Notes under the pieces: generated by a model | Database searches by the model: none | Told to the model about the DNA's origin: nothing | The model's input: only the letters and a program-made list of their open reading frames with translations | Translations under genes and position numbers: made by a program | In this document: positions 1-53,430 of the stretch, in pieces | Layout: every line of letters begins with the position of its first letter | Position numbering within the stretch: position 1 is the first letter of the stretch | DNA from: a virus | Virus record (IMG/VR): IMGVR_UViG_3300009177_000049 | Coordinates: 1-53,430 of that record | Reading direction: 5' to 3' (one strand) | Length of the DNA: 53,430 bases

Positions 1-135
1 CCCGAGTGGTACACCCCGCCGTACACCGGCACCACCCAGGCGACCACCGCTGGCGTCACCGACACGGGCGACGTCGGTCACCGCAACCCGATCCTGGCGA
101 GCGACGACCCCGACGACCCGACTGCCGGGAACTAG
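1..135 (+). CDS. Major capsid protein, C-terminal 44 residues (rest at 52459-53430)
   Basis: The frame is open from base 1 to a TAG at 133-135 and encodes a 44-residue tail beginning PEWYTPPYTGTT. The end of the window stops exactly on a codon boundary inside an open capsid gene ending ...KRQVVAL, and joining the two gives one uninterrupted protein of about 368 residues, a normal size for an HK97-fold capsid protein. I infer that this is the end of the same gene and that the molecule was opened here by assembly or by terminal permutation. The next gene follows after a clear AGGAGG site at 134-139, which overlaps this stop codon. Confidence 0.85.
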   Translation, partial: PEWYTPPYTGTTQATTAGVTDTGDVGHRNPILASDDPDDPTAGN

Positions 136-146
136 GAGGCTGACGC

Positions 147-392
147 ATGGACAAGCTCATCGAGCTTCTCCAGCAGATCCAGGATCTGGCTGGGGTCGCC
201 ATCGACGCACTGCAAGGTGCAGCCGGTGGTGAGGGCGGGAAGCCACCCGAGGGTGGTCCGCCCGAAGGTGGCGGCGGTCCTCCGCCCGAGGGAGGTGGAC
301 GTCCACCGCAGCAGCGTGGCGGCCCTCCCGGCGGTGGAGGCGGCGGCGGTCGAGGCGGTCCGCCACCCGAGGAGCAGCCGCCTGGCGGCTGA
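147..392 (+). CDS. Small Gly/Pro-rich protein following the capsid gene
   Basis: This 81-residue protein has two parts. Residues 1-25 form an amphipathic, helix-prone stretch (MDKLIELLQQIQDLAG...). The rest is almost entirely Gly, Pro, Glu and Arg in GGPPEGG-like repeats and should be disordered. ATG 147 is 7 bases after AGGAGG (134-139). Its place directly behind the capsid gene and in front of a strong hairpin suggests co-expression with capsid. It could be a decoration, cementing or linker protein, but no family is recognised. Low-complexity composition makes homology weak evidence here. Confidence 0.7.
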   Translation: MDKLIELLQQIQDLAGVAIDALQGAAGGEGGKPPEGGPPEGGGGPPPEGGGRPPQQRGGPPGGGGGGGRGGPPPEEQPPGG

Positions 393-401
393 CCGACATG
401 G

Positions 402-433
402 ACGCCGGGACGGAGCGACTGCCGTCCCGGCGT
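402..433 (+). terminator. GC-rich hairpin downstream of capsid and the Gly/Pro-rich gene
   Basis: A perfect 12-bp stem (ACGCCGGGACGG at 402-413 with its complement at 422-433) closes an 8-base loop. No T tract follows. It sits between the capsid unit and the tail-fibre genes, where phages often reduce readthrough. It may be a U-less terminator or an RNA-stabilising or processing hairpin. Confidence 0.6.
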
Positions 434-455
434 TCGTCTGGACCGAGGAGGCGAG

Positions 456-1325
456 ATGCCGCGACAGCAGACTGACACCAGCCTGCTTCAGGCTGACCTC
501 ACCAACAGCCCGTCGCGCATCCAGCTGCGCTGCGAGCAGCGGCACTCGTTCTCCTTTGGCATCTACTTCGAGACCGCCGACCAGCACCGGGTCAACATCA
601 CCGGCTGCACCATCACGTTCACCGCGCTGCAGCCCGTCTACAAGGGACTCGGTGTGGCGATCTCCAAGGTCGCTGACATCGTCGACGGGCCGAATGGCCA
701 CGCGCAGATCAACCTCCAAGCCGTCGACCTCGACCTGACGGCGGCGCAGTACGAGTTCGATGCGACGCTGCTGACTCCGGAGATGTACTCGAGCCCGGTG
801 GTCAAGGGCTACCTCGAGGTCGTGGCGAACCCCGACCCCGGCTACGTCGACGAGGTCTACGACGCAGCCAACCCACCGGCCTCGATCACCGCGAAGATCC
901 TCGACAACCACTCCGTCTCGGTGGTGGTGAACCACCTGGCCGGGCTGGTGCTGGAAGCCGGGCCGGTCACCGTGCTGGCACCTGGTGAGCCGGCCACCGC
1001 ACAGATCGTCGGTGACTACCCGTACCAGGTCCTGAAGCTCGGGCTGCCCACCATCACCGGACCAGGACCCAAGGGCGATCCCGGAACACCGGGAGCGCCC
1101 GGTCCGCCTGGACCACCAGGCTCCGGTGGTGGCACCGGCTACACCCACAACCAGGGTGCAGCGTCAGCGAACTGGACGGTGACCCACAACCTCGGCTTCA
1201 ACCCGAACGTCATCGTCATCGACTCCGCCGGAACCAACGTCGAGGGCGATGTCACCTACGTCAACGCCAACTCCCTGACCCTGCACTTCTCCGCTGCGTT
1301 CAGCGGCTACGCCTACTTGAGCTAG
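456..1325 (+). CDS. Tail fibre protein with BppU-like N-terminus and collagen-like neck
   Basis: This 289-residue protein has three visible parts. An N-terminal beta-rich domain (about 1-195) reads like the attachment domain of baseplate upper proteins (QLRCEQRHSFSFGIYFETA...). A short collagen-like Gly-X-Y run follows (about 202-225: GPKGDPGTPGAPGPPGPPG). The C-terminal beta domain (about 228-289) contains WTVTHNLGFNPNVIVID, a pattern common at the ends of actinophage fibres. Inferred role: a trimeric fibre linking the tail to receptor-binding parts. ATG 456 follows GAGGAGG. It opens a run of three fibre genes. Confidence 0.75.
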   Translation: MPRQQTDTSLLQADLTNSPSRIQLRCEQRHSFSFGIYFETADQHRVNITGCTITFTALQPVYKGLGVAISKVADIVDGPNGHAQINLQAVDLDLTAAQYEFDATLLTPEMYSSPVVKGYLEVVANPDPGYVDEVYDAANPPASITAKILDNHSVSVVVNHLAGLVLEAGPVTVLAPGEPATAQIVGDYPYQVLKLGLPTITGPGPKGDPGTPGAPGPPGPPGSGGGTGYTHNQGAASANWTVTHNLGFNPNVIVIDSAGTNVEGDVTYVNANSLTLHFSAAFSGYAYLS

Positions 1326-1334
1326 GAGCACACG

Positions 1335-2702
1335 ATGGCACGGAAGTTCCTGACCCACATCGACCTGGGGAAGAACGAGTTCCAGAACGCTGTCGCGCAG
1401 AACCTCGGTGCTGCCCCCAGCTCGCCGGTCAAAGGGCAGATCTACTTCGACACCGGAGCCAACGTCCTCAACTGGTACGACGGCACGTCGTGGCAGGCAG
1501 CCAAGTCCGGCATCCCGGCAGCGCACGCCGCCACCCACAACTTCGGTGGCGGCGACGCACTGGCAGCCAACGGCGCGGCTGCCACGCCGACTCTGCGAAA
1601 GCTCGGCACCGCCGCCACCGATGCTGCAGCCGGTGACCACGGCCACGCGCTCACCGACGTCGGCATCACCGGGCTGCTCGCCCAGACCAAGGGCGGCACT
1701 GGGGTCAACGCTTCCGGCTTCGCTATCGGTGGCGTGATCTGGCAGGGCAACGGCGCCACGTTCGGTGGCTCCGCCGTCGGCACCGCCGGTCAGATGCTGC
1801 TATCCGGTGGGGCAGCGTCACCGACCTGGGCCAACCACGACGCTGCCGCGCATGCTGCATACCCGGTCAGCAACTTCGCTGCCGCCACCAAAGACATCTC
1901 GATGGGTGGCTTCAGGATCACCAACCTGGCGGTACCGCAGCAGAACGGTGACGCAGCCTCCAAGCTCTACGTCGATGACGTCGCTCGCGGGCTGGACTCC
2001 AAGTCCAGCGTGCTGTGCGCGACGACCGGTCCCGTCACCCTCTCCAACCTGCCATCCACCATCGACGGCATCGCCCTGGTCGACGGCTGCCGGATCCTGG
2101 TCAAGGACCAGGCGACCCCGGCACAGAACGGCATCTACTTCGTCCAGAACTCCCCGCCCTGGGTTGGTACCCGCGATAGCGAGATGGACGTCTGGACCGA
2201 GGTTCCCAGCGCCTACGTGTTCGTCGAGCGTGGCACCGTCAACGCCGACACCGGCTGGGTCTGCACCGCCGACCAGGGTGGCACCCTGAACACCACTCCG
2301 ATCACCTGGACCCAGTTCTCCTCCGCCGGCTCGGTCAACGCCGGTAACGGCCTGACCCAGTCCGGGCAGACCATCAACGTCGTCACCGATGGATCGCTGA
2401 CCGCAGCCGCCGACCTGCTGTCCGTGAACTTCGCAGGCACCGGAGCGGCTGTCACCGCAGCCAAGTCCGACCACACGCACACCGCCTCCACCACCAGGTA
2501 CGCAGCCGACGTCGGCAGTGGTACAGCGGTGACGGTGGCTCACAACCTGAACACCCGTGACGTCACCGTCGAGGTGTACCGGAACACCACGCCCTGGGAC
2601 ACCATCGACTGCGATGTCGAACGTGGCACCGTGAACAACGTGACGCTCCGCTTCACGGTCGCACCCGCTGCCGGTGACTACCGGGTGGTGGTGGCTGCGT
2701 GA
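1335..2702 (+). CDS. Tail fibre / receptor-binding protein
   Basis: This 455-residue protein begins with a short phage fibre N-terminus (KFLTHIDLGKNEFQNAVAQNL) followed by a PSSPVKGQIYFDT segment typical of fibre shafts. It continues with AAHAATHNFGGGDAL repeats and a DAASKLYVDD linker. The C-terminal beta domain (VTVAHNLNTRDVTVEVYRN...) resembles that of the preceding fibre gene, as a paralogous tip would. Inferred function: host-surface binding. The start has AGGAG 9 bases upstream. The next fibre starts inside the stop codon (GTGA overlap). Confidence 0.75.
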   Translation: MARKFLTHIDLGKNEFQNAVAQNLGAAPSSPVKGQIYFDTGANVLNWYDGTSWQAAKSGIPAAHAATHNFGGGDALAANGAAATPTLRKLGTAATDAAAGDHGHALTDVGITGLLAQTKGGTGVNASGFAIGGVIWQGNGATFGGSAVGTAGQMLLSGGAASPTWANHDAAAHAAYPVSNFAAATKDISMGGFRITNLAVPQQNGDAASKLYVDDVARGLDSKSSVLCATTGPVTLSNLPSTIDGIALVDGCRILVKDQATPAQNGIYFVQNSPPWVGTRDSEMDVWTEVPSAYVFVERGTVNADTGWVCTADQGGTLNTTPITWTQFSSAGSVNAGNGLTQSGQTINVVTDGSLTAAADLLSVNFAGTGAAVTAAKSDHTHTASTTRYAADVGSGTAVTVAHNLNTRDVTVEVYRNTTPWDTIDCDVERGTVNNVTLRFTVAPAAGDYRVVVAA

Positions 2703-3214
2703 GCCGCAAGACCCTGACCCCCATCGTCCTGCCCGCCGACCCGGCGGCAGCGATGGAGGCTGCCACCAAGCAGTACGTCGACGCTGCAGTGACTGGCGGG
2801 GTGAAGCCTGCGATGGACTGGTTCCAGTCGACGGCGACCACATCCATTCCAACGGCCACCTACAACGGCATCCCTGGATGGACCAGGGTGGCTGGCGTGA
2901 CCAACCCCGGCTATGTGTCCGGTCCCGCTACCGGCGGTGTCTTCACCGTTCTGATCGCAGGGCTGTACCTGATGACCACGGACATCTCGTTCTCCGCCGG
3001 AGCCGCCGGGCGCCGTATCACCACGTTCCATTACAACGGCGTGGAGGATCGGCGCAACGAGAACTACACGTCCACCGCTATCACCACAGAGCTCGTCCAC
3101 TGCAGGTACATGGCGGTCAACGACACCATTGAGCCCCGATGCTGGCATAACTTGGGTAGCAACCTGGCACTCGGTCCGCCCAACCACAACCTTCAGCTCA
3201 TCCGGCTCGCCTAG
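2699..3214 (+). CDS. Tail fibre tip with C1q/TNF-like beta sandwich
   Basis: This 171-residue protein starts at GTG 2699, overlapping the previous stop by 4 bases, so translation is probably coupled. Residues 1-40 contain the fibre linker AAMEAATKQYVDAAV, matching DAASKLYVDD in the preceding gene. Residues about 45-171 look like a C1q/TNF-type jelly roll (GVFTVLIAGLYLMTTDISFS ... HNLQLIRLA). Such domains trimerise and bind receptors. It probably forms a distal tip together with the two fibres upstream. Confidence 0.7.
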   Translation: MSRKTLTPIVLPADPAAAMEAATKQYVDAAVTGGVKPAMDWFQSTATTSIPTATYNGIPGWTRVAGVTNPGYVSGPATGGVFTVLIAGLYLMTTDISFSAGAAGRRITTFHYNGVEDRRNENYTSTAITTELVHCRYMAVNDTIEPRCWHNLGSNLALGPPNHNLQLIRLA

Positions 3215-3239
3215 CACCAACCAACCAAGGAGAATCGCA

Positions 3240-3461
3240 ATGCCCGCTCTCAACACCAAGAACGCCAGCAAGTACATGCCGGTGGTGACCACCACGGCTG
3301 CGCTGACCGACAAGGCCAACGCCGTCAACACCCGCAACAAGTACAAGGGGAAGCTGGCGTTCAACGACACCACCGGCATCCTGCTGTGTGCAGCGGGCCC
3401 GCTCGCCACCGATGTCTGGAAGATCTCCGGAACCGGTGCGACAGGACAGACGCCGGCCTGA
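3240..3461 (+). CDS. Small virion-associated protein, unknown
   Basis: This 73-residue soluble protein (MPALNTKNASKYMPVV...) begins at ATG 3240, preceded by AAGGAG at 3227-3232. The body contains KYKGKLAFNDTTGILLC, a short beta-hairpin-like motif reminiscent of the end modules of fibre proteins. It lies between the fibres and the holin-like gene, which starts inside its stop codon. I do not recognise a family. A small fibre-associated or head-fibre protein is the likeliest reading. Confidence 0.6.
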   Translation: MPALNTKNASKYMPVVTTTAALTDKANAVNTRNKYKGKLAFNDTTGILLCAAGPLATDVWKISGTGATGQTPA

Positions 3462-3721
3462 TGAACCCCGTCAGCATCATCACGTCGTGGCTTCAGTCGA
3501 TCCCGCCGAAGGTGCGGCAGGGGATTCTGCTGGCGTACGCCCTGGTCTGCGTCGTGGTCGGGCTCCTCGCGCTGTTCGGCGTCGATCTCGACTACGACAA
3601 GATCAACGAAGCACTCGTCATCATCGGTGGGTACCTCGGCTTCCAGTCGGCAGCCAACGTCCCATCGCCCGGAGATGGCGAGCACGTAGCCGAGGAGGTG
3701 CCTGATGCCCCTGTCGAATGA
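3461..3721 (+). CDS. Holin-like small membrane protein
   Basis: This 86-residue protein has a hydrophobic segment at about 20-41 (GILLAYALVCVVVGLLALFG), a second weaker one near 50-62 (ALVIIGGYLGFQ), and an acidic, proline-containing tail (GEHVAEEVPDAPVE). The layout matches small actinophage holins, which permeabilise the membrane so the endolysin can act. ATG 3461 overlaps the upstream stop (ATGA), and the next gene starts 17 bases before its end. The M23 endolysin lies far away on the other strand, so a structural membrane role remains possible. Confidence 0.6.
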   Translation: MNPVSIITSWLQSIPPKVRQGILLAYALVCVVVGLLALFGVDLDYDKINEALVIIGGYLGFQSAANVPSPGDGEHVAEEVPDAPVE

Positions 3722-5339
3722 CCCGGAGGTCCAGCGTCCGGTAGTCCAGCGACCCGGCAGGCCCAACAGACCTGGTGGGCCGCGGCTGCTGCCGTGGGAG
3801 CAGTGGTTCCAGGCCAGCCAGCCTGCTGTGCAGGCACCGGCTCCCGCTCCCGCGCCCCAGCAGGGCGTGAACCTGGCGAACTGGCTGGCATCCCTGGTGC
3901 CAGCGGGACCGTCGTCGTCTCCGCAGCCGGCGCAGACCGCGATCCCGACGCCACACCTGGACATCCAGTCGCTGATGGAGAAGAACCCGCCGAAGCTGAC
4001 CGGGGAGCAGGCCGAGCTCGCCCAGCTCCAAGGGCTGATCCCGCAAGCGGACTTCAACGAGATCATGGCGTCAGCCGAACCGCCGGTCCAGGCCGACCTG
4101 ATCCCGAAGGTCGCTGGCGTAGCCAGGCCACCGACCCCTGTCGCCACTGCACGGCAGGTGCTCGATGCCGCCATCGCCAAGAAGAAGGCGGACCCGGAGG
4201 ATCTGGCGAAGTACCAGTCCATCGTCAACGGTGTGGCTGCGCCGATCATCCAGCTCAACAACGAGGGCAAGCCTGCGATCGGCTCGTTCCAGCCTGGTCC
4301 GGCCCAGGCCGTCGACGAGGCCAGGATCGACCTGGCCACCAAGGAGCGGGCGATACGCGAGCGCGCTCTCGGCACCAACATGCAAGGCCCGGTGGCTCCG
4401 AACAAGCCGCAGGGCGTCGGTGTCGGTGACATCGACCAGCTGACGTGGAGCGAGTACAACGCGCTGCCCGCGAAGCAGAAGGCTGCCGTCGACTTCAACA
4501 CGATGCTGGTCGACGCAGTCAACAAGGACCGCGCCAACACCGACACGTACAAGCCGAACCCGCAGGACCAGGCGACGTACGACGCCACCGTGCAGCGGAT
4601 GTTCGGCGCGGACCACGGCTCCGAGATGTTCGCACCCGAGACGCTGGCTGTCCTGAAGCAGATCCAGTTCAAGGACCACACCGCGGACCTGGATGACTTC
4701 ATCCATCTGAACGCCGCGATCACTGCCGACGACCTGACGCACCTGAAGGACATCCAGGGCCCGACAGCCTACGAGGCGAAGGCAGGTCCAGCCCAGCTCG
4801 ACCGGTACCAGCTGACCCAGGTGCTGTCCGGCAACACCGCCGACTTCGAGCAGAAGCTCACCGACAAGCTGGCCGAGGGCAACCAGCTGCTCCGCTCGGT
4901 CTCACCCGAGGCACTCGCTGCACGCAACCCGCTGGTCGACCGGCTCGGCGGGCTACCGGCTGGGCCGACGCAGACCGGTCCCGGCTACGGCCAGGACGAT
5001 CGGTCGGTGTTCTTCCGCAACTCCTTCGAGGCGCTGGCCCAGCCGCAGTACGCCGACCAGAGGGACAAGATCCTCTCCGCGATCAACTCCCAGCTCAAGC
5101 CTGGTGACTACGATCTGTTCATGAACTACGCGGACCAGCGGTCGCGGGACGCGCAGTTGTACAACATCCCGCTGAGCCAAGGTGAGGGTCACTTCTACAC
5201 CGCCGACCAGTTCCGTGAGCAGCTCGGTCTCACGGGTGGCACCAGCTCCAAGCCGAACCCGACGCCGACACCGCAGCCACAGCAGCAGCCCCAGCAGCCG
5301 CCACAGCAGCAGCAGACAGGCAACGGCTATGCGTACTAA
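3705..5339 (+). CDS. Probable internal virion protein, Pro/Gln-rich ends
   Basis: This 544-residue protein has a Pro/Gln-rich N-terminus (about 1-80), a helix-rich centre (for example DQLTWSEYNALPAKQKAAVDFNTML split over about 243-272) and a PQPQQQ-type tail. There are no membrane segments and no enzyme motifs I recognise. It lies between the holin-like gene and another Ala-rich helical protein, just before tail tubular protein A. In T7-like genomes internal core or ejection proteins fill the equivalent functional niche. That role is inferred from position and composition only. Confidence 0.6.
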   Translation: MPLSNDPEVQRPVVQRPGRPNRPGGPRLLPWEQWFQASQPAVQAPAPAPAPQQGVNLANWLASLVPAGPSSSPQPAQTAIPTPHLDIQSLMEKNPPKLTGEQAELAQLQGLIPQADFNEIMASAEPPVQADLIPKVAGVARPPTPVATARQVLDAAIAKKKADPEDLAKYQSIVNGVAAPIIQLNNEGKPAIGSFQPGPAQAVDEARIDLATKERAIRERALGTNMQGPVAPNKPQGVGVGDIDQLTWSEYNALPAKQKAAVDFNTMLVDAVNKDRANTDTYKPNPQDQATYDATVQRMFGADHGSEMFAPETLAVLKQIQFKDHTADLDDFIHLNAAITADDLTHLKDIQGPTAYEAKAGPAQLDRYQLTQVLSGNTADFEQKLTDKLAEGNQLLRSVSPEALAARNPLVDRLGGLPAGPTQTGPGYGQDDRSVFFRNSFEALAQPQYADQRDKILSAINSQLKPGDYDLFMNYADQRSRDAQLYNIPLSQGEGHFYTADQFREQLGLTGGTSSKPNPTPTPQPQQQPQQPPQQQQTGNGYAY

Positions 5340-6372
5340 CGACTCCGGCAACTCGATCCCGACCAGGCCGTCGGCTCCGCCGTCGACCCCGCACACCAAC
5401 CCGCCACCGTCCAACCCGAGCTCGGGCAGTGGCACCGGTACCGGCACTGGCACCGGCAGTGGTGGCAACCCGTACCTGGCTGCACAGCGTGCCGCCCAGG
5501 CGAAGGCCGACCGGCAGGCTGCACAGGCCAAGCACAAGGCCGCGGTCAAGGCACTCGGCCAGGCCAAGACGTTGGGTGAGCAGGCTGCCGCGCTGAGGCT
5601 GGCACTCGGCAAGACTGGGTTCAAGAAGGCTCTCGACACCCGGTTGGCGAACATCACGTTCCGCACCGGGCAGCGCGACGACATCCTGATGCGCGGCTAC
5701 AACGACCGTATCGGGACGCTCGAGAAGGCTGCCGGTGACAACGAGAAGCAGATCGGGACACAGAACTTCGACAACCTCGCCAACCGTGCCCGCGAGCGGG
5801 GCAACGCGCTGAGCGAGGCGACGGCCCAAGGAGCCGGCGAGTCCGACATGCTCCGTGCCCAGGGCATGAGCCTGCGGAACTGGAACTTCAACGAGACCAC
5901 CAACACCCGTGCCTTCTACGACACGCTCACCTCGATCAACGGTCAGCGCACGGACCTCAACGTCGACACGCTGACCGCACGCGCCAACCTCTACGGCCAG
6001 GCCAACGCCGACCGTGAGGGCCAGTGGACCGACTACTACGCCCACCGCTCCGAGGTGTACACCCAGCTCGCCAACACCTACGGCATGCAGGCCGAGCAGT
6101 ACGGCAACGCCTTGGAGATGCAAGGCTCGAAGCGGGCGCGCACCGGGCTGCGTCGTGCTCGGCGTCAGTCCCGGCAGGCACAGACCGGGATGGCACGCGC
6201 CACCGGGATGGCATGGAAGGACCCCGGTGTTCCTGACCGGATCCAGAACTGGCGTGGTCGCGGAGAGATCCTCGGTGACGTCAGCAACGACGTGCAGGCT
6301 GACGCCGACACCGAGCTGTCCTACCGCAAGCCACAGGGCGCGACGCTACGAAGCTGGGAGGATGCACCGTGA
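5329..6372 (+). CDS. Probable internal virion protein, Ala/Gln-rich helical
   Basis: This 347-residue protein starts at ATG 5329, 11 bases inside the end of the upstream gene. Residues 1-45 are Ser/Thr/Pro/Gly-rich with a GTGTGTGTGSGG run. The remainder is strongly helical, with AAQRAAQAKADRQAAQAKHK at about 47-66 and long polar helices to about 260, ending in a basic segment (RARTGLRRARRQSRQ). The pattern resembles small ejection or core proteins of podoviruses, such as T7 gp14-type, but no specific signature is visible. Its stop overlaps the next start by 4 bases. Confidence 0.55.
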   Translation: MRTNDSGNSIPTRPSAPPSTPHTNPPPSNPSSGSGTGTGTGTGSGGNPYLAAQRAAQAKADRQAAQAKHKAAVKALGQAKTLGEQAAALRLALGKTGFKKALDTRLANITFRTGQRDDILMRGYNDRIGTLEKAAGDNEKQIGTQNFDNLANRARERGNALSEATAQGAGESDMLRAQGMSLRNWNFNETTNTRAFYDTLTSINGQRTDLNVDTLTARANLYGQANADREGQWTDYYAHRSEVYTQLANTYGMQAEQYGNALEMQGSKRARTGLRRARRQSRQAQTGMARATGMAWKDPGVPDRIQNWRGRGEILGDVSNDVQADADTELSYRKPQGATLRSWEDAP

Positions 6373-7166
6373 CCGCCTCCATCAACCCCGAGCTCGTCTA
6401 CACACTCGACGAGGGTGTGAAGGAGGTGCTGTCCAACCTCACCGGGCTCGACCTGTCCTACGACCCGACACTGGACAGGTACATCGCCGTCACCCGCCAG
6501 CTGAACCGGGCGCTCCGCTCGAACGCGTTGGAGCACGAGTGGTCCTACTACTCCACCCTGATGTCCGCCGGCACGTCGGTCGCTGGCGACACGGACGTCT
6601 TCCTACCGGCTGACTCCCGGCCCCGTGTCGTCGGTGACGACTCGGTGCGCCTGGTCGACGCCGACGGCCACATCATCGTCTGGGCCTACGTGCTGCCGCG
6701 CGACGCCCTGCACAAGTACATCGGTCGTAGCGGACTGTGGTGCTCGGTGGTCCGCAACGCGATCACCTTCTCCCGTCCGCTGTTCGAGTGGGAAGGCGGA
6801 CTCGACATCCAGATCCCGGTGATGCGGGAGCCGGTGATGTTCCGGCTGCCGGAGCAGCCCGAGGACCCAACGGTGCCCGCGGTCGTCGTCGACCCTGCGA
6901 TCAGAGACCAGCCGATCGACTTCTCCTACCCCGACATCATCACCGTCCGCGCATCCTTCTACTACGCGCAGACAGACCCGATCATGCAGCCACGAGTCCA
7001 GACGCTCGAGGCGCAGTACAAGGACCTGATGTACCAGGTCATCGAGCGCGACGACCGGAACACGGACTCGCCGTACCTCAACGAGTTCTTCGTGCCCGTC
7101 CAGTCCGGGCTCGAGACGCATCACTTCTACCACCACCACCCGCACAGCGACGAGCGTCGGAGGTAG
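6369..7166 (+). CDS. Tail tubular protein A-like head-tail adaptor
   Basis: This 265-residue protein has features of T7 gp11-type tail tubular proteins: a helical N-terminus with ALRSNALEHEWSYYSTL, a central beta region containing WCSVVRNAITFSRPL and IPVMREPVMFRLP, and a helical return (YPDIITVRASFYYAQTDP). These proteins form a dodecameric ring under the portal. It directly precedes a very long tail tubular B/nozzle-like gene, the canonical order. GTG 6369 overlaps the previous stop. The His-rich tail (HHFYHHHPHS) is unusual but short. Confidence 0.7.
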   Translation: MTASINPELVYTLDEGVKEVLSNLTGLDLSYDPTLDRYIAVTRQLNRALRSNALEHEWSYYSTLMSAGTSVAGDTDVFLPADSRPRVVGDDSVRLVDADGHIIVWAYVLPRDALHKYIGRSGLWCSVVRNAITFSRPLFEWEGGLDIQIPVMREPVMFRLPEQPEDPTVPAVVVDPAIRDQPIDFSYPDIITVRASFYYAQTDPIMQPRVQTLEAQYKDLMYQVIERDDRNTDSPYLNEFFVPVQSGLETHHFYHHHPHSDERRR

Positions 7167-7169
7167 CCC

Positions 7170-10100
7170 GTGCCTCCGAAGATGAAGGTCCCGGCCCCGA
7201 TAGACCGGCCTCTGGCTCGCGCCTACCTGCGCGAGTTCACCGGCTGGTCGACGGCGTACCCTCCGGGTGTCTCCGATTCGACTTCCCTGCGGATCATGGA
7301 GAACACGCTCATCACCGAGTCGGGTGCCTGCCGGATCCGACCGGGGCTCCGGTACCTGTCCTACACCACGGTCCCGACAGAAGCCGTGCCGGTGGGCACC
7401 GCGTTCAACATGCCGGTGGTCGGGTCGCACGAGGCGTTCTTCCTCAACGACGGCACCAAGGCGTACCTGTTCGCCGTCCGGGAGACCGACCTGACCGTCA
7501 GCTTCCGGGTGCTGGCCGAGACCCCGTCCGGGCGTGTCGTCATCTCACTGACCGACGCCGGGTTCTCGATCCCGCAGGGCGAGGCCGGAGACTCCGGCAT
7601 CAACTTCCGGTCCACCACCCAGTACGTGAAGTACCTGCAGATCGACAACAAGATCTTCGCCCTCTCTGACGCCGGCTCCATGCTGCGCATGTTCAACGTC
7701 GGCACCACGAAGACCGCGAAGCGGATGCTGCCCATCGTCCGCCCGGAGTGGACGGTGGCCGACAAGCTGACCGTGGTGCATCCAGATGCGGGCTGGGTGA
7801 ACTCAGGTGTCCCGCTCACCACCCGCACCAACCGGGTGCTCAACCCGTCGTTCGAGACCAACGACGACACCTGGACCCTCGACACCACCGACACCTTCAT
7901 CAGCCGGGACAGCACCCAGCACCAGGCAGGTGGCTTCTCGCTGCGGATGTCGTCGCTGCCGCAGCGCACCAACCTGATGACCAAGCCGCTGCACGACGTG
8001 AACTCCACCGGCATCGGCGGCTGGGACGCGTCGGCAGGTGTCGACTCGATCACCACCACCACGGGTGAGAACGCGATGCGGGTCAACGTCCACGATGGGC
8101 CCGCCGGGTTCGCCGGCTACGTCCGTGGACCCGACGTCAACGTGAAGGCTGGCGAGACCTACCGGGTCGCGTTCGACGTGACCAGCACCAACCTGATCCG
8201 GGCTACCGGTGTGATGGTGAAGTTCTACAACCCCGCTGACAAGCAGGTCGGGGAGAACCTGATCGTCAACGACAGCCTCACCAACACCGTGGGCCGGAAG
8301 CTGTCGAGTGCGTTCAAGGTCCCGTCCGGTGCGCTGACACTGGCCGTGTACCTGGTCGGCTACCACACCTCCGCCCAGGGCGACGCGAACTACAAGGTCC
8401 GCAACGTCTCCCTGTTCCAGTCCGCAGAGTCCTCCACGTTCTTCACCGGCAGCACGGGAACCAACTACTTCTGGACCGGCGCGGTCAACGCCTCGTCCTC
8501 GGTGTACCACCCGCCGGTCGACGTCGGGATCCGGCAGACGATGTCGCTCGGTGCGCAGCGGTGGGCAGGCTCTGCCTACATCCGTGGCACCGTCGCCCGC
8601 GGCGCCCAGCTGAACCTGGTCTACATCGGCAACAACGGTGTCATCTCCAACGAGGTCGGCACCATGACCACCGATGCCACTGCCGGGTGGACCCGGCTCT
8701 CCAACCTCGGCACCGCGCCCGCCAACACCACGTCGGTACGGCTGACGATCCGGGTGCCGGCGCTGCCGCGTGGCGAGTTCCACTACGTCGACTCCGTCCT
8801 CCTCGAGGGCGGGCCCACACTGGGCGCCTACTTCGACGGCTCCTTCGGAGACAGCCCGTCGTCCAAGTACGAGTGGAACGGCACCGCGCACGCATCCAGC
8901 AGCACCGAGCGCACCTACTCCGTGGGCGGCACGCTGCCGAACCCGGAGACCAGGTCACCGAACACCCTCATCAGCGACGGGTCGAACGGCCACGACAACG
9001 CCTACAACTTCGCGTTCTTCTACACCTTCGCCAACGAGGTGGGCGAGTCCGCGCCTTCGGCGATCACCACCGTCCGCTGCCAGCGCAGCTGGGTCCAGTG
9101 GAAGTGGGAGACGCCGAACGGAGCCGGCGAGCCGTCCGGCAACGCCACCTCCGACCCGGAGCAGTGCGCCGACCAGCTGGTCTGCTCCATGCCGTCGGAC
9201 GTGTTCGTCAACGCGATGGCCTCCGGTGCCATCAAGTGGAACCTGTACATGCTCGAGTGGAACGACCAGTCCCCGGTCCCGGTGATGGCGGTGCGTGTCG
9301 ACTCCCGCGAGCTGAAGCCGACCTCGACACTCGGACCCGACGGCTGGCTACGGGTCACCCCGTCACAGTCTGAGGCAGGTGACGAGCAGATGATGGTGCC
9401 GACCAAGAACACGCGGATCAACTACTCCGACCCGTCACGTGGTGGCCAGGGGATCGTCGCAGCCGACCGCATGATTATCGTCAAGGACGCCACCAACCCG
9501 GCTGTCATCAAGTGGACGTCGAACCAGCAGGGCTCCTACACCGACTTCTCGTCCAGCCGCGGCGGCGGGTTCAAGACGCTCACGTCCGGCAACCTGAACA
9601 TGGCTGCCACCGTGAAGCTGTGGCAGAACCCGCAGTCCGCCGACACCCTCACCATCCTGTGCCGGGGCGTCGACGGCTACAACACCTGCTACTACATGGC
9701 GCCGGCCAACATCGCCCAGCAGTCCGAGGCCGTCAACGTGATGGGCTTCGAGGAGACCACAGCCACGCCCGGCACCACGTCGCCGTACGGCTGCGAGGTG
9801 TTCAACAACGGGCTGTACCACCCGCTCGACGACCAGCTGATGAAGTCCACGGCCACCATGTACAACATCAACCACAAGTCGCAGACCGACAAGATCGACA
9901 ACATGTGGCAAGGACTGACCCGGAAGGAGTGGATCGTGTCCTCGGTCCACGACCTCCGGCTCTACTACCTGGTCCACAACCCAGCCGGCGAGTCGCTCGA
10001 GCCAGGCTGCAACGGCAACGAGATCTGGGTTCTGGACGGTGGCGCGTCCTCCGACACCGGAGGCGGCTCCTGGTCCAGGTTCCTGATCCAGGCCACCAGC

Positions 10101-10709
10101 CTGCGGAAGATCGAGCAGGGCGGCATGGTCCACATGTCGGTGTCACGTCCCGACGGGATCTACTACCTCGACGAGCTCTACGGCTTCGACGACTTCGTCG
10201 ACGTCGACGGCAGCGTCAAGCAGCGCGCGATCCCCTGGAAGATCGAGACCAACACCCAGGGAGCCAACCGCGCCCACGACGCCTGGGCCCACCTGCAGCA
10301 GGTGGGCATCAACGCCGGGAACTTCGCCGGGTCGATGCGCTACGGCATCCGCAGCTGGGACGTCAACGGCAGGGCCGTCGAGGTGTCGAAGCACGTCTAC
10401 GACCACAACGCCCCGAGCGAGCTGTACTACGACTTCGAGGACTTCCTCCAGATCCGGCGTGACCTGAAGGAGTGGTTCTTCTTCGCCGAGTCCGTGCCCG
10501 ACAAGCTCGGGGTTACGAAGCCGTCGTACGGCCAGATCAGCCTGATCCAGTACCGGTACGCGCCGATCAGTGTGAACGTCGGCTACGAGTACGGCTCGGT
10601 CGAGACCTTCGAGTACGGGCGCTCGGACTACGCCGGGATGAACGACACCACAGACCCGTACACAACGAACGGGACACCCAACCCCTTCATCGACACCAGG
10701 AGACCGTGA
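7170..10709 (+). CDS. Tail tubular protein B / nozzle with inserted carbohydrate-binding-like modules
   Basis: This 1179-residue protein opens like podovirus tail tubular protein B (GVSDSTSLRIMENTLITESG, then RPGLRYLSY), the six-bladed nozzle. At about 220-590 there is an insertion with CBM_4_9-like starts (NRVLNPSFETNDDTW; LMTKPLHDVNSTGIGGW) and a duplicated ending: YFWTGAVNASSSVY near 435 and KYEWNGTAHASSSTERTY near 570. The nozzle body then resumes with FAFFYTFANEVGESAPSAI. T7 gp12 is near 800 residues, so the excess is about the size of the insertion. Inferred: the nozzle itself also carries sugar-binding modules. GTG 7170 is 3 bases after the previous stop. Confidence 0.75.
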   Translation: MPPKMKVPAPIDRPLARAYLREFTGWSTAYPPGVSDSTSLRIMENTLITESGACRIRPGLRYLSYTTVPTEAVPVGTAFNMPVVGSHEAFFLNDGTKAYLFAVRETDLTVSFRVLAETPSGRVVISLTDAGFSIPQGEAGDSGINFRSTTQYVKYLQIDNKIFALSDAGSMLRMFNVGTTKTAKRMLPIVRPEWTVADKLTVVHPDAGWVNSGVPLTTRTNRVLNPSFETNDDTWTLDTTDTFISRDSTQHQAGGFSLRMSSLPQRTNLMTKPLHDVNSTGIGGWDASAGVDSITTTTGENAMRVNVHDGPAGFAGYVRGPDVNVKAGETYRVAFDVTSTNLIRATGVMVKFYNPADKQVGENLIVNDSLTNTVGRKLSSAFKVPSGALTLAVYLVGYHTSAQGDANYKVRNVSLFQSAESSTFFTGSTGTNYFWTGAVNASSSVYHPPVDVGIRQTMSLGAQRWAGSAYIRGTVARGAQLNLVYIGNNGVISNEVGTMTTDATAGWTRLSNLGTAPANTTSVRLTIRVPALPRGEFHYVDSVLLEGGPTLGAYFDGSFGDSPSSKYEWNGTAHASSSTERTYSVGGTLPNPETRSPNTLISDGSNGHDNAYNFAFFYTFANEVGESAPSAITTVRCQRSWVQWKWETPNGAGEPSGNATSDPEQCADQLVCSMPSDVFVNAMASGAIKWNLYMLEWNDQSPVPVMAVRVDSRELKPTSTLGPDGWLRVTPSQSEAGDEQMMVPTKNTRINYSDPSRGGQGIVAADRMIIVKDATNPAVIKWTSNQQGSYTDFSSSRGGGFKTLTSGNLNMAATVKLWQNPQSADTLTILCRGVDGYNTCYYMAPANIAQQSEAVNVMGFEETTATPGTTSPYGCEVFNNGLYHPLDDQLMKSTATMYNINHKSQTDKIDNMWQGLTRKEWIVSSVHDLRLYYLVHNPAGESLEPGCNGNEIWVLDGGASSDTGGGSWSRFLIQATSLRKIEQGGMVHMSVSRPDGIYYLDELYGFDDFVDVDGSVKQRAIPWKIETNTQGANRAHDAWAHLQQVGINAGNFAGSMRYGIRSWDVNGRAVEVSKHVYDHNAPSELYYDFEDFLQIRRDLKEWFFFAESVPDKLGVTKPSYGQISLIQYRYAPISVNVGYEYGSVETFEYGRSDYAGMNDTTDPYTTNGTPNPFIDTRRP

Positions 10710-10960
10710 TGGCCAAGCTCGACGCCGAACACCGCGACAAGCTCAAGAAGGGCTCATTCGCCCTCAAGGGCAAGCGCAAGTACCCGATCCACGACAAGGC
10801 CCACGCCAAGGCTGCGCTGTCGATGTCGGCGCGCAAGGACACCGAGGGCGACAAGGACGCGATTCGTGCGAAGGTGCTGCAGAAGTACCCCGGCCTCAAG
10901 AAGAAGCCGGGTGAGTCGAAGGGCAAGTCGAAGCTGCAGCCCTTCCACAAGAAGCACTAG
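10709..10960 (+). CDS. DUF6582-like small basic protein
   Basis: This 83-residue protein includes KGKRKYPIHDKAHAKAALSM followed by an A-K-V-x-x-K-Y-P-G-L motif, matching the DUF6582 pattern (YPI-x-D-x-x-HA-x-x-A). That domain often occurs in phage head proteins or as a small stand-alone protein. The C-terminus is very lysine-rich (KKKPGESKGKSK), which could bind DNA. ATG 10709 overlaps the nozzle stop. Its TAG stop is part of a CTAG palindrome that also gives the stop of the opposing gene, so the two transcription units converge with shared bases. Confidence 0.75.
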   Translation: MAKLDAEHRDKLKKGSFALKGKRKYPIHDKAHAKAALSMSARKDTEGDKDAIRAKVLQKYPGLKKKPGESKGKSKLQPFHKKH

Positions 10961-11028
10961 CGTCGCACGATCAGCACGACGAGGAACGCCAGCACGAGCA
11001 GCACCACGATCCAGCCGAGCGCGCCCAT
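10957..11028 (-). CDS. 23-residue single-pass membrane peptide in the lysis cassette
   Basis: The peptide begins MGALGWIVVLLVLAFLVVLI and ends VRR, so it is almost entirely one transmembrane helix with a positive C-terminus. ATG at 11028-11026 overlaps the TGA of the upstream two-helix protein by one base, a coupled arrangement shared by neighbours. Lysis cassettes often carry a holin plus a tiny antiholin or pinholin-like peptide; that role is inferred. The coding case rests on the coupling, the hydrophobic composition and the exact fit between neighbours. Confidence 0.55.
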   Translation of the reverse strand: MGALGWIVVLLVLAFLVVLIVRR

Positions 11029-11183
11029 CAGTTGAGCGCCTTCCCGGCGTGGATCACCAGCACCAGCACCCAGCAGAACAGTCCGGCTGCGATCAGGTTC
11101 AGCCGCGGATGGCTGACGCCGACCGCTGCGATGGCGAAGAAGATCGCAGCGACCAGGAACAGGATGAAGTACAAGACGTCCAT
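11028..11183 (-). CDS. Small two-helix membrane protein, probable holin
   Basis: This 51-residue protein has hydrophobic helices at about 3-21 (VLYFILFLVAAIFFAIAAVG) and 28-46 (LNLIAAGLFCWVLVLVIHAG), and a short basic linker (SHPRL). It lies 1 base downstream of the M23 endolysin on the same strand. Actinophage lysis modules commonly place one or two such proteins immediately after the endolysin. Inferred: holin, topology N-in or N-out undetermined. I prefer ATG 11183 because upstream codons lie inside the endolysin gene. Confidence 0.7.
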   Translation of the reverse strand: MDVLYFILFLVAAIFFAIAAVGVSHPRLNLIAAGLFCWVLVLVIHAGKALN

Positions 11184-11184
11184 G

Positions 11185-11586
11185 TCAGTCCGTTCTGTTG
11201 AAGACGGGCTTCCGGTGGTCCCAGTAGCCGTACGGTGACTTCCGCTCCTCATAGTGCAGGTGCGGCCCAGTCGAGTTCCCAGTGTTCCCGGAGTACCCGA
11301 CGATCTGGCCCTTCTTGATCCGCTGCCCGGCCTTCACCTTGATCGAGCTCAGGTGGCAGTAGCCGATCCTGATGCCCGTCGACTTGTTGATGAGCACCAC
11401 GTGGATCCCGTAGCTCGAGCCCCACGCGTTGAACGTGGAGTGGACCCAGCCCGCCTTGCTGGCACGAACCGGGACACCGGTCTTGCCCTTGGTCGAGTAG
11501 TCGTCTCCGGTGTGGTAGCCGGCGGCCCACGACCCACGCTTGCCGTACGGCGTGGAGATCGTGTACGGCGGGATCGGGTTGCTCAT
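11185..11586 (-). CDS. M23-family endolysin (zinc metallopeptidase)
   Basis: This 133-residue single-domain protein has the LytM/M23 zinc site: H25-x-G-x-D29 (GYHTGDD), H78 in GYCHLSS, and H109-L-H111 in STGPHLHYE. The G-x-x-V-x-A and KKGQIVGYSGNTG strand motifs are also typical. Such enzymes cut peptide cross-bridges in peptidoglycan. No signal peptide or binding domain is present, so release should depend on a holin, and two membrane proteins follow directly. ATG 11586 overlaps the stop of the upstream gene. Confidence 0.9.
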   Translation of the reverse strand: MSNPIPPYTISTPYGKRGSWAAGYHTGDDYSTKGKTGVPVRASKAGWVHSTFNAWGSSYGIHVVLINKSTGIRIGYCHLSSIKVKAGQRIKKGQIVGYSGNTGNSTGPHLHYEERKSPYGYWDHRKPVFNRTD

Positions 11587-11810
11587 TCCTCCACCCTCTC
11601 CGGCCAGTGCCAGGTGCCACCGGTGTGCTCGTCCTCAGACTGACGGATCTGCCGGTCGAAGAACACACCCGTCGGGTTGAGAACACAGATCCCGATGTCG
11701 TTCGGGTTGATCTCGGTGACCACTGCGGCCCGGCACTCGGAGGTGAACTTGCCACCCGCGGAGCCGTACGACACGTAGTGGACGATGCGACCGACGCTGG
11801 GCTCACTCAC
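11583..11810 (-). CDS. Small conserved-type actinophage protein, unknown
   Basis: This 75-residue protein starting at GTG 11810 contains VGRIVHYVSYGSAGGK, CRAAVVTEI, ICVLNPTGVFFDRQ and a GTWHWPE ending. I recall this pattern from small hypothetical proteins in many actinophages. It is likely a compact SH3-like beta barrel, with no known activity. It overlaps both its upstream gene and the endolysin start by a few bases, so it belongs to the leftward lysis operon. Confidence 0.75.
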   Translation of the reverse strand: MSEPSVGRIVHYVSYGSAGGKFTSECRAAVVTEINPNDIGICVLNPTGVFFDRQIRQSEDEHTGGTWHWPERVEE

Positions 11811-11916
11811 TGGCCGGCTCCGTGAAGATCTCGCCCTCGGACTCCGAAGCGTCGTCGTCCGGGTCATCGAGCTCAGGGTCGTAGTCGGGATGCTGTTCGG
11901 CGGGAGCTTCGCTCAT
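11803..11916 (-). CDS. 37-residue acidic protein, first gene of the lysis operon
   Basis: The protein begins MSEAPAEQHPDYDPELDDPD and stays strongly acidic to its end (SESEGEIFTEPASE). ATG 11916 has GGTGAGG just upstream. No family is recognised. It is the first gene leftward from the repeat array at 11948-12182, so its 5' end marks the direction in which that array would drive lysis transcription. Acidic composition could mean DNA mimicry, but nothing proves it. Confidence 0.6.
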   Translation of the reverse strand: MSEAPAEQHPDYDPELDDPDDDASESEGEIFTEPASE

Positions 11917-12253
11917 GGCCTCACCGTACCGCTGGGCGGTGCCGAAATGTAGACACCCGTGTAGACACCCTGTAGACACCCCCTCGTGTCTACACATAAC
12001 CGCAGGTCAGAGGCATGTAGACACCGTAGACACCAAAAAAGACCAAAGTTTATGAGTGTCACACTCAGAAAGAATCCGCTTTTCTGGTGTCTACAGTGTC
12101 TACATCGCGCTGACCTGGGGAAACGCAGCGATTCGAGGTGTCTACAAGTGTGTCTACACGGGTGTCTACACGGGTGTCTACACGCTCTCGCCGCCGCCCA
12201 GCCGCCGCTGCTACTGTTCGTCACATCGTCCGCCCGACCTACCTAGGAACGAC
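11917..12253. promoter_or_regulatory. Divergent intergenic region between the lysis and packaging operons
   Basis: This 337-base stretch has no convincing gene. It separates the leftward lysis operon (start 11916) from the rightward packaging operon (start 12254), and is mostly filled by the repeat array described separately. The symmetric layout suits back-to-back promoters. I cannot name a clear sigma-A -35/-10 pair. Bases 12183-12253 hold only a GC-rich leader with a weak AGGAA before ATG 12254. Confidence 0.6.
11948..12182. repeat. Mirror-symmetric array of TGTAGACACC repeats, centre 12060
   Basis: Copies of TGTAGACACC or one-mismatch forms lie at 11948, 11960, 11971, 12016 and 12025. 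Inverted copies begin at 11985, 12086, 12095, 12137, 12149, 12161 and 12173. The centre is a perfect 15-bp palindrome TGAGTGTCACACTCA (12053-12067). Around base 12060 the parts mirror exactly: 12016-12034 pairs with 12086-12104, and CAGGTCAG (12003-12010) with CTGACCTG (12110-12117). Outer copies mirror within 2-3 bases. This is not a CRISPR array, as there are no long spacers. It is probably a protein-binding promoter/operator or an origin. Confidence 0.9.
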
Positions 12254-13009
12254 ATGAGCCAGAACGAGAAGGCCCGGTACTACCAGGCTCTGAAGGCCGC
12301 AGGCGTCAACTTCGACAAGCACTACCGCGAGTACAACACCGAGGGCCTGCGCTCTGCCTGGCTCAAGCTCAACGACGGAGTCGACCTCGACGCCCCACCC
12401 GAGCCGCAACAGCTCGACCAGGAAGAGCCGCCGCCGCCCACCTTCTTCGGGTTCGAGGCACCGGAGCCCGATCCCGTACGGACACAGGACATCGAGGTCC
12501 GGCACGCCGACCCAGGCGAGATGGCCGGGCAACGGCAGAACAGCCAGCCTGAGGACGTGCCCATCCGGATCGACCCGGAGACCGGGCGCGAGTGGTACCA
12601 GGAGGAGATCCTGAAGCCCGCGTACCCCAAGCCGCGCGGGCGCCGCGTGCTGACCTACGTGGAGACCGGCACCAAGCAGGTCCAGACCAAGTCGGGCGAG
12701 TTCGTCGAGACCTTCGAGGTAGCGGGCGACGGCCCGCCACGGACAGCGGAGGTCAAGATCACGCTGCCGTCCTACCAGGTCGGCGTCTTCAAGGACCCGC
12801 GCTTCCCGTTCAAGGTCCACACCTACAACGGCCTCGAGGGCTTCGACCTGTTCGAGGTCCGCGACTACTACGGCGGAGCCGAGCTCGTGCCCGCCGAGGC
12901 CAAGCTCGTCTACGTCGAGAACGTCCTGTGCTACGACATCCGCTCCGTCGTACGTGCGATCGAAGCGGAATACCGTCAGCTGATGCTGACCGGAAAGGTG
13001 CCCGAATGA
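12254..13009 (+). CDS. Unknown protein, first gene of the packaging operon
   Basis: This 251-residue protein has a short helical start (MSQNEKARYYQALKAAG), an acidic Pro-rich linker (EEPPPPTFFGFEAPEPDP, about 54-74), and a beta-rich C-terminal half (LPSYQVGVFKDPRFPFKVHT, then LVYVENVLCYDIRSVVR). No membrane segment or enzyme motif is visible. ATG 12254 is the first start right of the repeat array, and its stop overlaps the next start by 4 bases. A head or packaging accessory role is inferred from position. Confidence 0.7.
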   Translation: MSQNEKARYYQALKAAGVNFDKHYREYNTEGLRSAWLKLNDGVDLDAPPEPQQLDQEEPPPPTFFGFEAPEPDPVRTQDIEVRHADPGEMAGQRQNSQPEDVPIRIDPETGREWYQEEILKPAYPKPRGRRVLTYVETGTKQVQTKSGEFVETFEVAGDGPPRTAEVKITLPSYQVGVFKDPRFPFKVHTYNGLEGFDLFEVRDYYGGAELVPAEAKLVYVENVLCYDIRSVVRAIEAEYRQLMLTGKVPE

Positions 13010-13611
13010 GCGAGGAAGTCGTCCCCGGCGAGGTCATCGAGACCATCGAGTACTCCGACCGGGACAAGGTGGACCTGGCTGCGCTGAACATCGCGCCCGA
13101 GGGCGACGAGGACACCACGTACCACACGATCCTCGAAGCCTGGCGCGAAGTGCTGAAGCCGGCGGCAGCCGAGTCGAAGAGGAACGTCACCCCGCAGTGG
13201 GCGAACCGGATGATCGCCACCTACATGGGCCTGGCGTACGCCGACATGAACGACTTCCGCGACCTGTACTACAAGCGGCTGCAGCAGATGCTCGACATCG
13301 CCAAGCTCGAGATCGCCTCCGACCCCGACTGTCTGTCCAAGAACGACGCCGTCGAGGACGCAGCCGAGAACTCCTACCACTACAAGAACCTGCTGATGAA
13401 CTGGCAGCTCGCCATCCTCGAGTGGGAGATGGAGTGGGACTGCACCAGCGGCTACGCCGCCATCGACGTCGCCGTCATCTCCGAGATCCACAAGATGTTC
13501 CTGTCCGACCAGGGACTGGTGGCGTGGCTCGAGCAGATCAAGTTCGAGTTCACCGAGGCCGACCAGGAGATGCTGACGCAGACCCTGATGGAGTTCAAGG
13601 GGGAGGAGTAA
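13006..13611 (+). CDS. Unknown helical protein
   Basis: This 201-residue, acidic, mostly helical protein starts at ATG 13006 inside the previous stop. Its centre contains MNDFRDLYYKRLQQMLDIAK and a tryptophan-rich helix (LLMNWQLAILEWEMEWD). No motif ties it to a known enzyme. Its size and helicity would allow a head chaperone or small packaging subunit. Its stop TAA shares a base with the next ATG (TAATG), with GGAGGAG just before. Confidence 0.65.
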   Translation: MSEEVVPGEVIETIEYSDRDKVDLAALNIAPEGDEDTTYHTILEAWREVLKPAAAESKRNVTPQWANRMIATYMGLAYADMNDFRDLYYKRLQQMLDIAKLEIASDPDCLSKNDAVEDAAENSYHYKNLLMNWQLAILEWEMEWDCTSGYAAIDVAVISEIHKMFLSDQGLVAWLEQIKFEFTEADQEMLTQTLMEFKGEE

Positions 13612-14681
13612 TGGGTGAGCAAGCCACTGAAGCCACACCTGAGGTGGTGGAGATTCCGGTCCACGGTGACGCTGCGTTCTCGGCGCTCATGGATGCGCTG
13701 GCGCCGGATGCGGCTGGCGAGACGCCTGCGGCGGGAGACGCGCCTGCTGGAACTGCTCAGCCTGCAGGTGACGGAAAGCCAGCAGACGGTGCTGCTCCTG
13801 GAACAGCTGCTCCACCCGCAGGTGACGGTGGTGCAGCCGCTACCGGAGCTCCTGCCGGACCCGACACCGCCGGGACTGGCGGAGCTGATAGCGGCACAGC
13901 AGCCCCCGCCACCCCCGGAACCGGAGCCGGAGATGGAGCCGATGCCGGACCCCCGTCTGGAGATCGCCCAGAGACTTGGACTACCCCAGCCGCAGAGCTG
14001 ATCCCCAGGCTGGGCGAGTTGTCCACCGCGCTCGAGGAGCGCACCGCACAGGCGTACCAGACCGCTGCACTCGAAGAGGTACAGACCGAGCACGCCCAGT
14101 ACTTCGAGGCCCTCAACAAGCACCCGCGGCTGATGGTCGGTCAGCAGGTGCCGGTCCTCGAAGGCGAAGGCATGGAGACACTCCGTGACGTCAACGACGC
14201 CCGCGAGTGGCAGGAGGCCGTGAAGTCGATCCTGGTCGAGGAGATCAAGGACCGAGCTACCACGGCGATGGAGGAGAACTCCGACTTCCTCTCCACCATC
14301 CACGCCTCGATCGGGCTGTTCCAGAACAACCCCGACCTGGTGCCCGGCACTGCCGAGTTCGATGTCACCCTCGCCAACCGGTTTGCGGAGCTGGCTACTC
14401 CGTACGAGCTCCGGGTCGAGGGGAAACTGCAGGGTTACTCCATCCCCGTGCAGCCGATCATCGAACAGATCCGGGCCCAGCTGGTGGCGGAGCGTTCCTT
14501 GTCCGCGCCTGCCACCCCCGCAGCCGGTGCGGCGGCCTCTTCACCCGCCGCGCCGGCTGCACCGAGGAAGCCGGTCGACCCGCCGCAGGCAGGCATCCAG
14601 TCCAAGGCCGGATCGGGTGAGGCGAAGGAAGACTTCTCCACCCTGTTCGGCACCATCGGGCTACCCGACTTCCAGATCTGA
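13611..14681 (+). CDS. Ala/Gly/Pro-rich protein, scaffold candidate
   Basis: This 356-residue protein has a long disordered region (about 35-125) of A, G, P, T and D, then a helical region (LIPRLGELSTALEERTAQAY; ALEEVQTEHAQYFEALNKHP), a second disordered Ala/Pro stretch (about 300-330), and a conserved-looking end (FSTLFGTIGLPDFQI). No scaffold gene sits between portal and capsid. This acidic, helical, partly disordered protein is the best scaffold candidate, by composition only. ATG 13611 follows GGAGGAG by 3 bases. Confidence 0.65.
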   Translation: MGEQATEATPEVVEIPVHGDAAFSALMDALAPDAAGETPAAGDAPAGTAQPAGDGKPADGAAPGTAAPPAGDGGAAATGAPAGPDTAGTGGADSGTAAPATPGTGAGDGADAGPPSGDRPETWTTPAAELIPRLGELSTALEERTAQAYQTAALEEVQTEHAQYFEALNKHPRLMVGQQVPVLEGEGMETLRDVNDAREWQEAVKSILVEEIKDRATTAMEENSDFLSTIHASIGLFQNNPDLVPGTAEFDVTLANRFAELATPYELRVEGKLQGYSIPVQPIIEQIRAQLVAERSLSAPATPAAGAAASSPAAPAAPRKPVDPPQAGIQSKAGSGEAKEDFSTLFGTIGLPDFQI

Positions 14682-14687
14682 GGCACC

Positions 14688-15458
14688 ATGACCCGCGTCC
14701 ATGCGATGCATGCGTCCATGCAGTTCACCGACAAGCCAGCGTGGCAGGACGCCGACCTGAAGAAGATCTTCACGCGGGCCTCGGCCAGGAAGGTCGGATG
14801 GATCACCGGCACCGAGGCCAACACCGACGACTTCCGCGAGCGCATCAAGGATGCCGGCGAAGCGTACGGCTACCGGGTCGCCACTCGTGCCGGTGACTCC
14901 TGGATCGCCGTGCGCAAGTCGTTCATGACCGGAGGCTGGCACGGGTTCTACTCACCCGTGCTGTCTCCCACTGACGGTGAGGGCAAGCACGGCCCACGTG
15001 GTGTGCTCGGTGTGTCGTTCAAGACAGCCGAGGTCGGCACCATCACCGTGCTGACCGCGCACTACCTGCTCAAGGGCAACCCGGACGCAAACGATCCGGG
15101 ACGCAGGGTGAACGCCAAGTTCAACCTGCAGCTCGCCCGCGAGATCGGACGACTCGCCAAGGAGTACGGCAAGGGCCGGAACCTGGTCTTCTACGGCGGC
15201 GACCAGAACATCACCGATCGCACCGAGGACACGTTCATGGGCCAGCCGCTCACCTCGGCATGGGACGAGCTGAAGCGGTGGGAGTCCACCGGCCACGGCA
15301 CCTACGACGTGATCGCCTCCTACGACCACGACAACCGGGTGGCAGCCGCATACTGCCGTGCCCTGGACGACACCGAGTTCAAGCTGAACACTGACCATTG
15401 GCTGGTCGAAGCTGGTTTCGACATCAGGCCACTCACCTCGAAGGGAGGAAGATCATGA
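14688..15458 (+). CDS. Endonuclease/exonuclease/phosphatase (EEP) family nuclease-like protein
   Basis: This 256-residue protein has EEP (DNase I-like) landmarks in order: metal-binding Glu in ITGTEANTDD (about 43), a V-x-x-x-T-A-H-Y strand (about 124), G-G-D-Q-N-I (about 170) and T-D-H-W-L-V-E near the end (about 238). These enzymes use Mg2+ and an Asp/His pair to hydrolyse phosphodiesters. It sits two genes before terminase in the head operon. It could trim DNA ends at packaging, degrade host DNA, or be virion-borne. Several in-frame ATGs (14688, 14703, 14715) leave the exact start open. Confidence 0.75.
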   Translation: MTRVHAMHASMQFTDKPAWQDADLKKIFTRASARKVGWITGTEANTDDFRERIKDAGEAYGYRVATRAGDSWIAVRKSFMTGGWHGFYSPVLSPTDGEGKHGPRGVLGVSFKTAEVGTITVLTAHYLLKGNPDANDPGRRVNAKFNLQLAREIGRLAKEYGKGRNLVFYGGDQNITDRTEDTFMGQPLTSAWDELKRWESTGHGTYDVIASYDHDNRVAAAYCRALDDTEFKLNTDHWLVEAGFDIRPLTSKGGRS

Positions 15459-15604
15459 GCAGCGCAAGCGCAGCCGAGCAGTACCGCGAGTACGTCGGTC
15501 TCGAGGAGCCCGAGCACGTCGACGGTATCTCCGAGGATGACGAGGACGACGAGGAGCCCGCGGCCAAGAAGTCCACGGCCAAGAAGACCTCGGCCAAGAA
15601 GTAG
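15455..15604 (+). CDS. 49-residue protein with acidic centre and Lys/Ala tail
   Basis: The protein starts MSSASAAEQYREYVGL, continues with an acidic block (SEDDEDDEEP) and ends with repeated AAKKS/TAKKT/SAKK units like histone H1 tails. ATG 15455 overlaps the preceding stop and is preceded by GGGAGG. The charge segregation suggests nucleic-acid or protein condensation. It directly precedes terminase by 6 bases. No family is assigned. Confidence 0.65.
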   Translation: MSSASAAEQYREYVGLEEPEHVDGISEDDEDDEEPAAKKSTAKKTSAKK

Positions 15605-15610
15605 TGCCTG

Positions 15611-17071
15611 ATGCCCACGTTCCCTGTCCACTACCGGCCTCGCCCGTACCAGCGTGAGGCCCACGAGATGTGGCGCAAGTACCGCATCTCGGGCGTGGTG
15701 TACCCGCGCCAGTCGGGCAAGGACGTGGGCATGAGCATGGAGATGTGCGAGCGCCGGCTCCGCACACCCAAGACCACGGGCGTCTACGTCAGCCTCGACA
15801 ACCCGATGATCCGCGACATTCTGTGGGACAAGACGTACTTCGACCCGGCCTCCGGCTTCTACGTCCAGGCCCTGCAGGACAACGTGCCCACCGAGCTCGT
15901 CGACTGGAAGGGCACGGTCATGGAGGGCCGGTTCTCCAACAAGAGCCGGCTCAAGCTGCAGGGCTACTTCCAGTCGGGCCGCGACAAGAACGGTGTCGGC
16001 ACGTCCTTCCAGGACTACGCCTTCACCGAGCTCGCCCTGTTCACACGCGAGGACCCGATCCCCCGGCTCATCCCGATCATCGAGAACCGGGCCGAGGACA
16101 AGAAGCTGATGTTCGCCTCGACTCCACGAGGCAAGCGGAAGAACCCGCTGTGGCAGCTGATGCAGTCGATGGAGGGCAACCCCGACTTCAAGGTCATCAC
16201 CCGCACCATCGACGATCTCAACGCCATGATGGTGGCCGAGAAGCTCGAGCCGGTGCTGACGCAGGCTCAGCTCGAGCAGATCCGCGAGACCTACCACCGC
16301 CGGTTCGGCAACGACCGGATGTTCGAGCAGGAGTACTACTGCTCGTTCGAGGAGATGGACGCTGCCGCCGTGTACGGCGAGGCGTACATGGCGATGATGA
16401 ACGACCAGCGGATCCACACGTTCAACCTCAACACCGCGCATCCGGTGTACGTGGTCTTCGACATCGGCGCATCCGGGATGCACTCCGACGCCACAGCGTG
16501 GATCGCCTGGCAGTGGATCAACTCGAAGATGTTCATATACGACTGCGGCGAGGGCCACGGCAAGGCACTGCCGGAGTACGTCGACGTCCTCCGCGAGAAG
16601 CCCTGGTTCAACCAGGTGGCGCAGATGATCCTACCGTGGGACGGAGAGCACCACGAGAAGGCCGTGAACACCACGCCCGCGGACATGATGCGCACCAAGT
16701 TCCCCAACGTCTCCGTCCTCGCCAAGTCCGGCAAGGTGTGGAAGATCCCCGGCTCACGCCAGGGGGACTACGACATCATCACCGATATCCAGCAGGCACG
16801 GCTGCAGATGTACAACCTGATCGTCCACGAGGGCAACTGCCAGTGGCTGCTCGAGTGCTTCGAGAACTACAAGTACGAGTTCAACCACAAGCTGCAGATG
16901 TGGACAGAGAAGCCGCTGCACGACCGCTTCAGCCACACGATGGATGCCTACCGCTACGCGGTGCAGGCCACCAAGGAGCTGGACTTCTTCGGCGGAAAAT
17001 TTTTTGAGCAACCAGGATCCGAGACGTCCGTCGACTACATCGAGGACTGGTCGAAGGTGTGGGCCAAGTGA
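15611..17071 (+). CDS. terL: Terminase large subunit
   Basis: This 486-residue protein has both terminase domains. The ATPase part has a Walker A variant P-R-Q-S-G-K-D (32-38) and a probable Walker B (DYAFTELALF from residue 135, with E140 as the acid). An FASTPRG coupling motif lies near 173-179. The RNase H-like nuclease has D284 in VVFDIGASG and D445 in SHTMDAYRYA. It powers DNA translocation into proheads and cuts the DNA. ATG 15611 is 6 bases after the previous gene. The last third has an odd A4T6 run at 16996-17005. Confidence 0.92.
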   Translation: MPTFPVHYRPRPYQREAHEMWRKYRISGVVYPRQSGKDVGMSMEMCERRLRTPKTTGVYVSLDNPMIRDILWDKTYFDPASGFYVQALQDNVPTELVDWKGTVMEGRFSNKSRLKLQGYFQSGRDKNGVGTSFQDYAFTELALFTREDPIPRLIPIIENRAEDKKLMFASTPRGKRKNPLWQLMQSMEGNPDFKVITRTIDDLNAMMVAEKLEPVLTQAQLEQIRETYHRRFGNDRMFEQEYYCSFEEMDAAAVYGEAYMAMMNDQRIHTFNLNTAHPVYVVFDIGASGMHSDATAWIAWQWINSKMFIYDCGEGHGKALPEYVDVLREKPWFNQVAQMILPWDGEHHEKAVNTTPADMMRTKFPNVSVLAKSGKVWKIPGSRQGDYDIITDIQQARLQMYNLIVHEGNCQWLLECFENYKYEFNHKLQMWTEKPLHDRFSHTMDAYRYAVQATKELDFFGGKFFEQPGSETSVDYIEDWSKVWAK

Positions 17072-17238
17072 ACGAGGATGAACCGCGTGACGGCTTCACC
17101 GTCAGCCGTGTCGACGGAATGGTCCGTCTCGAGATGACAGACGTGTACGGCGAGGGCGACGTCTACGACTTCCCGCCCAGAGACGCCGTCCGAATCGCCA
17201 CCGCGCTGCTACACCATGCAGCCAGGGAGCTGCCATGA
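17068..17238 (+). CDS. 56-residue unknown protein overlapping the terminase end
   Basis: The gene starts at GTG 17068, sharing 4 bases with the terminase stop, and ends at TGA 17236-17238, sharing bases with the next ATG. The product begins VNEDEPRDGFTVSRVDGMVR and has a beta-rich body with VYDFPPRDAVRIATALLHHA. The perfect fit between two coupled neighbours supports translation. No function is recognised. Confidence 0.6.
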   Translation: MNEDEPRDGFTVSRVDGMVRLEMTDVYGEGDVYDFPPRDAVRIATALLHHAARELP

Positions 17239-17546
17239 AGTCGATCACCGTGCGGCAGGCGCTACAGCATGTGGCCGACTACCCGAACCCACTCGACGAC
17301 GAGATGATCCAGTGGCCGGTCCACGAGCTGGTGGCCCGCACGCTCTACGAGATCGCCAACCAGCCGGAGGCCGGTGTACGTGGCAGCCTGGGCAGAGCCA
17401 ACAAGGCGAGGAAGATGATCCTCGACCGGCTCGTCGGCAAGCGCCGCGCCGGCAGCCACCCGGCCACCAGGAACAATGTGACCATCGACTTCGTGGATCT
17501 GGCCGGAGGTGAGATCGGTGCCCAAGAACCAAGCGACCCAGCGTGA
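17235..17546 (+). CDS. Unknown 103-residue protein
   Basis: ATG 17235 lies in the stop of the preceding gene. The protein is helical (VRQALQHVADYPNPLDDEM; VHELVARTLYEIANQ) with a basic centre (RGSLGRANKARKMILDRLVG) that could contact DNA. The size and location beside terminase would allow a DNA-recognition role in packaging, though the 17652 gene is an equal or better candidate for small terminase. Its end overlaps the following GTG-started gene by 29 bases. Confidence 0.6.
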   Translation: MKSITVRQALQHVADYPNPLDDEMIQWPVHELVARTLYEIANQPEAGVRGSLGRANKARKMILDRLVGKRRAGSHPATRNNVTIDFVDLAGGEIGAQEPSDPA

Positions 17547-17676
17547 CGCACTGGGTGTGATCCTCATGTTCTTCTACGGCGTGCCGGCGGTAGCCGGATT
17601 CGCCTACATCTCGTACCTGTTGTTCGTTGTGATGTTCCTAGGGAGAGGCACATGTCAAGCGAGCTTGTGCCGGTAA
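17518..17676 (+). CDS. 52-residue small membrane protein
   Basis: The gene starts at GTG 17518, 7 bases after GGAGGT (17505-17510), and ends at TAA 17674-17676. After a polar start (VPKNQATQRDALG) the product is hydrophobic through VILMFFYGVPAVAGFAYISY and LLFVVMFLG, so it should cross the membrane once or twice. It overlaps the genes on both sides. The good ribosome site and clean membrane pattern make it likely real. A membrane protein inside a packaging operon is unexpected. Confidence 0.6.
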   Translation: MPKNQATQRDALGVILMFFYGVPAVAGFAYISYLLFVVMFLGRGTCQASLCR

Positions 17677-17951
17677 CCCCGCAGCGGAAGTACCGCAAGC
17701 AGATCCCTGACTCACACCGTCAGACGCTGGACACCCGCATCCTATGGCTGTGGAACCAGCGGTTCGGCACCGTTCAGATGATCTGGAAGGACAGCCCCGA
17801 CGTTCTCGACAAGACCGCGGCTACCCTGTTCCTCCAGGCCGTGCTAGCCAAGGACCTCGACTCGATCGCTCAGATCTTCCAGCGGCTCGAGGGTGGGGCA
17901 CTGACTGATGAGGCCCTGTTGGAGCAGGCTGAATCCCAGATGCGCGTGTAG
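17652..17951 (+). CDS. Helical DNA-binding-type protein, possible terminase small subunit
   Basis: This 99-residue protein, ATG 17652 with GGGAGAGG upstream, has a basic N-terminus (TPQRKYRKQIPDSHRQTLD) and helices ending in LQAVLAKDLDSIAQIFQRLE and a GG turn. That last pattern resembles the end of small terminase and related HTH proteins (a helical unit, then 'I..I..R.EG'). It is the last gene of the rightward operon. Assignment as small terminase is inference, and no HTH is unambiguous. Confidence 0.6.
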   Translation: MSSELVPVTPQRKYRKQIPDSHRQTLDTRILWLWNQRFGTVQMIWKDSPDVLDKTAATLFLQAVLAKDLDSIAQIFQRLEGGALTDEALLEQAESQMRV

Positions 17952-18258
17952 CCCAGCCCAGACCGTGTGCCCTGCGCCACAGGAGCACGGCGCCAGGGCG
18001 CTGGCAGACCTCGCACCGGCAGTAGGCCCGGTGGTACAGCGTCTCCTCGTCAGGGACGGTCTCAGGCATCTCACGGGCCTGGTCCGGCAGCAGGGGCAGC
18101 GGCAGGTACCACACGCCCCCGACTCTGAAAGCATCGGGATCCGATGGTTTCCTGACCGCGTACTTCCGCTTCTCCTTGGGCACCGGCTTGTACCGGTGGT
18201 AGTTCGCATAGACATGCGTACCGTCCGGCTCAATCCTTACGGGCTTCCCGTACGTCAC
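17821..18258 (-). CDS. Unknown protein, last gene of the leftward operon
   Basis: This 145-residue protein starts at GTG 18258, which overlaps the stop of the upstream gene. The first two thirds look like a folded domain (VTYGKPVRIEPDGTHVYANY; GVWYLPLPLLPDQ; a C-x-C-x-x-C cluster in YCRCEVCQ). The last 40 residues are Pro/Ser/Arg-rich and lie antisense to the 17652-17951 gene (131-base convergent overlap), so they may be poorly conserved. A zinc-binding role is possible from the cysteines, with no firmer call. Confidence 0.55.
   Translation of the reverse strand: MTYGKPVRIEPDGTHVYANYHRYKPVPKEKRKYAVRKPSDPDAFRVGGVWYLPLPLLPDQAREMPETVPDEETLYHRAYCRCEVCQRPGAVLLWRRAHGLGWATRASGIQPAPTGPHQSVPHPRAAGRSERSSRGPWLARPGGTG
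17969..17999 (+). terminator. Hairpin after the rightward packaging operon
   Basis: GCCCTG+CGCC (17969-17978) pairs with GGCG+CAGGGC (17989-17999) through one bulged base, giving a 10-bp GC stem and a 10-base loop. No T tract follows. It lies 18 bases past the last rightward stop, where that operon should end, though also inside the opposing gene. Confidence 0.4.
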
Positions 18259-18794
18259 GGATAGAGCGTCCCCTCGCAGTGCTCCGCGTACAACGTCAGC
18301 GTCATCGGACGATGCCGGCGGATGTAGTAACCGGGTGGAACCCGATATGCGTTCAGCACTTTGCGACCACAGATGTAGGTCATGTACGGCTTGCCGAAGT
18401 AGAAGCGCAGGCACTTGTTGATCTTCATGAGATCAGGTCCAGCCGTACCACCATCGGCCATCAGCTCAGCCACCCGAATCCCTGTGGCCCACTCGTAGAT
18501 CATCACAGCCGATATGCGGTGACCAGTCTGTGGCGACAAGTTGCGCTCGAACTTGCGAACCTCGCGCTCCCACTGAACCAAGTGCGGGTTCTCCTTCACC
18601 AAGAACTTGTCCTTGGTGAATGGCATTTTTGCTCTTTCTTCGTCAGGCAGAACCAGCTGGTCGATCCGAGCTGCCGACTGCGCACCGTGTGCCGTCGACG
18701 GCATACGGTGCTTGTTGGCCTCCTCCTTGTCGAACCTCTTCTTCAAGAGAATCTCGATCTCGGTCAGGAGACTCTGGTCATCCAGTGACGCCAT
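18255..18794 (-). CDS. Unknown 179-residue protein
   Basis: ATG 18794 begins MASLDDQSLLTEIEILLKKR. The body is basic and mixed helix/strand, with AVMIYEWATGIRVAELMADGG and a C-terminal beta part rich in Tyr, Arg and Cys (LRFYFGKPYMTYICGRKVLN). No known motif was found. The start is only 20 bases beyond the U tract of the terminator at 18814-18852, so its expression must come from readthrough or a promoter overlapping that terminator. Confidence 0.7.
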   Translation of the reverse strand: MASLDDQSLLTEIEILLKKRFDKEEANKHRMPSTAHGAQSAARIDQLVLPDEERAKMPFTKDKFLVKENPHLVQWEREVRKFERNLSPQTGHRISAVMIYEWATGIRVAELMADGGTAGPDLMKINKCLRFYFGKPYMTYICGRKVLNAYRVPPGYYIRRHRPMTLTLYAEHCEGTLYP

Positions 18795-18813
18795 GAGCGA
18801 GATCGTACCCCCC

Positions 18814-18852
18814 AAAAAAGAGAGAGCCGAGACCCATTGGGTCCCGGCTCTC
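18814..18852 (-). terminator. Rho-independent terminator in the leftward operon
   Basis: On the leftward transcript a 14-bp stem (18822-18835 with 18839-18852, one mismatch, 3-base loop) is followed within 2 bases by six U residues (A6 at 18814-18819). It lies right after the zinc-finger gene stop (18856). Among the hairpins of this operon it alone has a classical U tract. Confidence 0.75.
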
Positions 18853-18855
18853 GTC

Positions 18856-19032
18856 TCACTTCCCTCGCTGGCTCGGCTGCTGCTCACGCCGCAGCTGAGC
18901 TTTCGCCGCGTAGAACCTACGCGAGTGGAACGACACCGCCTTGCCGGACTTCGACCGGCACCGATCACCCGGCGCAGCCCCGCACCACGCGCAGGGCAGC
19001 GACAGCTGCTTGGCGTGGAACTCGTCGGTCAT
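18856..19032 (-). CDS. Small zinc-finger protein
   Basis: This 58-residue protein, ATG 19032, contains C-A-W-C-G-A-A-P-G-D-R-C and a later S-F-H-S-R-R-F. This is the Cys-x2-Cys-x7-Cys...His pattern common in small actinophage zinc-binding proteins that may contact nucleic acid. Its start overlaps the upstream stop. The basic C-terminus (AKAQLRREQQPSQRGK) supports nucleic-acid binding. Function is unknown beyond that. Confidence 0.75.
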   Translation of the reverse strand: MTDEFHAKQLSLPCAWCGAAPGDRCRSKSGKAVSFHSRRFYAAKAQLRREQQPSQRGK

Positions 19033-19247
19033 GACGTCACCAGGTGAACGTGACCGGTGAGTACCCATACGGACTGGCCCACCTTGCTCTGGTCAGTCCG
19101 GTCGACGATGCTCTTCATCTTCACCCGCACCGAATGGTGTGGCTTCAGCTGAACCTCTTCGACCTCCGCGTAGCCCTCATACCCAAGCGGGTCAAGGACA
19201 TACACTTCCTGGCCGATCTTGGGCTGCCAGTCCATCGGGTCGCTCAC
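19029..19247 (-). CDS. 72-residue SH3-like unknown protein
   Basis: This is a short beta-rich protein (IGQEVYVLDPLGYEGYAEVE; VRVKMKSIVD; VGQSVWVLTGHVHLV), consistent with a small barrel such as those that modulate nucleic-acid enzymes. ATG 19247 overlaps the prim-pol stop, and its own stop overlaps the zinc-finger start. No named family is claimed. Confidence 0.65.
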   Translation of the reverse strand: MSDPMDWQPKIGQEVYVLDPLGYEGYAEVEEVQLKPHHSVRVKMKSIVDRTDQSKVGQSVWVLTGHVHLVTS

Positions 19248-20092
19248 GGCAGGCCGTACTTGTTGATGTTGGCCACCAGCTTGGCGACCTCGTCCGCCGG
19301 CAGGCCGACATCGAGCGCCCTGTCCTGCAGCAGCTCCTCCCAGCCAGGGATCTGCGCCTGCTGCATCTGGCTGCCGATGGCGAACAGGGTCTGGTTGCGC
19401 TTCCCCTGCGGCATCGGCTTCTTCAGGTCGTCGATGATCTCGTCGTGCATCATCAATACCTCCATCTCATCCTCGTTCGCCAGGACCTTCGTGATCCTGG
19501 CTGCGGTCGCAGCGATCTTCTGATCGCGTGCGTTCAAGATCTGGAACAGGTGGTCCGGCAGCTTGGCCGGTTGCCTCCCGTTCCACCTCTGCGTGTCGTA
19601 GTGGTAGACGCATCCGGTCGCCCGGAAGTCCACGCCCTGCTCGACACCGATGCGATCGTTCAGCAGGCCGTAGCCCTTGACCGCATCCCACTTGTCGTCG
19701 ACGACGTAGAACAGGTGGTACCCGTCTCCCGACTTCGACGTCTCCGCCATCGTCGGCGGCAGCACGCCCAGCCTCTTGGCATGGTCGAGCCCACCGTTCT
19801 TCCCGTCGATGTCGATGCACACCAGCAGCACCGACCGCATCACGTAGGCGTACGCCCACCTGCCGCGGCGGTAGCCGTACAGGATGCGACGCTCGTCGAA
19901 CTCGCCACGCATGTACTTCTCCATGAACCCCGGACCGGACGTGGACGTAAGTCCCCAGCCTGTATCGGTCCGACCATCAGGCCACACCCTTACCAGGGCG
20001 GTGCCCTTCGGTCCGGCGTAGTTCATGAACGCCACGTTCCGTTCCTCGGTGTCGTAGACGTCAGTCCTCCACCAAGGCAGTGATGTCGTCAT
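19244..20092 (-). CDS. Bifunctional primase-polymerase (AEP/prim-pol family)
   Basis: This 282-residue protein has archaeo-eukaryotic primase motifs: D94-I-D96 in VLLVCIDIDGKNGG (metal-binding), S121-G-D-G-Y-H126 in the nucleotide-binding motif, and FRATGCVYHY near 176-185 as the third motif region. It makes primers or short DNA for replication. The next gene upstream is an SF3 helicase, the usual partner, overlapping it by 32 bases. The helical C-terminus (about 200-282) resembles PriCT-type linkers. Confidence 0.85.
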   Translation of the reverse strand: MTTSLPWWRTDVYDTEERNVAFMNYAGPKGTALVRVWPDGRTDTGWGLTSTSGPGFMEKYMRGEFDERRILYGYRRGRWAYAYVMRSVLLVCIDIDGKNGGLDHAKRLGVLPPTMAETSKSGDGYHLFYVVDDKWDAVKGYGLLNDRIGVEQGVDFRATGCVYHYDTQRWNGRQPAKLPDHLFQILNARDQKIAATAARITKVLANEDEMEVLMMHDEIIDDLKKPMPQGKRNQTLFAIGSQMQQAQIPGWEELLQDRALDVGLPADEVAKLVANINKYGLP

Positions 20093-21452
20093 GTGGATCC
20101 TCCGCTCTCTGTGTCTCCATGAACGCAGCCGCCTCCTCCTTCAAGCCGACCACGAACCTGACCTTGCTCACCTTCTCGTTGGACCTCACCGACTTCCGCT
20201 CGGTCTCCAGCAACGGCTGGAACTGAGCGAACACGTCGGGCTCGGACCAACCACCGAGATCGTTCTCGGTGTGCAGCCGCCACGACTTGAACCCCGTCAC
20301 GACCACACTGAACTCCTCACCGAACAGGGAGTTCACCCCGTTCGGCTCGGTGTCCTCCACGTACTTCAAGTACTGCAGACCCGTGGAGTTCACCAGCATC
20401 TGCTCAAGCTGCAGCTCGAGCGCACGACTCGTCGGCGCCAGCTCGCCGGCCACCGCATCCTCGAGGATGTAGCGGTCGACCAGCAGCGACAGCAGCGCAC
20501 CGAGCATCCGCTCGCTCAGCATCCGCCGCTCGAACCGGTGGTCCAGCCGGTACACGTTCGGGAACTGGAACCGGACCAACCGCTTCTGCAGGGCAGCAGA
20601 CTTGTCGCTCGTCTTCGGCTCACGGTTCAGACCCTCGAGGAACAAGGCGTTCGTCTGCACCTGCGTCGACTTGGACTCGTACAGCTTCCTGATCGACACG
20701 GGCTCACCCGCGATCAGGGACTTCTCCGTTCCACTGTCCTTCAGGTACACCGCCTGACCGTCGAAGACGATGTTCAGCAGTTTCCCGTTGAGCTCGGTGA
20801 CCACCGGGCTCTGCTCGGAGATCATCTGCCGAGTCACACTCGACACGTTCTCCGCACCGAACAGGTGCTGCAGCATCTTCAACGCCACAGACTTCCCGTT
20901 CCTGCCCTCACCGATCAGCAGGATGTACTTCACTGCCGACCAGCCTGGTGACAGGCTGGACGCCAGGTGCTTCAGGAACGACTCGGCCTCCTCGTCGGAG
21001 TTGAGCCAACCCGACACAACCTCGAAGACGTAGTCCTTGTCGGCCTTGTCCTCGTTCAGCATCGGCACCAACGTGTTGGGACGGAAGTCCCCACTCGGTG
21101 CCACCAGATCACCACGGTGATCCAGCTCTCTCAACCCTGCTTGGGTCCTGACCAGCAACGACGTCACCGGCTTGTCGTTGTGACTGGCGTTCTGCGCCAC
21201 CATGTAGTCGTAGTTCACCAGCTCCGAGGAGTTGGCGAACAAGATGTCGAACTCGTCGGCAGCCATCCGCTCCACCTGTTCCAGGCTCAGCGGCAACCAC
21301 ATGGTACGGTCGATGTCCGGTGGAACGGACACGTCACGGGTCTCATAGTCAGCAGGGATATAGGTGACGCCACGGTGGCGCACCAGCTGATGACCGGAAG
21401 CGAGACTGAAGGCATAGGTAGCCAGCTCCTTCCGGGTCTTGGGCTCTAGCAT
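20061..21452 (-). CDS. SF3-type (D5-like) replicative helicase
   Basis: This 463-residue protein has an N-terminal D5_N-like region (YVFEVVSGWLNSDEEAESFL) and a superfamily 3 ATPase: Walker A G181-E-G-R-N-G-K-S188, Walker B near 225-240 (LLNIVFDGQAVYLKD) and motif C ALFLEGLN (about 269-276). It should form a hexamer that unwinds DNA, working with the prim-pol encoded right after it. I choose ATG 21452 over an in-frame ATG 15 bases earlier because AAAGGAG lies 5 bases before it. Downstream of the core, a winged-helix-like C-terminus follows. Confidence 0.85.
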   Translation of the reverse strand: MLEPKTRKELATYAFSLASGHQLVRHRGVTYIPADYETRDVSVPPDIDRTMWLPLSLEQVERMAADEFDILFANSSELVNYDYMVAQNASHNDKPVTSLLVRTQAGLRELDHRGDLVAPSGDFRPNTLVPMLNEDKADKDYVFEVVSGWLNSDEEAESFLKHLASSLSPGWSAVKYILLIGEGRNGKSVALKMLQHLFGAENVSSVTRQMISEQSPVVTELNGKLLNIVFDGQAVYLKDSGTEKSLIAGEPVSIRKLYESKSTQVQTNALFLEGLNREPKTSDKSAALQKRLVRFQFPNVYRLDHRFERRMLSERMLGALLSLLVDRYILEDAVAGELAPTSRALELQLEQMLVNSTGLQYLKYVEDTEPNGVNSLFGEEFSVVVTGFKSWRLHTENDLGGWSEPDVFAQFQPLLETERKSVRSNEKVSKVRFVVGLKEEAAAFMETQRAEDPHDDITALVED

Positions 21453-21475
21453 GCGTGCTCCTTTCATCCCGGTGG

Positions 21476-21507
21476 GGCAGGGGCCGCTTCACGCAACGGC
21501 CCCTGCC
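21476..21507 (-). other. Intercistronic hairpin upstream of the SF3 helicase
   Basis: A perfect 11-bp stem (GGCAGGGGCCG at 21476-21486 with 21497-21507) and 10-base loop lie between two genes, ending 24 bases before the helicase start. There is no T tract. It may act in RNA processing, attenuation or stability. Confidence 0.6.
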
Positions 21508-21514
21508 ACACCTT

Positions 21515-21640
21515 TCACGACTGCAGTCCCCGGAGGAACTCGATCTTCTCCTTGATCGCCTCGACCTCGTGGTCGGGGAGATTCGGACGTTCCAGCTGGT
21601 CCAGCAGTCGCTTGACACGACGCTCGATGTCATCAGACAC
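21515..21640 (-). CDS. 41-residue coiled-coil-like protein
   Basis: The gene starts at GTG 21640 with GGAGGAG about 7 bases upstream and ends at TGA (21517-21515). The product begins VSDDIERRVKRLLDQLERPN and continues LPDHEVEAIKEKIEFLRGL, two charged amphipathic helices. It fits exactly between the SF2 helicase and the hairpin before the SF3 helicase. It may be a small replication adaptor; this is a guess from position. Confidence 0.6.
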   Translation of the reverse strand: MSDDIERRVKRLLDQLERPNLPDHEVEAIKEKIEFLRGLQS

Positions 21641-21709
21641 AGGCGTCTCCTCCCTCTCGGTGTTGACCCAGGGTCGGGCCAACCCTCCCCGTTCACCGAG
21701 GTGAGGAAG

Positions 21710-22894
21710 TCACTGCAGTACCAGGCGGTGGACGTTCTTCCTGCTCGCGTCCACGTCCATTCCACGCGGCATGATCCGACCGATCAGCTGACGACGCAGA
21801 GCGTCATCGTCCGTGTCATCGAAGATGACCAGCCAGTCACACACCTTGTCCAGCCCATCGGTGCCGGTGGCCAGGGTCGCTGTCCCTACCAGCACATCGA
21901 GCACGCCATCCTTGAATGCTTCAAGTCTTGCGCTCTTCTTCTTGGCCGGCGTCTGTCCGGTGACCAGACCCACCCTGAGTCCAGCGTCCGCGAGGGACAG
22001 GTCAAGAGCCTCCGCCACAGTGGCGTGGGCACAGAAGATCAGCACCGGACGAACAGCCCCGATGGTGTCGAGATGGTCGAGCACGTGCTGATGGATCCGT
22101 CCATCCTGGCCCACCAGCCCTTGGAACGCCAGGGTGTGACGCTCCTCGATCGCACTCGCTATGATCCGGTGCCTGCGCCGGTTGAACCCGTACCTCGTCA
22201 GCTCGTCCGGCGGGTACGTCGGCACCATGTGATCGACGATCTGGTAGACCAGGTCGTCCTCGAGGTACTCCACCAGCGGCAACGCAGCCAGGTACTCGGC
22301 TGCGTTGGCGTGCCGGATGAACCCGACCACCAGCGGCTCCCGCCCGAACGGGTTCGCCTCGAGCTCACAGTTGTCGTACAGGAACTGGATGTACCCACCC
22401 TTCACTGACATCGGGTCCAGGATGGACTGGATGCAGAACACCCGCTCCGCGTCGTTGTAGTTCGGCGTCGCAGACGCCAGCACCAGCGGCGCCTCCAACC
22501 CCTGAGCCAACCGCTTCAGCTTGGTCCAGCCCTGACCACGGTGACCACCGAACAGGTGGAACTCGTCCGCGATGATCGCCTTCGTCCGGCTCAGCCGGAC
22601 GTTCTTGGCACGGAACTTCGCGTGCGACATGCACTCGACCACGACCTTCAGCTTGAACCCGAGCAGCATCCAGTCGTTGTGTGTCGAGGGTGGCGCTATC
22701 ACCACCACCTCGTTGTGACCCCACCGCTTCACCGCGGCGAGGGCAGTCAACGTCTTGCCGGCACCCGTCTTGTAGTACAGGCACAGCCTGGGCGCCGGCC
22801 CGGTCTGCTGCCCAGCGTTGATGAGTGCCTCGATCTGGTAGTCGAAGAACCTCAACCCGATCCGGGATGCGATCGCATCCAGTGTCTCGGTCAT
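21710..22894 (-). CDS. SF2 DEAD/DEAH-type helicase
   Basis: This 394-residue protein has SF2 motifs in order: Walker A K42-T-G-A-G-K-T48, motif II D110-E-F-H, motif III S141-A-T-P-N, motif V (GTATLATGTDGLDK) and a QLIGRIMPRG motif VI. Such enzymes remodel branched DNA or restart forks (UvsW-like). I choose ATG 22894 because GAGGAAGG precedes it; an ATG 21 bases upstream has no such site. It is in a replication cluster and overlaps the upstream gene by 4 bases. Confidence 0.85.
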   Translation of the reverse strand: MTETLDAIASRIGLRFFDYQIEALINAGQQTGPAPRLCLYYKTGAGKTLTALAAVKRWGHNEVVVIAPPSTHNDWMLLGFKLKVVVECMSHAKFRAKNVRLSRTKAIIADEFHLFGGHRGQGWTKLKRLAQGLEAPLVLASATPNYNDAERVFCIQSILDPMSVKGGYIQFLYDNCELEANPFGREPLVVGFIRHANAAEYLAALPLVEYLEDDLVYQIVDHMVPTYPPDELTRYGFNRRRHRIIASAIEERHTLAFQGLVGQDGRIHQHVLDHLDTIGAVRPVLIFCAHATVAEALDLSLADAGLRVGLVTGQTPAKKKSARLEAFKDGVLDVLVGTATLATGTDGLDKVCDWLVIFDDTDDDALRRQLIGRIMPRGMDVDASRKNVHRLVLQ

Positions 22895-23211
22895 GACCTT
22901 CCCTTCCTCGCACACTCGGGGCAGGCACCGAACATGAAGATCACCTGGTGACCTTCAACGTTCCGCACCAGGTGGCCGGTGAAGAAGTTCTCACCCACAT
23001 GGCAGTACCTACCGCAGTTGTCGCAGGCCCGCTCCCACCGCTGGATCTCAGCCGGCGTCGCGTCCTCCTCCGGCTCGGTCAACGGAGTCATCACCACGGT
23101 GTACTCATCGAACCCGGACACAGCCGGGCCCAGCGTGTCGAGCATCAGCGCCACGCGCTGGTCGATCTTCGCTGTCAGCCACGGTGGTGTCGGCTCCTCG
23201 ATCTCCGTCAT
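22891..23211 (-). CDS. Zinc-ribbon-like small protein
   Basis: This 106-residue protein starts at ATG 23211. A helical N-terminus (PPWLTAKIDQRVALMLDTLG) leads to two Cys pairs: C-D-N-C in RACDNCGRYC and C-P-E-C near the end, spaced like a zinc ribbon. Overlaps at both ends show tight coupling to the helicase and the HicA-like gene. Probable nucleic-acid or protein binding; function unknown. Confidence 0.7.
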   Translation of the reverse strand: MTEIEEPTPPWLTAKIDQRVALMLDTLGPAVSGFDEYTVVMTPLTEPEEDATPAEIQRWERACDNCGRYCHVGENFFTGHLVRNVEGHQVIFMFGACPECARKGRS

Positions 23212-23408
23212 GGCCGGTACCCCAGTTTCCTCAGACGCTTCAGCGTCAGGTGCTGGCCGGTATGGCTGGGGCTGAACGCCATCACCACACACCCACCCCG
23301 CGCAGGGTGGGTCACCTTCCAGTGACCCGACCCCGTGCGCTCCACCTCGAACCCCTGCTTACGCAGGTCCTTCACCAGCTGCATCGTCTGCGCTCTGCCG
23401 CTGCTCAT
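23208..23408 (-). CDS. HicA-like (YcfA family) protein
   Basis: This 66-residue protein matches the HicA double-stranded RNA-binding-like fold: L-V-K-D-L-R-K-Q-G-F-E, then GSGHWKVTHP with catalytic-position H29, then a helix ending LKRLRKLGY. HicA toxins cut mRNA and are held by HicB. No HicB-like partner is adjacent, so this may be an mRNA interferase used during infection, or a harmless RNA-binding derivative. It overlaps the 23359 gene by 50 bases. Confidence 0.75.
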   Translation of the reverse strand: MSSGRAQTMQLVKDLRKQGFEVERTGSGHWKVTHPARGGCVVMAFSPSHTGQHLTLKRLRKLGYRP

Positions 23409-23532
23409 CTGCTTCCTCCTGTTCCGCGTCGTAGGCGTGGATCACGCTGAGCGCTATCCGGCGGATCTTCCGCGTGTCGTTGTCAGCGAGTGCTGCACGC
23501 AGCTCCTCGATGTAGAACTCGAGCGCGGTCAT
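23359..23532 (-). CDS. 57-residue unknown helical protein
   Basis: The gene runs from ATG 23532, which overlaps the stop of the DUF6378-like gene, to TAA at 23361-23359. The product begins MTALEFYIEELRAALADNDT and has a second basic helix (RKIRRIALSVIHAYDAEQEE) before an acidic tail. Its tail overlaps the HicA-like gene by 50 bases in another frame. Good coupling and helical patterning support it; no function is known. Confidence 0.6.
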   Translation of the reverse strand: MTALEFYIEELRAALADNDTRKIRRIALSVIHAYDAEQEEADEQRQSADDAAGEGPA

Positions 23533-23849
23533 CGCTTCTCCAGGTACTCAGACACCGACCGGGCGTGGACCATGTCCTCACCCACGATCTCCCGGAAGAT
23601 CGCAAGGTACCCCTCGATGTCATCACTGTTGTCGCTGTACGTGGGGCACACCTGCGTACGCAGGATCTTGTAGCCCATCAGCATCAGCGGCACGTCACAC
23701 GCGTTGATCTCGTGGCCGGTGATACCGGACCAGATCTGCGCCACTCGTGCGAACGTCTCGGTCGGCTGACCGTAGACTCCACGTCTACCGTCGATCACCT
23801 CCGCGACGATCTCCGTCGTTGCCTCTTCTCGAGGCTCGATCATTGTCAT
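23529..23849 (-). CDS. DUF6378-like protein
   Basis: This 106-residue protein has the pattern of the DUF6378 family widespread in actinophages: R-x-G-V-Y-G-Q-P-T-E-T-F-A-R near the start, WSGITGHEINACDVPLML, then a helix with D-x-x-D-I-E-G-Y. Activity is not established. The helix-rich layout resembles MazG-like folds, so nucleotide metabolism is a possibility only. The ATG at 23849 (MTMIE) is preceded by a weak AGAGAGGAA. Confidence 0.7.
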   Translation of the reverse strand: MTMIEPREEATTEIVAEVIDGRRGVYGQPTETFARVAQIWSGITGHEINACDVPLMLMGYKILRTQVCPTYSDNSDDIEGYLAIFREIVGEDMVHARSVSEYLEKR

Positions 23850-23882
23850 GCCTGTTCCTCTCTGGTGGTTGCGAAATTTTTT

Positions 23883-24362
23883 CTACGTGATCCTCCACGT
23901 ATGACCGTCGACGTGGTCACGTACCACGGTGGCGATCAGGTCGTTCAGCTCGTCGTCCTTCAACATGCCGTAGACAGCGATGCGTGCAGCAGCACGCAGG
24001 TCCTGGTGGTGTGTGACAGTCGAGAACTTCCACACACCCAGCAGCTCCATCAACGGCTGCCTCACCATCTGCTTGGCACCCATGTTGGGTACGACGGTGG
24101 CCTTGATCTCCCGTGCCATCTCGGCCACGGTCTGCACCATCTTGTTGTCGCCGTAGAAGTTCGACCTCGGGCGGTAGCCCTCGATGAACTTCACCGGCTT
24201 CGGCCCGAGCAGCGGGATGGATGCCCGCACTGCTCGTGCATCCGGCCCGTCGATCACCCTGTCCAGCAGGTTGATCGTCTGGTTGTCGAGGTTGAACAGC
24301 ATGCTCACCATGCCTGTGTGAACCAGGCCTGGATCTATGCCGACCACATGTGTCACACTCAT
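23883..24362 (-). CDS. RuvC-like Holliday junction resolvase
   Basis: This 159-residue protein has the RuvC nuclease acids in order: D10 in VVGIDPGLVHTG, E61 in KFIEGYRPR, and D121 in THHQDLRAAARIA. The last acid normally belongs to an H-x-x-D-A-like motif, present here in altered form. It would resolve branched replication intermediates before packaging. GAAAGGAAC precedes ATG 24362, and a long hairpin separates it from the DNA polymerase gene. Confidence 0.85.
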   Translation of the reverse strand: MSVTHVVGIDPGLVHTGMVSMLFNLDNQTINLLDRVIDGPDARAVRASIPLLGPKPVKFIEGYRPRSNFYGDNKMVQTVAEMAREIKATVVPNMGAKQMVRQPLMELLGVWKFSTVTHHQDLRAAARIAVYGMLKDDELNDLIATVVRDHVDGHTWRIT

Positions 24363-24380
24363 CTTGCTTGTTCCTTTCTC

Positions 24381-24434
24381 CCAAGAGGGCCGTGCCCGGC
24401 GTCACTCCGTTCCGCCGGGCTACGGCTCTCTTGG
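24381..24434 (-). other. Long intercistronic hairpin between DNA polymerase and RuvC
   Basis: A 21-bp stem with one bulged base and one G-T pair (24381-24401 with 24413-24434) encloses an 11-base loop. It ends 19 bases before the RuvC start and begins 5 bases after the polymerase stop. No U tract is present. The strength and position suggest RNA processing, a 3' stabiliser or a U-less terminator. Confidence 0.65.
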
Positions 24435-24438
24435 TCTG

Positions 24439-26532
24439 TCACTTGATGTAGCGGTAGTCCGAGTGGACCTCCGCCGCGAGCGGGAACGACTTCATCGGAG
24501 CAGCATCAGACATCAGTATCTTCAACGTCTTCTTCGCCCCGGCTGGACTGATCTGCGCAGTCGGCACCCAGTCCACCACCAGCTCGTCATGGAACTGACC
24601 GACCAGCTGAAGCTGGTTGCTCTGCTCACACCACTGCGCCACGACCACCGCTGCACGCATGAAGATCTCACGGCACAGCGACTGCGTCAGGATGCCGGCC
24701 AGCTTCCCGCCGTACAGCTCGAAGAACCGGATCTGCTTGGTCTTCGGATCCACGTAGTGGTTCTTCCACAGGTCGCCGGTCTTACGATCCGACGGCTTGT
24801 GGTACGCCACGTTCCGGCCACGCCGGTAGCACCCGTGGAAGTACCGCTTCAACAGCGTCCCTGCCACAGGGTGATGCACCCGCATCTCGATGGACGACAC
24901 GGTCACACCCACCTGGTCGTGCAACGACTTCGGTGTGGTGACCGGCTCGAGGTACAGGTTGTACCCGTCAGCAAGCGACAACGCCTGCATCCGACCGGTG
25001 TCCACCACCTCGTTCAGCATCTGGTCCAGCTTGTCCCAGAACGCAACGATCGCAGGGTTGGCATCACGCCAGTCCCACACGATCTTCGTAGCCTCAGCCT
25101 CCGACAGGATCACACCCATCTTCTCGGCGAAGTCCTTCACCGCATCAGGCCCAGCCTGGTAGCCACAGCTCAGCTCACCCACCTTGCCGAACTGCCGCTG
25201 CTCCTTGGTCACCTGCTCATAGGTGACACCGAACTGCATGGCTGCGCCCTGCTTGTACATGTCGTAGCCCAAGTGGTAGCCGTCCAGCTTCCACTGCTCG
25301 CCCGCTGCCCATGCCAGACCGCGTGACTCCACCGAACTGAAGTCACCGACGATCAGCCGGCCAGCCTTGTGGCTGGATGTGAACACCTGGCGCAGGTTCT
25401 GCGCCATCGTCGTGTTGTCCCACTCCGAGGCAGGATCAGCCAGTGTGCTCATGTCCGCAGGATCAGCGAGCCGCTTCAGGTTCTGCATCTGGACGCTGCG
25501 TCCCGTAGTGCGCAGCGACTGACCTGCACCACAGTGCAGGTACTGGTCCATCAGCTTGCCATCGGCAGCCGTGTCGAGGATGACCTGCAGCTTCTTCAAG
25601 CTGCTGCCACCCAGCACCTGCTTGGTCTGCAGCAGGTGCATCACCTCGGCGTAGCCCGCAGCCTTGTCCGGGTCCAACGACCCAGCAGACTGCAGCTTCG
25701 CCTCGATCTTCCCGAGCAGCGCAGCAACATGCTTCTCGTCGAACGACGTAGCCTTCACGCCACGGTCAGCACACCACTCCTTCATCTGCTTCAGGCTGTT
25801 GAGGTTCAGGTCCGGCGACGCACACGTCGCACGGAACTCAGCCAGTGCAGCGTCCTGGTTCTCCAGGTACCGGCGATGCATCTCCTCAACCGACTCGATG
25901 TCGACCGTCCAACCAGCACGGTTCATGTCCATCGTCATCTGCATGTACTCGGTCTCAGCCTTGGTCAGCCGCACCATGTAGTGCTTCGCCAGCTGGAACG
26001 ACAGCGTCGCATCCAGCTCGCAGTACTCGATGAACTCCGTCCACTGATCCGGGTAGAGCTCGACGATCTTCGGGTCGAACGCGAGATCCTCGTTCGCCTC
26101 CTGGCACAGACCCGGCATCGAGAACAGCTTGATGCCATCCATGCCACTGGCCATCTTGTCCACACCCAGCAGCTGCGGCGCAGCAGCAGCCAGGCCACCA
26201 CCTGCACCAGCAGCACGGGCCACCACCGCCGAGTCGATGAACCGACTCGACGGGTAGTCCAGACCCAGCCAGTCCAGCACCGCCTGCTCGAAGCCGGCGT
26301 TGTGCGCCACGATCAGACGATCACCGATCGCCTCACGCAGACTGGTCGTGCTCACCTTGCGGTTGCACGTGAAGTCGAACGTGTCCTTCTGCAGGATGCC
26401 GCGGCTGTCCTCACATGCCACGCTCCCGATCAGAGCCTGGAAGTTCGGGTCCGCCACGTACCGTGCGAGCCCGTGCTTCGGCAGGCTCACCGATCCATAC
26501 GTCTCGAAGTCGAGACCAATCAGTCCAGCCAT
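24439..26532 (-). CDS. Family A DNA polymerase with 3'-5' exonuclease
   Basis: This 697-residue protein has a proofreading domain (Exo I D8-F-E10; Exo II AHNAGFEQAVL near 80; Exo III YCELDAT near 170) and a family A polymerase domain. Motif A is D397-F-S-S-V-E-S-R, motif B RQFGKVGELSCGYQ, and motif C HD649E in QFHDELVV. Motif A (usual DYSQIELR) and the Gly-rich motif B are divergent in the way of phage replicative polymerases. ATG 26532 is preceded by AAGGAGG at 5 bases, so I reject the in-frame ATG 15 bases earlier. Confidence 0.93.
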   Translation of the reverse strand: MAGLIGLDFETYGSVSLPKHGLARYVADPNFQALIGSVACEDSRGILQKDTFDFTCNRKVSTTSLREAIGDRLIVAHNAGFEQAVLDWLGLDYPSSRFIDSAVVARAAGAGGGLAAAAPQLLGVDKMASGMDGIKLFSMPGLCQEANEDLAFDPKIVELYPDQWTEFIEYCELDATLSFQLAKHYMVRLTKAETEYMQMTMDMNRAGWTVDIESVEEMHRRYLENQDAALAEFRATCASPDLNLNSLKQMKEWCADRGVKATSFDEKHVAALLGKIEAKLQSAGSLDPDKAAGYAEVMHLLQTKQVLGGSSLKKLQVILDTAADGKLMDQYLHCGAGQSLRTTGRSVQMQNLKRLADPADMSTLADPASEWDNTTMAQNLRQVFTSSHKAGRLIVGDFSSVESRGLAWAAGEQWKLDGYHLGYDMYKQGAAMQFGVTYEQVTKEQRQFGKVGELSCGYQAGPDAVKDFAEKMGVILSEAEATKIVWDWRDANPAIVAFWDKLDQMLNEVVDTGRMQALSLADGYNLYLEPVTTPKSLHDQVGVTVSSIEMRVHHPVAGTLLKRYFHGCYRRGRNVAYHKPSDRKTGDLWKNHYVDPKTKQIRFFELYGGKLAGILTQSLCREIFMRAAVVVAQWCEQSNQLQLVGQFHDELVVDWVPTAQISPAGAKKTLKILMSDAAPMKSFPLAAEVHSDYRYIK

Positions 26533-26543
26533 GCTGGCCTCCT

Positions 26544-27257
26544 TCACAGGCCGAGGATCTCATCCTCGTCCACTCGGAACGGATACAGAATCTGCAGCAT
26601 CACCGGACAGCACGGCGTGCCCTTCAACCCACGCGCATGCGGGTTGGCAGGGCAGAACATGCAGTGGTCCGACGGACCGAAGGTCACGTCGCCAGCGATG
26701 ATCGCTGCCTCAGCAGCACGAGCCTCGTCCATGAACTGGCCGAGCTCGGTGGTACTGACCCACGCCCAGTCCATGTTGTCAGCCCACGGCTGCACGATGT
26801 GGATGGTCACACCCTTGGCCTTCGGCGCAAGAGGTGCGAAGCAGGCTGCGTAGTACATCAGCTGCTCGTTGCCCACCACATCCACACGGATCCGACCTGT
26901 CTTCAGGTCGAGCACATGGATCTCGTCCTGCGTGTACAGCACCAGGTCCACTGTCGTGTCCGGTGCGCCGGCCAACCAGGTGGCCTTGATGCTCTGTTCC
27001 ACCAACACCTTGAACCTGCGGTTACCCCGCAGCTCTGCCACATAGGCGATGGCCTTCGCCATCATCTGCATGTCAGCGTTCGGCAGCTCCATGATCTTGG
27101 CGAACAGCTCGTGCATGTCGCTGCCCCTGTTGGCAGCGGTGTCTGCCGTACGGTCATCGACCGGCGGCTCCCATCCTGGGATCGCCAGTTCCAAGTTGGC
27201 AGATGCGTGACACACCATCTGCCTGCCAGCCACGCTGGCACTGAAGCGTTCCACCAT
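26544..27257 (-). CDS. DUF2800 / Cas4-RecB-like nuclease
   Basis: This 237-residue protein has PD-(D/E)XK marks: D104 in TTVDLVLY, D117-L-K119-T-G, and an E-Q-L-M-Y-Y motif after it. One Cys near the N-terminus (C16) and a C-terminal cluster (H-C-M-F-C-P ... C-C-P) match the arrangement in DUF2800 and iron-sulphur RecB-like nucleases. It lies between the polymerase and the DUF2815-like gene, the typical phage replication/recombination trio. ATG 27257 follows GGAGAG; an ATG 21 bases upstream is less likely. Confidence 0.8.
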   Translation of the reverse strand: MVERFSASVAGRQMVCHASANLELAIPGWEPPVDDRTADTAANRGSDMHELFAKIMELPNADMQMMAKAIAYVAELRGNRRFKVLVEQSIKATWLAGAPDTTVDLVLYTQDEIHVLDLKTGRIRVDVVGNEQLMYYAACFAPLAPKAKGVTIHIVQPWADNMDWAWVSTTELGQFMDEARAAEAAIIAGDVTFGPSDHCMFCPANPHARGLKGTPCCPVMLQILYPFRVDEDEILGL

Positions 27258-27281
27258 CACTCTCTCCGTTCGTAACATGGG

Positions 27282-27321
27282 AGTGTGGCCCAGCCCGAAC
27301 CATCACAGGCTGGGCCACACT
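27282..27321 (-). other. Intercistronic hairpin upstream of the DUF2800 gene
   Basis: A perfect 14-bp stem (27282-27295 with 27308-27321) closes a 12-base loop between the ssDNA-binding-like gene stop (27325) and the nuclease start (25 bases on). There is no U tract. Confidence 0.65.
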
Positions 27322-27324
27322 GGA

Positions 27325-28002
27325 TCAGTCGACGAAGATCTCGTCCTCGTCGACAGCGACGCCGCCGCCGAAGCGGTCGCCGTCAGCCTTGAACACCGCC
27401 ACGCTGGCCGAGGCACTGAAGCCCGGCAGCTTGCCGCTGATGAAGGCGTACAGGTTGAGCGTCGCTGCCACGTAGCAGCCCCCGTACATCTGATGCACCG
27501 TCTGCCCGATGGGCTTGATGACGGGGTACTGCAGCAGGTCCGGGTCCGGCACGAGCAGCTCGTCCTCGTTGTTCACGATGGCCTTGAGCTCGATGTCCGT
27601 ACCCTTGTTGCCGTTGACCTTGACGTTGACCACGCACTCAGGTGCGAGGGCCAACGTCTTGTCACCGATCTCCTTGATCGGGATGTACGGCGGCTGGGAT
27701 CCCCAGTCGCTGTCGTCCACGATCTTCAGGATCCGCTTGATCTCCGCTGCAGTGAGAGCGTCACGCTTCTCACCCTTGGTGCTCTGCTCCAAGCAGTACG
27801 GCAGGAACAGGTCCTTGATGTGAGTCACGAACTTGTCCAGCTGTGCCTGCTCGAGCAGCAGGTTGAAGTCCGGCGCCACATCGGCGGCGTCCTTCGGGTA
27901 CTGCGACGTACCGTTCCTCACGACTGCCCTCTGGTAGTCGAAGTTCGGGAACGACAAGCGACCGTACACAGTGACGGTCTTCGGGTTCTTACCGGTGGCC
28001 AT
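27325..28002 (-). CDS. DUF2815-like single-stranded DNA-binding protein
   Basis: This 225-residue protein starts at ATG 28002 with GAGAGGGG upstream. It has TVYGRLSFPNFDYQRAVV at the N-terminus, a beta-rich core (VNVKVNGNKGTDIELKAIVN; GGCYVAATLNLYAF) and a very acidic end (GGVAVDEDEIFVD). That layout is typical of DUF2815, a T7 gp2.5-like ssDNA-binding family with an acidic tail for partner contacts. Its neighbours (DUF2800 nuclease and polymerase) fit. Confidence 0.75.
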   Translation of the reverse strand: MATGKNPKTVTVYGRLSFPNFDYQRAVVRNGTSQYPKDAADVAPDFNLLLEQAQLDKFVTHIKDLFLPYCLEQSTKGEKRDALTAAEIKRILKIVDDSDWGSQPPYIPIKEIGDKTLALAPECVVNVKVNGNKGTDIELKAIVNNEDELLVPDPDLLQYPVIKPIGQTVHQMYGGCYVAATLNLYAFISGKLPGFSASASVAVFKADGDRFGGGVAVDEDEIFVD

Positions 28003-28094
28003 GTGCCACCCCTCTCGTTGAGTTGGATGATGTGTGTTGCGTACCGCCACACGCGCGAAAAATTTCTTCGCTGATCCAGCGGCTTGAACTGTGG

Positions 28095-28133
28095 CCGGCG
28101 CCCCTGCCTGTTGATAGCAGGCAGGGACGCCGG
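28095..28133 (-). other. Intercistronic hairpin downstream of the VWA gene
   Basis: A 16-bp stem with one mismatch (28095-28110 with 28118-28133) and a 7-base loop starts 4 bases after the VWA stop. No U tract follows. About 90 bases separate it from the next start; these include a short inverted A/T run (GCGAA...TTCGC near 28057). Confidence 0.65.
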
Positions 28134-28137
28134 AGTC

Positions 28138-29217
28138 TCACGAGTAGTGCTCGTCGTAGTACGAGCCCACGACGTACACCGACTGACCGACCAGCAGCGG
28201 ACGCACCTCGCTGGCCATCCACCCGATGCACTCCGACAGGTACGTCGGCCTGTTCACCAGGCTGATGTCCAGGACAGTGTCGATGTGGTGACCACCGCAC
28301 GCCTGACGCAGCTTCTTCTCGGCAGCAGGGCTGCTGTCGTAGTCAGCCACGCAGATCACCGTGCCCCAGTCACGGGTGAACACCGGAGCCAGCTGCTCGT
28401 AGTGCGTACCACCGTAGGTGGCAGCACCGAGGATGTCGTCCACGCTGTACGTGCCCGGCTCCCAGTACGTCACGCCATCGGACACGATGGCGAAGTGGGC
28501 GTTGGCCATGTACGACATGGCCACCACGTCCTCGACGATGGCACGCACCGTCGGCTCCGACATCGAACCCGACACATCGAACACCACCAAGTTCTCCTTG
28601 ATGGGATCGTGGTGAACCACTGCCTTGTGGTCACCGATGGTGGGCCGGTTGCGGTTCAGCGTCATCATCGACCTGAACACCAGGCTGCCCTGCTTACCGG
28701 GCAGCTTCGAGACCACGGACTCCAGCTTCGCAGCCACGTCCTTGATCGCCTTCGCGATCTCCACCTCGAGGTCCTTCCAGACCTCGGGCAGGATCTCACC
28801 CTTCGGCACCTCCGGGTCGAAGGTCACCGCGCCGGCCTCCGGTGTGTTGAGCAGGACACCTGGGTACCAGGCCGGAGAGCACAAGCACTCCTCGTCCTCG
28901 CCCCACTGTGCGACAGGGCAGTGGCCCTCGTGCATGCTGAACCCGTCCAGCAGGTAGCCCTGCAGTTCGGTGCTGTGGTCACCCGACATCAGCGCCTCGA
29001 CCAATGGCGTACGCACGACCTGGTAGATCAGGTCGCTGAGCTGGACGTAGTCCAGCGTGTACACCTTGGCGAAGAACAGCACCGTCTCCACGTCAGGCAG
29101 CAGGTCCATCAGAACCTGCTTGCTGAACTTCACGCCCGGCTTGATCTCGAAGAGATCGAGGCTGGCCTTCAGATCAGAACGGGAGATCGTCGGCGAACTC
29201 TGGTTCGTTGTCGTCAT
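28138..29217 (-). CDS. VWA-domain protein paired with a MoxR-type ATPase
   Basis: This 359-residue protein has a helical N-terminal half (about 1-205) and a C-terminal von Willebrand A domain with an intact MIDAS metal site: D214-x-S216-x-S218 in VVFDVSGSMS, T271 in YGGTHYE, and D292 in CVADYDSS. In MoxR/VWA systems the VWA protein binds substrates that the AAA+ partner remodels. Its start lies 44 bases inside the end of the AAA+ gene, showing coupled expression. A CHEGH-like Cys/His cluster around 95-113 (C100, C111, C113) may bind zinc. Confidence 0.85.
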   Translation of the reverse strand: MTTTNQSSPTISRSDLKASLDLFEIKPGVKFSKQVLMDLLPDVETVLFFAKVYTLDYVQLSDLIYQVVRTPLVEALMSGDHSTELQGYLLDGFSMHEGHCPVAQWGEDEECLCSPAWYPGVLLNTPEAGAVTFDPEVPKGEILPEVWKDLEVEIAKAIKDVAAKLESVVSKLPGKQGSLVFRSMMTLNRNRPTIGDHKAVVHHDPIKENLVVFDVSGSMSEPTVRAIVEDVVAMSYMANAHFAIVSDGVTYWEPGTYSVDDILGAATYGGTHYEQLAPVFTRDWGTVICVADYDSSPAAEKKLRQACGGHHIDTVLDISLVNRPTYLSECIGWMASEVRPLLVGQSVYVVGSYYDEHYS

Positions 29218-30145
29218 CGTCGTCAGTTCCTTCCTTCTCGAATCGAATCTTCTCCAGCTCCAAGAGCTGAAGGTTGAGGTCCAGGTTCTGCGCTTGCACA
29301 GGCGTCAGCCGGCTGTTGCCAACCAGCTTCAACGCCTTCGCTCCGTACGCAGGATCGACCTTCTTGCCAGTAGTCAGGAAGACATACTGGATCTTGCCCA
29401 CTTGCATGGCCCGAGTGTTGTTCATGGCCAGCAGCTCCGCCAGCGCAGCTGACTGCACCTCACGAAGCTGAGCCTGACCGATCAGGTTGCGGACACTGCT
29501 GCCCTTCAGCACAGCAGGAGACGACGACTTGTTCTTCAACGAGTCGAGGATCTCGAACATGGGCAGCACCTCGCTGTCCAGCAGAGACTGCATCTCCAAC
29601 GAGTCCCGCATCTCGGGCAGCAGCCCGAGCTGGTCGACCATGATCTGCGCCAGCTTCCGCTTCTCACGCTTCAGCTTCCGCGGATCAGGGACCGGCAGGT
29701 GCAACAGCCTGTCCTCCAACGCCTTGTCGTAGGACACGATGCTGTTGGACGCGCCGATCAAGAACACCTTCGGCAGGGTCAACCCTGCCACCTGCCTCGA
29801 CGTGAAGATGTCGAGCAGACCGTTGTACACCTCGGGGAAACCCCGAAGCAGCTCATCGAAGAAGACGATGTCTCCCTCTTTGAGGTTGGTCCACAGCGTC
29901 GAGTGCAACAGGCTCAGCCTGGTGTTCTCGTCGACCGGCATCATCACACCCTCCAACTCCAGCGGACTGATCCGACTGACGTTGACGATGTGCAGCTGAC
30001 AACCGATCTGTGCTGCGGCCATCTCCATGATCGTGGACTTGCCACAACCAGGAGGCCCGAACGCATGGGGCATCGGGCTCCGCACGTCACCGGCCATAGC
30101 CATGACGTACAGCTTGAGCACTGACTCAAGATCGAACACGCTCAT
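29174..30145 (-). CDS. MoxR-type AAA+ ATPase
   Basis: This 323-residue protein has Walker A G30-P-P-G-C-G-K-S-T38, Walker B IVFFDE (D97, E98), sensor 1 N134 in LIGASN, and an Arg at 146 in LEDRLLHL. SPLELEGVMMP at 60-70 matches the MoxR-specific region. The tail is very acidic (GTDDDDDNEPEFADD). MoxR ATPases act as chaperones, often for metal insertion or complex assembly, with VWA partners. ATG 30145 is preceded by ACGGAG at 11 bases, a loose spacing. Confidence 0.88.
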   Translation of the reverse strand: MSVFDLESVLKLYVMAMAGDVRSPMPHAFGPPGCGKSTIMEMAAAQIGCQLHIVNVSRISPLELEGVMMPVDENTRLSLLHSTLWTNLKEGDIVFFDELLRGFPEVYNGLLDIFTSRQVAGLTLPKVFLIGASNSIVSYDKALEDRLLHLPVPDPRKLKREKRKLAQIMVDQLGLLPEMRDSLEMQSLLDSEVLPMFEILDSLKNKSSSPAVLKGSSVRNLIGQAQLREVQSAALAELLAMNNTRAMQVGKIQYVFLTTGKKVDPAYGAKALKLVGNSRLTPVQAQNLDLNLQLLELEKIRFEKEGTDDDDDNEPEFADDLPF

Positions 30146-30181
30146 GTACCATCATCTCCGTTCGCTGGTGGAGCGACTGAA

Positions 30182-30214
30182 CGAGGGCGGCAGGCTGCAC
30201 ACCTGCCGCCCTCG
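30182..30214 (-). other. Intercistronic hairpin upstream of the MoxR gene
   Basis: A perfect 13-bp stem (CGAGGGCGGCAGG at 30182-30194 with 30202-30214) and a 7-base loop lie 8 bases after the preceding stop and 37 bases before the MoxR start. There is no U tract. Confidence 0.65.
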
Positions 30215-30222
30215 GGTCTGTC

Positions 30223-30699
30223 TCAGACCTCGTCGAGCTCGATGCCCGTGATCTCGGCGCCGACCTCGGCAGCCGACGGCTGACCCGACGCCTGCACCGG
30301 CACGGCCACCTCGAGAACCTCGAGGGACTCGTCGACCCAGACCAGACGGTCCGTGTCACCCGACTCGAGCAGACGCAGCAGCACGCTGTCGTGCGTCAGC
30401 TTGATGAGCGTGCCCGGCTTGGCCGGCACACCCTCGACCGCCTCCTCGAAGACGAGGTAGCCGATCGAGTCCGTCGGCTTCTCCATCTTCGCCTTGACCG
30501 CGTCCGCGGCCTCGGTCAGCGGCGCGAAGAACGCGTCGACGGCCACCTGGAAGTCGGCCTCAGCCTGGCTGAAGTCCTTCCGCTGGCCGAGCTCGTTCCA
30601 CTGCTCCGCGTTGAGCACGGTCTTACCGCTGGTACCGAACACGTCCGTGCCCTGCACCAGCACCCGGTCGTTGACCAGGTTCTGCGTGGTGAAACCCAT
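30223..30699 (-). CDS. Unknown acidic protein
   Basis: This 158-residue protein starts at ATG 30699 with GAAGGGAA upstream. It has MGFTTQNLVNDRVLVQGTDV, a helical middle (FQVAVDAFFAPLTEAADAV) and a beta-rich, acidic C-terminus (LEVAVPVQAS ... GIELDEV). It is flanked by hairpins and a strong ribosome site, suggesting high expression. No family is recognised. Confidence 0.7.
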   Translation of the reverse strand: MGFTTQNLVNDRVLVQGTDVFGTSGKTVLNAEQWNELGQRKDFSQAEADFQVAVDAFFAPLTEAADAVKAKMEKPTDSIGYLVFEEAVEGVPAKPGTLIKLTHDSVLLRLLESGDTDRLVWVDESLEVLEVAVPVQASGQPSAAEVGAEITGIELDEV

Positions 30700-30727
30700 T
30701 GCGCTTGTTCCCTTCGTGAACGACGGC

Positions 30728-30919
30728 TCAGGATCCTTCGCCGTACTCCTTGCCAGCGGTGATGGCACCGCTGGCCTTGGCTGCCTTGAACAGGCTGGCC
30801 AGGTTGGGGGCCGACGCTGCCTGAACCATCAGGTCCAGGCTATCGTCGACCACCGACACAACTCGCCCATGCGTAGGGCAGGTGCCCTGCCACATGCGGC
30901 GACACTCAGGACAGAACAT
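30728..30919 (-). CDS. Small zinc-binding protein
   Basis: This 63-residue protein begins M-F-C-P-E-C-R-R-M-W and has a second C-P-T-H pair, a classical Cys-x2-Cys/Cys-x2-His zinc knuckle, then a helix (LASLFKAAKASGA). ATG 30919 overlaps the upstream stop. Similar tiny zinc-knuckle proteins are common in actinophage replication operons. Function is unknown. Confidence 0.7.
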   Translation of the reverse strand: MFCPECRRMWQGTCPTHGRVVSVVDDSLDLMVQAASAPNLASLFKAAKASGAITAGKEYGEGS

Positions 30920-31077
30920 CAGTCCATCCTCTCGCTGCTCAGGATCGTCACGTCGAACGTGATCCCCTGATGCGTGGTCACCTCGATGGTGGGCTGCTGC
31001 TCGATCCTCGAGCAGAGCTCAGCCACATCAGCCTCGGTGTTCTCCGTGTCCACGTCCACGATCAGTGACACCATCAT
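30919..31077 (-). CDS. 52-residue unknown protein
   Basis: The product begins MMVSLIVDVDTENTEADVAE and looks like a small ferredoxin-like alpha/beta domain (strand-helix-strand: VSLIVDV, DVAELCSRIEQQ, EVTTHQGITFDVTIL). I choose ATG 31077 because it overlaps the TGA of the upstream membrane peptide in the same ATGA style as its neighbours. No function is known. Confidence 0.65.
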   Translation of the reverse strand: MMVSLIVDVDTENTEADVAELCSRIEQQPTIEVTTHQGITFDVTILSSERMD

Positions 31078-31178
31078 GCTCGGCCTGCCATCTGTGCCAT
31101 AGCCACGACCCACAGGATCATGGCCGACACGATGAGCAGACCGAACACGAGCTGCACACTCTTGGTTGCGGCTCTCAT
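31074..31178 (-). CDS. 34-residue single-pass membrane peptide
   Basis: The peptide begins MRAATKSVQLVFGLLIVSAM, continues ILWVVAMAQ, and ends with Arg/Ala. A basic N-terminus precedes one transmembrane helix. ATG 31178 overlaps the upstream stop and its TGA overlaps the next ATG, so it sits seamlessly in the operon. It could tether replication or host-takeover factors to the membrane; that role is speculative. Confidence 0.6.
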   Translation of the reverse strand: MRAATKSVQLVFGLLIVSAMILWVVAMAQMAGRA

Positions 31179-32026
31179 TCCAACGCCTCCATGATCGAGT
31201 CGAGGCTGTCCTTGTAGTCGATGGTCTTGCTCGCCTGGACCAACTCGGAGATGTTGTCACCCTCGATGTGCAGGGCAATCGCCTCGTAGATCTTGCCAAG
31301 CATCTGCTTCTCCGCATCGAAGTGCGTGGTGAAGTAGCTGCTCGCCCCCCAGTAACCCTCGACCAGGTCAGCCTTGACCAGGCTCAGGTCGTAGCCATAC
31401 CCGTGGTACTTGGCATAGCGTCCGACCTCACGCAACCCGTTGTACTGGCTGATGAAACCAGCCCGCCAGTTCGCCCTCTTCGAGGGCATCATCGGCAGAG
31501 CTATCTGCGCGGCAGGCATCCGAGCCTGCGCGCTCGCCTTGAACGGCAGCATCGACCGGGATGCTTGCTGCGATGCAGCCCAGATGTCCGGGAACAGGTA
31601 GCTCCGCATGTCACGGAACGTGTCTGTCTCCAGATCCCAGCCCACACCCAGCAGACCGAAGTCGAACGACTCGATCACCTGCCCAAGGCTGGTGGTCGGG
31701 TGCCCATCGGTCAGCTTGTACACCAGGTTGTGCTCGACACCCGTAGGTGACATCAGCTTCAACGAGTTGGTGTGCCACGTCTTGAACCCGTAGCGCAGCC
31801 ACCTCGCCCACACACGATCGAACCGATCGACGAAGCTGTATCCGTTGTCGAGCAGTCGCTGCCCGGTAGCAACGAGAACGTTGCCAGTCGGGCAGAACAG
31901 GTCGACATCGGTGAACGCATTGCCCATGCCGTACACATCGGCTGCCACCAGCGAGCCCGCAAGGAACACGGGCTCGCCGGCCAGCAGCTGACGCACGTCG
32001 GCAATGACAGCCGACGGCGTCGACAC
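31175..32026 (-). CDS. Nucleotidyltransferase-fold protein
   Basis: This 283-residue protein carries a polymerase-beta-like nucleotidyltransferase signature: G24-S25 in VFLAGSLVAAD followed 15 residues later by D40-V-D42-L in NAFTDVDLF. A third acid is not obvious. The rest is helical with Trp- and Tyr-rich segments and unassigned. Such enzymes modify RNA, proteins or small molecules. In a phage early operon it could be a host-targeting or RNA-modifying enzyme. The substrate is unknown. Confidence 0.65.
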   Translation of the reverse strand: MSTPSAVIADVRQLLAGEPVFLAGSLVAADVYGMGNAFTDVDLFCPTGNVLVATGQRLLDNGYSFVDRFDRVWARWLRYGFKTWHTNSLKLMSPTGVEHNLVYKLTDGHPTTSLGQVIESFDFGLLGVGWDLETDTFRDMRSYLFPDIWAASQQASRSMLPFKASAQARMPAAQIALPMMPSKRANWRAGFISQYNGLREVGRYAKYHGYGYDLSLVKADLVEGYWGASSYFTTHFDAEKQMLGKIYEAIALHIEGDNISELVQASKTIDYKDSLDSIMEALE

Positions 32027-32027
32027 C

Positions 32028-32309
32028 TCAGACCTCTTCGGTCTCGGGCGTCGGCTCGTCGTAGCCGAGGAGCTGAAGCTGCTCGTTCAGGTCGGAAACC
32101 TTCACGTCCAGCTCCGCGATGCGATCGGTCAGCTTCGAGCGACGCTCGAGGAGCTTGTCGATCTGCTTCTGCTCCGCCTCGTGCTGCGACGTACGCGCAG
32201 CCTCGAGGTCAGCCTCCAGCTTGGCGATCTTCTCCGCCGGGGACAGCACCACGCGCGTGCGCTTGGGCTTGTCCGCGGCGGTCTCGTCCGCCTTCTTCTT
32301 CGGTGGCAT
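32028..32309 (-). CDS. Coiled-coil protein with basic N-terminus
   Basis: This 93-residue protein starts MPPKKKADETAADKPKRTRV and then forms a long heptad-patterned coiled coil (PAEKIAKLEADLEAARTSQH through LNEQLQLLG) with an acidic end. I choose ATG 32309 because GAAGGAG lies 5 bases before it. The basic tail could bind DNA while the coil dimerises, so a nucleoid or regulator role is possible, unproven. Confidence 0.7.
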   Translation of the reverse strand: MPPKKKADETAADKPKRTRVVLSPAEKIAKLEADLEAARTSQHEAEQKQIDKLLERRSKLTDRIAELDVKVSDLNEQLQLLGYDEPTPETEEV

Positions 32310-32360
32310 AGCCACTCCTTCCGTTGCAACGTCATCCTGCCGCAGAGGTACGACAGAACA

Positions 32361-32396
32361 AGCAGGCCGAGCCCTTCCCCTTGGGCTCGGCCTGCT
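32361..32396 (-). other. Intercistronic hairpin upstream of the coiled-coil gene
   Basis: A perfect 14-bp stem (AGCAGGCCGAGCCC at 32361-32374 with 32383-32396) and an 8-base loop TTCCCCTT lie between 32437 (stop) and 32309 (next start). There is no U tract on the leftward transcript. Confidence 0.65.
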
Positions 32397-32436
32397 GATC
32401 GTGGGGCAGCCACCTCACGGTGACTGCCAGAGGACG

Positions 32437-32682
32437 CTAGTCCCCGTACCGACCGAAGCCCAGGTCCACAAGGAGACGATCCTTGTGGGCCCGAGCATGG
32501 CGCTCGGCGCTGCGAACCTGGGCCGAGGATGCTCGGCCGTTCGCATGCTCCAGCCTCACCACTGCAGCATGCGCGAAAGCGTCATGGCTGGCAGTGATGT
32601 GGTTGAGCAACCGAGCATGACGTACGAGCTCAGCCTCCGTGAACGGAGACTGGTCGTAGTCAGTGAACGGGTGGTACGCCAT
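32437..32682 (-). CDS. Unknown 81-residue protein
   Basis: This mostly helical, His/Arg-rich protein includes FTEAELVRHARLLNHITASH, then VRSAERHARAHKDRLLVDLG. ATG 32682 follows a GGAGG-type site (CGGAGGTAACCG). It is isolated between two strong hairpins. Basic helices suggest nucleic-acid contact, with nothing specific. Confidence 0.6.
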   Translation of the reverse strand: MAYHPFTDYDQSPFTEAELVRHARLLNHITASHDAFAHAAVVRLEHANGRASSAQVRSAERHARAHKDRLLVDLGFGRYGD

Positions 32683-32726
32683 CGGTTACCTCCGATGTAG
32701 GTGAGCGGCTGGTCCGCTCGTGACTG

Positions 32727-32770
32727 AGCGACAGCCTGTGTCCACCCCCCGGAGGACACAGGCTGTCGCT
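32727..32770 (-). other. 17-bp perfect intercistronic hairpin
   Basis: AGCGACAGCCTGTGTCC (32727-32743) pairs perfectly with 32754-32770 around a 10-base loop containing a C run. This is the longest uninterrupted stem in the operon. It lies between the 32850 stop and the 32682 start and lacks a U tract. Confidence 0.7.
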
Positions 32771-32849
32771 GATCCCGTGACTCGCTACACATACCGACCC
32801 GGTCACGGTCTATCGGCATGCGGCCCAGCACTCAGATGGCTGGACAGTT

Positions 32850-33101
32850 CTACTGATCCCCGAGGGGATGAAGCGTCAGACCCTGCGGGTCCTGACCGTA
32901 GTAGCCAGACTCGAGGTTGCTCAGCAAGGAGTTCGCCGAACCACCGTCGAGATCGTGGCCATCACTACGCAGATGCCAGATGCACAGGGTGCATCCGTGC
33001 GACTGTGGCATCGCATCGTCACCGATGCTGATGCCACGCCGCAGGAGTTCAGCCACAGCCAGGGCCTCGGACCCCAGCTGGTCACGCAGTTGCTCCGTCA
33101 T
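32850..33101 (-). CDS. Unknown 83-residue protein
   Basis: ATG 33101 overlaps the upstream stop. The product begins MTEQLRDQLGSEALAVAELL and has a Cys/His-containing centre (SHGCTLCIWHLRSDGHD). A Cys-x2-Cys pair with nearby His could bind a metal. The ending (GLTLHPLGDQ) is not diagnostic. Function is unknown. Confidence 0.55.
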   Translation of the reverse strand: MTEQLRDQLGSEALAVAELLRRGISIGDDAMPQSHGCTLCIWHLRSDGHDLDGGSANSLLSNLESGYYGQDPQGLTLHPLGDQ

Positions 33102-33331
33102 GGAACCAGTCCCAACGCTTGACAGTCTCGATACCCACGGGAATGCGGGTACCGCCACGCCTCATCGCATCCGCCGTACGGCTGACGCAACGAGGATCCA
33201 GGGTGGATCGCCGGCGACTGGCTGTTGCTGTCCTTTCCCGACATCACCAGCAGTACGCCAACAATCAGGCAGCAGAGCAGCACGAACCCAGCCACGAACG
33301 TGGCATGGATCCGTGCCGCCTGCTTGGTCAC
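33098..33331 (-). CDS. Small membrane protein with extracytoplasmic Cys-containing tail
   Basis: This 77-residue protein has one transmembrane helix at about 11-30 (TFVAGFVLLCCLIVGVLLVM) after a basic start, then a polar tail with two Cys residues (GGCDEAW; YRDCQAL) that could form a disulphide outside the membrane. It overlaps both neighbours by 4 bases. A membrane-anchored superinfection-exclusion or envelope function would fit the layout. This is speculation. Confidence 0.6.
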   Translation of the reverse strand: MTKQAARIHATFVAGFVLLCCLIVGVLLVMSGKDSNSQSPAIHPGSSLRQPYGGCDEAWRYPHSRGYRDCQALGLVP

Positions 33332-33717
33332 GCCTTGACCCGCTTCCGCGGGTCACCGCTGCGCCTGGCTGCGCTGGCAGCACGAGCAAGCTCATGCTTC
33401 ACCAGCTCAGCGTGCAACGTACCGACGCTGGTCTCGAGGTTGGTCACGGACTCAACCAGTTCGAGGTTGGCAGTTGCCAACGCATCGGAACGCTCATGCC
33501 ATACAGCAGCCTCGGCTTCTGCCTGCTCAAGAGCATGGACAGTGCCGAGCATGTCACGCTCCCACTCCCTGTTGCGGGCGTTGCTCATCGCAACGTCGGA
33601 CAGGAGCTGGACATTGCCCAGTTCGCACTCGTTGAGATCACGCTTCAGCGCGATCACGAACAGTGCGAGCACGGCGATCACAGTCGCCAATGCCATGAAA
33701 CCCAAAGCTTCCAACAT
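33328..33717 (-). CDS. Membrane-anchored coiled-coil protein
   Basis: This 129-residue protein has an N-terminal transmembrane helix (about 2-24: FMALATVIAVLALFVIALK), then a polar coiled coil (ECELGNVQLLSD through HAELVKHELARAAS) and a basic end (RRSGDPRKRVKA). The architecture resembles inner-membrane spanins, but a Gram-positive-type host would not need one. I choose ATG 33717 with GGGAGA upstream over farther in-frame starts, which lie in the structured leader. Function is unknown. Confidence 0.6.
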   Translation of the reverse strand: MLEALGFMALATVIAVLALFVIALKRDLNECELGNVQLLSDVAMSNARNREWERDMLGTVHALEQAEAEAAVWHERSDALATANLELVESVTNLETSVGTLHAELVKHELARAASAARRSGDPRKRVKA

Positions 33718-33740
33718 GAGATCTCCCAATCTCTCTCTCA

Positions 33741-33866
33741 AGATATCGTTAGATATCTCAATCCCTTTACCCCCAAACCAAAAAGGAAATACGTATCCTG
33801 TGGTTACGCATAACCACGGCTCACGCATGAGCCGGCGCTACGCATAGCGACAGCACACACGTGTGC
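33741..33866. promoter_or_regulatory. Cluster of five small hairpins between two leftward genes
   Basis: AGATATC-GTTA-GATATCT lies at 33741-33758. Three contiguous hairpins follow with the same loop: GTGGTTA-CGCA-TAACCAC (33800-33817), GGCTCA-CGCA-TGAGCC (33818-33833) and CGCTA-CGCA-TAGCG (33836-33849). CACACGTGTG (33856-33865) is a perfect palindrome. On leftward RNA the repeated loop reads UGCG, a UNCG-type tetraloop. Stems differ while the loop is constant. Possible roles: RNA leader control, terminator, or single-strand hairpin promoter for a phage polymerase. Confidence 0.85.
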
Positions 33867-33874
33867 AAGTGGTG

Positions 33875-34231
33875 TTACTCCACACCTAGATCATCGAATG
33901 AGATAGACACGCCTCTCGATGCATACATGGCTACCATCGCTTCGGTGTTGGCCCTCGCTTGACGAGGATCAACGCCTCGCTCGATGAAAGCCTCATACTC
34001 TCGCTGAAGATCAGCGAGTACCTGAGCTCGCACATACTTCGAGTCAGGCAAAGCGTTGTGACGGACCGGACCAATGCTGGCCGGACTCAACATCCCAAGG
34101 TCCACCACATGTGTGGTGAGTACGTGGTCCACGTACTTGGACAGAGTCCAGCCCTTCAGACGTGCAGCTGTCTCGAGAGACGAGCGCACGTCGGCGGCAA
34201 CACGAGCAGTGATCGTTGTGTTCATAGTCAT
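33875..34231 (-). CDS. Ribbon-helix-helix DNA-binding regulator
   Basis: This 118-residue protein has an Arc/MetJ-like N-terminus: TTITARVAADVRSSLETAAR then LKGWTLSKYVDHVLTTHV (strand, helix, helix). The C-terminal half is helical (YVRAQVLADLQREYEAFIER) and may mediate oligomerisation. ATG 34231 (or 34225) lies 8 bases from a perfect palindrome CGTACAC-GAT-GTGTACG and beside the repeat array centred at 34397. Inferred: an autoregulated repressor or early/late switch. It is the most upstream gene of the leftward operon. Confidence 0.8.
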   Translation of the reverse strand: MTMNTTITARVAADVRSSLETAARLKGWTLSKYVDHVLTTHVVDLGMLSPASIGPVRHNALPDSKYVRAQVLADLQREYEAFIERGVDPRQARANTEAMVAMYASRGVSISFDDLGVE

Positions 34232-34239
34232 GGACACAA

Positions 34240-34256
34240 CGTACACGATGTGTACG
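34240..34256. promoter_or_regulatory. Probable autoregulatory operator of the RHH gene
   Basis: CGTACAC and GTGTACG flank GAT in a perfect inverted repeat, 9-25 bases upstream of ATG 34231. RHH proteins bind such short symmetric sites and commonly repress their own gene. Binding is inferred, not shown. Confidence 0.65.
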
Positions 34257-34287
34257 AATGCTGCAATGAATCGCCGGCAAACAGGGA

Positions 34288-34506
34288 TGTAGACACCCCA
34301 TGTAGACACCCTGTGTACAACTGCAAACGTGCAGGTCAGACGGCACATGGTGCATGTAGACAGCCTTCACATACCAATCTCACCAGAAGGTGTACAACAT
34401 ACACCTAGGGATGAGGTTAGATACGAGAAGGTGTCTACACACCACATGCACCGCCTGACCTGCACAGATGCAGTTGTACACAGGGTGACTACACCAGGTG
34501 TCTACA
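34288..34506. repeat. Mirror-symmetric array, centre 34397, related to the array at 12060
   Basis: Every part has its mirror at the exact expected base around 34397. TGTAGACACC 34288 pairs with 34497. TGTAGACACC 34301 pairs with GGTGACTACA 34484. CTGTGTACAACTGCA 34311-34325 pairs with 34469-34483. CAGGTCAG 34332 pairs with CTGACCTG 34455. TGTAGACAGC 34355 pairs with GGTGTCTACA 34430. The centre is AGGTGTA-CAACA-TACACCT (34388-34406). It shares TGTAGACACC and CAGGTCAG with the first array. Probably a protein-bound control region or replication origin. Confidence 0.9.
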
Positions 34507-34855
34507 CACCGCCGGCCCAATCAGCTCGGTGCCCTCGCTGCCCAGTGAACCGAGCACAGCTCGAGACACAGCTACCGCTGTGACAATGCTGATACGCAAT
34601 GCATTGCGATAAGAATATGATCGAGCGTGGCAAACCACATTATGACTGTGTCATAAAATCCGTCATGCTCTAACAACCACATTGCGCATGCACACCTTGT
34701 CTTGTGACAATCCCTCGCCCAGTAGCCTGGGCGCAAACGTCACGAGACTAGGTGAAAGTATGTTGTGTCATGTTGTGTCTTCTCATCAACGCATACGCAT
34801 TGTGAAAAAAAGAGCATGACTCCCAGCATAAGCTGGAAGCCACACTCGATCCCAA
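34507..34855. promoter_or_regulatory. AT-richer intergenic region with palindromes
   Basis: I see no supportable gene here. It holds CGCAATGCATTGCG (34595-34608), TTATGAC-TGT-GTCATAA (34640-34656), a tandem ATGTTGTGTC (34760-34779), ACGCATACGCAT (34789-34800), and a weak promoter-like TTGTGA...TAGCCT (34702-34728). The base composition is visibly richer in A+T than the surrounding genes, as is common at regulatory or origin sites. Confidence 0.6.
34805..34841 (-). terminator. Probable terminator of the 34856-35089 gene
   Basis: On leftward RNA, GGCUUCCAGC and GCUGGGAGUC (34841-34818) form a 10-bp stem with two G-U pairs and a UUAU loop. A U7 run follows after six bases (A7 at 34805-34811). 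It begins 15 bases after the gene's stop. Confidence 0.6.
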
Positions 34856-35089
34856 CTACTTCGTGTAGTTGTCCAGCATACGCTGATAAGCGTCGATGAT
34901 CTTCTGGTCCGAACCAGCAGACTTCATCTCCTCGATTGCCTTACGCAACCGATCCATGTTGTCCATGACCTGACCATCGACAACAACCGACTTCTCACGA
35001 ATAGTCGACGCCATCAGCGAGCGCATCATCCCATTCATGGGATCCATGCCAGCGATAACGCTAGCCTTGAGCGCATCTCCAAAATCCAT
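34856..35089 (-). CDS. Unknown 77-residue early-region protein
   Basis: ATG 35089 has TAGGAG 6 bases upstream. The product begins MDFGDALKASVIAGMDPMNG and is Met-rich and helical, with DRLRKAIEEMKSAGSDQ near its end. It is a single-gene unit with its own AT-rich upstream region and its own terminator, outside the main leftward operon. This suggests separate, probably early, expression. No family is recognised. Confidence 0.65.
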   Translation of the reverse strand: MDFGDALKASVIAGMDPMNGMMRSLMASTIREKSVVVDGQVMDNMDRLRKAIEEMKSAGSDQKIIDAYQRMLDNYTK

Positions 35090-35445
35090 GTTGACTCCTA
35101 AGTCACATGAGACATCAGTTACCACTGTGATAACCAACCAAAAAGAAATCAACCAAACGAAACAAATGTTTCACTTATTACATTCCAAATGGATCCTAAT
35201 ACCCATATATATATATAATAAGGGGGAATAGATTGTTTCTTTTGTTTATGTTGTTTATATTGGAACCTCCCGCAAACTTTTCCCGTGTTCCAGATGCAGC
35301 TCCAGATGCACGGAGTTTGGGGTTTCGACGGAATCGCCTTCGAGCTTCGACGCTTGTGCGACACCAGGAGAGGGCTGGAAGCCTTGTGACGGCCTGGGCT
35401 CCTGCGGGTGAGCCGTGAGAGCCGTGTAGGTGGGAGGCTGAGCGC
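35090..35445. promoter_or_regulatory. Divergent intergenic region with an AT-rich core
   Basis: I see no gene. Bases about 35125-35270 are strikingly AT-rich for this genome and include a (TA)n run ending TATAAT (35214-35219) and GAAACA-AA-TGTTTC (35159-35172). The region separates a leftward gene from the rightward virion block, so it should hold promoters for both. No good -35 box lies 17 bases before TATAAT. Confidence 0.55.
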
Positions 35446-35715
35446 ATGGATCGTCGGGATCGTCCCAGGTTGAGGGATCGCAGCACGGGTGACCTGATGG
35501 TGCTGATGATCGCTGTGACGATCTGCCTGATGGTGGTGGGCACGATGGGCACGATCGTGGTGGTGGAGATCGTGAATCCGAGTGTGGACACCTCGTCTGC
35601 GTCGAGGCAGATCACCGAGGTGCTGTCCACGCTGATCGGGTTGCTGGCTGGCTTCCTGGCTGGGCGTACGGACTACAACTCGGATGCGAAGCACAAGAAG
35701 GAGGACGAGAAGTGA
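35446..35715 (+). CDS. Small membrane protein at the head of the virion block
   Basis: This 89-residue protein has a basic N-terminus (MDRRDRPRLRDR), a long hydrophobic helix (about 17-45: LMVLMIAVTICLMVVGTMGT...), a second amphipathic/hydrophobic segment (VLSTLIGLLAGFLAG, about 61-75) and a charged Lys/Glu tail. The layout resembles small phage holins or accessory membrane proteins. ATG 35446 follows GGGAGG. The next gene starts inside its stop codon. Confidence 0.65.
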   Translation: MDRRDRPRLRDRSTGDLMVLMIAVTICLMVVGTMGTIVVVEIVNPSVDTSSASRQITEVLSTLIGLLAGFLAGRTDYNSDAKHKKEDEK

Positions 35716-36191
35716 TCCTCACGCGTTCCCCGTTCGGCTACATCGCAGCCGGTGCCCTGGCAGTCTTGGCGTTCGGTGCTGCGATGGTCGGGACTGAAGC
35801 CTCTGAACCTGCGTCACAGAAGGTGACTACGGTCGTCTCAGTACCGGGACCGCAAGGGCCTGCCGGCCAGCAGGGGGAGCGTGGCCGGCAGGGTCCCCAG
35901 GGTCCGCAGGGTCGCGTTGGCCGTACGGGGAATCCGGGTCGCGACGGTGTGGACGGCGTCAACGGTAGCCCAGGCGTGCGGGGGGCGCCTGGACCAGCGG
36001 GTCGTCAGGGTCGTCCTGGCTTCAGGGGGAAGCCGGGACGGCCCGGTCGCACCGGTAGAACCGGTGAGCAGGGGATACCGGGTCCGGCTGGTCCGATCTG
36101 TCCGACCGGCTTCCATGTGGCGGTTGTTGCGTTGCATCAGCGTTCGCCGGTCGACACGGATGTGACGGTCAGTGTCTGTGTGGCTGATTGA
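35712..36191 (+). CDS. Membrane-anchored collagen-like protein
   Basis: This 159-residue protein starts at GTG 35712 (GTGA overlap). An N-terminal hydrophobic anchor or signal (FGYIAAGALAVLAFGAAMVG, about 8-27) is followed by an uninterrupted collagen-like Gly-X-Y region (about 45-128) that is Arg/Gln/Pro-rich. A small C-terminal module has two Cys (CPTGFHVAVVALHQ ... VCVAD). It should trimerise into a rod outside the membrane or on the virion. An anchor plus Gly-X-Y rod plus Cys cap is unusual for a fibre, which normally lacks a signal-like helix. Confidence 0.75.
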   Translation: MILTRSPFGYIAAGALAVLAFGAAMVGTEASEPASQKVTTVVSVPGPQGPAGQQGERGRQGPQGPQGRVGRTGNPGRDGVDGVNGSPGVRGAPGPAGRQGRPGFRGKPGRPGRTGRTGEQGIPGPAGPICPTGFHVAVVALHQRSPVDTDVTVSVCVAD

Positions 36192-36198
36192 CGAGTAG

Positions 36199-36228
36199 CC
36201 TCAGGCTCAGCTTCCCCGATGCCTGAGG
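36199..36228 (+). promoter_or_regulatory. Hairpin overlapping the ribosome site of the giant gene
   Basis: CCTCAGGC (36199-36206) pairs perfectly with GCCTGAGG (36221-36228), burying most of the GAGGAG ribosome site (36225-36230) of the following gene. It could limit translation of the giant protein or act as a weak terminator after the collagen-like gene. Confidence 0.55.
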
Positions 36229-36235
36229 AGTAGTG

Positions 36236-39200
36236 GTGGGCAAGTACGACTCGAGTGCGTTGCAGCCGTGGCTGGGTCAGTCTCAGAACCCTGCTGCCCC
36301 CGAGGGGATGCAGCAGGCTGCGCGGGCCGGTGGTGGTGTGGCCGCCGGCGTCCCGATGTACGACTCGTCCAAGCTGGGTGCGTGGGTGACGGACCCGGAG
36401 ATCGGGTACACGGGTGCAGCGCAGTCCTGGTACACGGGTGCGAACTTCGACGGCACGAACAACGGGTATGACAACCAGTTCGTGAGTGACTACATGTCCA
36501 AGTGGAACAAGGCGTTGGAGGAGGGGACGGCGAACACGTACTTCGAGCAGGAGCATGCGACGGGAATCGTCACCTGGGATCACACAGGTACCGATGGGAC
36601 GCAGTTCAAGTACGGGGATGTCTACGTCAACGGCGACAAGGTCGCCAACATGTACGACAAGAAGGACGGCGGGTTCGACGAGAACACCGCGAACCTTGCG
36701 ATGTCCACGTGGACGTTGAGCAAGGACCAGAAGGCGCACGCGTTCTCGGCCTCCGACCCGTTGCAGCACCTGGGTCGTGAGGTTCAGGCGCAGCGGGAGA
36801 AGGACAACGTCGAGATCCCGCAGCAGCTGAAGGCGATGGAGTTCAACGCGGACGTGAAGGACACGGCGCACCAGTTCGAGGAGGGAACGACCGATGAGGC
36901 GATCATCCTGGGTGGTGCCGCGGGTGGCGCGGCGTTGGGTACAGGTGTCGGTGCGGCGATTGGCTCGACGTTCTTCGGTGTGGGTGCTGCGGTGGGTGCC
37001 CCGGTGGGTGCCGGCATCGGTGCGCTGGTCGGTGGCGTCGGCGCGTTCCTGAACAAGGACAGTCTGACGGAGCAGGCTGCGAGGGCGTACGAGATCACGG
37101 CGCTGTCCACGGACCAGTACGGCTCCGGTGCCGGGATCTCGACCGGTGTCCAGCAGTGGGGTGGTTTCGCGGGCCGGTTGATCTCCCCGCTGCAGAACAC
37201 CGAGCAGGGGCTGTACGACTGGTCCCAGGGTGATGTGGGTGATGGCGAGTCGGCGTTCTACCGGACCGACAAGTCCGGGAAGTCGACGACGCCGGCGTGG
37301 GTGAAGGTGGCCGATGTCGGTGCTGCGCTCGGTGACGGTGCGCTGCAGTTCGCGTCCCCGATCGGTCGCGGGCTGTACATGGCACAGATGGGTTCCACTG
37401 TCGCAGGGGAGACGGCGGAGCTGGCGCTGACCGGTGGCTCCCAGTTCGACTACAACAAGGGCGGGTTCGACAACGTCTTCAAGGACGAGGCGGGGCACTT
37501 CAGCCCGTCCCAGGGTGCGGCTGGGATTGCGAAGATCGGTGTCGATGTGGCGCAGATCGGTCTCGCCAGAGGGCTGTTGACGAAGTCGTGGGCTGGTCGT
37601 GAGGCTGCGGGGCTCAGCCAGATGGGCGCCGCACCGGGAGCCGTAGGCACTCTCGGTACGGCTGTCTCGGGTAGGGCGGTGGCCCGTGATGTGCTGCCGA
37701 CGTGGGCCGGTGGAAGGACTGCGGCGCAGAAGGCTGCGCTCGAGGCCGGCGGCAAGGAGGAGATCGAGTCGGGCTACCGGTACATCACCGACGATGTCGG
37801 GCAGGTGGTCGGCAAGAGGTACCGCACGATCTCCCTGCTGGCTCCGTCCGAGGCGATCTCGAGTCTGAGCACGCGGGTGATCGCGTTGCGCGGGAAGGAG
37901 GTCGGCCAGGGTGCGTTGAAGGCCGACGACTTCTACCGGGCCGCACAGTCGATGGCCCAGGGTGAGCGGCGGTTCACCACGGCGCTGGTGAACGGGTTCG
38001 GCGAGGGCACCGAGGAGGTGATCCAGTCTGCGCTCGAGTCGTACTCCCACGGTCACGGCGTGGGCAGCATGCAGGACATGGTGAACTCGGGGCTCTACGG
38101 GGCTGCCGGTGGTGTCGGGATGGGTCTGGGCATCAACGCCCACTCCCCGACGGCGGACGAGAAGCTGGACGGTCAGGTGAAGATCGCTCACTACTTCCAG
38201 ACCGGTGGCGAGGTGCTCTCCGATGAGGCGTTGGCGTCGATGACGCCGACGGAGAAGCGTGCGAAGGCGCAGATGGGGAAGCTTGAGCGGGAGACCGCGA
38301 AGGCTGCGTTCACCAAGTACGCCGACGACCGGGCTGCGGACTTCACCGCAGGTGTCGCAGGCGTGAACAAGGTGGTCGACGCGATCAACACGTCCAGGTC
38401 GGAGTCGTTGAAGAACTCCGCGCCGCACACCGACCAGCCGTTCGTCATCACCCAGATCGAGGATGCCGGCCAGGTCGATGCGAACGGGCAGCTGCTGCGC
38501 GGCAGCGTCCCCTCCGATGCGGTGGTCTCCTCCGGTGCCCAGCTGATGCGGAACTTCGGCAACCGGATGCGTGGTATCACCGAGCAGCTGACGCTGCTGA
38601 AGAACAACGAGGTGCTGAAGCAGGCCGACCTCGACAAGAAGCCCGCCGACGAGGGGCTGCAGAACGACCTGGCGAAGATCCAGCAGCAGACCAAGCAGAT
38701 CAACGAGATGATCCGGCTGGGTCAGGCGTTGGGTGCCGAGATCGACGACCGGGTGGGTCGCATGTACGACCCGAACGCCTCGGTTGCGGCCCGTGCGGCG
38801 GAGACCGAGGGGCTGAACCAGTTCCTCCGGGACGCGTTCAACCGGCGTGCCGGTGATGTGAACGGTGTCCCGGTGACCACCGACGAGGAGCGGATGGCGT
38901 TGGCGCGCGCCGTGTCCCAGGTGGTGACCAGGGACCCGCAGGACCAGTCGGGCTCCTACCAGGTGCTGGTGCCGCAGGCGTCACTGAAGCTGACGGTGTC
39001 GAACTCCGACAACGTCCTGGAGATCAGCCACGCGATCCTTCCGGCGATCCGCGGCGACTACGACGGCGACAAGATCAGGACCCAGAACCAGCTGCTGCTG
39101 GACGAGGACATGTTTGTGTCGGCTCGTGCTGGTATGCATTTCCTCGGGGCCGGCACCAGCGTGAACGTGAAGGCCCCGAAGTACGAGAAGTGGGTGGTGC

Positions 39201-42200
39201 AGTACATCCAGGAGGCGTTGACGTCCACGGAGCCGGCGCTGGTGAACGCCGCCACGGGTGCGATGACGTCGGTCACCGAGGCGATCCGCAACCGGTATGA
39301 GGCGATCATCGGTGACGAGATCCTCGATCCGGTGTTCGCCAAGTTCTTCGCTGCGGTGCGTACCGGTGACGGTGACGCCCGCAGCGTCCTGATGGACGGG
39401 CTGCTCGAGGTGGCCGACGGTCCGATCAACACGTTCGCCAGGGGCAACCTGAGCAACGAGTGGCTGTGGATGGACCAGCTGGTGCGGGCCCAGTTCCAGG
39501 CGTTCCAGGAGGACTACGCCTCCTACCGGGCGATGCTCGGCCCGACACCGGGGACCGTGAAGAAGGGCCGCCCGGTGAAGCGTGTGTCCGAGGCACGGGA
39601 GCGCCGGGCCGCACGGTCCGCCACCACCGGTCAGACCATCGGGAACTGGCTGGCCGGCGACCTGATGTTCCGCAAGTTCCAGAAGCTCCACTACACCTCC
39701 CTGTCCGCCTCCGTGCAGTCGTCCGCGAACCCGACGCAGCGTGCCGAGCTGTATGCGCTCGCCTCCGAGTACGAGCTGCTGTCGGCTATGGCGACCCAGT
39801 CCGAGCTGGACCGGGTGCATGGGGTAGACGAGATCACGGCACGGGTGATCGCCCAGCTGAAGGCGCTCGCGGACAACGCCACCGACCTGGATCCGGCGCT
39901 GTCGCAGACCCAGGCGATGGCGGTGGTGGCGAACGTCGCGGTCCTCGACTACGACATCGACTCCGACGGCAACGTGACGACCACCGGACGTGAGATCACG
40001 TTGGCGCAGATGCTGCTGAAGCAGGAGCTGCGCCGGGACCGTGTCGCCAAGGACGCGATCTTCGAGATCTCACCGGAGCTGCAGGCCAAGCACGCCCGGC
40101 TGCGGGCGATGACGAAGCCCGACGGCCAGGGCGTCAAGGGCTCCGGCCTGAACGCGCAGCGGGCGTTCGTCGAGGTGTTCGGAGCGTTCCAGCTGTTCAC
40201 GCTGATCGGTGACGCAGCCGGACTGATGGGACCCCACATCAGTGTGGAGCAGTACGTCAGGTTCTACACCGCCAAGGACGAGGGCGAGCGGAAGTCCGAG
40301 GACTACAAGCTGAAGAACGAGGCCGCCTACCTGGGACGCGAGTCGGCGGCAAACATGCCGTACTCGGTGGCCGAGGTCGCAGCCGGCGACGTGTCCCCGT
40401 ACCGCAGCGTCATCGACTCGATCATCTCGGTGGGCCACAACCGCATCACCCTCGACAAGAAGATCGCTACCGGCAACGACTACAACGCGCACCACCTGAA
40501 CGGCGAGTTCTCCGATGCGCACTACCGGGCCTCGGAGGCGTTCAAGAACTCGCACAAGGATGTCCGGGAGGCGCTGTTCAAGTTCTCCGAGCTGTCCGGG
40601 CGTCGTGTCGACGAGCTCACCCTCGACATGGTGCAGCGGATGCTGGACCAGAACCCGACGTTCGCGGAGAAGGTGATGGCGCTGATCCCGGACGCCGCCG
40701 CGAACGCCGTCTTCGAGCGTCGCGGTGACGACCTGTACATCGCCAACTGGGTCTACAAGATGTTCACCATCACCAACGCCGACGAGGCGGAGATGCACTA
40801 CTGGCGCAACGTGATGCTGGCCCAGTGGGAGTCACTGGGCATGCACGCCCGTACCGAGAAGGATGCGGACGGTCACCAGGGTCGCCGGTACAACAAGCTC
40901 GAGCGCCGCATGTTCAAGATCATGTACGACCTGTCTCCGCAGATGCAGCAAGACGGCGGGCTGCTGATGACGAAGTTCATGCACGAGCTCCAGAACGCCA
41001 AGAACCTGGAGCAGTTCCTCCGCTGGGTGAACACCACGCCGGGGATCCGTGGCAACCAGGCACCCATCGTCGGCTGGTACGACGACTCCGCCGCCTTCGA
41101 TGCGGACAAGGCGAACGGTGGCTGGTCGACCGGCATGAAGGGCGTGACCCAGCGTGAGGCGATCGCCTCCCTCGAGGTCGGGGCCCAGTACCTGAAGAAG
41201 GACCTGGTCGAGGAGCAGAACATCCAGCGGTCCGACAACCAGGTGTACCTCGCCATCGAGCGGGTCCTGAAGTCCGACGCCGGCGCACCCAATGTCACGG
41301 CCACCACCGAGGACCGCAGGCTCTACGACGCGTTCGTGGCGTCGCTGAAGAACTCCCGCGAGATGAACGTGGGGCTCGGGCCGCAGGCGATGATGTACCA
41401 GGTCATCGGAGCGGTCCGCGGGTTCTACCCGAAGGCCCACACCAAGGGCGAGAACCCCGACAACGTGGACCCGGCTGGTGCGTTCGACGCACAGCGCGAC
41501 GCCTACGACTACGTCACGAACTACGAGCGGTTCAAGGCGTCCATGACGGCGGTGAACCTCGACGCGATCAGCGGCAACATGTCGCAGCTCGCCAAGGACG
41601 GCGTCGTCACGATGGACGACGACGGACGCCAGGTCGAGTGGGAGATGCCGGTCGACTCCGAGGGCAACCCGACAGCAGAGTCGGTGGCCAAGGCGCTGGC
41701 GCTGTTCTCCAACCCCGACACCAGGCCGATGGCCAGGTCCGTGCTGTTCCCGCAGGTGATGGAGCGTGGCCCAGAAGGCAGGCTCACCACCCAGATGCTG
41801 GTCGGCAAGGACCTGAAGTCGCTGCTCGAGGGCGACCACTACAAGAAGATGTTCGCCCACGACAACAGCATCGACAACGACTCCGCGATGCGTTACTGCG
41901 CGATGCTGGAAGCCACCGCCCGTAACCACAAGGGCCACTTCTCGGTGCAGCGGATCGTCAACGACATCGTGATCGCGGAGACCAGTGGTGCGAACCACAC
42001 GCTGTCCACCTCCGAGATCGAGCGTGCCGCGCAGCGGGCGTTCCGCACGGTGGCGAAGATCGTGCAGGACGCCGCGGCCATCGCCTCGGTCCCCGACGGC
42101 ACCGGGGACGCCACCTTGAAGCAGGTGATGTCCGAGGTTCATGCGGCACGCCGGATCCAGCGCACCGCAGGGCTGCTGGGCTTCGGTGCCCGGCCCGGTG

Positions 42201-45200
42201 AGGACGTCAAGGAGGCAGCCGCGCGGTTCGCCTACACCGATCTTGCCCTGGACCAGCTGGTGGCACAGCGTCGCGGGGAGATGAACGACGAGATCACCCA
42301 GATCGAGGCGAAGCTCGTGCCCGGCCTGGACATCCACGAGGTCGAGAAGATCGAGCGTGAGACGTTGGGCGCCCGTGCCGACCTTGAAAAGTTCGAGGCC
42401 CGTGTCGAGCTGCTGCGCTCCGACGACCCAGCCGGCCAGGCCGTCGACATGTTCTCCTTCCACTCCGATCCGTTGACCGAGACCGACCGTCAGCGGGAGA
42501 TCATCCAGTACATCATGTCCGCGCCGGACAAGTTCCGCCGGAAGTCGCAGTCCACCATCCAGATCATGATGAAGCTGTCCGGCCAGCTCGAGGACAAGTC
42601 CCGTTCCGGGCAGGTGGACCTGTCGGCTTCGGAGTGGAACCACCTGTCGCGTGCCACCATCACCGTGTTCCTCGACGACATCGTGTCGATGGGCTCCGGT
42701 GGCATCTCGGTCTCCCCGTACCCGGACGCGACCAGGCCCGACAACACCCGCTACTACGACACGTCGTACGCCTACCTGGCCGACACGCTGCTGGACCCGA
42801 CGAAGCCGCTGCTGCTGGCCGGTCGGGACATGCACAGGTGGGCCGGGCTGCAGGGTGACATCCCGCCCAGCCCGACCGAGCTGAAGAAGACCATCGAGCT
42901 GAACCTGTACCCCGACTTCCGGTACGGCCCGTGGACCGGGGACATCCCACGAGCCTCCATCGAGGCCAACCAGCGGCTCGACTCCGCCGCCGCAAAGCCG
43001 GTGATCGGGATGACCGGCAACGCGCCGAAGCGTCAGGCAGCGAAGTCGGCTGCCACCAGGCGCACCTTCCGGGTACCGGGTGCCGAGCTGCTGTCGAAGG
43101 TCACGCTGCAGGCCAGCGACCTGAACAGGTCGCTGTTCGACGACGTCGAGGTGACCCATCCCGGTGACCGTGCGGTCGCGCGACCACTGGCACAGCTGAA
43201 CAACCGCTTCGCTGCCCGCGTGATGCTGCGCCACTACCAGCCGGGAACCTACCTCGACGCGACACCCATCGACCTGCTGGCCTCGGACCTGAACCTCGGC
43301 CACGTCTTCCACACCAACGACAACGCGGTGGCCTCCGGCTACAAGGAGATCCACCTGGACCGGCTGAAGGTCGCGCTCGAAGCCTCCGGTGTCGACCCGA
43401 GTGACGTGGCCGGCATTGACATCGAGTTCTTCCATCCCGACATGCAGCCGGTCGAGACCCAGGAGGAGTCCGACAAGGGCCGCACCTGGTACAACAACCT
43501 GTTCTTCGAGGGCACCAGCTTCAAGCGTGACTCGGATCGGGCCGAGTCCCTGAACGCCACGCTCTGGTTCACCGAAGGCTCCATCAACCCGGTGATGCAG
43601 GCGTGGGGCCTGGACGCCTCGAAGCTCGGACGCTCCGCCATCGAGGTCATCGAGACGATGACCCACGCCGAGCGCAAGGCCATCGAGAACGACTGGGCCA
43701 CCGACCTGTCCCATGTGCTGCGGATGAAGACCCAGGAGATGCTGACCAAGCAGCTCGGTCTCGGTGACCCCGAGAAGGGCTCGAAGGGGATGCTCGAGCC
43801 GGAGTTCTACAACGCCGTCTACAAGGACATGAAGCTTCAGCACCTGGTGGTCGGCAAGGCACAGGGCACAGGCGACCGGCTCGTGTGGACCGCCGAGCAG
43901 GTGATCGCCTGGCAGCAGGCCAACCCCGGTGTCGCGCTCCCCATCGACGACGCCAAGCTGTACATGCCCTCCGACACGGTGCTGAACTCGATGCTCGGTG
44001 AGCAGGGCACCCAGGGTGCCACCCGCGTCTTCGACGACGTGCTGTCCGCCGACCTGTCCCAGGTCCCCGCGTACCGGGGCGTGTCGACCAAGATGCTGGA
44101 GAACTTCAAGCACGGGCTGAACGGCGAGTCGAAGCCGTTGCCGGAGACCAGGATCGCCAACCGTGCCCGGCAGCAGACGCTGCAGACCCGTGCCTACCTC
44201 GACGAGAAGACCCGCAACGCCTACGAGGCGAAGATCAGGTACCTCGCCGAGAAGCGCGAGGAGATCTGGGACGACCGCGCCAACTACAACGGACAGACCG
44301 GTGAGGGCGGCTGGAACCCGCGCACCAACCTGGGTCGTGCGTTGCAGACAGCGGACCTGATGCTGCGTGCCGAGAACATCTCGATGGACTGGACGGCAGG
44401 CGGGCTGCCGTTCTTCGGCTCCCGCAAGAACAAGGACATGGAGCTGTCCAAGATGCTGCTCCACGAGCTCGAGGCGGCACTCGAGGTCAAGGGCAGCCGG
44501 TCCGGCTGGATCTTCCGCGAGGACCAGGCGTCCGACGCGAACGCAGGGCTGATCTCCGGGGTCACCCTGTCCACGTCCTCGGGTGCGAAGCGGATCGCAC
44601 CCGGCGACCTGGTCGTCGTCGAGCTCGACTCGTTCCGTGGTAACGCCGCGAAGATGCGGGAGCGTCTGGACTACATCGCGGACCAGGGTGCCACCATCGT
44701 CCTCGGTGCCACCGACGGTGAGGCTGACATGCGTGTCGAGGCCACCCAGTTCATGGAGTCCATCGACTACATCAGGATGGCCGGCTCGGGACACGTCTAC
44801 CAGCCTGCGATCACCACACCCCGGTTCCAGAACCAGCGGGCCCTGATCTCCTCGCTCACCGCCACTCGTGGCGTGTCACCCCGTTCGCACCTGGCGATCT
44901 TCAACGTCCAGGGGCTCAACGTCGAAGAAGGCTCGCTGTGGGTCGACTTCAAGAACCCGCGTCTGCACGCCATCGCGGAGACCCTGAACCTGGTGCCGAC
45001 CAACTACCTGGCCGGGTTCAACGTCCCGGTCGACGAGATGACCGACGACCGGATCCACAAGACCCAGATCACACGGGTCCGCAACCAGGTGCTCGGCTTC
45101 AAGAACGACCCCGAGGGCCGACAGATGCTGCGTGACATGGCGCACGGTCCCGAGACCGAGCAGGGCAAGAAGCTCACACCCGCCGAGCGTGCCCACCTCG

Positions 45201-48200
45201 ATACCGAGTTCGACTTCTACTTCGACCGGATGATCGACCGGCTCGAGCTGCACGCCGGCTCCGTCCTGCCCCAGGCCGGAGACGACTTCGGCACCGGGGA
45301 CATGATCCCGCTGGTCGGACCCGGCGACACCGTGCTGCTGTACCGGCACGGACACGAGGCGCCGGACTGGGACAAGGTGATGACACAGAAGCGCGTCACC
45401 CGGCCCGCCAAGCACGAGCCGGCGAACATGGCCGTGTTCTCCTCGACCCGCAACCCGAACGCTACATCCCACACAGGGACCGTCGTGGAGTTCAACCCGC
45501 GCTCCAACTACGGCCTGTCCGTCCGGCTCGAGATCGACCTACAGGTTCTCGGTGACAAGAAGGTCCTGGAGTGGAACGGGCAGAAGTACGAGCTCACCGC
45601 CCGTCCCGACCGCATCCAGTTCCCCACCTACCAGGGCAAGGAGCACGGCTTCCTCACCAACTGGGACATCGACGGCGTCGGCAGCCTCGATGACGCCATG
45701 AGCAAGGAGTCGACCGACGGGATGATCGTCGACCACCAGTCGGCGTTCAAGTTCCTCGGCATCGACTTCACCGACGACGTCGCCACCTTCCTCGGTGTCG
45801 ACGCCACCACAGCCGTCGACTTCCTGAAGCTGATCGCAGCCCAGGCTCCGAGGATCCAGGTCACCGCAGCCGACGAGATCCTCAACTCCGAGCGGATCAC
45901 CGAGGCCCTGCGCAGCCAGCTCGACGGCTTCGCCCTCACCAACGCCGAGACAGTCGACCCGTCGTGGGTCGACAACATGGCGGACCCCGCATCGGTGGAG
46001 GCGAAGATCGCCACCTCGATGATCGTCTACCTGATGACGCCCGGTGCTCGTGTGGGGGACGTGCTGAAGTCCGGTGGCTTCAACGACAGGACCAGCAGCA
46101 TCGACCACAAGTCGGTCGAGATGCCGATTCTTTTCACCCAGGTCTTCGACAACTCCGGGCTGGACTCCGATCTCCGCAACGAGATCAACGAGCGGATCAA
46201 CTCCCAGTTCTACAACCCGAACCAGGACGGCACCGGCTACTCGATGTCTAAGTCGTGGCGGTTCGAGTCCCGCCACGCCGACCCGAGGAAGAACCAGGTA
46301 GGCGTCCTGCAGTTCGCCGAGGCCCACTCCGCCGGGGACAACCCCGTCATCAACGGGATGTCGTTCGACGAGGCGACCCGGTCGAACGTCAGCCAGCACT
46401 CTGCTGCCATCGCCTACCAGGCGACCGGTGCGCTGACCGCACACTCCTACGAGGTGGCGAAGGCCCAGCTGTTCTCCTCCACCACCATCGAGCCGCACGC
46501 CCGCGACACCGAGGACGGCGGGCTGTGGCGGATGCTGACCGGCATCCCGTTCGAGGACCGTCGCGCCGGATCCTTCTGGAAGGCGGCGTCGCCGGCTGAG
46601 GCCGAGCGCATCGACCTCGCCCGTGACGCCATCATCCAGGATCGGGTCGAGATCAAGCAGCTCGACGAGAACGGATGGACCGCTACACAGCGCACCGAGT
46701 ACAACGCCGCCGCGGTCAGTGTCATGCAGACCCTCGGGCTCGACCCGCTGCAGGTGAAGCTCGTCGACTACTGGGTCCGGCAGACACTCGGGATGCCGCA
46801 CGGCACCGACGCCAACGGCGACGACGTCGGTAAGGTCAGCGGCAGCGCAGCGATCGAAGCGGTCAAGGACATCGCCTGGAACGTGAACCACAACTACCTC
46901 CCTGTCGTCGGAGCCGAGGTGCCGCTGCTCCACGTCCACGACCTGCAGGCGATCTTCCGTGCCAACCAGCACCGGTCCCCACAGTGGCAGCCGAAGGCCG
47001 GGCTCGAGGACAACAACATCAAGGCCGGGACCTGGGACGAGTGGGTCAAGACATCGCTCGGTGGCGCGTTCACCTCCGACCACCTGTTCGACCCGCTGTA
47101 CCTGCTCGCCCTCGACGGGTACATGCACACCTACCAGTCGGCCACCCGCGACCTCCTCGACCTGCCGGTGTCGATGGACGTGCTGGTCACACAGAACCTG
47201 ATGGACGAGACCACGAACCGGCTGTTCGTCTCGGTCTCCGACGAGCAGCAGCTGATCGCCACCGACCCGGTGACCCTCGACCTGCAGCGCGCATCCCTCG
47301 ACAACCTGATCGGTGGACAGCGGGTATCGGGCCGGCTCGTAGCGAAAGCCGCTCCGGTCTCCGAGGTCGCCAAGCGTCGTGACGCACGACGCAAGTGGCG
47401 CAAGGAGAACGGGATCCCGCTGCCACTGGACGTCTCGATGAAGGACTTCCTGAAGAACGGCGGAACCTTCACCGACCGGGCCACCACCGTCAACGGCCTG
47501 TACCGCGCCCTCATCAACCTCCGAGTCGGTACCGCGCTGCTCAACCCTCAGCTCTACGTCTCGATGGGACCCGAGCAGTTCGTCCGAGGCGTGCTCGACC
47601 GCACCGCAAACCTGCTCACCATGCAGTCCACCGCGGTAAGTGTTGGACGGAAGGGCCAGGTCAAGGGCCTCGCCGGTCGGCAGGCCCGGCTCACCGAGCG
47701 CCTGGCCGACACCACCCTCGGCGCCGGCCTGTCCCGGCTCGGGCTCGAGGCCGCGTACCGCCCGGACCAGCTGGTCAAGCTGAACAAGCTGTACACGGTG
47801 ATGGGCCAGCGCAACGACTTCAAGTCGATGGTCTACAAGGAGCTGTTCTTCCTGCGCCCGCACGAGCCCGGTGTCGGGAAGGCCGAGCGTTGGCTTGAGA
47901 ACTACGCCAAGCTCGGCACCAAGGTGCAGGACCCGACGTGGGGTACCCGCGCCAACACGCTGGCACGCCGCTACATGGAGGCTGCGCTGTCGCACATCAT
48001 GGCGACCCCGACGATGAACCAGCTCAGCGTCGACCGGCTGATCGCGGAGATGGCCACCAGCCCGCAGTTCTTGAAGCAGAACTTCCCGACGGCACACGAG
48101 GCCGGGATGAACTCCGTCGCCCAGCTGCGCTCGTTGAAGCCGACACCGCTGTCGCTCACGTTGCGCGGGATCTACGAGCCGCTGTCGGAGTCGCCGAACA

Positions 48201-50428
48201 TGGGACTCGCGTTCCTCGGCAACGTGGTGCTGAAGATGCCGATGCTGTTCAGCGGCTACGCCGTCAACGTGGCGACCACGATCCTCGGGCTGCAGGGCCT
48301 CTCGGACATGACGGCCATGTTCCTCGAGGGACGCAAGAAGGGACCGAACTCGCTGTTCGGTCGAGTATCGGCCAAGATCCGCGGCGTCCAGTTCGACCCG
48401 GAGATGGACGCCACCTTCGACATGTCGTCGGTCCTGGAAGGCGTCGACCTGTCACGCTCGTTCATCCGTGGCAGCCTCACTCACACCGGCCTCTTCGCCT
48501 TCGGCATGATGGCCGGTGGTCTCGGGCTGTCCGGTGAGGACGACGAGACCAAGAAGCGCCGGCGCCTGGCTGCTCTGCAGGGAGCACCGGTCATCTACGA
48601 CCCGCGTCGCATCGAGAACGACTTCCGCAACGCCGACGCCATGTTCGTCGACTGGCTGCCGCCGGGCATCGCGTCCATGTTCCGGGTTACCACCGACGAG
48701 GCGCCTGGCGGTGCCCGCTCGATGGTGCAGCTGAACTGGGTGCTGAAGCAGTTCATCTCCCCGATCATGGGGATGGAGAAGTTCTACGAGACCGGCGACT
48801 TCCGCAACGTCGGCTGGGGGTTCGAGGACGCGCTCGGAGCGTTCCCGCTCATCAACGCCAACACCTGGGACGACGCGTTCCAGACCGCAGCCGAGCTCGC
48901 GCAGATGGCAGACGATCAGTCGAAGCTCGGTGGAGCCCACAACATGCCGATCGCAGCAGGCTTCCTCACCAACGCTGTCGGCGTCTACGAGAAGATGCTG
49001 TTCGAGAACGCCTTCATCAACCAGATCTACGTGGCACGCGACGAGTACGACCGTGACCCGTTCGTACTGCCGCTGCGCAACGCCAGTCGCGAGCTGCAGG
49101 GCGACGCCGAAGGCAACCCGCGTCCACAGAACCTGTCGATGGAGTCCTACATCGACCCCGAGACAGGGCAGATCAAGCAGGGCTACCAGACTCGCAGCGA
49201 CAGCGAGGCCACACTCCACGCCTTCACCGAGAACCGCTTCTCCCTGGCCGTCATGTCGTCGCTGTTCGCCAAGATGACAGGCGGTACGCCCGACTACTTC
49301 CGCACGCAGATGCCGGAGAAGCTGCGGGAGATCGAGAAGCAGCCGATGACCAAGCAGCGGGCCGAGGCCATCGTCCGCTCCCTGTCACAGGCAGCCGGCG
49401 GGACCGAGGCGCTGTCCCTGGACGAGCTGATCTACAAGATCAAGGGCGACGCGATGGCGTCGAAGAACTGGAACGTCTACAACAACGCCGACAAGATCGC
49501 CCGCGCCAACTACCACCCCGAGATGCTCGAGCCGCTGTCGGTCCTCGACGCCCAGGGACACGAGGTGCTGACCAAGGCAGGCGCCCGCGGCATCTACCAG
49601 GGCCTCGCCAAGGGCTCGGTGAAGATCGGGGACGACAGCCTCCAAGGCATCTTCATCCCACGAGACATGCGCGTGCAGATCCAGAAGGAGTGGACCGAGG
49701 AGCTGATCCAGGAGGGCGTCGACATGGGCCTGGACCAGACGAAGGCCACGTCCCGGATGAAGCGCATCTGGTACGGCCCGCTGTCCAACCCCGACGCCCT
49801 CGGCATCGGAGACATCCTCTGGCACAAGGACATCTCGTATGACAAGTCGGTGGTCTACAAGCAGCTGAACACGACCTACGTCATGGGCCCCGACGGTCGT
49901 CCGTGGGCCACCGGCTTCAAGCGTGCCGGCGTGCTCGGCGCGTTTGGTCTGAAGCCATACCAAGAGGCGTACGTCTCCGAGCAGTCGGCCACCGGCAACG
50001 ACTCCCTGCTCAACACCACCGACCTCGTCAACGGTATGAACACAGGGCTGCGCGCGCTTCAGCTCGTCGACAAGTCCTCCTACATCCCGACCGATGTGGA
50101 GATCGGGAAGTCCATCGAGAAGGCCATCGCCGACGCTGCGAACAAGACGTACACCCCGCAGCAGCCGTACTCGAACTCCAACGGCAACGGCTACAGCCGC
50201 TTCCCGTACCACCGCTACTCCGGCTACGGGCGTCGGAGCTACGGCGGTGGCGGCTACAGCAGCAGCGGCTACAGCCAGTACAACAAGATGTACGCACTAC
50301 CCGGTGCGCGGGCCCCGTTCGGGGACGACATCCCGTTCATCAACACGTCGAGTCCTTTCATCCGTCGAGAGGACATCCACCGTGAGCGGGTCTGGTCCGA
50401 GCGAGGAAGGCTGAAGCAGTGGCAGTGA
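36236..50428 (+). CDS. Giant virion protein with an RNA polymerase beta'-like catalytic motif
   Basis: This 4730-residue single reading frame covers about a quarter of the window. GTG 36236 is 5 bases after GAGGAG; GTG 36233 is possible. Residues 226-272 form a glycine-zipper hydrophobic segment. At 899-945 come R899-D-P901, I-S-H932 and D941-Y-D-G-D945. This matches the order in the beta' double-psi barrel (R-x-P, I-x-L-H, D-F-D-G-D), where the three Asp bind catalytic Mg2+. Hydrophobic segments lie at 3988-4022 and 4082-4101. A Tyr/Gly/Ser-rich stretch (4644-4690) precedes the end. Its position before portal suggests a virion protein, and the membrane-like segments suggest ejection. Inferred: a packaged single-chain RNA polymerase. 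A second barrel is not securely seen. No other RNA polymerase is encoded. Confidence 0.8.
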   Translation: MGKYDSSALQPWLGQSQNPAAPEGMQQAARAGGGVAAGVPMYDSSKLGAWVTDPEIGYTGAAQSWYTGANFDGTNNGYDNQFVSDYMSKWNKALEEGTANTYFEQEHATGIVTWDHTGTDGTQFKYGDVYVNGDKVANMYDKKDGGFDENTANLAMSTWTLSKDQKAHAFSASDPLQHLGREVQAQREKDNVEIPQQLKAMEFNADVKDTAHQFEEGTTDEAIILGGAAGGAALGTGVGAAIGSTFFGVGAAVGAPVGAGIGALVGGVGAFLNKDSLTEQAARAYEITALSTDQYGSGAGISTGVQQWGGFAGRLISPLQNTEQGLYDWSQGDVGDGESAFYRTDKSGKSTTPAWVKVADVGAALGDGALQFASPIGRGLYMAQMGSTVAGETAELALTGGSQFDYNKGGFDNVFKDEAGHFSPSQGAAGIAKIGVDVAQIGLARGLLTKSWAGREAAGLSQMGAAPGAVGTLGTAVSGRAVARDVLPTWAGGRTAAQKAALEAGGKEEIESGYRYITDDVGQVVGKRYRTISLLAPSEAISSLSTRVIALRGKEVGQGALKADDFYRAAQSMAQGERRFTTALVNGFGEGTEEVIQSALESYSHGHGVGSMQDMVNSGLYGAAGGVGMGLGINAHSPTADEKLDGQVKIAHYFQTGGEVLSDEALASMTPTEKRAKAQMGKLERETAKAAFTKYADDRAADFTAGVAGVNKVVDAINTSRSESLKNSAPHTDQPFVITQIEDAGQVDANGQLLRGSVPSDAVVSSGAQLMRNFGNRMRGITEQLTLLKNNEVLKQADLDKKPADEGLQNDLAKIQQQTKQINEMIRLGQALGAEIDDRVGRMYDPNASVAARAAETEGLNQFLRDAFNRRAGDVNGVPVTTDEERMALARAVSQVVTRDPQDQSGSYQVLVPQASLKLTVSNSDNVLEISHAILPAIRGDYDGDKIRTQNQLLLDEDMFVSARAGMHFLGAGTSVNVKAPKYEKWVVQYIQEALTSTEPALVNAATGAMTSVTEAIRNRYEAIIGDEILDPVFAKFFAAVRTGDGDARSVLMDGLLEVADGPINTFARGNLSNEWLWMDQLVRAQFQAFQEDYASYRAMLGPTPGTVKKGRPVKRVSEARERRAARSATTGQTIGNWLAGDLMFRKFQKLHYTSLSASVQSSANPTQRAELYALASEYELLSAMATQSELDRVHGVDEITARVIAQLKALADNATDLDPALSQTQAMAVVANVAVLDYDIDSDGNVTTTGREITLAQMLLKQELRRDRVAKDAIFEISPELQAKHARLRAMTKPDGQGVKGSGLNAQRAFVEVFGAFQLFTLIGDAAGLMGPHISVEQYVRFYTAKDEGERKSEDYKLKNEAAYLGRESAANMPYSVAEVAAGDVSPYRSVIDSIISVGHNRITLDKKIATGNDYNAHHLNGEFSDAHYRASEAFKNSHKDVREALFKFSELSGRRVDELTLDMVQRMLDQNPTFAEKVMALIPDAAANAVFERRGDDLYIANWVYKMFTITNADEAEMHYWRNVMLAQWESLGMHARTEKDADGHQGRRYNKLERRMFKIMYDLSPQMQQDGGLLMTKFMHELQNAKNLEQFLRWVNTTPGIRGNQAPIVGWYDDSAAFDADKANGGWSTGMKGVTQREAIASLEVGAQYLKKDLVEEQNIQRSDNQVYLAIERVLKSDAGAPNVTATTEDRRLYDAFVASLKNSREMNVGLGPQAMMYQVIGAVRGFYPKAHTKGENPDNVDPAGAFDAQRDAYDYVTNYERFKASMTAVNLDAISGNMSQLAKDGVVTMDDDGRQVEWEMPVDSEGNPTAESVAKALALFSNPDTRPMARSVLFPQVMERGPEGRLTTQMLVGKDLKSLLEGDHYKKMFAHDNSIDNDSAMRYCAMLEATARNHKGHFSVQRIVNDIVIAETSGANHTLSTSEIERAAQRAFRTVAKIVQDAAAIASVPDGTGDATLKQVMSEVHAARRIQRTAGLLGFGARPGEDVKEAAARFAYTDLALDQLVAQRRGEMNDEITQIEAKLVPGLDIHEVEKIERETLGARADLEKFEARVELLRSDDPAGQAVDMFSFHSDPLTETDRQREIIQYIMSAPDKFRRKSQSTIQIMMKLSGQLEDKSRSGQVDLSASEWNHLSRATITVFLDDIVSMGSGGISVSPYPDATRPDNTRYYDTSYAYLADTLLDPTKPLLLAGRDMHRWAGLQGDIPPSPTELKKTIELNLYPDFRYGPWTGDIPRASIEANQRLDSAAAKPVIGMTGNAPKRQAAKSAATRRTFRVPGAELLSKVTLQASDLNRSLFDDVEVTHPGDRAVARPLAQLNNRFAARVMLRHYQPGTYLDATPIDLLASDLNLGHVFHTNDNAVASGYKEIHLDRLKVALEASGVDPSDVAGIDIEFFHPDMQPVETQEESDKGRTWYNNLFFEGTSFKRDSDRAESLNATLWFTEGSINPVMQAWGLDASKLGRSAIEVIETMTHAERKAIENDWATDLSHVLRMKTQEMLTKQLGLGDPEKGSKGMLEPEFYNAVYKDMKLQHLVVGKAQGTGDRLVWTAEQVIAWQQANPGVALPIDDAKLYMPSDTVLNSMLGEQGTQGATRVFDDVLSADLSQVPAYRGVSTKMLENFKHGLNGESKPLPETRIANRARQQTLQTRAYLDEKTRNAYEAKIRYLAEKREEIWDDRANYNGQTGEGGWNPRTNLGRALQTADLMLRAENISMDWTAGGLPFFGSRKNKDMELSKMLLHELEAALEVKGSRSGWIFREDQASDANAGLISGVTLSTSSGAKRIAPGDLVVVELDSFRGNAAKMRERLDYIADQGATIVLGATDGEADMRVEATQFMESIDYIRMAGSGHVYQPAITTPRFQNQRALISSLTATRGVSPRSHLAIFNVQGLNVEEGSLWVDFKNPRLHAIAETLNLVPTNYLAGFNVPVDEMTDDRIHKTQITRVRNQVLGFKNDPEGRQMLRDMAHGPETEQGKKLTPAERAHLDTEFDFYFDRMIDRLELHAGSVLPQAGDDFGTGDMIPLVGPGDTVLLYRHGHEAPDWDKVMTQKRVTRPAKHEPANMAVFSSTRNPNATSHTGTVVEFNPRSNYGLSVRLEIDLQVLGDKKVLEWNGQKYELTARPDRIQFPTYQGKEHGFLTNWDIDGVGSLDDAMSKESTDGMIVDHQSAFKFLGIDFTDDVATFLGVDATTAVDFLKLIAAQAPRIQVTAADEILNSERITEALRSQLDGFALTNAETVDPSWVDNMADPASVEAKIATSMIVYLMTPGARVGDVLKSGGFNDRTSSIDHKSVEMPILFTQVFDNSGLDSDLRNEINERINSQFYNPNQDGTGYSMSKSWRFESRHADPRKNQVGVLQFAEAHSAGDNPVINGMSFDEATRSNVSQHSAAIAYQATGALTAHSYEVAKAQLFSSTTIEPHARDTEDGGLWRMLTGIPFEDRRAGSFWKAASPAEAERIDLARDAIIQDRVEIKQLDENGWTATQRTEYNAAAVSVMQTLGLDPLQVKLVDYWVRQTLGMPHGTDANGDDVGKVSGSAAIEAVKDIAWNVNHNYLPVVGAEVPLLHVHDLQAIFRANQHRSPQWQPKAGLEDNNIKAGTWDEWVKTSLGGAFTSDHLFDPLYLLALDGYMHTYQSATRDLLDLPVSMDVLVTQNLMDETTNRLFVSVSDEQQLIATDPVTLDLQRASLDNLIGGQRVSGRLVAKAAPVSEVAKRRDARRKWRKENGIPLPLDVSMKDFLKNGGTFTDRATTVNGLYRALINLRVGTALLNPQLYVSMGPEQFVRGVLDRTANLLTMQSTAVSVGRKGQVKGLAGRQARLTERLADTTLGAGLSRLGLEAAYRPDQLVKLNKLYTVMGQRNDFKSMVYKELFFLRPHEPGVGKAERWLENYAKLGTKVQDPTWGTRANTLARRYMEAALSHIMATPTMNQLSVDRLIAEMATSPQFLKQNFPTAHEAGMNSVAQLRSLKPTPLSLTLRGIYEPLSESPNMGLAFLGNVVLKMPMLFSGYAVNVATTILGLQGLSDMTAMFLEGRKKGPNSLFGRVSAKIRGVQFDPEMDATFDMSSVLEGVDLSRSFIRGSLTHTGLFAFGMMAGGLGLSGEDDETKKRRRLAALQGAPVIYDPRRIENDFRNADAMFVDWLPPGIASMFRVTTDEAPGGARSMVQLNWVLKQFISPIMGMEKFYETGDFRNVGWGFEDALGAFPLINANTWDDAFQTAAELAQMADDQSKLGGAHNMPIAAGFLTNAVGVYEKMLFENAFINQIYVARDEYDRDPFVLPLRNASRELQGDAEGNPRPQNLSMESYIDPETGQIKQGYQTRSDSEATLHAFTENRFSLAVMSSLFAKMTGGTPDYFRTQMPEKLREIEKQPMTKQRAEAIVRSLSQAAGGTEALSLDELIYKIKGDAMASKNWNVYNNADKIARANYHPEMLEPLSVLDAQGHEVLTKAGARGIYQGLAKGSVKIGDDSLQGIFIPRDMRVQIQKEWTEELIQEGVDMGLDQTKATSRMKRIWYGPLSNPDALGIGDILWHKDISYDKSVVYKQLNTTYVMGPDGRPWATGFKRAGVLGAFGLKPYQEAYVSEQSATGNDSLLNTTDLVNGMNTGLRALQLVDKSSYIPTDVEIGKSIEKAIADAANKTYTPQQPYSNSNGNGYSRFPYHRYSGYGRRSYGGGGYSSSGYSQYNKMYALPGARAPFGDDIPFINTSSPFIRREDIHRERVWSERGRLKQWQ

Positions 50429-52428
50429 ACATGGTTGGGTACCAGCCCATCACGGAGTTCTCCCAGTGGTACATCGAGTACGACCCGACCGGAGGTCGGG
50501 ACGACACGCTCGAGTACCGCGGGTTCGCTCACTGTGCCGATGAGATCTGGTCCATGTGGCAGATCTACAAGCGCGAGATGGACCTGCGGGTTGCGAACTA
50601 CGACGTTCTCGAGCGGCTGGCTGATGCCGAGGTCATCAGCCCTAAGGCCGACCTGCCCAACATCAGCAGCGGCGAGACCGCCGGGCTCGTCCGCCGCATC
50701 GCCCGCAACCTGGTGCAGAACACGCCCAACGTCGAGGTCATCAGCCGCTTCGACGACGACGACCTGAAGGGCATCTTCAGCCGCCACATCCTCACCTCCA
50801 AGATCATCGGCTCGGACGAGTACTCCAACGACATGCAGCAGAACCTGTTCGCCACCACCAAGACCAGCCTTACCCTCGGCTTCGGCTGCGTCATCCCGGT
50901 GCTGCTGCAGGACGCAGCCGGCGGCTGGTACATGAAGTACGACACCATCCACTACCGCGACGTCTTCCCCGAGCCGGGCTGCAAGGACATCCGCAACGCC
51001 ACCTCGGTGTTCGTCCGTCGCTACCTCACCCGTGGTGAGGCGGTCTGCCTGATCCAGGACCAGGCTCCCGGCTGGGACCTGGACGCCCTGAAGCGGATGG
51101 TGAAGAACCGACCGCAGTCACGCGAGCAGCAGAGCGTCGACCACCAGACCAAGAAGCACCACCAGATCCCGGTGGGCTACGAGATCATCACGCTCTACAC
51201 ATCCAGCGGCGAGCCGTTCCTCACCTTCGAGGGCAGCACCAAGCTGCTGCTCCGCATCGAGAAGAACAAGCACCCGCTCAAGCAGCACCCCGTCCACTTC
51301 CTCGTCCTCGAGAAGGACGACATGCAGCCGCTCGGGAAGTCCCAGGTCGAGCTGCTGATCGGGCGCCAGGACTTCCAGGACCTGATGCTGAACGGCGCGA
51401 TGAAGCTGTGGTACCGCAACATCAACCCGTCGATCATCGGCTACGGCACCGTCAACGCGGTGCCCAACCTGTCCCCCGGCAAGTACACGCAGATCTCCAA
51501 CCCGAACGCGAAGATCGAACCGTTCGAGGTGAACACGCAGACGCTGATGCAGTACGGCTCGATCAGCCAGCAGAACCTCGGCAGCATGGTCCAGCTGATC
51601 GGAGCCGCCGACCAGCAGATGGCGATGCAGTCACCCAACCCCGGCGGCATGAGCAAGACGCCTCAGGGAGTCGACGCCCAGCAGCAGATGGTCGACATCA
51701 CCACGAACAACTACCAGAAGGCGATCGAAGCCTTCTTCAGCCACTACTGCTCCTACGCGCTGACCATCTACTTCCAGGAGCTGAAGGCCGTCAAGAAGGT
51801 CCACCCGACCGCGGAGGCCAGGATCCGTCTCCTCGAGGCAGGGCTCGACACCAAGTACATCAACGACGACGGGACCATCGACGTCGACTTCGAGGACATG
51901 AGCGTCGAGTTCTTCGTACGCTGCGTCCCCGGATCACTGGTCGAGATGGAGGACGAGAAGCAGCTGAGGATCCTGAACCAGCTGTTCATCCCGTTGAGCC
52001 AGTCGATGCCGGCCATCGTTGCGACACAGAACCCCACGCTCATCAACCAGGCCACCACCGCGATGAAGTACATCGTCGGCAAGCAGATCGAGCTGAGCGG
52101 TGCTGCCAGCGCCAAGGAGCTCGGACTGCTCTGGAACCGTGGCGACGTCAAGGAGGTCGACGAGCGCGACCAGCGCATCACCAGTTTGGAGGATGCGATC
52201 TCCGGTCTGCACGGAAACAGCAGCATGGAGCTCGAGTTCAACAACCTCGCCATCCGTCAGCTGCAGGAGCAGATGTCTCAGATGACGCAGAACCAGCAGG
52301 TTCTGCTCGAGAAACTAGGTGTGGTCTCTCCGGGATCTGTACCTGGTTCTGAGGCGCACGAGCCTACTTCTGTTCCAGAGGAAGCCGAGCCGCCGCGCGA
52401 GCCGTACATTCAGGCTGCCAGCGCCTGA
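50419..52428 (+). CDS. Portal protein
   Basis: This 669-residue protein is a podovirus-type portal. The N-terminal region has ETAGLVRRIARNLVQNTPNV and a wing (WYMKYDTIHYRDVFPEPGCK). Clip and stem segments follow (VELLIGRQDFQDLMLNGAMK; QGVDAQQQMVDITTNNYQKA). The C-terminus has a coiled coil (AIRQLQEQMSQMTQNQQVLL) and a Pro/Glu-rich tail. It forms the dodecameric DNA gateway. GTG 50419 overlaps the giant gene by 10 bases with GAGGAAGG 8 bases upstream; ATG 50431 is an alternative. Capsid follows with no intervening scaffold gene. Confidence 0.85.
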   Translation: MAVNMVGYQPITEFSQWYIEYDPTGGRDDTLEYRGFAHCADEIWSMWQIYKREMDLRVANYDVLERLADAEVISPKADLPNISSGETAGLVRRIARNLVQNTPNVEVISRFDDDDLKGIFSRHILTSKIIGSDEYSNDMQQNLFATTKTSLTLGFGCVIPVLLQDAAGGWYMKYDTIHYRDVFPEPGCKDIRNATSVFVRRYLTRGEAVCLIQDQAPGWDLDALKRMVKNRPQSREQQSVDHQTKKHHQIPVGYEIITLYTSSGEPFLTFEGSTKLLLRIEKNKHPLKQHPVHFLVLEKDDMQPLGKSQVELLIGRQDFQDLMLNGAMKLWYRNINPSIIGYGTVNAVPNLSPGKYTQISNPNAKIEPFEVNTQTLMQYGSISQQNLGSMVQLIGAADQQMAMQSPNPGGMSKTPQGVDAQQQMVDITTNNYQKAIEAFFSHYCSYALTIYFQELKAVKKVHPTAEARIRLLEAGLDTKYINDDGTIDVDFEDMSVEFFVRCVPGSLVEMEDEKQLRILNQLFIPLSQSMPAIVATQNPTLINQATTAMKYIVGKQIELSGAASAKELGLLWNRGDVKEVDERDQRITSLEDAISGLHGNSSMELEFNNLAIRQLQEQMSQMTQNQQVLLEKLGVVSPGSVPGSEAHEPTSVPEEAEPPREPYIQAASA

Positions 52429-52458
52429 CCGCAGGCCAACAACTAGAGGAGGGGCGAC

Positions 52459-53430
52459 ATGGTCGCACCAGTCCAGAAGGACAGCCTGACCGACTACCAG
52501 GTCGCTCTGGCCACGTACCTTCGGATCACGTCTCCGGTGGCAGGGATGTTCACCGGCAGCGAGATCAAGCCCAACCCGAATGCCAGGAGCATTCGCGTCC
52601 CGGACATCCGGGTCGACGACTACATCGTCGACGCCGAGATCGGGCGCATCGGATCCGAGCACTACTCGGGATCCGAGTTCACGGGCGAGTGGAAGAACGG
52701 CGTGCCGCCTATCGAGTGGCGCACCTACTCCATGAGCCGGCACCGTGCCTTCGGCTTCACCGTCTTCGACGAGCAGCTCCGCTACTCGCCCATCAAGAAC
52801 ATCGTCCAGGAGTACACCGGTCGCAAGATGCAGACCACGGTCCTCCGCGACCACGACAAGTACTGCCTGCTCGCCGCGTGCATGGGACACATGACCGGCA
52901 AGATGGTGCCCCGCACCGCCGCCGACACGCCCGGACCGGGCTACGTCGATGCGGTCAAGGTCTCCAACACCGGGGACGCGCAGGACTACAAGTGGATCGC
53001 GGAGCCCGGCGAGGACACCGACAACCAGATCCAGCCGTCCTTCGCCACCATCAAGGGCATGTTCCTCAACGACGTCGACCCGCTCGCCACGCTGGACGCA
53101 CTCACCCTGCTGTTCAGCGACAACTGGTTCGACTCCAACTTCGGGAACAACGACCGCTTCCTGCTGGTCACCAGCGCCCTCGAGCTCGTCTACATCAACG
53201 CGCTCATCGATGCCGGCGCCGGAACCGAGTCGGCGTTCAAGCTGCTGAAGGACGGCGACATCTCCGGTGCCAACGCCTCCGGCTTCCTCGGCACGCTGAA
53301 GGGATCCTGGAAGCTGCAGAAGATCCACCCGGAGTTCCTGCCGAAGGTCTACACCGACTCCAACCTGGTGGTCGACCCGATCGCAAACTCCGGCACCGCG
53401 GCCCGTACCAAGCGCCAGGTCGTCGCACTC
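52459..53430 (+). CDS. Major capsid protein, N-terminal 324 residues (continues at base 1)
   Basis: ATG 52459 follows GAGGAGGGG. The protein begins MVAPVQKDSLTDYQVALATY and has HK97-fold-like features: an N-arm, an extended E-loop-like region (VDAEIGRIGSEHYSGSEFTG) and a spine helix region (YTGRKMQTTVLRDHDKYCLL). P-domain-like strands follow (GNNDRFLLVTSALELVYINA; LKGSWKLQKIHPEFLPKVY). The frame is open to the last base and continues from base 1 for 44 residues, giving about 368. The order portal then capsid is canonical. Confidence 0.85.
   Translation, partial: MVAPVQKDSLTDYQVALATYLRITSPVAGMFTGSEIKPNPNARSIRVPDIRVDDYIVDAEIGRIGSEHYSGSEFTGEWKNGVPPIEWRTYSMSRHRAFGFTVFDEQLRYSPIKNIVQEYTGRKMQTTVLRDHDKYCLLAACMGHMTGKMVPRTAADTPGPGYVDAVKVSNTGDAQDYKWIAEPGEDTDNQIQPSFATIKGMFLNDVDPLATLDALTLLFSDNWFDSNFGNNDRFLLVTSALELVYINALIDAGAGTESAFKLLKDGDISGANASGFLGTLKGSWKLQKIHPEFLPKVYTDSNLVVDPIANSGTAARTKRQVVAL

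Follow-up and report, generated by a model that had tools for sequence, protein, structure and literature searches.

Paired arrays of opposed iterons as likely replication origins in a podophage related to Microbacterium cluster EK phages

Introduction

Phage P4 possesses two cis-acting iteron regions, ori and crr, which are read by its primase-helicase alpha, a single fused protein; crr supports replication without itself starting it. In PICI/SaPI origins two opposed sets of lineage-specific iterons enclose an AT-rich region (accessible parts of PMC6092414 and PMC7581432), and SaPI Rep reads its iterons by means of its C-terminal domain, apparently as two hexamers (accessible part of PMC7581432). 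For Bacillus phage SPP1 the accessible sections of PMC6316719 describe oriL, located inside early gene 38, and oriR, located in the late region, both of which are bound by one initiator, and state that gp38 bound to oriR is thought to stall forks and to trigger concatemer synthesis.

The literature searched, which covered few subscription papers, contains neither a description of a replication origin for cluster EK phages nor one of arrays of the kind reported here. The supplementary repeat legend of PMC7302621 covers, as far as the accessible part goes, clusters EC, EF and EG, and a literature search for the 10-mer TGTAGACACC yielded, among the matches listed, unrelated titles only. The present analysis concerns a viral record of 53,430 nucleotides, hereafter called the window, whose terminase shares about 71% identity with its counterparts in Araxxi and Burro, two phages of Microbacterium, and about 60% with those in cluster EK phages. 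It harbours two arrays of inverted iterons, and we consider it likely that the array at site 1 (array 1) is one of two replication origins of this cluster-EK-like podophage, or that the two arrays form an origin and a paired cis-element.

Results

Genome setting

Predicted genes of the window run rightward from 35.5 kb via a giant gene of 4,731 codons, the portal gene and the tail genes to 10.96 kb. Predicted lysis genes are oriented leftward (11.92-11.03 kb), packaging genes rightward (12.25-17.95 kb) and replication genes leftward (35.09-18.25 kb). Array 1 is located between lysis and packaging genes, while array 2, at site 2, separates two leftward genes and precedes the giant gene by 1.7 kb. 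The genes flanking array 1 are:

11028-11916, minus strand: lysis genes, including the endopeptidase gene (11185-11586)
12254-17951, plus strand: packaging genes, including the terminase gene (15611-17071)

In the clade of the window the leftward lysis cassette (11028-11916) lies between tail and packaging genes; in the EK isolates the lysis genes follow the tail genes in rightward orientation. The GC skew of the window flips sharply at about 35.0 kb (34000-38000) and decays within the giant gene over its first 10 kb. No clean flip at the arrays is observed in the relatives and, since the skew is suggestive in the window but inconsistent in the relatives, it was not used as an origin marker. 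A further observation concerns the giant protein itself (36233-50428), in which a D-x-DGD motif at about residue 943 is invariant in 12/12 aligned giant proteins. Two-barrel RNA polymerases have such a motif in their active site. The fold prediction for this protein is poor (mean pLDDT 52), and its profile retrieves only proteasome alpha-subunit sequences at E values of 0.2-0.3. A search of the whole window against Rfam gave no family at gathering threshold.

Array 1 is mirror-symmetric in two registers

The elements of array 1 are:

11948-12182, no strand assigned: array 1, 12 iterons in the pattern >>><>> core <<<<<<, mirror centre about 12060 for the inner and 12065 for the outer copies
12003-12010, plus strand: CAGGTCAG box of the left arm
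12016-12034, plus strand: left inner iteron pair, spacing 9 bp
12035-12085, no strand assigned: core, 51 bp, AT-rich, containing AAAGTTT and the palindrome at 12053-12067; proposed melting site
12086-12104, minus strand: right inner iteron pair, spacing 9 bp
12110-12117, minus strand: CTGACCTG box of the right arm

An earlier note on this DNA had described twelve copies of a 10-base motif in both orientations around a perfect 15-bp palindrome, at the very place where leftward lysis and rightward packaging genes diverge. All of this is borne out in the window: the array contains 12 copies of TGTAGACACC reading either way, eight of them exact and four deviating by a single base, the palindrome TGAGTGTCACACTCA at 12053-12067 consists of 7-bp arms and one central base, and the gene predictions on both sides confirm the divergence. 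The note had also claimed that inner copies and box are mirrored to the exact base around 12060. This is correct for the inner iterons, where 12016/12025 are mirrored by 12095/12086, as well as for the boxes, where CAGGTCAG at 12003-12010 is mirrored by CTGACCTG at 12110-12117. The outer copies, spaced 11-13 bp, instead follow a centre at 12065 (23 nt, 100% complementary), so that the symmetry of array 1 is exact in two registers and not in one. With a GC content of 0.35 the core belongs to the lowest 0.24% of all 51-mers of the window.

Counting the 10-mer throughout the record, as the note had proposed, reveals 12 exact copies which are all confined to arrays, though not to a single one: eight belong to array 1 and four to a second site at 34288-34506 which the note had missed. 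To this extent the note's own argument against its view, a motif that is common elsewhere in the genome, applies in part. When up to two mismatches are allowed the window contains 68 matches compared to 44.4 expected, a number reached by none of 100 shuffles. An unbiased symmetry scan over every possible centre in the window, comparing 109 positions per side, ranks 34397 first (78/109) and 12060 second (69/109), the third-best centre reaching 53 (mean 29.2, sd 5.6).

A second array and a common plan

Array 2 is built from the same iteron and the same boxes as array 1:

34288-34506, no strand assigned: array 2, six iterons in the pattern >>> core <<<, centre 34397, the most symmetric of the window
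34332-34339, plus strand: CAGGTCAG box of the left arm
34365-34429, no strand assigned: core, 65 bp between the inner iterons, GC 0.43
34455-34462, minus strand: CTGACCTG box of the right arm

Its inner iterons are single, whereas elsewhere inner iterons usually occur as pairs 7-10 bp apart. Across the relatives of Microbacterium cluster EK phages the plan is kept while the iteron itself varies: two iteron sets in opposite orientation enclose an AT-rich core, which measures 41 or 49-53 bp. We tabulated 20 arrays, 14 of which are of the GTAG(A/T)C iteron type; the cores of the latter measure 41 bp (three), 49-53 bp (ten) and 65 bp (site 2 of the window), i.e. 13/14 fall at 41 or 49-53 bp. Lengths of 41 and 51 bp differ by about one helical turn. 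In all 19 arrays tested the core ranks, by GC content, among the lowest 0.03-3.1% of windows of equal length on the same contig (core GC 0.27-0.53, contig GC 0.58-0.67), the AT-richness being modest in some of them (GC 0.49-0.53 in G003, L030 and G006). AAACTT/AAGTTT is present in 11/19 cores across iteron families, compared to control means of 0.00-0.27 where control windows existed; L012 had none, which leaves the summed expectation undefined. The CAGGTCAG box is common to the TGTAGACACC group, G006 and G018.

In the TGTAGACACC group the symmetry, taken base for base, is strong; according to the symmetry scan it is not outstanding in Araxxi or Alex44. The arrays of MissAmericana and EugeneKrabs exhibit no clear mirrored order with the word chosen. 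Thus, in EK isolates the array as a whole is less symmetric.

Arrays in the relatives

At site 2 a gap of 680-990 bp is found in six out of six isolates (Araxxi, Burro, MissAmericana, PhriedRice, EugeneKrabs and Alex44), and in each of them this gap contains 7-12 copies of the isolate's own 9-mer, GAGGTAACG, CCGGTTACG and GCGAACCGC being among these words. At site 1 no array is present in the three isolates inspected (Araxxi, Burro and MissAmericana), which have a TATAAT-containing region there. The earlier note had named relatives which keep the flanking genes and lack the symmetry as an observation speaking against its view; in part such relatives do exist, as EK isolates retain the flanks of site 1 without array 1. 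Two arrays are present in 5/5 near-complete records with GTAG(A/T)C iterons, besides the window, G001 and G003, and one array is present in 5/5 records with GTAACG iterons (49-54 kb).

Where site 1 does hold an array, diverging genes do not always flank it. We considered the relatives whose contig covers both flanks and in which no leftward lysis cassette adjoins the array; in 7/7 of them (L008, L010, L011, L012, L018/G007, G003 and G006) it lies between co-directional genes. Since the array is kept without the divergent operon, a divergent promoter cannot account for it in general.

Two further findings were set aside. In L023 (3453-3628) and L028 (2982-3157) six copies of GTAGACAC share one orientation, with spacings that are multiples of 12 bp; these are not comparable arrays, and this repeat of other viral contigs is probably unrelated. 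Comparison of the array DNA with a phage collection gave one 47-base match in a Microviridae record, which was taken as chance.

The candidate initiator and its partner

Two adjoining leftward genes are of interest with respect to replication:

20061-21452, minus strand: proposed initiator, a DUF5906 primase-helicase of SaPI5 type with a predicted C-terminal winged helix at about residues 341-450
19244-20092, minus strand: partner primase-polymerase (Prim-Pol)

Besides DUF5906, the helicase gene, which is at a distance of 8 kb (array 1) and 13 kb (array 2) from the arrays, gives a PHROG DNA primase match (3e-25). A profile built from 13 homologues finds a sole match among PDB sequences, 7ola/7om0 (E 6e-11), entitled 'Structure of Primase-Helicase in SaPI5'. 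The AlphaFold model, with a mean pLDDT of 68 and values below 50 at residues 205-302, has moderate confidence; its residues 1-422 superimpose on the SaPI5 primase-helicase with a VIA-align Z of 10.5 and an rmsd of 6.4 over 300 residues. In the model, residues of about 340-459 match winged helices, i.e. those of ORC/Cdc6 on origin DNA and of PadR/MarR, at Z 5-6. Searched alone against PDB sequences, the C-terminal domain had no match up to E 10.

The helicase co-varies with the iteron

For 20 genomes (190 pairs) we compared iteron identity with the identity of 40-residue protein windows beyond overall relatedness. Iteron words were anchored by hand, in this test on GTA (or CGA) in the left inner pair; L005, whose array was not readable, L081 (G018), which had no iteron assigned to it and entered the alignment only, and the partial L087 and L088 were left out, while L086 (G015), whose array mixes GTAGTCACC and GTAGACACC, was scored as TGTAGACA. 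The best-tracking window of the helicase comprises residues 391-430, with a partial r of 0.63, or 0.69 with residues 1-340 as baseline, compared to 0.36 for the best window of the adjacent Prim-Pol, which served as control. Elsewhere in the helicase, windows at residues 231-280 reach 0.44 and those within 341-450 reach 0.44-0.58; for residues 241-280 the values are 0.44-0.53. Residues 401-445 give r 0.62 (baseline 1-340), a result met by 0/5000 permutations of the iteron labels in a test which ignores shared ancestry. Inside the two iteron groups alone (91 pairs) the winged helix (0.40) tracks the iteron no better than whole Prim-Pol does (0.38). A first test with 12 genomes, superseded by the present one, had pointed in the same direction more weakly (partial r 0.48 at the C-terminus).

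The sequence of the helix follows the iteron groups: W-x-x-PD(V/I) is present in 7/11 members of the TAG(A/T)C group, (S/T)DGD in 7/7 of the GTAACG group and DDY in 2/2 of the AACC group. G018, which stood outside the test, has a WAEPDV helix, and its gap, read afterwards, contains copies of TGTAGTCACC. These sequence comparisons give the appearance of joint evolution between the repeat and the putative DNA-reading end of the helicase.

A conserved hairpin marks the gap of array 2

The intergenic gap of array 2 contains one further element:

34693-34754, plus strand: hairpin element with a covarying 7-bp stem, in the window present at site 2 only

It is located between array 2 and the giant gene and consists of a variable 7-bp stem with a TA-containing loop, followed by near-constant GCAARCG and CTAG. 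The same element is found in L001 (about 19007-19058), L041 (about 6307-6364), G001, G002, G006, G007, Burro, MissAmericana, PhriedRice, EugeneKrabs and Alex44. In a hand alignment all seven pairs of the stem are kept in 11/11 phages, with changes on both sides at 6/7 positions. The folding z score is -5.3 in the window and only -1.2 for G003, and there is no Rfam family for it. The hairpin could be a site of single-strand initiation, a primer RNA or a promoter element.

Arrays are lost where the helicase has been replaced

We used the hairpin as an array-independent marker of the gap. It identifies 18 loci, 17 of which are readable over at least 300 bp; L071, with 88 bp upstream, was left out. 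In 14 of these 17 gaps there is an array of at least eight copies (shuffled controls 3-6), and inspection of L064 reveals an array of six copies. The remaining two, in G013 (53.8 kb) and G023 (53.6 kb), have none. Exactly these two are the sole near-complete records without the SaPI5-type helicase; G003 lacks it as well but is a fragment which ends before that region. In both, the gene is missing between Prim-Pol and a second helicase, where about 0.5 kb remain, and another SF3 helicase (D5_N, E 3e-20 and 3e-25) is encoded beside the gap, at 37527-39110 in G013 (L089-L091) and at 10103-11710 in G023 (L092-L094). Relic CAGGTCAG boxes persist in both gaps, that of G013 also containing two iteron-like words, and at site 1 the matched genes are only about 91 and 49 bp apart, respectively. 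Hence, the array disappears along with the helicase. Between the two new helicases the identity is 35%, and on the basis of the sequences both replacements may stem from one event.

Discussion

Alternative explanations

The earlier note had left open whether array 1 is a dual promoter, a repressor platform or an origin. Of these the origin is now best supported, while a divergent dual promoter is weakened by the co-directional genes in 7/7 relatives and by the failure to find a sigma-70-like pair in 11700-12400. Transcription has to be considered in a broader sense, however, as a phage regulator bound to the iterons might activate or repress the flanking promoters, i.e. those of lysis and packaging genes at site 1 and of the leftward early genes at site 2. 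Two signals next to array 1 are relevant in this respect:

12212-12217, plus strand: TACTGT, extended -10-like box, 30 bp past the last iteron and upstream of the packaging gene at 12254, conserved in site-1 relatives
11923-11928, minus strand: TACGGT, -10-like box that precedes the ATG of the first gene in the leftward lysis series by exactly 6 nt

On the packaging side, a -10-like box (TACTGT, TAGTGT or TACAGT, often with upstream TGn) follows the array at 20-75 bp in 5/5 genomes measured and recurs in seven aligned flanks, with no clear -35. The TATAAT at site 1 of the three EK isolates devoid of the array looks as if the array compensated for a weak promoter. On the lysis side, both genomes examined have a box 6 nt before the ATG (TACGGT in the window, TAGCGT in L017), and the 11-13 bp spacing of the outer iterons in the window is a further point in favour of a regulator. 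A promoter function on the packaging side of site 1 is thus possible. Yet array 1 persists without a divergent operon, no comparable outward boxes are evident by eye at site 2 of G002 and G003, the array is lost where the helicase is replaced, and it is the winged helix of the helicase that co-varies with the iteron. We therefore regard a platform for transcriptional control as a rather unlikely explanation of the arrays. As an aside, a -10-like box so close to the ATG in the window and L017 suggests a leaderless lysis transcript.

The position of array 1 directly upstream of the packaging genes could also indicate a packaging (pac) or site-specific recombination site, and as EK genomes are mostly reported to be circularly permuted (PMC8281081 and the accessible part of PMC7302621) a pac site must exist somewhere. 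Against such a role stands the second array, which is 22 kb off at early genes and is the only one kept by EK isolates. Moreover, the accessible part of PMC7302621 states that its authors identified no integrase or repressor genes in these phages, and for KingKamren a 203-bp direct terminal repeat is reported (accessible part of PMC12022796), so that we consider this reading very improbable. Still more improbable, to the point of being barely credible, is an operator array of the neighbouring RHH protein, whose gene (33875-34231) is the first leftward one beside array 2. The RHH domain was called by eye, Pfam giving only a TacA1-like hit at E 0.02. By tblastn a homologue is found in 1/14 relatives, some of whose records are partial, namely in G018 (E 4e-16), and in neither G001 nor G003, both of which have intact arrays; the RHH protein was rejected as iteron binder on this ground, and the idea of the earlier note that it might bind the array is accordingly unlikely. 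A better candidate operator is the perfect palindrome CGTACACGATGTGTACG (34240-34256) over the -10 region of the RHH gene's own putative promoter, a site likely to serve autoregulation.

Proposed mechanism

From sequence, structural modelling and analogy to known systems we infer that the SaPI5-type helicase binds the iterons, that the core melts and that replication ensues. Helicase subunits would bind the iterons via their C-terminal winged helix, one assembly per arm, and the inner pairs, at fixed helical phase, would position two rings head to head over the AT-rich core. Once this core had melted, the partner Prim-Pol and the phage DNA polymerase I could start two forks. Site 2 is kept in all helicase-bearing relatives with a readable gap, which argues for this site, adjoining the early replication genes, being probably the main origin. 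Site 1, located in the late region, might provide a second origin or, with the helicase bound to it, a barrier to forks comparable to SPP1 oriR. A speculative and unlikely extension would be a timer from replication to lysis, derived from a duplicated satellite-type origin: the initiator would fire the early origin at site 2 and would also occupy site 1, thereby stalling forks and activating the weak promoters of packaging and of leaderless lysis transcription; the late genes would then await enough initiator and hence replicated DNA.

If the origin function of the arrays is confirmed, a whole group of lytic podophages uses a satellite-type origin, duplicated in one clade, which would link satellite and phage replicons. 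The iteron families and their matched winged helices constitute a ready set for studying how SF3 initiators choose their DNA, with the two swapped-helicase genomes as a natural control, and a testable origin becomes available for cluster EK phages.

Comparison with known systems

With phage P4 the window shares two iteron regions, here putatively cis-acting, and a primase-helicase as their putative reader; alpha is a fused protein, whereas helicase and Prim-Pol are encoded by separate genes here. The likeness to PICI/SaPI origins comprises the two opposed iteron sets around an AT-rich region, the lineage-specific iterons and a D5/SF3-type primase-helicase which is related to SaPI5 Rep and has a predicted C-terminal dsDNA-binding domain. 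In contrast to the SaPI origin, which is directly downstream of rep, the arrays are far away from the helicase gene; they belong to a lytic podophage rather than to a satellite, its helicase and Prim-Pol again being separate proteins, and there are two arrays per genome in one clade, an extra CAGGTCAG box and a hairpin at one of the sites. Bacillus phage SPP1 likewise has two similarly organised sites per genome, each with repeats and an AT-rich element (accessible part of PMC6316719). SPP1, however, employs gp38/gp39, the DnaB-family helicase gp40 and direct repeats, while the candidate initiator described here is of the DUF5906/SF3 type and its putative binding sites are opposed repeats.

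Follow-up and report, generated by a model that had tools for sequence, protein, structure and literature searches.

A covarying tandem hairpin array upstream of the early operon of phages whose giant protein resembles RNA polymerase

RESULTS

Hairpin array and gene neighborhood in the window

The window, meaning the whole stretch of DNA analyzed here, is IMG/VR virus record IMGVR_UViG_3300009177_000049 from a soil phage and is 53,430 bases long. Its relevant features are as follows.

33328..33717, minus strand: first gene of the leftward early operon, 129 aa, just downstream of the array
33741..33758, minus strand: additional hairpin AGATATC-GTTA-GATATCT, past the array and before the start codon
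33763..33774, plus strand: pyrimidine tract CCCTTTACCCCC (a purine tract on the leftward strand), with like tracts in relatives
33778..33792, plus strand: AT-rich block CCAAAAAGGAAATAC, a member of a CCAAAAGTAGT-like motif, the same in the nearest relative (L002)
33800..33817, plus strand: hairpin unit 1, GTGGTTA-CGCA-TAACCAC
33817..33834, plus strand: hairpin unit 2, CGGCTCA-CGCA-TGAGCCG, base 33817 being common to unit 1
33836..33849, plus strand: hairpin unit 3, CGCTA-CGCA-TAGCG
33853..33866, plus strand: hairpin unit 4, GCACA-CACG-TGTGC, continuing the 17-nt register
33875-34231, minus strand: leftward ORF upstream of the array, ribbon-helix-helix-like by eye
36233..50428, plus strand: giant gene, 4731 aa, encoding a large protein with an embedded predicted two-barrel RNA polymerase
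38363..39565, plus strand: predicted beta'-like catalytic domain, about aa 711-1111, with D942-Y-D-G-D946 (AlphaFold2, Foldseek, VIA-align)
44780..46192, plus strand: predicted beta-like domain, modelled aa 2850-3320, with invariant K3109 (AlphaFold2, Foldseek, VIA-align)

An earlier note on this DNA had described three tandem hairpins with a common CGCA loop. All three are present, and they are the only ones with a CGCA or TGCG loop among the 147 hairpins with four-nucleotide loops and stems of at least 5 that a scan of the window returned. A fourth hairpin extends the array to 33800-33866; the loops lie at an exact 17-nt period, with the ACGCAT cores of units 1 to 3 beginning at 33806, 33823, and 33840. 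The core of unit 2, GGCTCA/CGCA/TGAGCC, occupies 33818-33833, and one C-G pair extends its stem to 33817-33834. The loop is identical (CGCA) in three of the four units and is CACG in unit 4. Dinucleotide shuffles of the window (n = 100) produced a total of 2 chains of at least three hairpins at 16- to 18-nt spacing, and neighboring hairpins with the same loop at the array spacing never arose. The window itself contains one other chain of three hairpins, near 1095, which has unrelated loops and lies inside coding sequence of the Gly-X-Y type. Collagen-like Gly-X-Y coding repeats are found at about 1050-1140 and at 35712-36191, just ahead of the giant gene.

The array lies upstream of the first leftward gene at a distance of no more than about 200 nt, and the leftward genes further on encode an AAA ATPase, an exonuclease, DNA polymerase A, a helicase, a DUF5906/primase-like protein, and a prim-pol. 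The AT-rich block CCAAAAAGGAAATAC, found once in the window when up to 3 mismatches are allowed, is a possible core promoter or start region of this operon, and the pyrimidine tract sits on the operon side of the AT-rich 11-mer. The hairpin at 33741-33758, whose place is taken by other stems in several relatives, may belong to the 5' leader of the early mRNA. A search of 28000-38000 for sigma-70-like promoters gave none above chance. The terminator scan, which was at chance level overall, listed no rho-independent terminator at the array, and this reading of the array was rejected. A tRNA or a known RNA family was rejected as well: no tRNA was found, and an Rfam 15 search of 33600-35300 gave 0 matches up to an E value of 1. 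The ORF at 33875-34231 has no match in Pfam or PHROGs; because it is leftward and lies upstream of the array, leftward RNA could cross the array in the window.

The repeat TGTAGACACC is found in both orientations in two clusters, 11948-12182 and 34288-34506, the latter adjoining the array, with 20 copies in the window at no more than 1 mismatch against 2.7 expected; the clusters are possible origin or operator sites. Other repeats fill the same gap in the Burro and Akoni relatives, of the GGTAACG type and as CCATGNGAGACATGG palindromes (L005 17550-17800, L011 6200-6340). The sign of the GC skew switches at about 35 kb in the window. Before the giant gene there is a TATATATA stretch and then a G-run (window 35196-35231, L005 18518-18620, L006 18581-18680), followed in Burro and MissAmericana by a near-identical CACTCAGAAAAGTTCCCGTAAAACCGGAAACC, a candidate late promoter region.

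The array in phages with related giant proteins

DNA of 32000-35800 showed no similarity to phage records, so a protein search with the giant was needed. Using its first 1600 aa as the query, relatives were identified in 33 of 50,697 phage records (32 Microbacterium phages and 1 Arthrobacter phage), with identity below 60% throughout. The 129-aa protein of the first gene gave no confirmed homologues, and no relatives were found among bacterial genome contigs. A pattern of three ACGCAT motifs, sought in viral contigs, returned the contig of L002 (as L003) and L004, which was rejected as an array relative, being a simple repeat. Aligned giants, used as the query of a further search, yielded 20 loci; another search gave 19, many of them the same contigs.

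The nearest relative is contig IMGVR_UViG_3300024249_000020 (L002), at 78% in the best tblastn segment and 82% over aa 1-1600. In the slots of units 1 and 2 it has GCACTCA-CGCA-TGAGTGC and CGACTCA-CGCA-TGAGTCG, so that both arms differ from those of the window and the loop is kept; the slot of unit 4 reads GCCCG-AGCA-CGGGC. The CGCA loops of units 1 to 3 are all retained, as is a flanking block of about 30 nt. Two named phages show the same arrangement at a period of about 17 nt: four hairpins with loops AGCA, AGCA, AGCA, and AGC in Burro, and three with loops AGCC, AGCC, and AGCT in MissAmericana.

An array was present in all 26 phages with enough upstream DNA, Microbacterium and Arthrobacter phages included, and in all 26 it sits in the gap that precedes the leftward early operon, at the end nearer the operon. 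These are the window, 12 named phages, and 13 further IMG/VR contigs, the survey having taken in 12 of the 33 giant-bearing phage records; L020, L022, L029, and L032, whose loci extend upstream too little or not at all, were left out of the count. The array of L046 was detected by a relaxed scan only, and that of L033 is weak (11 of 20 positions paired).

On the operon side of the array, and on that side only, 20 of 23 phages have an 11-mer near CCAAAAGTAGT at a distance of 9 to 13 nt. It scores 11.67 bits, compared with a maximum of 7.70 in shuffled controls. In Phractured and Mazun the program took another site, and CAAAGAACATT is visible by eye 10 nt from the array; in L046 the 11-mer is 22 nt away. 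The best motif on the right side of the array scores 9.19 bits, and its distance is not fixed.

Stems covary and loops are nearly constant within a phage

Pairing was counted in 21 nonredundant phages (84 units, 420 loop-proximal positions). The near-identical rows of Ashton, Araxxi, and Astartes were removed before the pairing, mismatch, motif, and picking-control counts; L046 and L055 stand outside the pairing counts and inside the 11-mer motif count. For each array the first unit was picked by eye; for every later unit three offsets were compared and the best was taken, a procedure that the random-place control mimics. Watson-Crick pairs occupy 357 of the 420 positions. Shuffling the 3' arms within slots gave a mean of 125.5 pairs (maximum, 167), and picking units in this way at random positions in these loci gave a mean of 196.9 (maximum, 218; 300 trials). 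The 56 units with five perfect pairs contain 47 distinct 5-bp stems.

Over the 84 units the loop has A in first position in 55, G in second in 73, C in third in 77, and C or A in fourth in 69. Loops are nearly constant inside one phage and differ between phages (CGCA, AGCA, AGCC), mostly as NGCN; a three-nucleotide AGC loop is found only in unit 4 of Burrovirus phages. Units are spaced by 17 nt in 40 of 63 cases, by 18 in 13, and by 16 in 10. The earlier note took the structure with its loop as the common feature of the three hairpins, and the relatives bear this out in that stems vary with pairing kept; its expectation of a constant loop holds, nearly, within a phage and not between phages. 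We conclude that the hairpin structure and the loop, not the stem sequence, are the conserved feature. A further proposal, that on the leftward RNA the loop is a UNCG-type tetraloop, was rejected: UGCG arises only from CGCA, whereas AGCA gives UGCU and AGCC gives GGCU, and the reading fails because the loops drift between phages.

Mismatches and folding energies

Mismatches in the stems, counted on the plus strand at positions 1 to 6, were G.A in 39 cases, G.T in 23, A.C in 10, C.T in 8, and identical letters in 13; the ratio of G.T to A.C (23 to 10) is biased by the scoring used. The share of G.A in the sum of G.A and C.T was 0.83, compared with a mean of 0.56 and a maximum of 0.66 in 500 shuffles. 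Tandem 5'-GA-3'/3'-AG-5' mismatches, which form sheared pairs that are stable in DNA and RNA alike, were seen in 10 units of 8 phages (L018, L028, Phractured, Akoni, Mazun, Fede, L033 with three units, and L036), and the mirror C.T form was not found in array stems. The tandem count by itself is within the shuffle range (10 versus a mean of 3.9 and a maximum of 10), and therefore only the G.A-to-C.T share was used. The units are not independent, because related phages have such mismatch features in common. Read from the sequences in this way, the bias points to selection on the plus strand, which serves as template for the leftward operon, instead of on the leftward RNA of the tetraloop proposal.

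Folding energies do not single out one strand in the 21 arrays. With RNA parameters the leftward strand was more stable in 14 and the plus strand in 6, and with DNA parameters the arrays divided evenly (11 versus 10).

The giant protein resembles a two-barrel RNA polymerase

Searches of the giant with Pfam, PHROGs, and PF00623, and with phmmer and hmmsearch against PDB sequences, identified no polymerase, and the assignment therefore rests on a motif and on structure models. The motif, DxDGD, occurs without exception in the 20 aligned giants (and in 10 of 10 in an overlapping first set), as DYDGD, DFDGD, DWDGD, DNDGD, or DHDGD, and an invariant RxP is found about 40 residues ahead of it. An AlphaFold2 model of aa 400-1590 (pLDDT 66.6, pTM 0.39) gave a bacterial RNA polymerase as the top Foldseek match (E value, 0.013), with RNA polymerase in 6 of the first 20 rows. 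VIA-align with the same model placed bacterial RNA polymerase in all 50 rows listed, with Z scores of 9.6 to 10.2 and, in the best row, an rmsd of 3.8 over 211 at Z 10.2; model residues of about 312-712 align to about 344-650 of the E. coli protein, around the beta' DFDGD at 460-464.

A hunt for a second barrel pointed to a conserved stretch near aa 3010-3165. The model of aa 2850-3320 (pLDDT 76.7, pTM 0.53) matched RNA polymerase in all 50 rows listed by Foldseek, with a best E value of 2.8e-3, the matched chains being C (bacterial) or of B type (eukaryotic, archaeal). From custom and from the aligned ranges, we take chains D and J to be beta' and chains C and B to be beta or RPB2. All entries listed by VIA-align for this model contain RNA polymerase, at Z scores of only 4.4 to 5.4.

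Against a polymerase stand the weak profile-profile scores and the Z of at best 5.4 for the second domain. In hhalign, RxP and DFDGD are in register with E. coli beta', weakly (P 0.087); the second domain aligned weakly with E. coli beta (P 0.042) and was misaligned; P23-45 gp96 gave a P of 0.008 and gp66 no alignment. The models make the giant a probable two-barrel RNA polymerase, in which a beta'-like domain comes first and a beta-like domain follows about 2000 residues later, an order that depends on the second, beta-like barrel being correct.

Residues 211-268 of the giant are glycine-rich, match DUF6861 (E value, 8.7e-07), and are perhaps membrane inserting. The giant is annotated as a tape measure protein in NC_048860, NC_048801, and PQ184795, although PMC7302621, in the portion consulted, reports the Microbacterium relatives to be podoviruses. 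The same portion describes an approximately 250-kDa virion-associated protein in Burro virions, presumably gp27, the giant homologue, and calls the role of the giant proteins unclear and without similarity to the N4 virion RNA polymerase. A term search of the available text of PMC12243512 and PMC13064087 gave no mention of RNA polymerase. Titles and the beginnings of abstracts yielded no literature in which hairpin promoters or an RNA polymerase are linked to these phages; an earlier naming is possible in the survey of Supplementary Data 4 of PMC10770324.

DISCUSSION

Comparison with known systems

The closest parallel to the array is the set of early promoters P1 to P3 of phage N4, on which the parts of the papers at hand report small hairpins with a conserved loop and free stem bases so long as they pair (PMC4496689, PMC12633501). 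There, nonconserved stem bases are unimportant provided that the hairpin still forms, and it is the hairpin of the template strand that is active (PMC4496689); the stem has 5 to 7 bp and the loop 3 nt, and the start lies about 11 nt from the loop center (PMC4496689, PMC12633501). In both cases the hairpins lie upstream of early genes in a phage with a giant protein, injected in N4 and presumably here. The template-strand orientation may be common to both: the position fits and the mismatch bias indicates that strand, with RNA folding energies leaning the opposite way. Most stems here, at 5 to 8 bp, fit N4. The array differs in that N4 promoters have a single hairpin with a 3-nt loop, compared with three or four tandem units at 17 nt and mostly 4-nt NGCN loops. 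The polymerases differ too: that of N4 is T7-like and single subunit, whereas the modelled domains of the giant match two-barrel RNA polymerase subunits. The earlier note had raised an N4-type link between the site and the giant protein. The resemblance of the giant to RNA polymerase makes such a link far more plausible; a polymerase of the N4 kind is the part that did not hold.

For the protein, the nearest likeness is Thermus phage P23-45 gp96, a giant virion protein of 5002 aa whose two-barrel polymerase was found by the same DxDGD motif (PMC10770324, in the part consulted), located at 779. That polymerase is fused to a giant tape measure protein; the phages studied here differ in being podophages. 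The part consulted implies the order DPBB-B and then DPBB-A for QDE-1, gp66, gp64, and gp96 (PMC10770324); the giants would instead have the beta'-like domain before the beta-like one, about 2000 aa apart. The crAss-like phage phi14:2 gp66, described there as a single-chain two-barrel virion polymerase, is a further likeness (PMC10770324), although gp66 lacks the DxDGD string and gave no active-site alignment with the profile of the giants.

A proposed promoter and its rivals

Since the array is kept in all 26 phages and the giant resembles RNA polymerase, the hairpins may be a docking site that starts the infection program. Specifically, the array would be a template-strand hairpin promoter or polymerase-loading site read by an injected two-barrel virion RNA polymerase, a reading to which we give about an even chance. 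The giant virion protein would enter the cell together with the phage DNA, and each unit would fold back as a small hairpin on the single-stranded or supercoiled plus strand. The polymerase would recognize the hairpin shape and the NGCN loop, contact the AT-rich block some 10 nt away, and start the early (replication) operon leftward; stem sequences would be free while pairing is kept, and the loop would coevolve with the polymerase of each lineage. We infer hairpin formation in the DNA, binding by the giant polymerase, the start site, and a role for the four copies. On our best reading, by analogy, the system mirrors the promoter logic of N4, yet is not homologous to it. Several findings count against a promoter: the number of hairpins and the loop size differ from those of N4; the promoter of the giant-fused P23-45 virion polymerase is an AT-rich motif, with no hairpin mentioned in the consulted part of PMC10770324; RNA folding favors the leftward strand in 14 of 21 arrays; leftward RNA from the ORF at 33875-34231 could cross the array; and the iteron-like repeats beside the array would suit an origin too.

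There are two serious rivals. The array could be part of the early leftward mRNA, in its 5' untranslated region, and act as RNA hairpins, for stability, for antitermination, or for binding of a phage protein. The put sites of HK022 are a precedent, stem-loops in tandem that act as RNA close to where an early phage operon begins; unlike them, the array has four short units and a strand signal for the template strand. Its distance of at most about 200 nt from the first gene, the second hairpin closer to the start codon, the upstream leftward ORF, and the RNA folding energies are all in line with such a leader. The excess of G.A (39) over C.T (8) favors the plus strand, however, as these mismatches would be C.U on the leftward RNA; the Rfam search gave no match, no sigma-70-like promoter above chance was seen in 28000-38000, and the loops fall outside any fixed RNA tetraloop family. 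We consider a leader unlikely, though worth keeping in view. Plus-strand hairpins could alternatively serve as a single-strand initiation site for the prim-pol or the primase/helicase, forming an origin with the neighboring repeats. The G4 origin and RSF1010 ssi are strand-specific DNA hairpins for single-strand initiation, and they differ from the array in that it is tandem, at 17 nt, and tied to the early operon. The TGTAGACACC repeats that adjoin the array and recur at 11948-12182, the GGTAACG-like repeats beside it in Burro and Akoni, the skew change near 35 kb, and the prim-pol and DUF5906/primase-like genes of the operon would agree with an origin. Yet the conserved motif at fixed distance is on the operon side and not on the repeat side, the repeats vary between phages while the array stays, and the skew also shifts with gene direction; an origin seems to us quite improbable.

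The mismatch signal for the plus strand would also be expected if that strand acted as RNA, in a late-transcript leader or a small RNA. This we regard as very improbable, given that no rightward gene begins within about 1.6 kb in the window, that in annotated phages the array and the giant gene are separated by a leftward gene, and that no rightward promoter motif was recognized. Tandem palindromes at regular spacing upstream of an operon could equally be ordinary double-stranded operators of a repressor, but a dimeric operator would keep its half-sites, and here the arms differ by unit and by phage (47 distinct 5-bp stems in 56 units), so that operators are the remotest of the readings considered.

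Implications

The 13-kb giant gene makes up a quarter of these genomes, and the role of its product, called unclear in print, was still called elusive in March 2026 (PMC7302621 and PMC13069448, in the parts consulted). A polymerase assignment would explain this gene and supply a testable cis site. If the hairpins are the promoter, the 26 natural arrays are a ready mutational series; if they are not, they constitute a strongly covarying element of another function. Taken whole, the proposal amounts to a new transcription start system, in which a two-barrel polymerase of reversed order within a giant injected protein would use tandem template-strand DNA hairpins as its promoter, and we advance it tentatively, as something short of an even bet. 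If it is true, the loop and the polymerase coevolve lineage by lineage, perhaps with as many hairpins as injected polymerase copies. In that case hairpin promoters would have two separate origins, on polymerase folds that are unrelated, and recognition of DNA shape would have evolved independently on a polymerase fold of the cellular type.

Follow-up and report, generated by a model that had tools for sequence, protein, structure and literature searches.

A mirrored iteron array as a candidate replication origin in podoviruses related to the cluster EK/Burrovirus phages

Among the closest described counterparts of the locus reported here are the replication systems of SaPI and SCCmec elements. 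In SaPI origins, according to passages of PMC9894130, opposed repeats load two head-to-head helicases. For the SaPI Rep/ori pair (SaPI5 Rep, PDB 7ola/7om0) and for SCCmec Cch2, passages of PMC7581432 and PMC9894130 describe a self-loading helicase of SF3 type with a C-terminal DNA-binding domain, as we propose for the present locus, together with oppositely oriented iterons and a Prim-Pol-type primase encoded beside the helicase or fused to it. The T-antigen origin of SV40 also resembles our proposal, in that head-to-head sites load two opposed SF3 hexamers (a passage of PMC9894130), but T-antigen binds through its N-terminal domain (a passage of PMC7581432), unlike the helicase discussed below, which has a predicted C-terminal winged helix. 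The two systems have no sequence kinship, and the array described here is longer and includes outer repeats.

The DNA that we analyzed, called the window throughout, is the whole 53,430-base IMG/VR record IMGVR_UViG_3300009177_000049. Unlike a SaPI, it represents a lytic podovirus with separate primase and helicase genes and with two arrays in one lineage, and to the opposed iterons it adds a mirrored companion box (box B) and a separate covarying hairpin. Phage P4 reportedly has a primase-helicase initiator, the alpha protein, and two separate loci, ori and crr, with the same iterons; these are said not to be mirrored arrays, and P4 is said to be a satellite with a fused protein, unlike the window. 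The SaPI origin lies directly downstream of rep (a passage of PMC7581432), whereas in the window 13 kb separate array 2 and the gene for the helicase. Since its origin would not lie directly downstream of the initiator gene, we do not file the window as a SaPI-type replicon, but consider only that it may work like one. In the literature searched, where subscription papers were thinly covered, no replication origin is described for these podoviruses, and section 20 of PMC7302621, on the group, makes no mention of one.

Judged by its proteins, the window virus is akin to the Microbacterium cluster EK/Burrovirus phages, cultured podoviruses with one gene of >13 kb (PMC7302621, passages of section 20). 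Identity to Microbacterium phage Araxxi is 71% for TerL, 57% for the portal and 31% for the product of the giant gene, and the DNA polymerase and its counterpart in Arthrobacter phage MissAmericana share 46% identity. The group plan is present with its order unchanged: a giant gene of >13 kb, TerL, portal, Prim-Pol and DNA polymerase I. Because the genes are collinear with those of Araxxi and the join falls within a gene homologous to gp29, the window is, on the evidence of gene order, a circularly permuted, near-complete podovirus genome. The giant gene (36233..50428, + strand, 4731 aa), a homologue of the cluster EK giant gene, serves as the syntenic marker on the right-hand side of array 2; its family matches are weak only (PF21724 below its cut-off, and phrog_3405), and a collagen-like tail protein is encoded immediately to its left (35712-36191). 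The Prim-Pol primase gene is at 19244..20092 on the - strand. No tRNA genes were found within the window, and positions 33700-35700 had no match by DNA similarity among phage records. The cluster EK/Burrovirus phages Burro, Araxxi, Ashton, Alex44 and Pabst, together with MissAmericana, share with the window its genome plan, the helicase and Prim-Pol, and a mirrored array with the hairpin in the same place, but their repeat sequence differs from that of the window, and Araxxi, the cultured genome checked whole, has a single array, at ~18.65 kb, as opposed to two.

Array 2 (34288..34506) occupies the large intergenic gap to the left of the giant gene and is syntenic with the arrays of the cultured EK/Burrovirus phages. 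Its six element pairs are all centred exactly on 34397, with no slip of register. The outermost pair is formed by iterons R1 (TGTAGACACC, 34288..34297, + strand) and R1' (TGTAGACACC, 34497..34506, - strand), followed by R2 (TGTAGACACC, 34301..34310, +) and R2' (TGTAGTCACC, one mismatch, 34484..34493, -; written GGTGACTACA in its pair with R2). Next come GTGTACAACTGC (34313..34324, +), mirrored at 34470-34481, and the companion boxes B and B' (CAGGTCAG, 34332..34339, +, and 34455..34462, -). The innermost iterons are R3 (TGTAGACAGC, one mismatch, 34355..34364, +) and R3' (TGTAGACACC, 34430..34439, -; written GGTGTCTACA in its pair with R3), and they enclose a core of 65 nt (34365..34429) that contains AGGTGTA (34388-34394) and TACACCT (34400-34406), the pair starting at 34388 and 34400 around the centre. 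The iterons are opposed and flank an AT-rich core, a putative melting region, in both arrays of the window (57% A+T in array 2 and 65% in array 1, with a genome value of 36%). In the window, array 2 shows the design in degenerate form, with no clear inner doublets.

Within ±109 nt of 34397, 78 of 109 mirrored positions are complementary, making this the best centre in the window. Array 1, centred on 12060, comes second with 69, and when the whole window was dinucleotide-shuffled 20 times, the maxima were 48-53. A repeat search returned inverted arms of 75 nt (34288-34362/34432-34506) that are 81% complementary. The first-pass annotation had located the named parts of array 2 correctly and mirrored them around 34397, listing five pairs where we count six, but its description of "perfect base-for-base symmetry" was an overstatement, as 31 of the 109 mirrored bases mismatch, although the register is exact. 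At ≤1 mismatch, TGTAGACACC occurs 20 times in the window, compared to 2.7 expected and a maximum of 7 in 100 shuffles, and the copies are distributed as 12 in array 1, 6 in array 2 and 2 elsewhere. CAGGTCAG is not enriched by count (6, with 3.5 expected; 6 was reached in 18 of 100 shuffles) and is notable only through its placement.

All 18 kin viruses whose gap was read, the window included, have a mirrored array to the left of the giant gene, and the repeat differs by lineage (TGTAGACACC, TGTAGTCACC, GGTAACG, TGTAACGA, GGTTACG and GTGAACCGC). In the syntenic gap, the repeat is GGTAACG in Araxxi and Burro, TGTAACGA in MissAmericana, TGGTTACG in Ashton, and GTGAACCGC in Pabst and Alex44; each of these six arrays is mirrored, with inner repeats round an AT-rich core plus a companion box. 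Metagenomic kin carry either TGTAGACACC (A type) or TGTAGTCACC (T type). The fuller arrays follow one order, namely outer repeats at a spacing of 11-13 nt, box B (mostly TTTSCSCAGGTCAGAGGC), a repeat doublet 8-9 nt apart, the core, and the mirror image of these parts. Core length by a script rule is 40-53 nt in 16 of 19 arrays, with 65 nt for array 2 of the window and none returned for G001_2 and G007_2; cores of other lineages, delimited by eye, measure 53-79 nt. The cores are 47-67% A+T, compared to near 36% for the genomes, and their sequence is not conserved between relatives.

Mirrored k-mers exceeded all 50 block shuffles in 26 of 26 array regions, the six cultured phages among them, the weakest cases being G007 (13 vs 10), G002 (16 vs 9), G004b (22 vs 16) and MissAmericana (11 vs 6); these regions were picked for holding arrays or the syntenic gap, and so the result is a confirmation rather than a blind survey. 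The cultured arrays were matched by blastn in 10, 22 and 33 Microbacterium phage records, sets that may overlap. Almost all of the matches listed have no annotation beneath them, and one overlaps a hypothetical protein. A reading of 25 stretches gave 16 with a mirrored array or half-array, 2 that were weak or cut (L033 and L010) and 7 that were not mirrored (L011, L020, L022, L025, L028, L031 and L032). Two of the last group, L011 and L020, are other viral contigs with direct arrays of TGTAGACACC at spacings of ~12 and ~36 nt. A literature search with the exact iteron returned nothing related among the matches listed.

In the genomes with both loci read, the two have the same version of the repeat: TGTAGACACC in the window, G001, G004 and G006, and TGTAGTCACC in G007 and G008; G045 has mostly the T-type repeat, with two A copies. 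Such concerted change within genomes points to a trans-acting reader. A dedicated recognition system had been proposed from the window by itself, with conservation in relatives set beforehand as a test; that conservation was found, and the proposal gains support from the recurrence of the design in many related viruses and from the joint change of the repeats within a genome.

Array 1 (11948..12182) has the parts of array 2 in fuller form, with 12 repeats at ≤1 mismatch and a 51-nt core flanked by repeat doublets; its inner and outer parts have slightly different centres, 12060 and 12065. It lies between homologues of Araxxi gp41 and gp43, the latter (12254..13009, +) being its right neighbor, and divergent start codons flank it at ~30 nt and ~72 nt. 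The leftward gene pair that adjoins it (11185-11867) encodes an M23-type metallo-endopeptidase and a phrog_2293 protein and has no Araxxi counterpart there. Araxxi has no array in the corresponding stretch, and array 1 is also absent from G011 and G012, which have gp43 with no array beside it; the two arrays are not a universal pair. Array 1 is a lineage-specific extra site, seen only in the TGTAG lineage, and in G002 it is reduced to the inner repeats and the AT-rich core.

Our candidate for the reader, and for the initiator, is the DUF5906 (SF3-type) helicase encoded at 20061..21467 (- strand), whose Araxxi counterpart is gp3. It matches PF19263 with an E of 1.7e-8, over the family cut-off, and PDB 7ola by sequence with an E of 1.3e-7 (phmmer). 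The best structural matches of its AlphaFold model (mean pLDDT, 73.8) are the SaPI5 primase-helicase, which is the top Foldseek match (E, 2.2e-7), and D5-type and NrS-1 proteins; VIA-align gave Z scores of 14.8 (286 aligned, rmsd 4.3) and 13.9 (338 aligned, rmsd 4.9), and the 7om0_D alignment covers residues 4-436. The model is weak in the ATPase part, with pLDDT <50 at 211-226, 237-272 and 282-295. At the C-terminal end it predicts a winged helix, with helices at 386-401 and 409-416 followed by a wing of two strands (420-429/432-442). Six of six cultured phages have the helicase, as do all seven array-bearing records of 52-55 kb that were searched (G001, G002, G007, G008, G012, G036 and G045), with no match in 11 shorter, partial records.

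Winged-helix residue 406, just ahead of helix 409-416, differs with the repeat in a set of 12 helicases from genomes of known repeat type, from which G010 (cut before the winged helix) and G025 (which repeats the G009 sequence there) were excluded. It is T, T, T, T, T, P with TGTAGTCACC (n=6) and N, N, N, N, G, V with TGTAGACACC (n=6), the window having G. The position was noticed on fewer rows, and three T-type genomes found afterwards gave T, T and P. Position 432 separated the first set as well, but this separation was lost in the set of 12. Strict separation of A from T repeats is seen in more columns of the helicase (6) than of any other of the 12 early proteins compared (0-3), although non-strict counts fail to single the helicase out (34 for the true partition and 32 for the next). 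We regard the co-variation of residue 406 with the repeat as suggestive of reading by the helicase. In the giant-gene tree, G007 (T repeat) groups with the window and G006 (A repeat) with support of 99/97, and in the helicase tree it is G001 (A repeat) that groups with the window and G006 (89/84), a phylogeny that weakly favors the helicase as reader. Adding rows left the helicase tree poorly resolved, and T-type helicases as one clade are neither supported nor rejected. Because residue 406 is one of five non-overlapping columns among 468 and this tree is poorly resolved, the pattern may also reflect shared ancestry.

A scan of IMG/VR with box B alone uncovered mirrored arrays with other repeats in viruses whose compared loci gave no protein match to the window: L325 (repeat AAAGTGGCAC, two mirrored boxes), and L289 and L268 (AAAGTGGGCA, variant boxes). 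PF19263 is present in both large records with such independent arrays (G032 and G033), against a background of 2 of 27 records with box B in which no array was detected; it was not found in L268, a 4.9-kb fragment. A further candidate, L322, with a GTGCGTACCG repeat and one box B, is not mirrored, lies in a record without PF19263 and was not counted.

To the right of array 2 is a structured element (34686..34757) that folds strongly as RNA on the + strand (z, -7.5). In 10 hand-picked viruses, its 7-bp stem is paired in 70 of 70 cells, six of the seven pairs change on both sides, and the covariation score is 1.08, compared to 0.24 in shuffles. The covariance model (R1), which matches 34716-34751 in the window, was searched against 44 sources and found one hairpin beside array 2 in each of 18 viruses at E <1e-8 (20 rows, two being second copies of the same record); the 18 are every virus with an array-2 region among the sources. 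Seven of these regions were outside the model building, and all seven are fully paired. No hairpin was present in the 700 nt searched upstream of the G011 giant gene, nor at E <0.5 in the 10 array-1 sources, a distribution that marks array 2 as the primary locus. Rfam gave no match at the array 2/hairpin locus of the window or in three relatives. The hairpin has conserved GCAARCGYC and CTAG motifs and could be an RNA, or a single-strand priming or nicking site.

Our preferred reading, which we consider fairly probable, is that array 2 serves as a replication origin, at which inverted iterons load the DUF5906 helicase as two hexamers placed head to head. Array 2 would then be the core of the origin of a lytic podovirus, with the repeats acting as iterons placed head to head around a melting core. 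The helicase would bind these through its C-terminal winged-helix domain, assemble as two opposed hexamers, open the core, and act in both directions with the phage Prim-Pol and DNA polymerase I. Boxes B and the right-hand hairpin would be accessory elements, and array 1 would be a second copy in this lineage, either another origin or a binding or control site. Several observations count against this: array 1 lies between divergent starts, array 2 is degenerate, the helicase gene is 13 kb off, and GC skew gave no origin signature (in Araxxi, a maximum near 21.6 kb and a minimum near 50 kb; in the window, only a local rise at 35-38 kb), so that skew was rejected as evidence for an origin.

The main rival is a divergent operator or promoter, at which a phage regulator other than the RHH protein would bind the repeats and drive or repress the early genes that run leftward from array 2 as well as those flanking array 1. 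Each array stands where a block of genes begins, array 1 with divergent starts on its two sides, and iteron binders often regulate transcription too. Operator and origin roles can coexist. We nevertheless consider this reading possible rather than likely. Sigma-70-like promoters, the only type scanned for, were not above chance at either array (2 vs 1.8 expected; 0 vs 0.1), and the gp43 start can lie anywhere from 62 to 223 nt past the outermost repeat (23 loci measured of 24 tried, most of them retrieved via the repeat itself), while Araxxi, G011 and G012 have gp43 without an array. The ORF to the right of array 2 (34856-35089), which has homologues in kin, is on the opposite strand, and hence a rightward mRNA is not evidently needed. 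The RHH-type small protein encoded 56 nt to the left of array 2 (33875..34231, - strand; a weak PF08681 match below cut-off) had been suggested in the first-pass annotation as the reader, and RHH proteins do bind short repeats, both direct and inverted. Whether as an autoregulator or as a centromere binder like ParG or omega, such a protein would be expected to stay beside its array, but a homologue is found there in just one of eight other IMG/VR array-2 records (G007), with no match in the loci of the six cultured phages and no relative in viral_contigs by a pattern search. The RHH protein is therefore not the general reader, and we think it very improbable that it reads the array in the window. 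Cluster EK and Burro are also described without repressor or integrase genes (PMC7302621, passages of section 20), and a partition system is accordingly not expected.

That description bears equally on a site for recombination, attachment or telomere resolution with arm-type sites, which a large symmetric site with inner inverted pairs could represent, the more so as box B in chromosomes is often beside tRNA genes, where integrases act. A scan of window proteins showed no integrase, the genomes are circularly permuted and the core sequence differs between relatives, and we give this explanation scarcely any weight. Returning to the origin, a more elaborate version of it is somewhat more doubtful than the operator: a two-key lytic origin, in which a lineage-swapped iteron "password" would be matched to the winged helix of the initiator, the fixed box TTTSCGCAGGTCAGAGGC, the same box that is scattered in actinobacterial chromosomes, would recruit a host factor, and the GCAARCGYC hairpin would mark strand priming.

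Should the origin reading be true, the origin and the initiator of a cultured phage group would both be identified, nature having supplied a series of variants in which repeat and winged helix are matched, and the origin specificity of D5/SaPI-type helicases would become testable by swaps in laboratory phages. The conserved structured element and the actinobacterial chromosomal motif also call for explanation.

This motif contains box B. The copies at 34332-34339 and 12003-12010 of the window belong to a longer motif, GCGTTTCCGCAGGTCAGAGGC, that is dispersed in actinobacterial chromosomes (loci L380-L497). The 19-mer GTTTSCGCAGGTCAGAGGC has at least 118 genome loci, compared to ~4 expected by chance (arithmetic from the collection size), and nearly all titles among the matches listed are Actinobacteria. 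A chance match accounts for most single 14-mer hits of box B, but not for the mirrored pairs of L325 or for the 19-mer genome count. Of the 118 listed loci, 29 are ≤150 nt from a tRNA end (40 of 2360 random positions), and 12 have an inverted second copy ≤200 nt away. We know of no name for the chromosomal motif, and a literature search with it gave nothing relevant among the matches listed. GCGTTTCCGCAGGTCAGAGGC is often 10-23 nt from tRNA genes in these chromosomes and is at times half of a long hairpin. In many viral records of 52-60 kb (L304, L305, L334, L336, L346, L347, L507, L508 and similar), box B is ~67 nt from the right end, perhaps near the packaging end.

Follow-up and report, generated by a model that had tools for sequence, protein, structure and literature searches.

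What does a protein of more than four thousand residues do in a phage with a genome of about 54 kb, and why does it carry a motif typical of cellular RNA polymerases? The question is raised by virus DNA of 53,430 nucleotides, further called the window (IMG/VR record IMGVR_UViG_3300009177_000049). A giant gene of this kind, longer than 13 kb, was described in 2020 as one of the largest viral genes with an unclear role (PMC7302621), and relatives of its product are annotated either as "tape measure protein" or as "hypothetical protein."

The giant gene and its genomic context

The following features of the window define the context of the giant gene.

36233..50428, plus strand: giant ORF, 4731 aa, GTG start (ORF list; full-length homology to the giant proteins of relatives)
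36896..37048, plus strand: glycine-rich hydrophobic (membrane-like) segment, residues ~222-272 (sequence; weak DUF6861 match under the cut-off)
50419..52428, plus strand: portal gene, directly 3' of the giant ORF with a 10-nt overlap (54% identity to Burro portal gp28)
18264..32014, minus strand: leftward gene block with replication and further presumed early functions (tblastn with Burro genes; DNA_pol_A match)
34288..34506, no strand assigned: long imperfect inverted repeat in the non-coding divergence region, a candidate promoter or origin region (inferred)

The window is syntenic with Microbacterium phage Burro (Burrovirus) in its leftward replication genes, giant gene, portal, and capsid; the portion of the capsid gene inside the window shares 82% identity with Burro gp29. 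Genes for a primase/polymerase, a primase, a helicase, a DNA polymerase, an exonuclease, and an AAA-ATPase were identified in the leftward block by tblastn with Burro genes. The phage has its own family-A DNA polymerase in addition to a primase/polymerase and helicases. Full-length homologs of the giant protein are Burro gp27, Araxxi gp27, Akoni gp31, and MissAmericana gp30, and the family as a whole is shared by short-tailed phages that infect soil actinobacteria: the Microbacterium phages Akoni, Araxxi, Arete, ArMaWen, Burro, and Phedro and the Arthrobacter phage MissAmericana. IMG/VR contigs contain further members. In Burro virions, a band of ~250 kDa, bigger than any other Burro product, was assumed to be gp27, intact or as a processing product (PMC7302621). 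The membrane-like segment and the adjoining portal, both pointed out in a preliminary description of this DNA made from the sequence alone, were found again in our analysis.

Searches of Pfam, PHROG, and PDB with the whole giant protein as a single sequence yielded nothing relevant, including no match to T7-like polymerases. In the literature, we found no link between this family and two-barrel RNA polymerases; its listing in the supplementary viral survey of PMC10770324 is not excluded. Among the most conserved stretches outside the barrels described below are residues ~4090-4390 (window ~48500-49400), with ten invariant residues within 50 starting from residue 4161 and a Y-D-P-R sequence near 4122. 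Its probable role is that of an ejection domain, either structural or inserted into membranes.

The inverted repeat in the divergence region has 75-nt arms that are 81% complementary, and its predicted single-stranded DNA fold has an energy of -75.8 kcal/mol (z = -12.8). Such repeats are present in the divergence regions of all four phages compared (window 34288-34506, L006:17821-18027, L005:17914-18003, and L007:16467-16803), with Burro, MissAmericana, and Akoni among the phages that have them. Their sequences differ between phages, being GTTAC-rich in Burro, Araxxi, and Akoni. Within the window, TGTAGACA/TGTCTACA (as TGTAGACACC or GGTGTCTACA) is confined to two clusters, at 11948-12184 and 34288-34507, each formed by tandem repeats of 11-13 nt in both orientations. 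These clusters resemble iterons, or operator/promoter arrays belonging to an origin or to a phage regulator.

A probable beta'-like barrel in the N-terminal part

The motif that suggests a polymerase lies in the N-terminal fifth of the giant protein, in a region for which six features can be listed.

38930..39070, plus strand: catalytic signature R900-D-P902...G-D942-Y-D944-G-D946 of barrel A (DPBB-A, beta'-like)
38885..39127, plus strand: DPBB-A core, residues 885-965 (PDB profile search; hhalign to jumbo-phage beta')
38435..38542, plus strand: possible first half of DPBB-A, residues 735-770, FVITQIEDA...VPSDAVVSSG... (strands 737-741 and 763-766 in the AF2 model)
38543..38872, plus strand: mostly helical insertion within DPBB-A, residues 771-880 (AF2 secondary structure)
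37991..38026, plus strand: motif N-G-F-G-E-G-T-E-E-V-I-Q, residues 587-598, role unknown (N, E, E, E, and Q invariant across 19 homologs)
39614..39697, plus strand: speculative trigger-loop-like segment ATTGQTIGNWLAGDLMFRKFQKLHY, residues 1128-1155 (conserved G-x-T...G...F-R)

The motif is not a chance occurrence, because both D-x-D-G-D (where x is Y, F, W, N, or H) and R-x-P are retained without exception by 20 aligned homologs plus ArMaWen, down to 20-25% identity. Its three aspartates make up three of the 14 invariant Asp residues in the entire giant protein, and the residue following the third of them varies across the family (Lys, Thr, Arg, Gln, or Met). A Ser at position +8 from the Arg (R-x-P-x5-S), overlooked in the preliminary description, is invariant both in the giant proteins and in beta' of jumbo phages. 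Moreover, the columns R, P, S(+8), D, D, and G, which do not vary in the 19-sequence giant-protein alignment, match equally invariant columns in a separately built alignment of jumbo-phage beta'. Two very divergent giant proteins with ~22% identity (L039 and L040, from IMG/VR 3300023078_000005 and 3300042922_001297) retain R-Y-P and D-[HY]-D-G-D, which suggests a much larger hidden family.

The preliminary description had placed the signature at the correct nucleotides (R900 starts at 38930 and D946 ends at 39070), with residue numbers one too low. The distance it gave from the Arg to the first Asp, 42 residues compared with 35 in Escherichia coli beta' (R425 to D460, NC_000913 rpoC), is correct. 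It had also named loss of the D-x-D-G-D aspartates in homologs as grounds for rejection, and all three are invariant in ~20 of them. On the other hand, its equation of V-L-E-I-S-H with the I-x-L-H-P of beta' is unsupported, as the His is not conserved (SH, SQ, GH, and GA are observed).

A profile of the 80-residue core compared with all PDB sequences retrieved beta' of the AR9 nvRNAP first (E=0.002) and PhiKZ gp55 next (E=0.032), with the motif in register; AR9 beta' had been listed also by broader, earlier profiles, and PhiKZ gp55 by one of these. Direct alignment of the core with the jumbo-phage beta' alignment by hhalign gave a score of 47.8 (P=4.6e-7). A slightly wider core (A2) scored 45.5, compared with 18.3 for the best of 100 column-shuffled controls and 20.0 for the reversed one. 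When the whole giant protein was scanned in this way, only the motif-bearing segments exceeded the reversed controls. The same pattern can be observed in proteins of a Thermus phage, F-R-N-P...G...D-F-D-G-D in gp96 and N-R-R-P...G...D-Y-D-G-D in gp64, and the best local hhalign match falls on it. A Pfam scan with the barrel-A core found nothing.

Structure prediction, suggested as a check in the preliminary description, speaks neither for nor against barrel A. The AF2 model of residues 450-1420, built from 19 sequences, has pLDDT 70 and pTM 0.44 and falls below pLDDT 50 in the motif loops, and a Foldseek search with this poorly resolved model retrieved no RNA polymerase, only non-specific helical matches. 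The possible first half of the barrel resembles the beta' VIT...LP segment by eye only, and residues 735-770 alone gave no significant hhalign match to beta'. The insertion at 771-880 shows little conservation and is far shorter in Akoni-like relatives. Downstream of barrel A, where a two-barrel enzyme would have its bridge helix and trigger loop, AF2 predicts helices, accompanied by the conserved G-x-T...F-R segment; hhalign of residues 1128-1155 with the E. coli trigger loop gave no match, and the resemblance is again by eye. Upstream, the N-x-x-G-E-x-x-E-E-x-x-Q motif (587-598) and the following glycine-rich G-x-G-M helix are as conserved as the catalytic motif.

The preliminary proposal of a two-barrel polymerase is supported on three grounds, namely the profile matches, the invariant catalytic residues, and a beta-like barrel predicted on the same chain. 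Homology of the barrel-A core to beta' of two-barrel RNA polymerases is statistically supported, as judged from sequence comparison.

The predicted second barrel

A two-barrel enzyme needs a second barrel, and hence DPBB-B was sought elsewhere in the giant protein. At residues 533-730, where DPBB-B would precede DPBB-A, AF2 predicts only helices and no strand-rich region. A candidate was found far downstream.

45260..45832, plus strand: predicted DPBB-B (beta-like), residues 3010-3200 (AF2 model of 2740-3330; Foldseek against PDB and BFVD)
45551..45586, plus strand: lysine-pair motif G-D-K3109-K-V-L-E-W-N-G-Q-K3118, counterpart of beta G-D-K-M-A-G-R-H-G-N-K
45704..45706, plus strand: invariant K3158, possibly corresponding to the beta S-R-M-N-I-G-Q region (inferred)

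The location was named from the lysine motif in the family alignment before the structure of residues 2740-3330 was predicted. Only four lysines are invariant in the giant protein, K3109 and K3158 among them, and a second Lys follows K3109 after 8-9 residues in every homolog covering the site. The family pattern at 3085-3170, V-x-L-x-(V/I)...G-D-K-x(6-7)-G-x-K...P, has as its counterpart in E. coli beta V-K-V-Y-L-A-V...G-D-K-M-A-G-R-H-G-N-K-G-V-I-S-K-I-N-P.

The AF2 model of residues 2740-3330, built from 15 sequences, is of moderate confidence (pLDDT 78, pTM 0.54). In a Foldseek search of 350,542 PDB chains with this model, places 1-13 were all taken by RNA polymerase beta or Rpb2 (from Pol I, Pol II, ASFV, and actinobacterial beta, with E-values of 0.01-0.15 and probability up to 0.95), and more of them appeared at ranks 15-19. 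The single E-values are modest (0.01-0.2 overall) and the matches partly redundant; no other fold is enriched. Nor does Foldseek yield RNA polymerases by default, as follows from the solely helical matches of the barrel-A model. In BFVD, the matches were family members from Burro, TinyTimothy, and Truong, followed by RNA polymerase subunits of Moumouvirus, Mimivirus, sheeppox, and vaccinia; the first matches outside the family are thus viral Rpb2.

Sequence profiles of DPBB-B gave no significant match to AR9 beta-C, to the jumbo-phage beta-C set, to the N-terminal parts of gp96 and gp64, or to E. coli beta. In the scan with E. coli beta, the best segment (2851-3151) was barely over the reversed controls. 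A Pfam scan with the barrel-B region found nothing, and sequence-profile searches with this region found no RNA polymerase. Two other leads were dropped: an early DPBB-B candidate at residues 100-140 (GDVYVNGDK), supported by GD words only, and the MarsHill "beta" gene as a reference for barrel B, as it corresponds to the N-terminal part of beta (its AR9 match is g105, annotated as the N-terminus). Overall, barrel B is likely to be present at ~3010-3200, a prediction based on the model and the lysine pattern, with sequence profiles alone being negative.

The main alternative is that barrel A is genuine and the second barrel lies not at 3010-3200 but elsewhere, or within the helical region 530-735 where AF2 failed to show it, which would restore the usual order of B before A. 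The absence of beta from the sequence-profile results for 3010-3200, the poor AF2 model of the N-terminal region, and the placement of B before A in characterized single-chain enzymes (PMC10770324) are all consistent with this possibility. However, PDB and BFVD independently rank Rpb2/beta top among unrelated folds for residues 2740-3330, K3109 is invariant with a partner Lys 8-9 residues further, and AF2 gives helices rather than strands at 533-730. We consider this alternative unlikely, while keeping it in mind.

A second alternative takes the giant protein to be structural, serving in ejection or as a tape measure, with an ancestral polymerase barrel retained but no catalysis. It agrees with the annotation of relatives as tape measure proteins and with the lack of any known activity. 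However, the three Asp, R-x-P, and the barrel-B Lys are invariant amid drift to ~20% identity elsewhere, which points to selection on catalysis and makes a non-catalytic remnant improbable. The barrels could also be those of a primase or of a DNA polymerase resembling PolD, and not of an RNA polymerase, since PolD has the same two-barrel core (PMC4996933, PMC10770324). This is highly improbable, given that the best profile matches are beta' subunits of phage RNA polymerases and that the phage has its own family-A DNA polymerase, primase/polymerase, and helicases. Finally, a chance D-x-D-G-D or a calcium-binding loop can be practically dismissed: short Asp-rich motifs are common and the giant protein contains other D-x-D-x-D sequences, but these are not conserved, the EF-hand and dockerin loops require a Gly following the third Asp, a position taken in this family by the five other residues listed above, and the shuffle controls, the Asp invariance, and the PDB profile search effectively refute this explanation.

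Proposed function and comparison with known polymerases

Based on the computed evidence (the motif and its invariance, the homology of barrel A to beta', the beta-like predicted fold of 2740-3330, and the synteny), the giant protein is probably a virion-carried two-barrel DNA-dependent RNA polymerase fused to a pore-forming or tape-measure-like ejection protein. Activity data are lacking, and several points stand against a polymerase: barrel A is not resolved by AF2 and its proposed first half has no profile support, DPBB-B has only modest Foldseek E-values and is not seen by sequence profiles, a trigger loop is not recognized, and the reversed barrel order is without parallel in the single-chain enzymes compared. 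The apparent presence of both catalytic barrels on the giant protein suggests that the polymerase is probably injected with the DNA and reads the first phage genes.

In the proposed enzyme, D942, D944, and D946 of DPBB-A (residues ~735-950) would hold the catalytic Mg2+, and K3109 and K3118 of DPBB-B would hold the RNA 3' end and the nucleotide. A single active site formed by both barrels is inferred; the barrels may come together when the protein folds, or as separate fragments left by proteolytic cleavage into two. With a reversed barrel order, the active site would have to be assembled from parts ~2100 residues apart, by folding back or by cleavage. The ~250 kDa band of Burro would be compatible with cleavage. 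A parallel for such processing is provided by AR9 g078 (record L056:1-1572), a virion RNA polymerase subunit cut from a larger protein, with the polymerase domain alone present in virions.

By analogy with P23-45 gp96, and with N4 as an analogy rather than a homology, the giant protein may be packaged near the portal and ejected with the DNA; packaging in this phage is inferred, being reported only for Burro. Glycine-rich hydrophobic segments could anchor the ejected protein in the envelope. The ejected enzyme would then transcribe the leftward early genes, taken to enter first, before either the host polymerase or phage regulators come into play, both promoter choice and timing being inferences.

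With somewhat less assurance, we favor the interpretation that these proteins form a new lineage with the beta' barrel first and the beta barrel ~2100 residues downstream on one chain of 4400-4700 residues, possibly cut into two interacting subunits, and that this lineage is widespread in ~54 kb actinobacterial podoviruses. The predicted reversal of barrel order has no precedent among the single-chain enzymes compared (QDE-1, phi14:2 gp66, and P23-45 gp96). The preliminary description had spoken of a new transcription strategy; such a strategy is new among actinophages, whereas phages in general offer a precedent in gp96 of P23-45, a 5002-residue virion RNA polymerase fused to a tape measure (PMC10770324).

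Our interpretation offers a concrete function for proteins that rank among the largest known in viruses and that have long been labeled "hypothetical" or "tape measure." It also widens the range of cellular-type virion RNA polymerases to include actinobacterial podoviruses with 54 kb genomes. Should the barrels prove to be reversed and far apart, this would break with the beta-then-beta' order of characterized single-chain enzymes and have a bearing on the way in which the two ancestral barrels became joined. If the new lineage is real, barrels can be reordered and split by a whole ejection machine. The polymerase function is readily testable in the isolated Microbacterium phages Burro, Akoni, and ArMaWen.

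Among the known systems, P23-45 gp96 (PMC10770324) is similar in being a virion protein of ~5000 residues with membrane segments and a role in ejection. Its D-x-D-G-D is likewise located in the N-terminal fifth (779-783 of 5002, compared with 942-946 of 4731), and its R-N-P...G...D-F-D-G-D is in register with the giant-protein motif, although the hhalign overlap is local, at the motif only. However, both gp96 barrels lie in 327-1124 with DPBB-B upstream of DPBB-A, whereas the beta-like barrel of the giant protein is predicted ~2100 residues downstream; and P23-45 is a long-tailed Thermus phage, whereas the giant protein comes from a podovirus of actinobacteria. The closest proteins by sequence are the jumbo-phage beta' subunits (AR9 g270 and PhiKZ gp55), with the same invariant R-x-P-x5-S...D-x-D-G. 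The jumbo-phage enzymes consist of separate split subunits and occur in phages mostly over 150-200 kb, in contrast to one chain in a ~54 kb phage.

The crAss-like phi14:2 gp66, compared here through PMC10770324, is also a podoviral virion two-barrel enzyme; it differs in having DPBB-B ahead of DPBB-A and a Bacteroidota host. YonO of Bacillus phage SPbeta (PMC5467207) is a single-chain two-barrel phage polymerase with the catalytic Asp triad, and its RNA synthesis is reported to be lost on an Asp-to-Asn change; it differs in its size (~100 kDa), its role in late-gene transcription, and its location outside any giant protein. The N4 virion RNA polymerase is a functional analog, a giant podoviral virion enzyme ejected with the DNA, but it has an unrelated T7-like fold, and no similarity between it and the giant-protein family was reported (PMC7302621). 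The giant proteins of Microbacterium cluster EK and Burro described in the latter study belong to the same family, and no relation to polymerases was proposed there. In gp96, gp64, gp66, and QDE-1, DPBB-B is N-terminal to DPBB-A and close to it on the chain. The giant protein has the defining sequence features of two-barrel RNA polymerases but, as predicted, not this arrangement, and we therefore regard it as a variant form within that class and place it outside the P23-45, crAss-like, and YonO groups.
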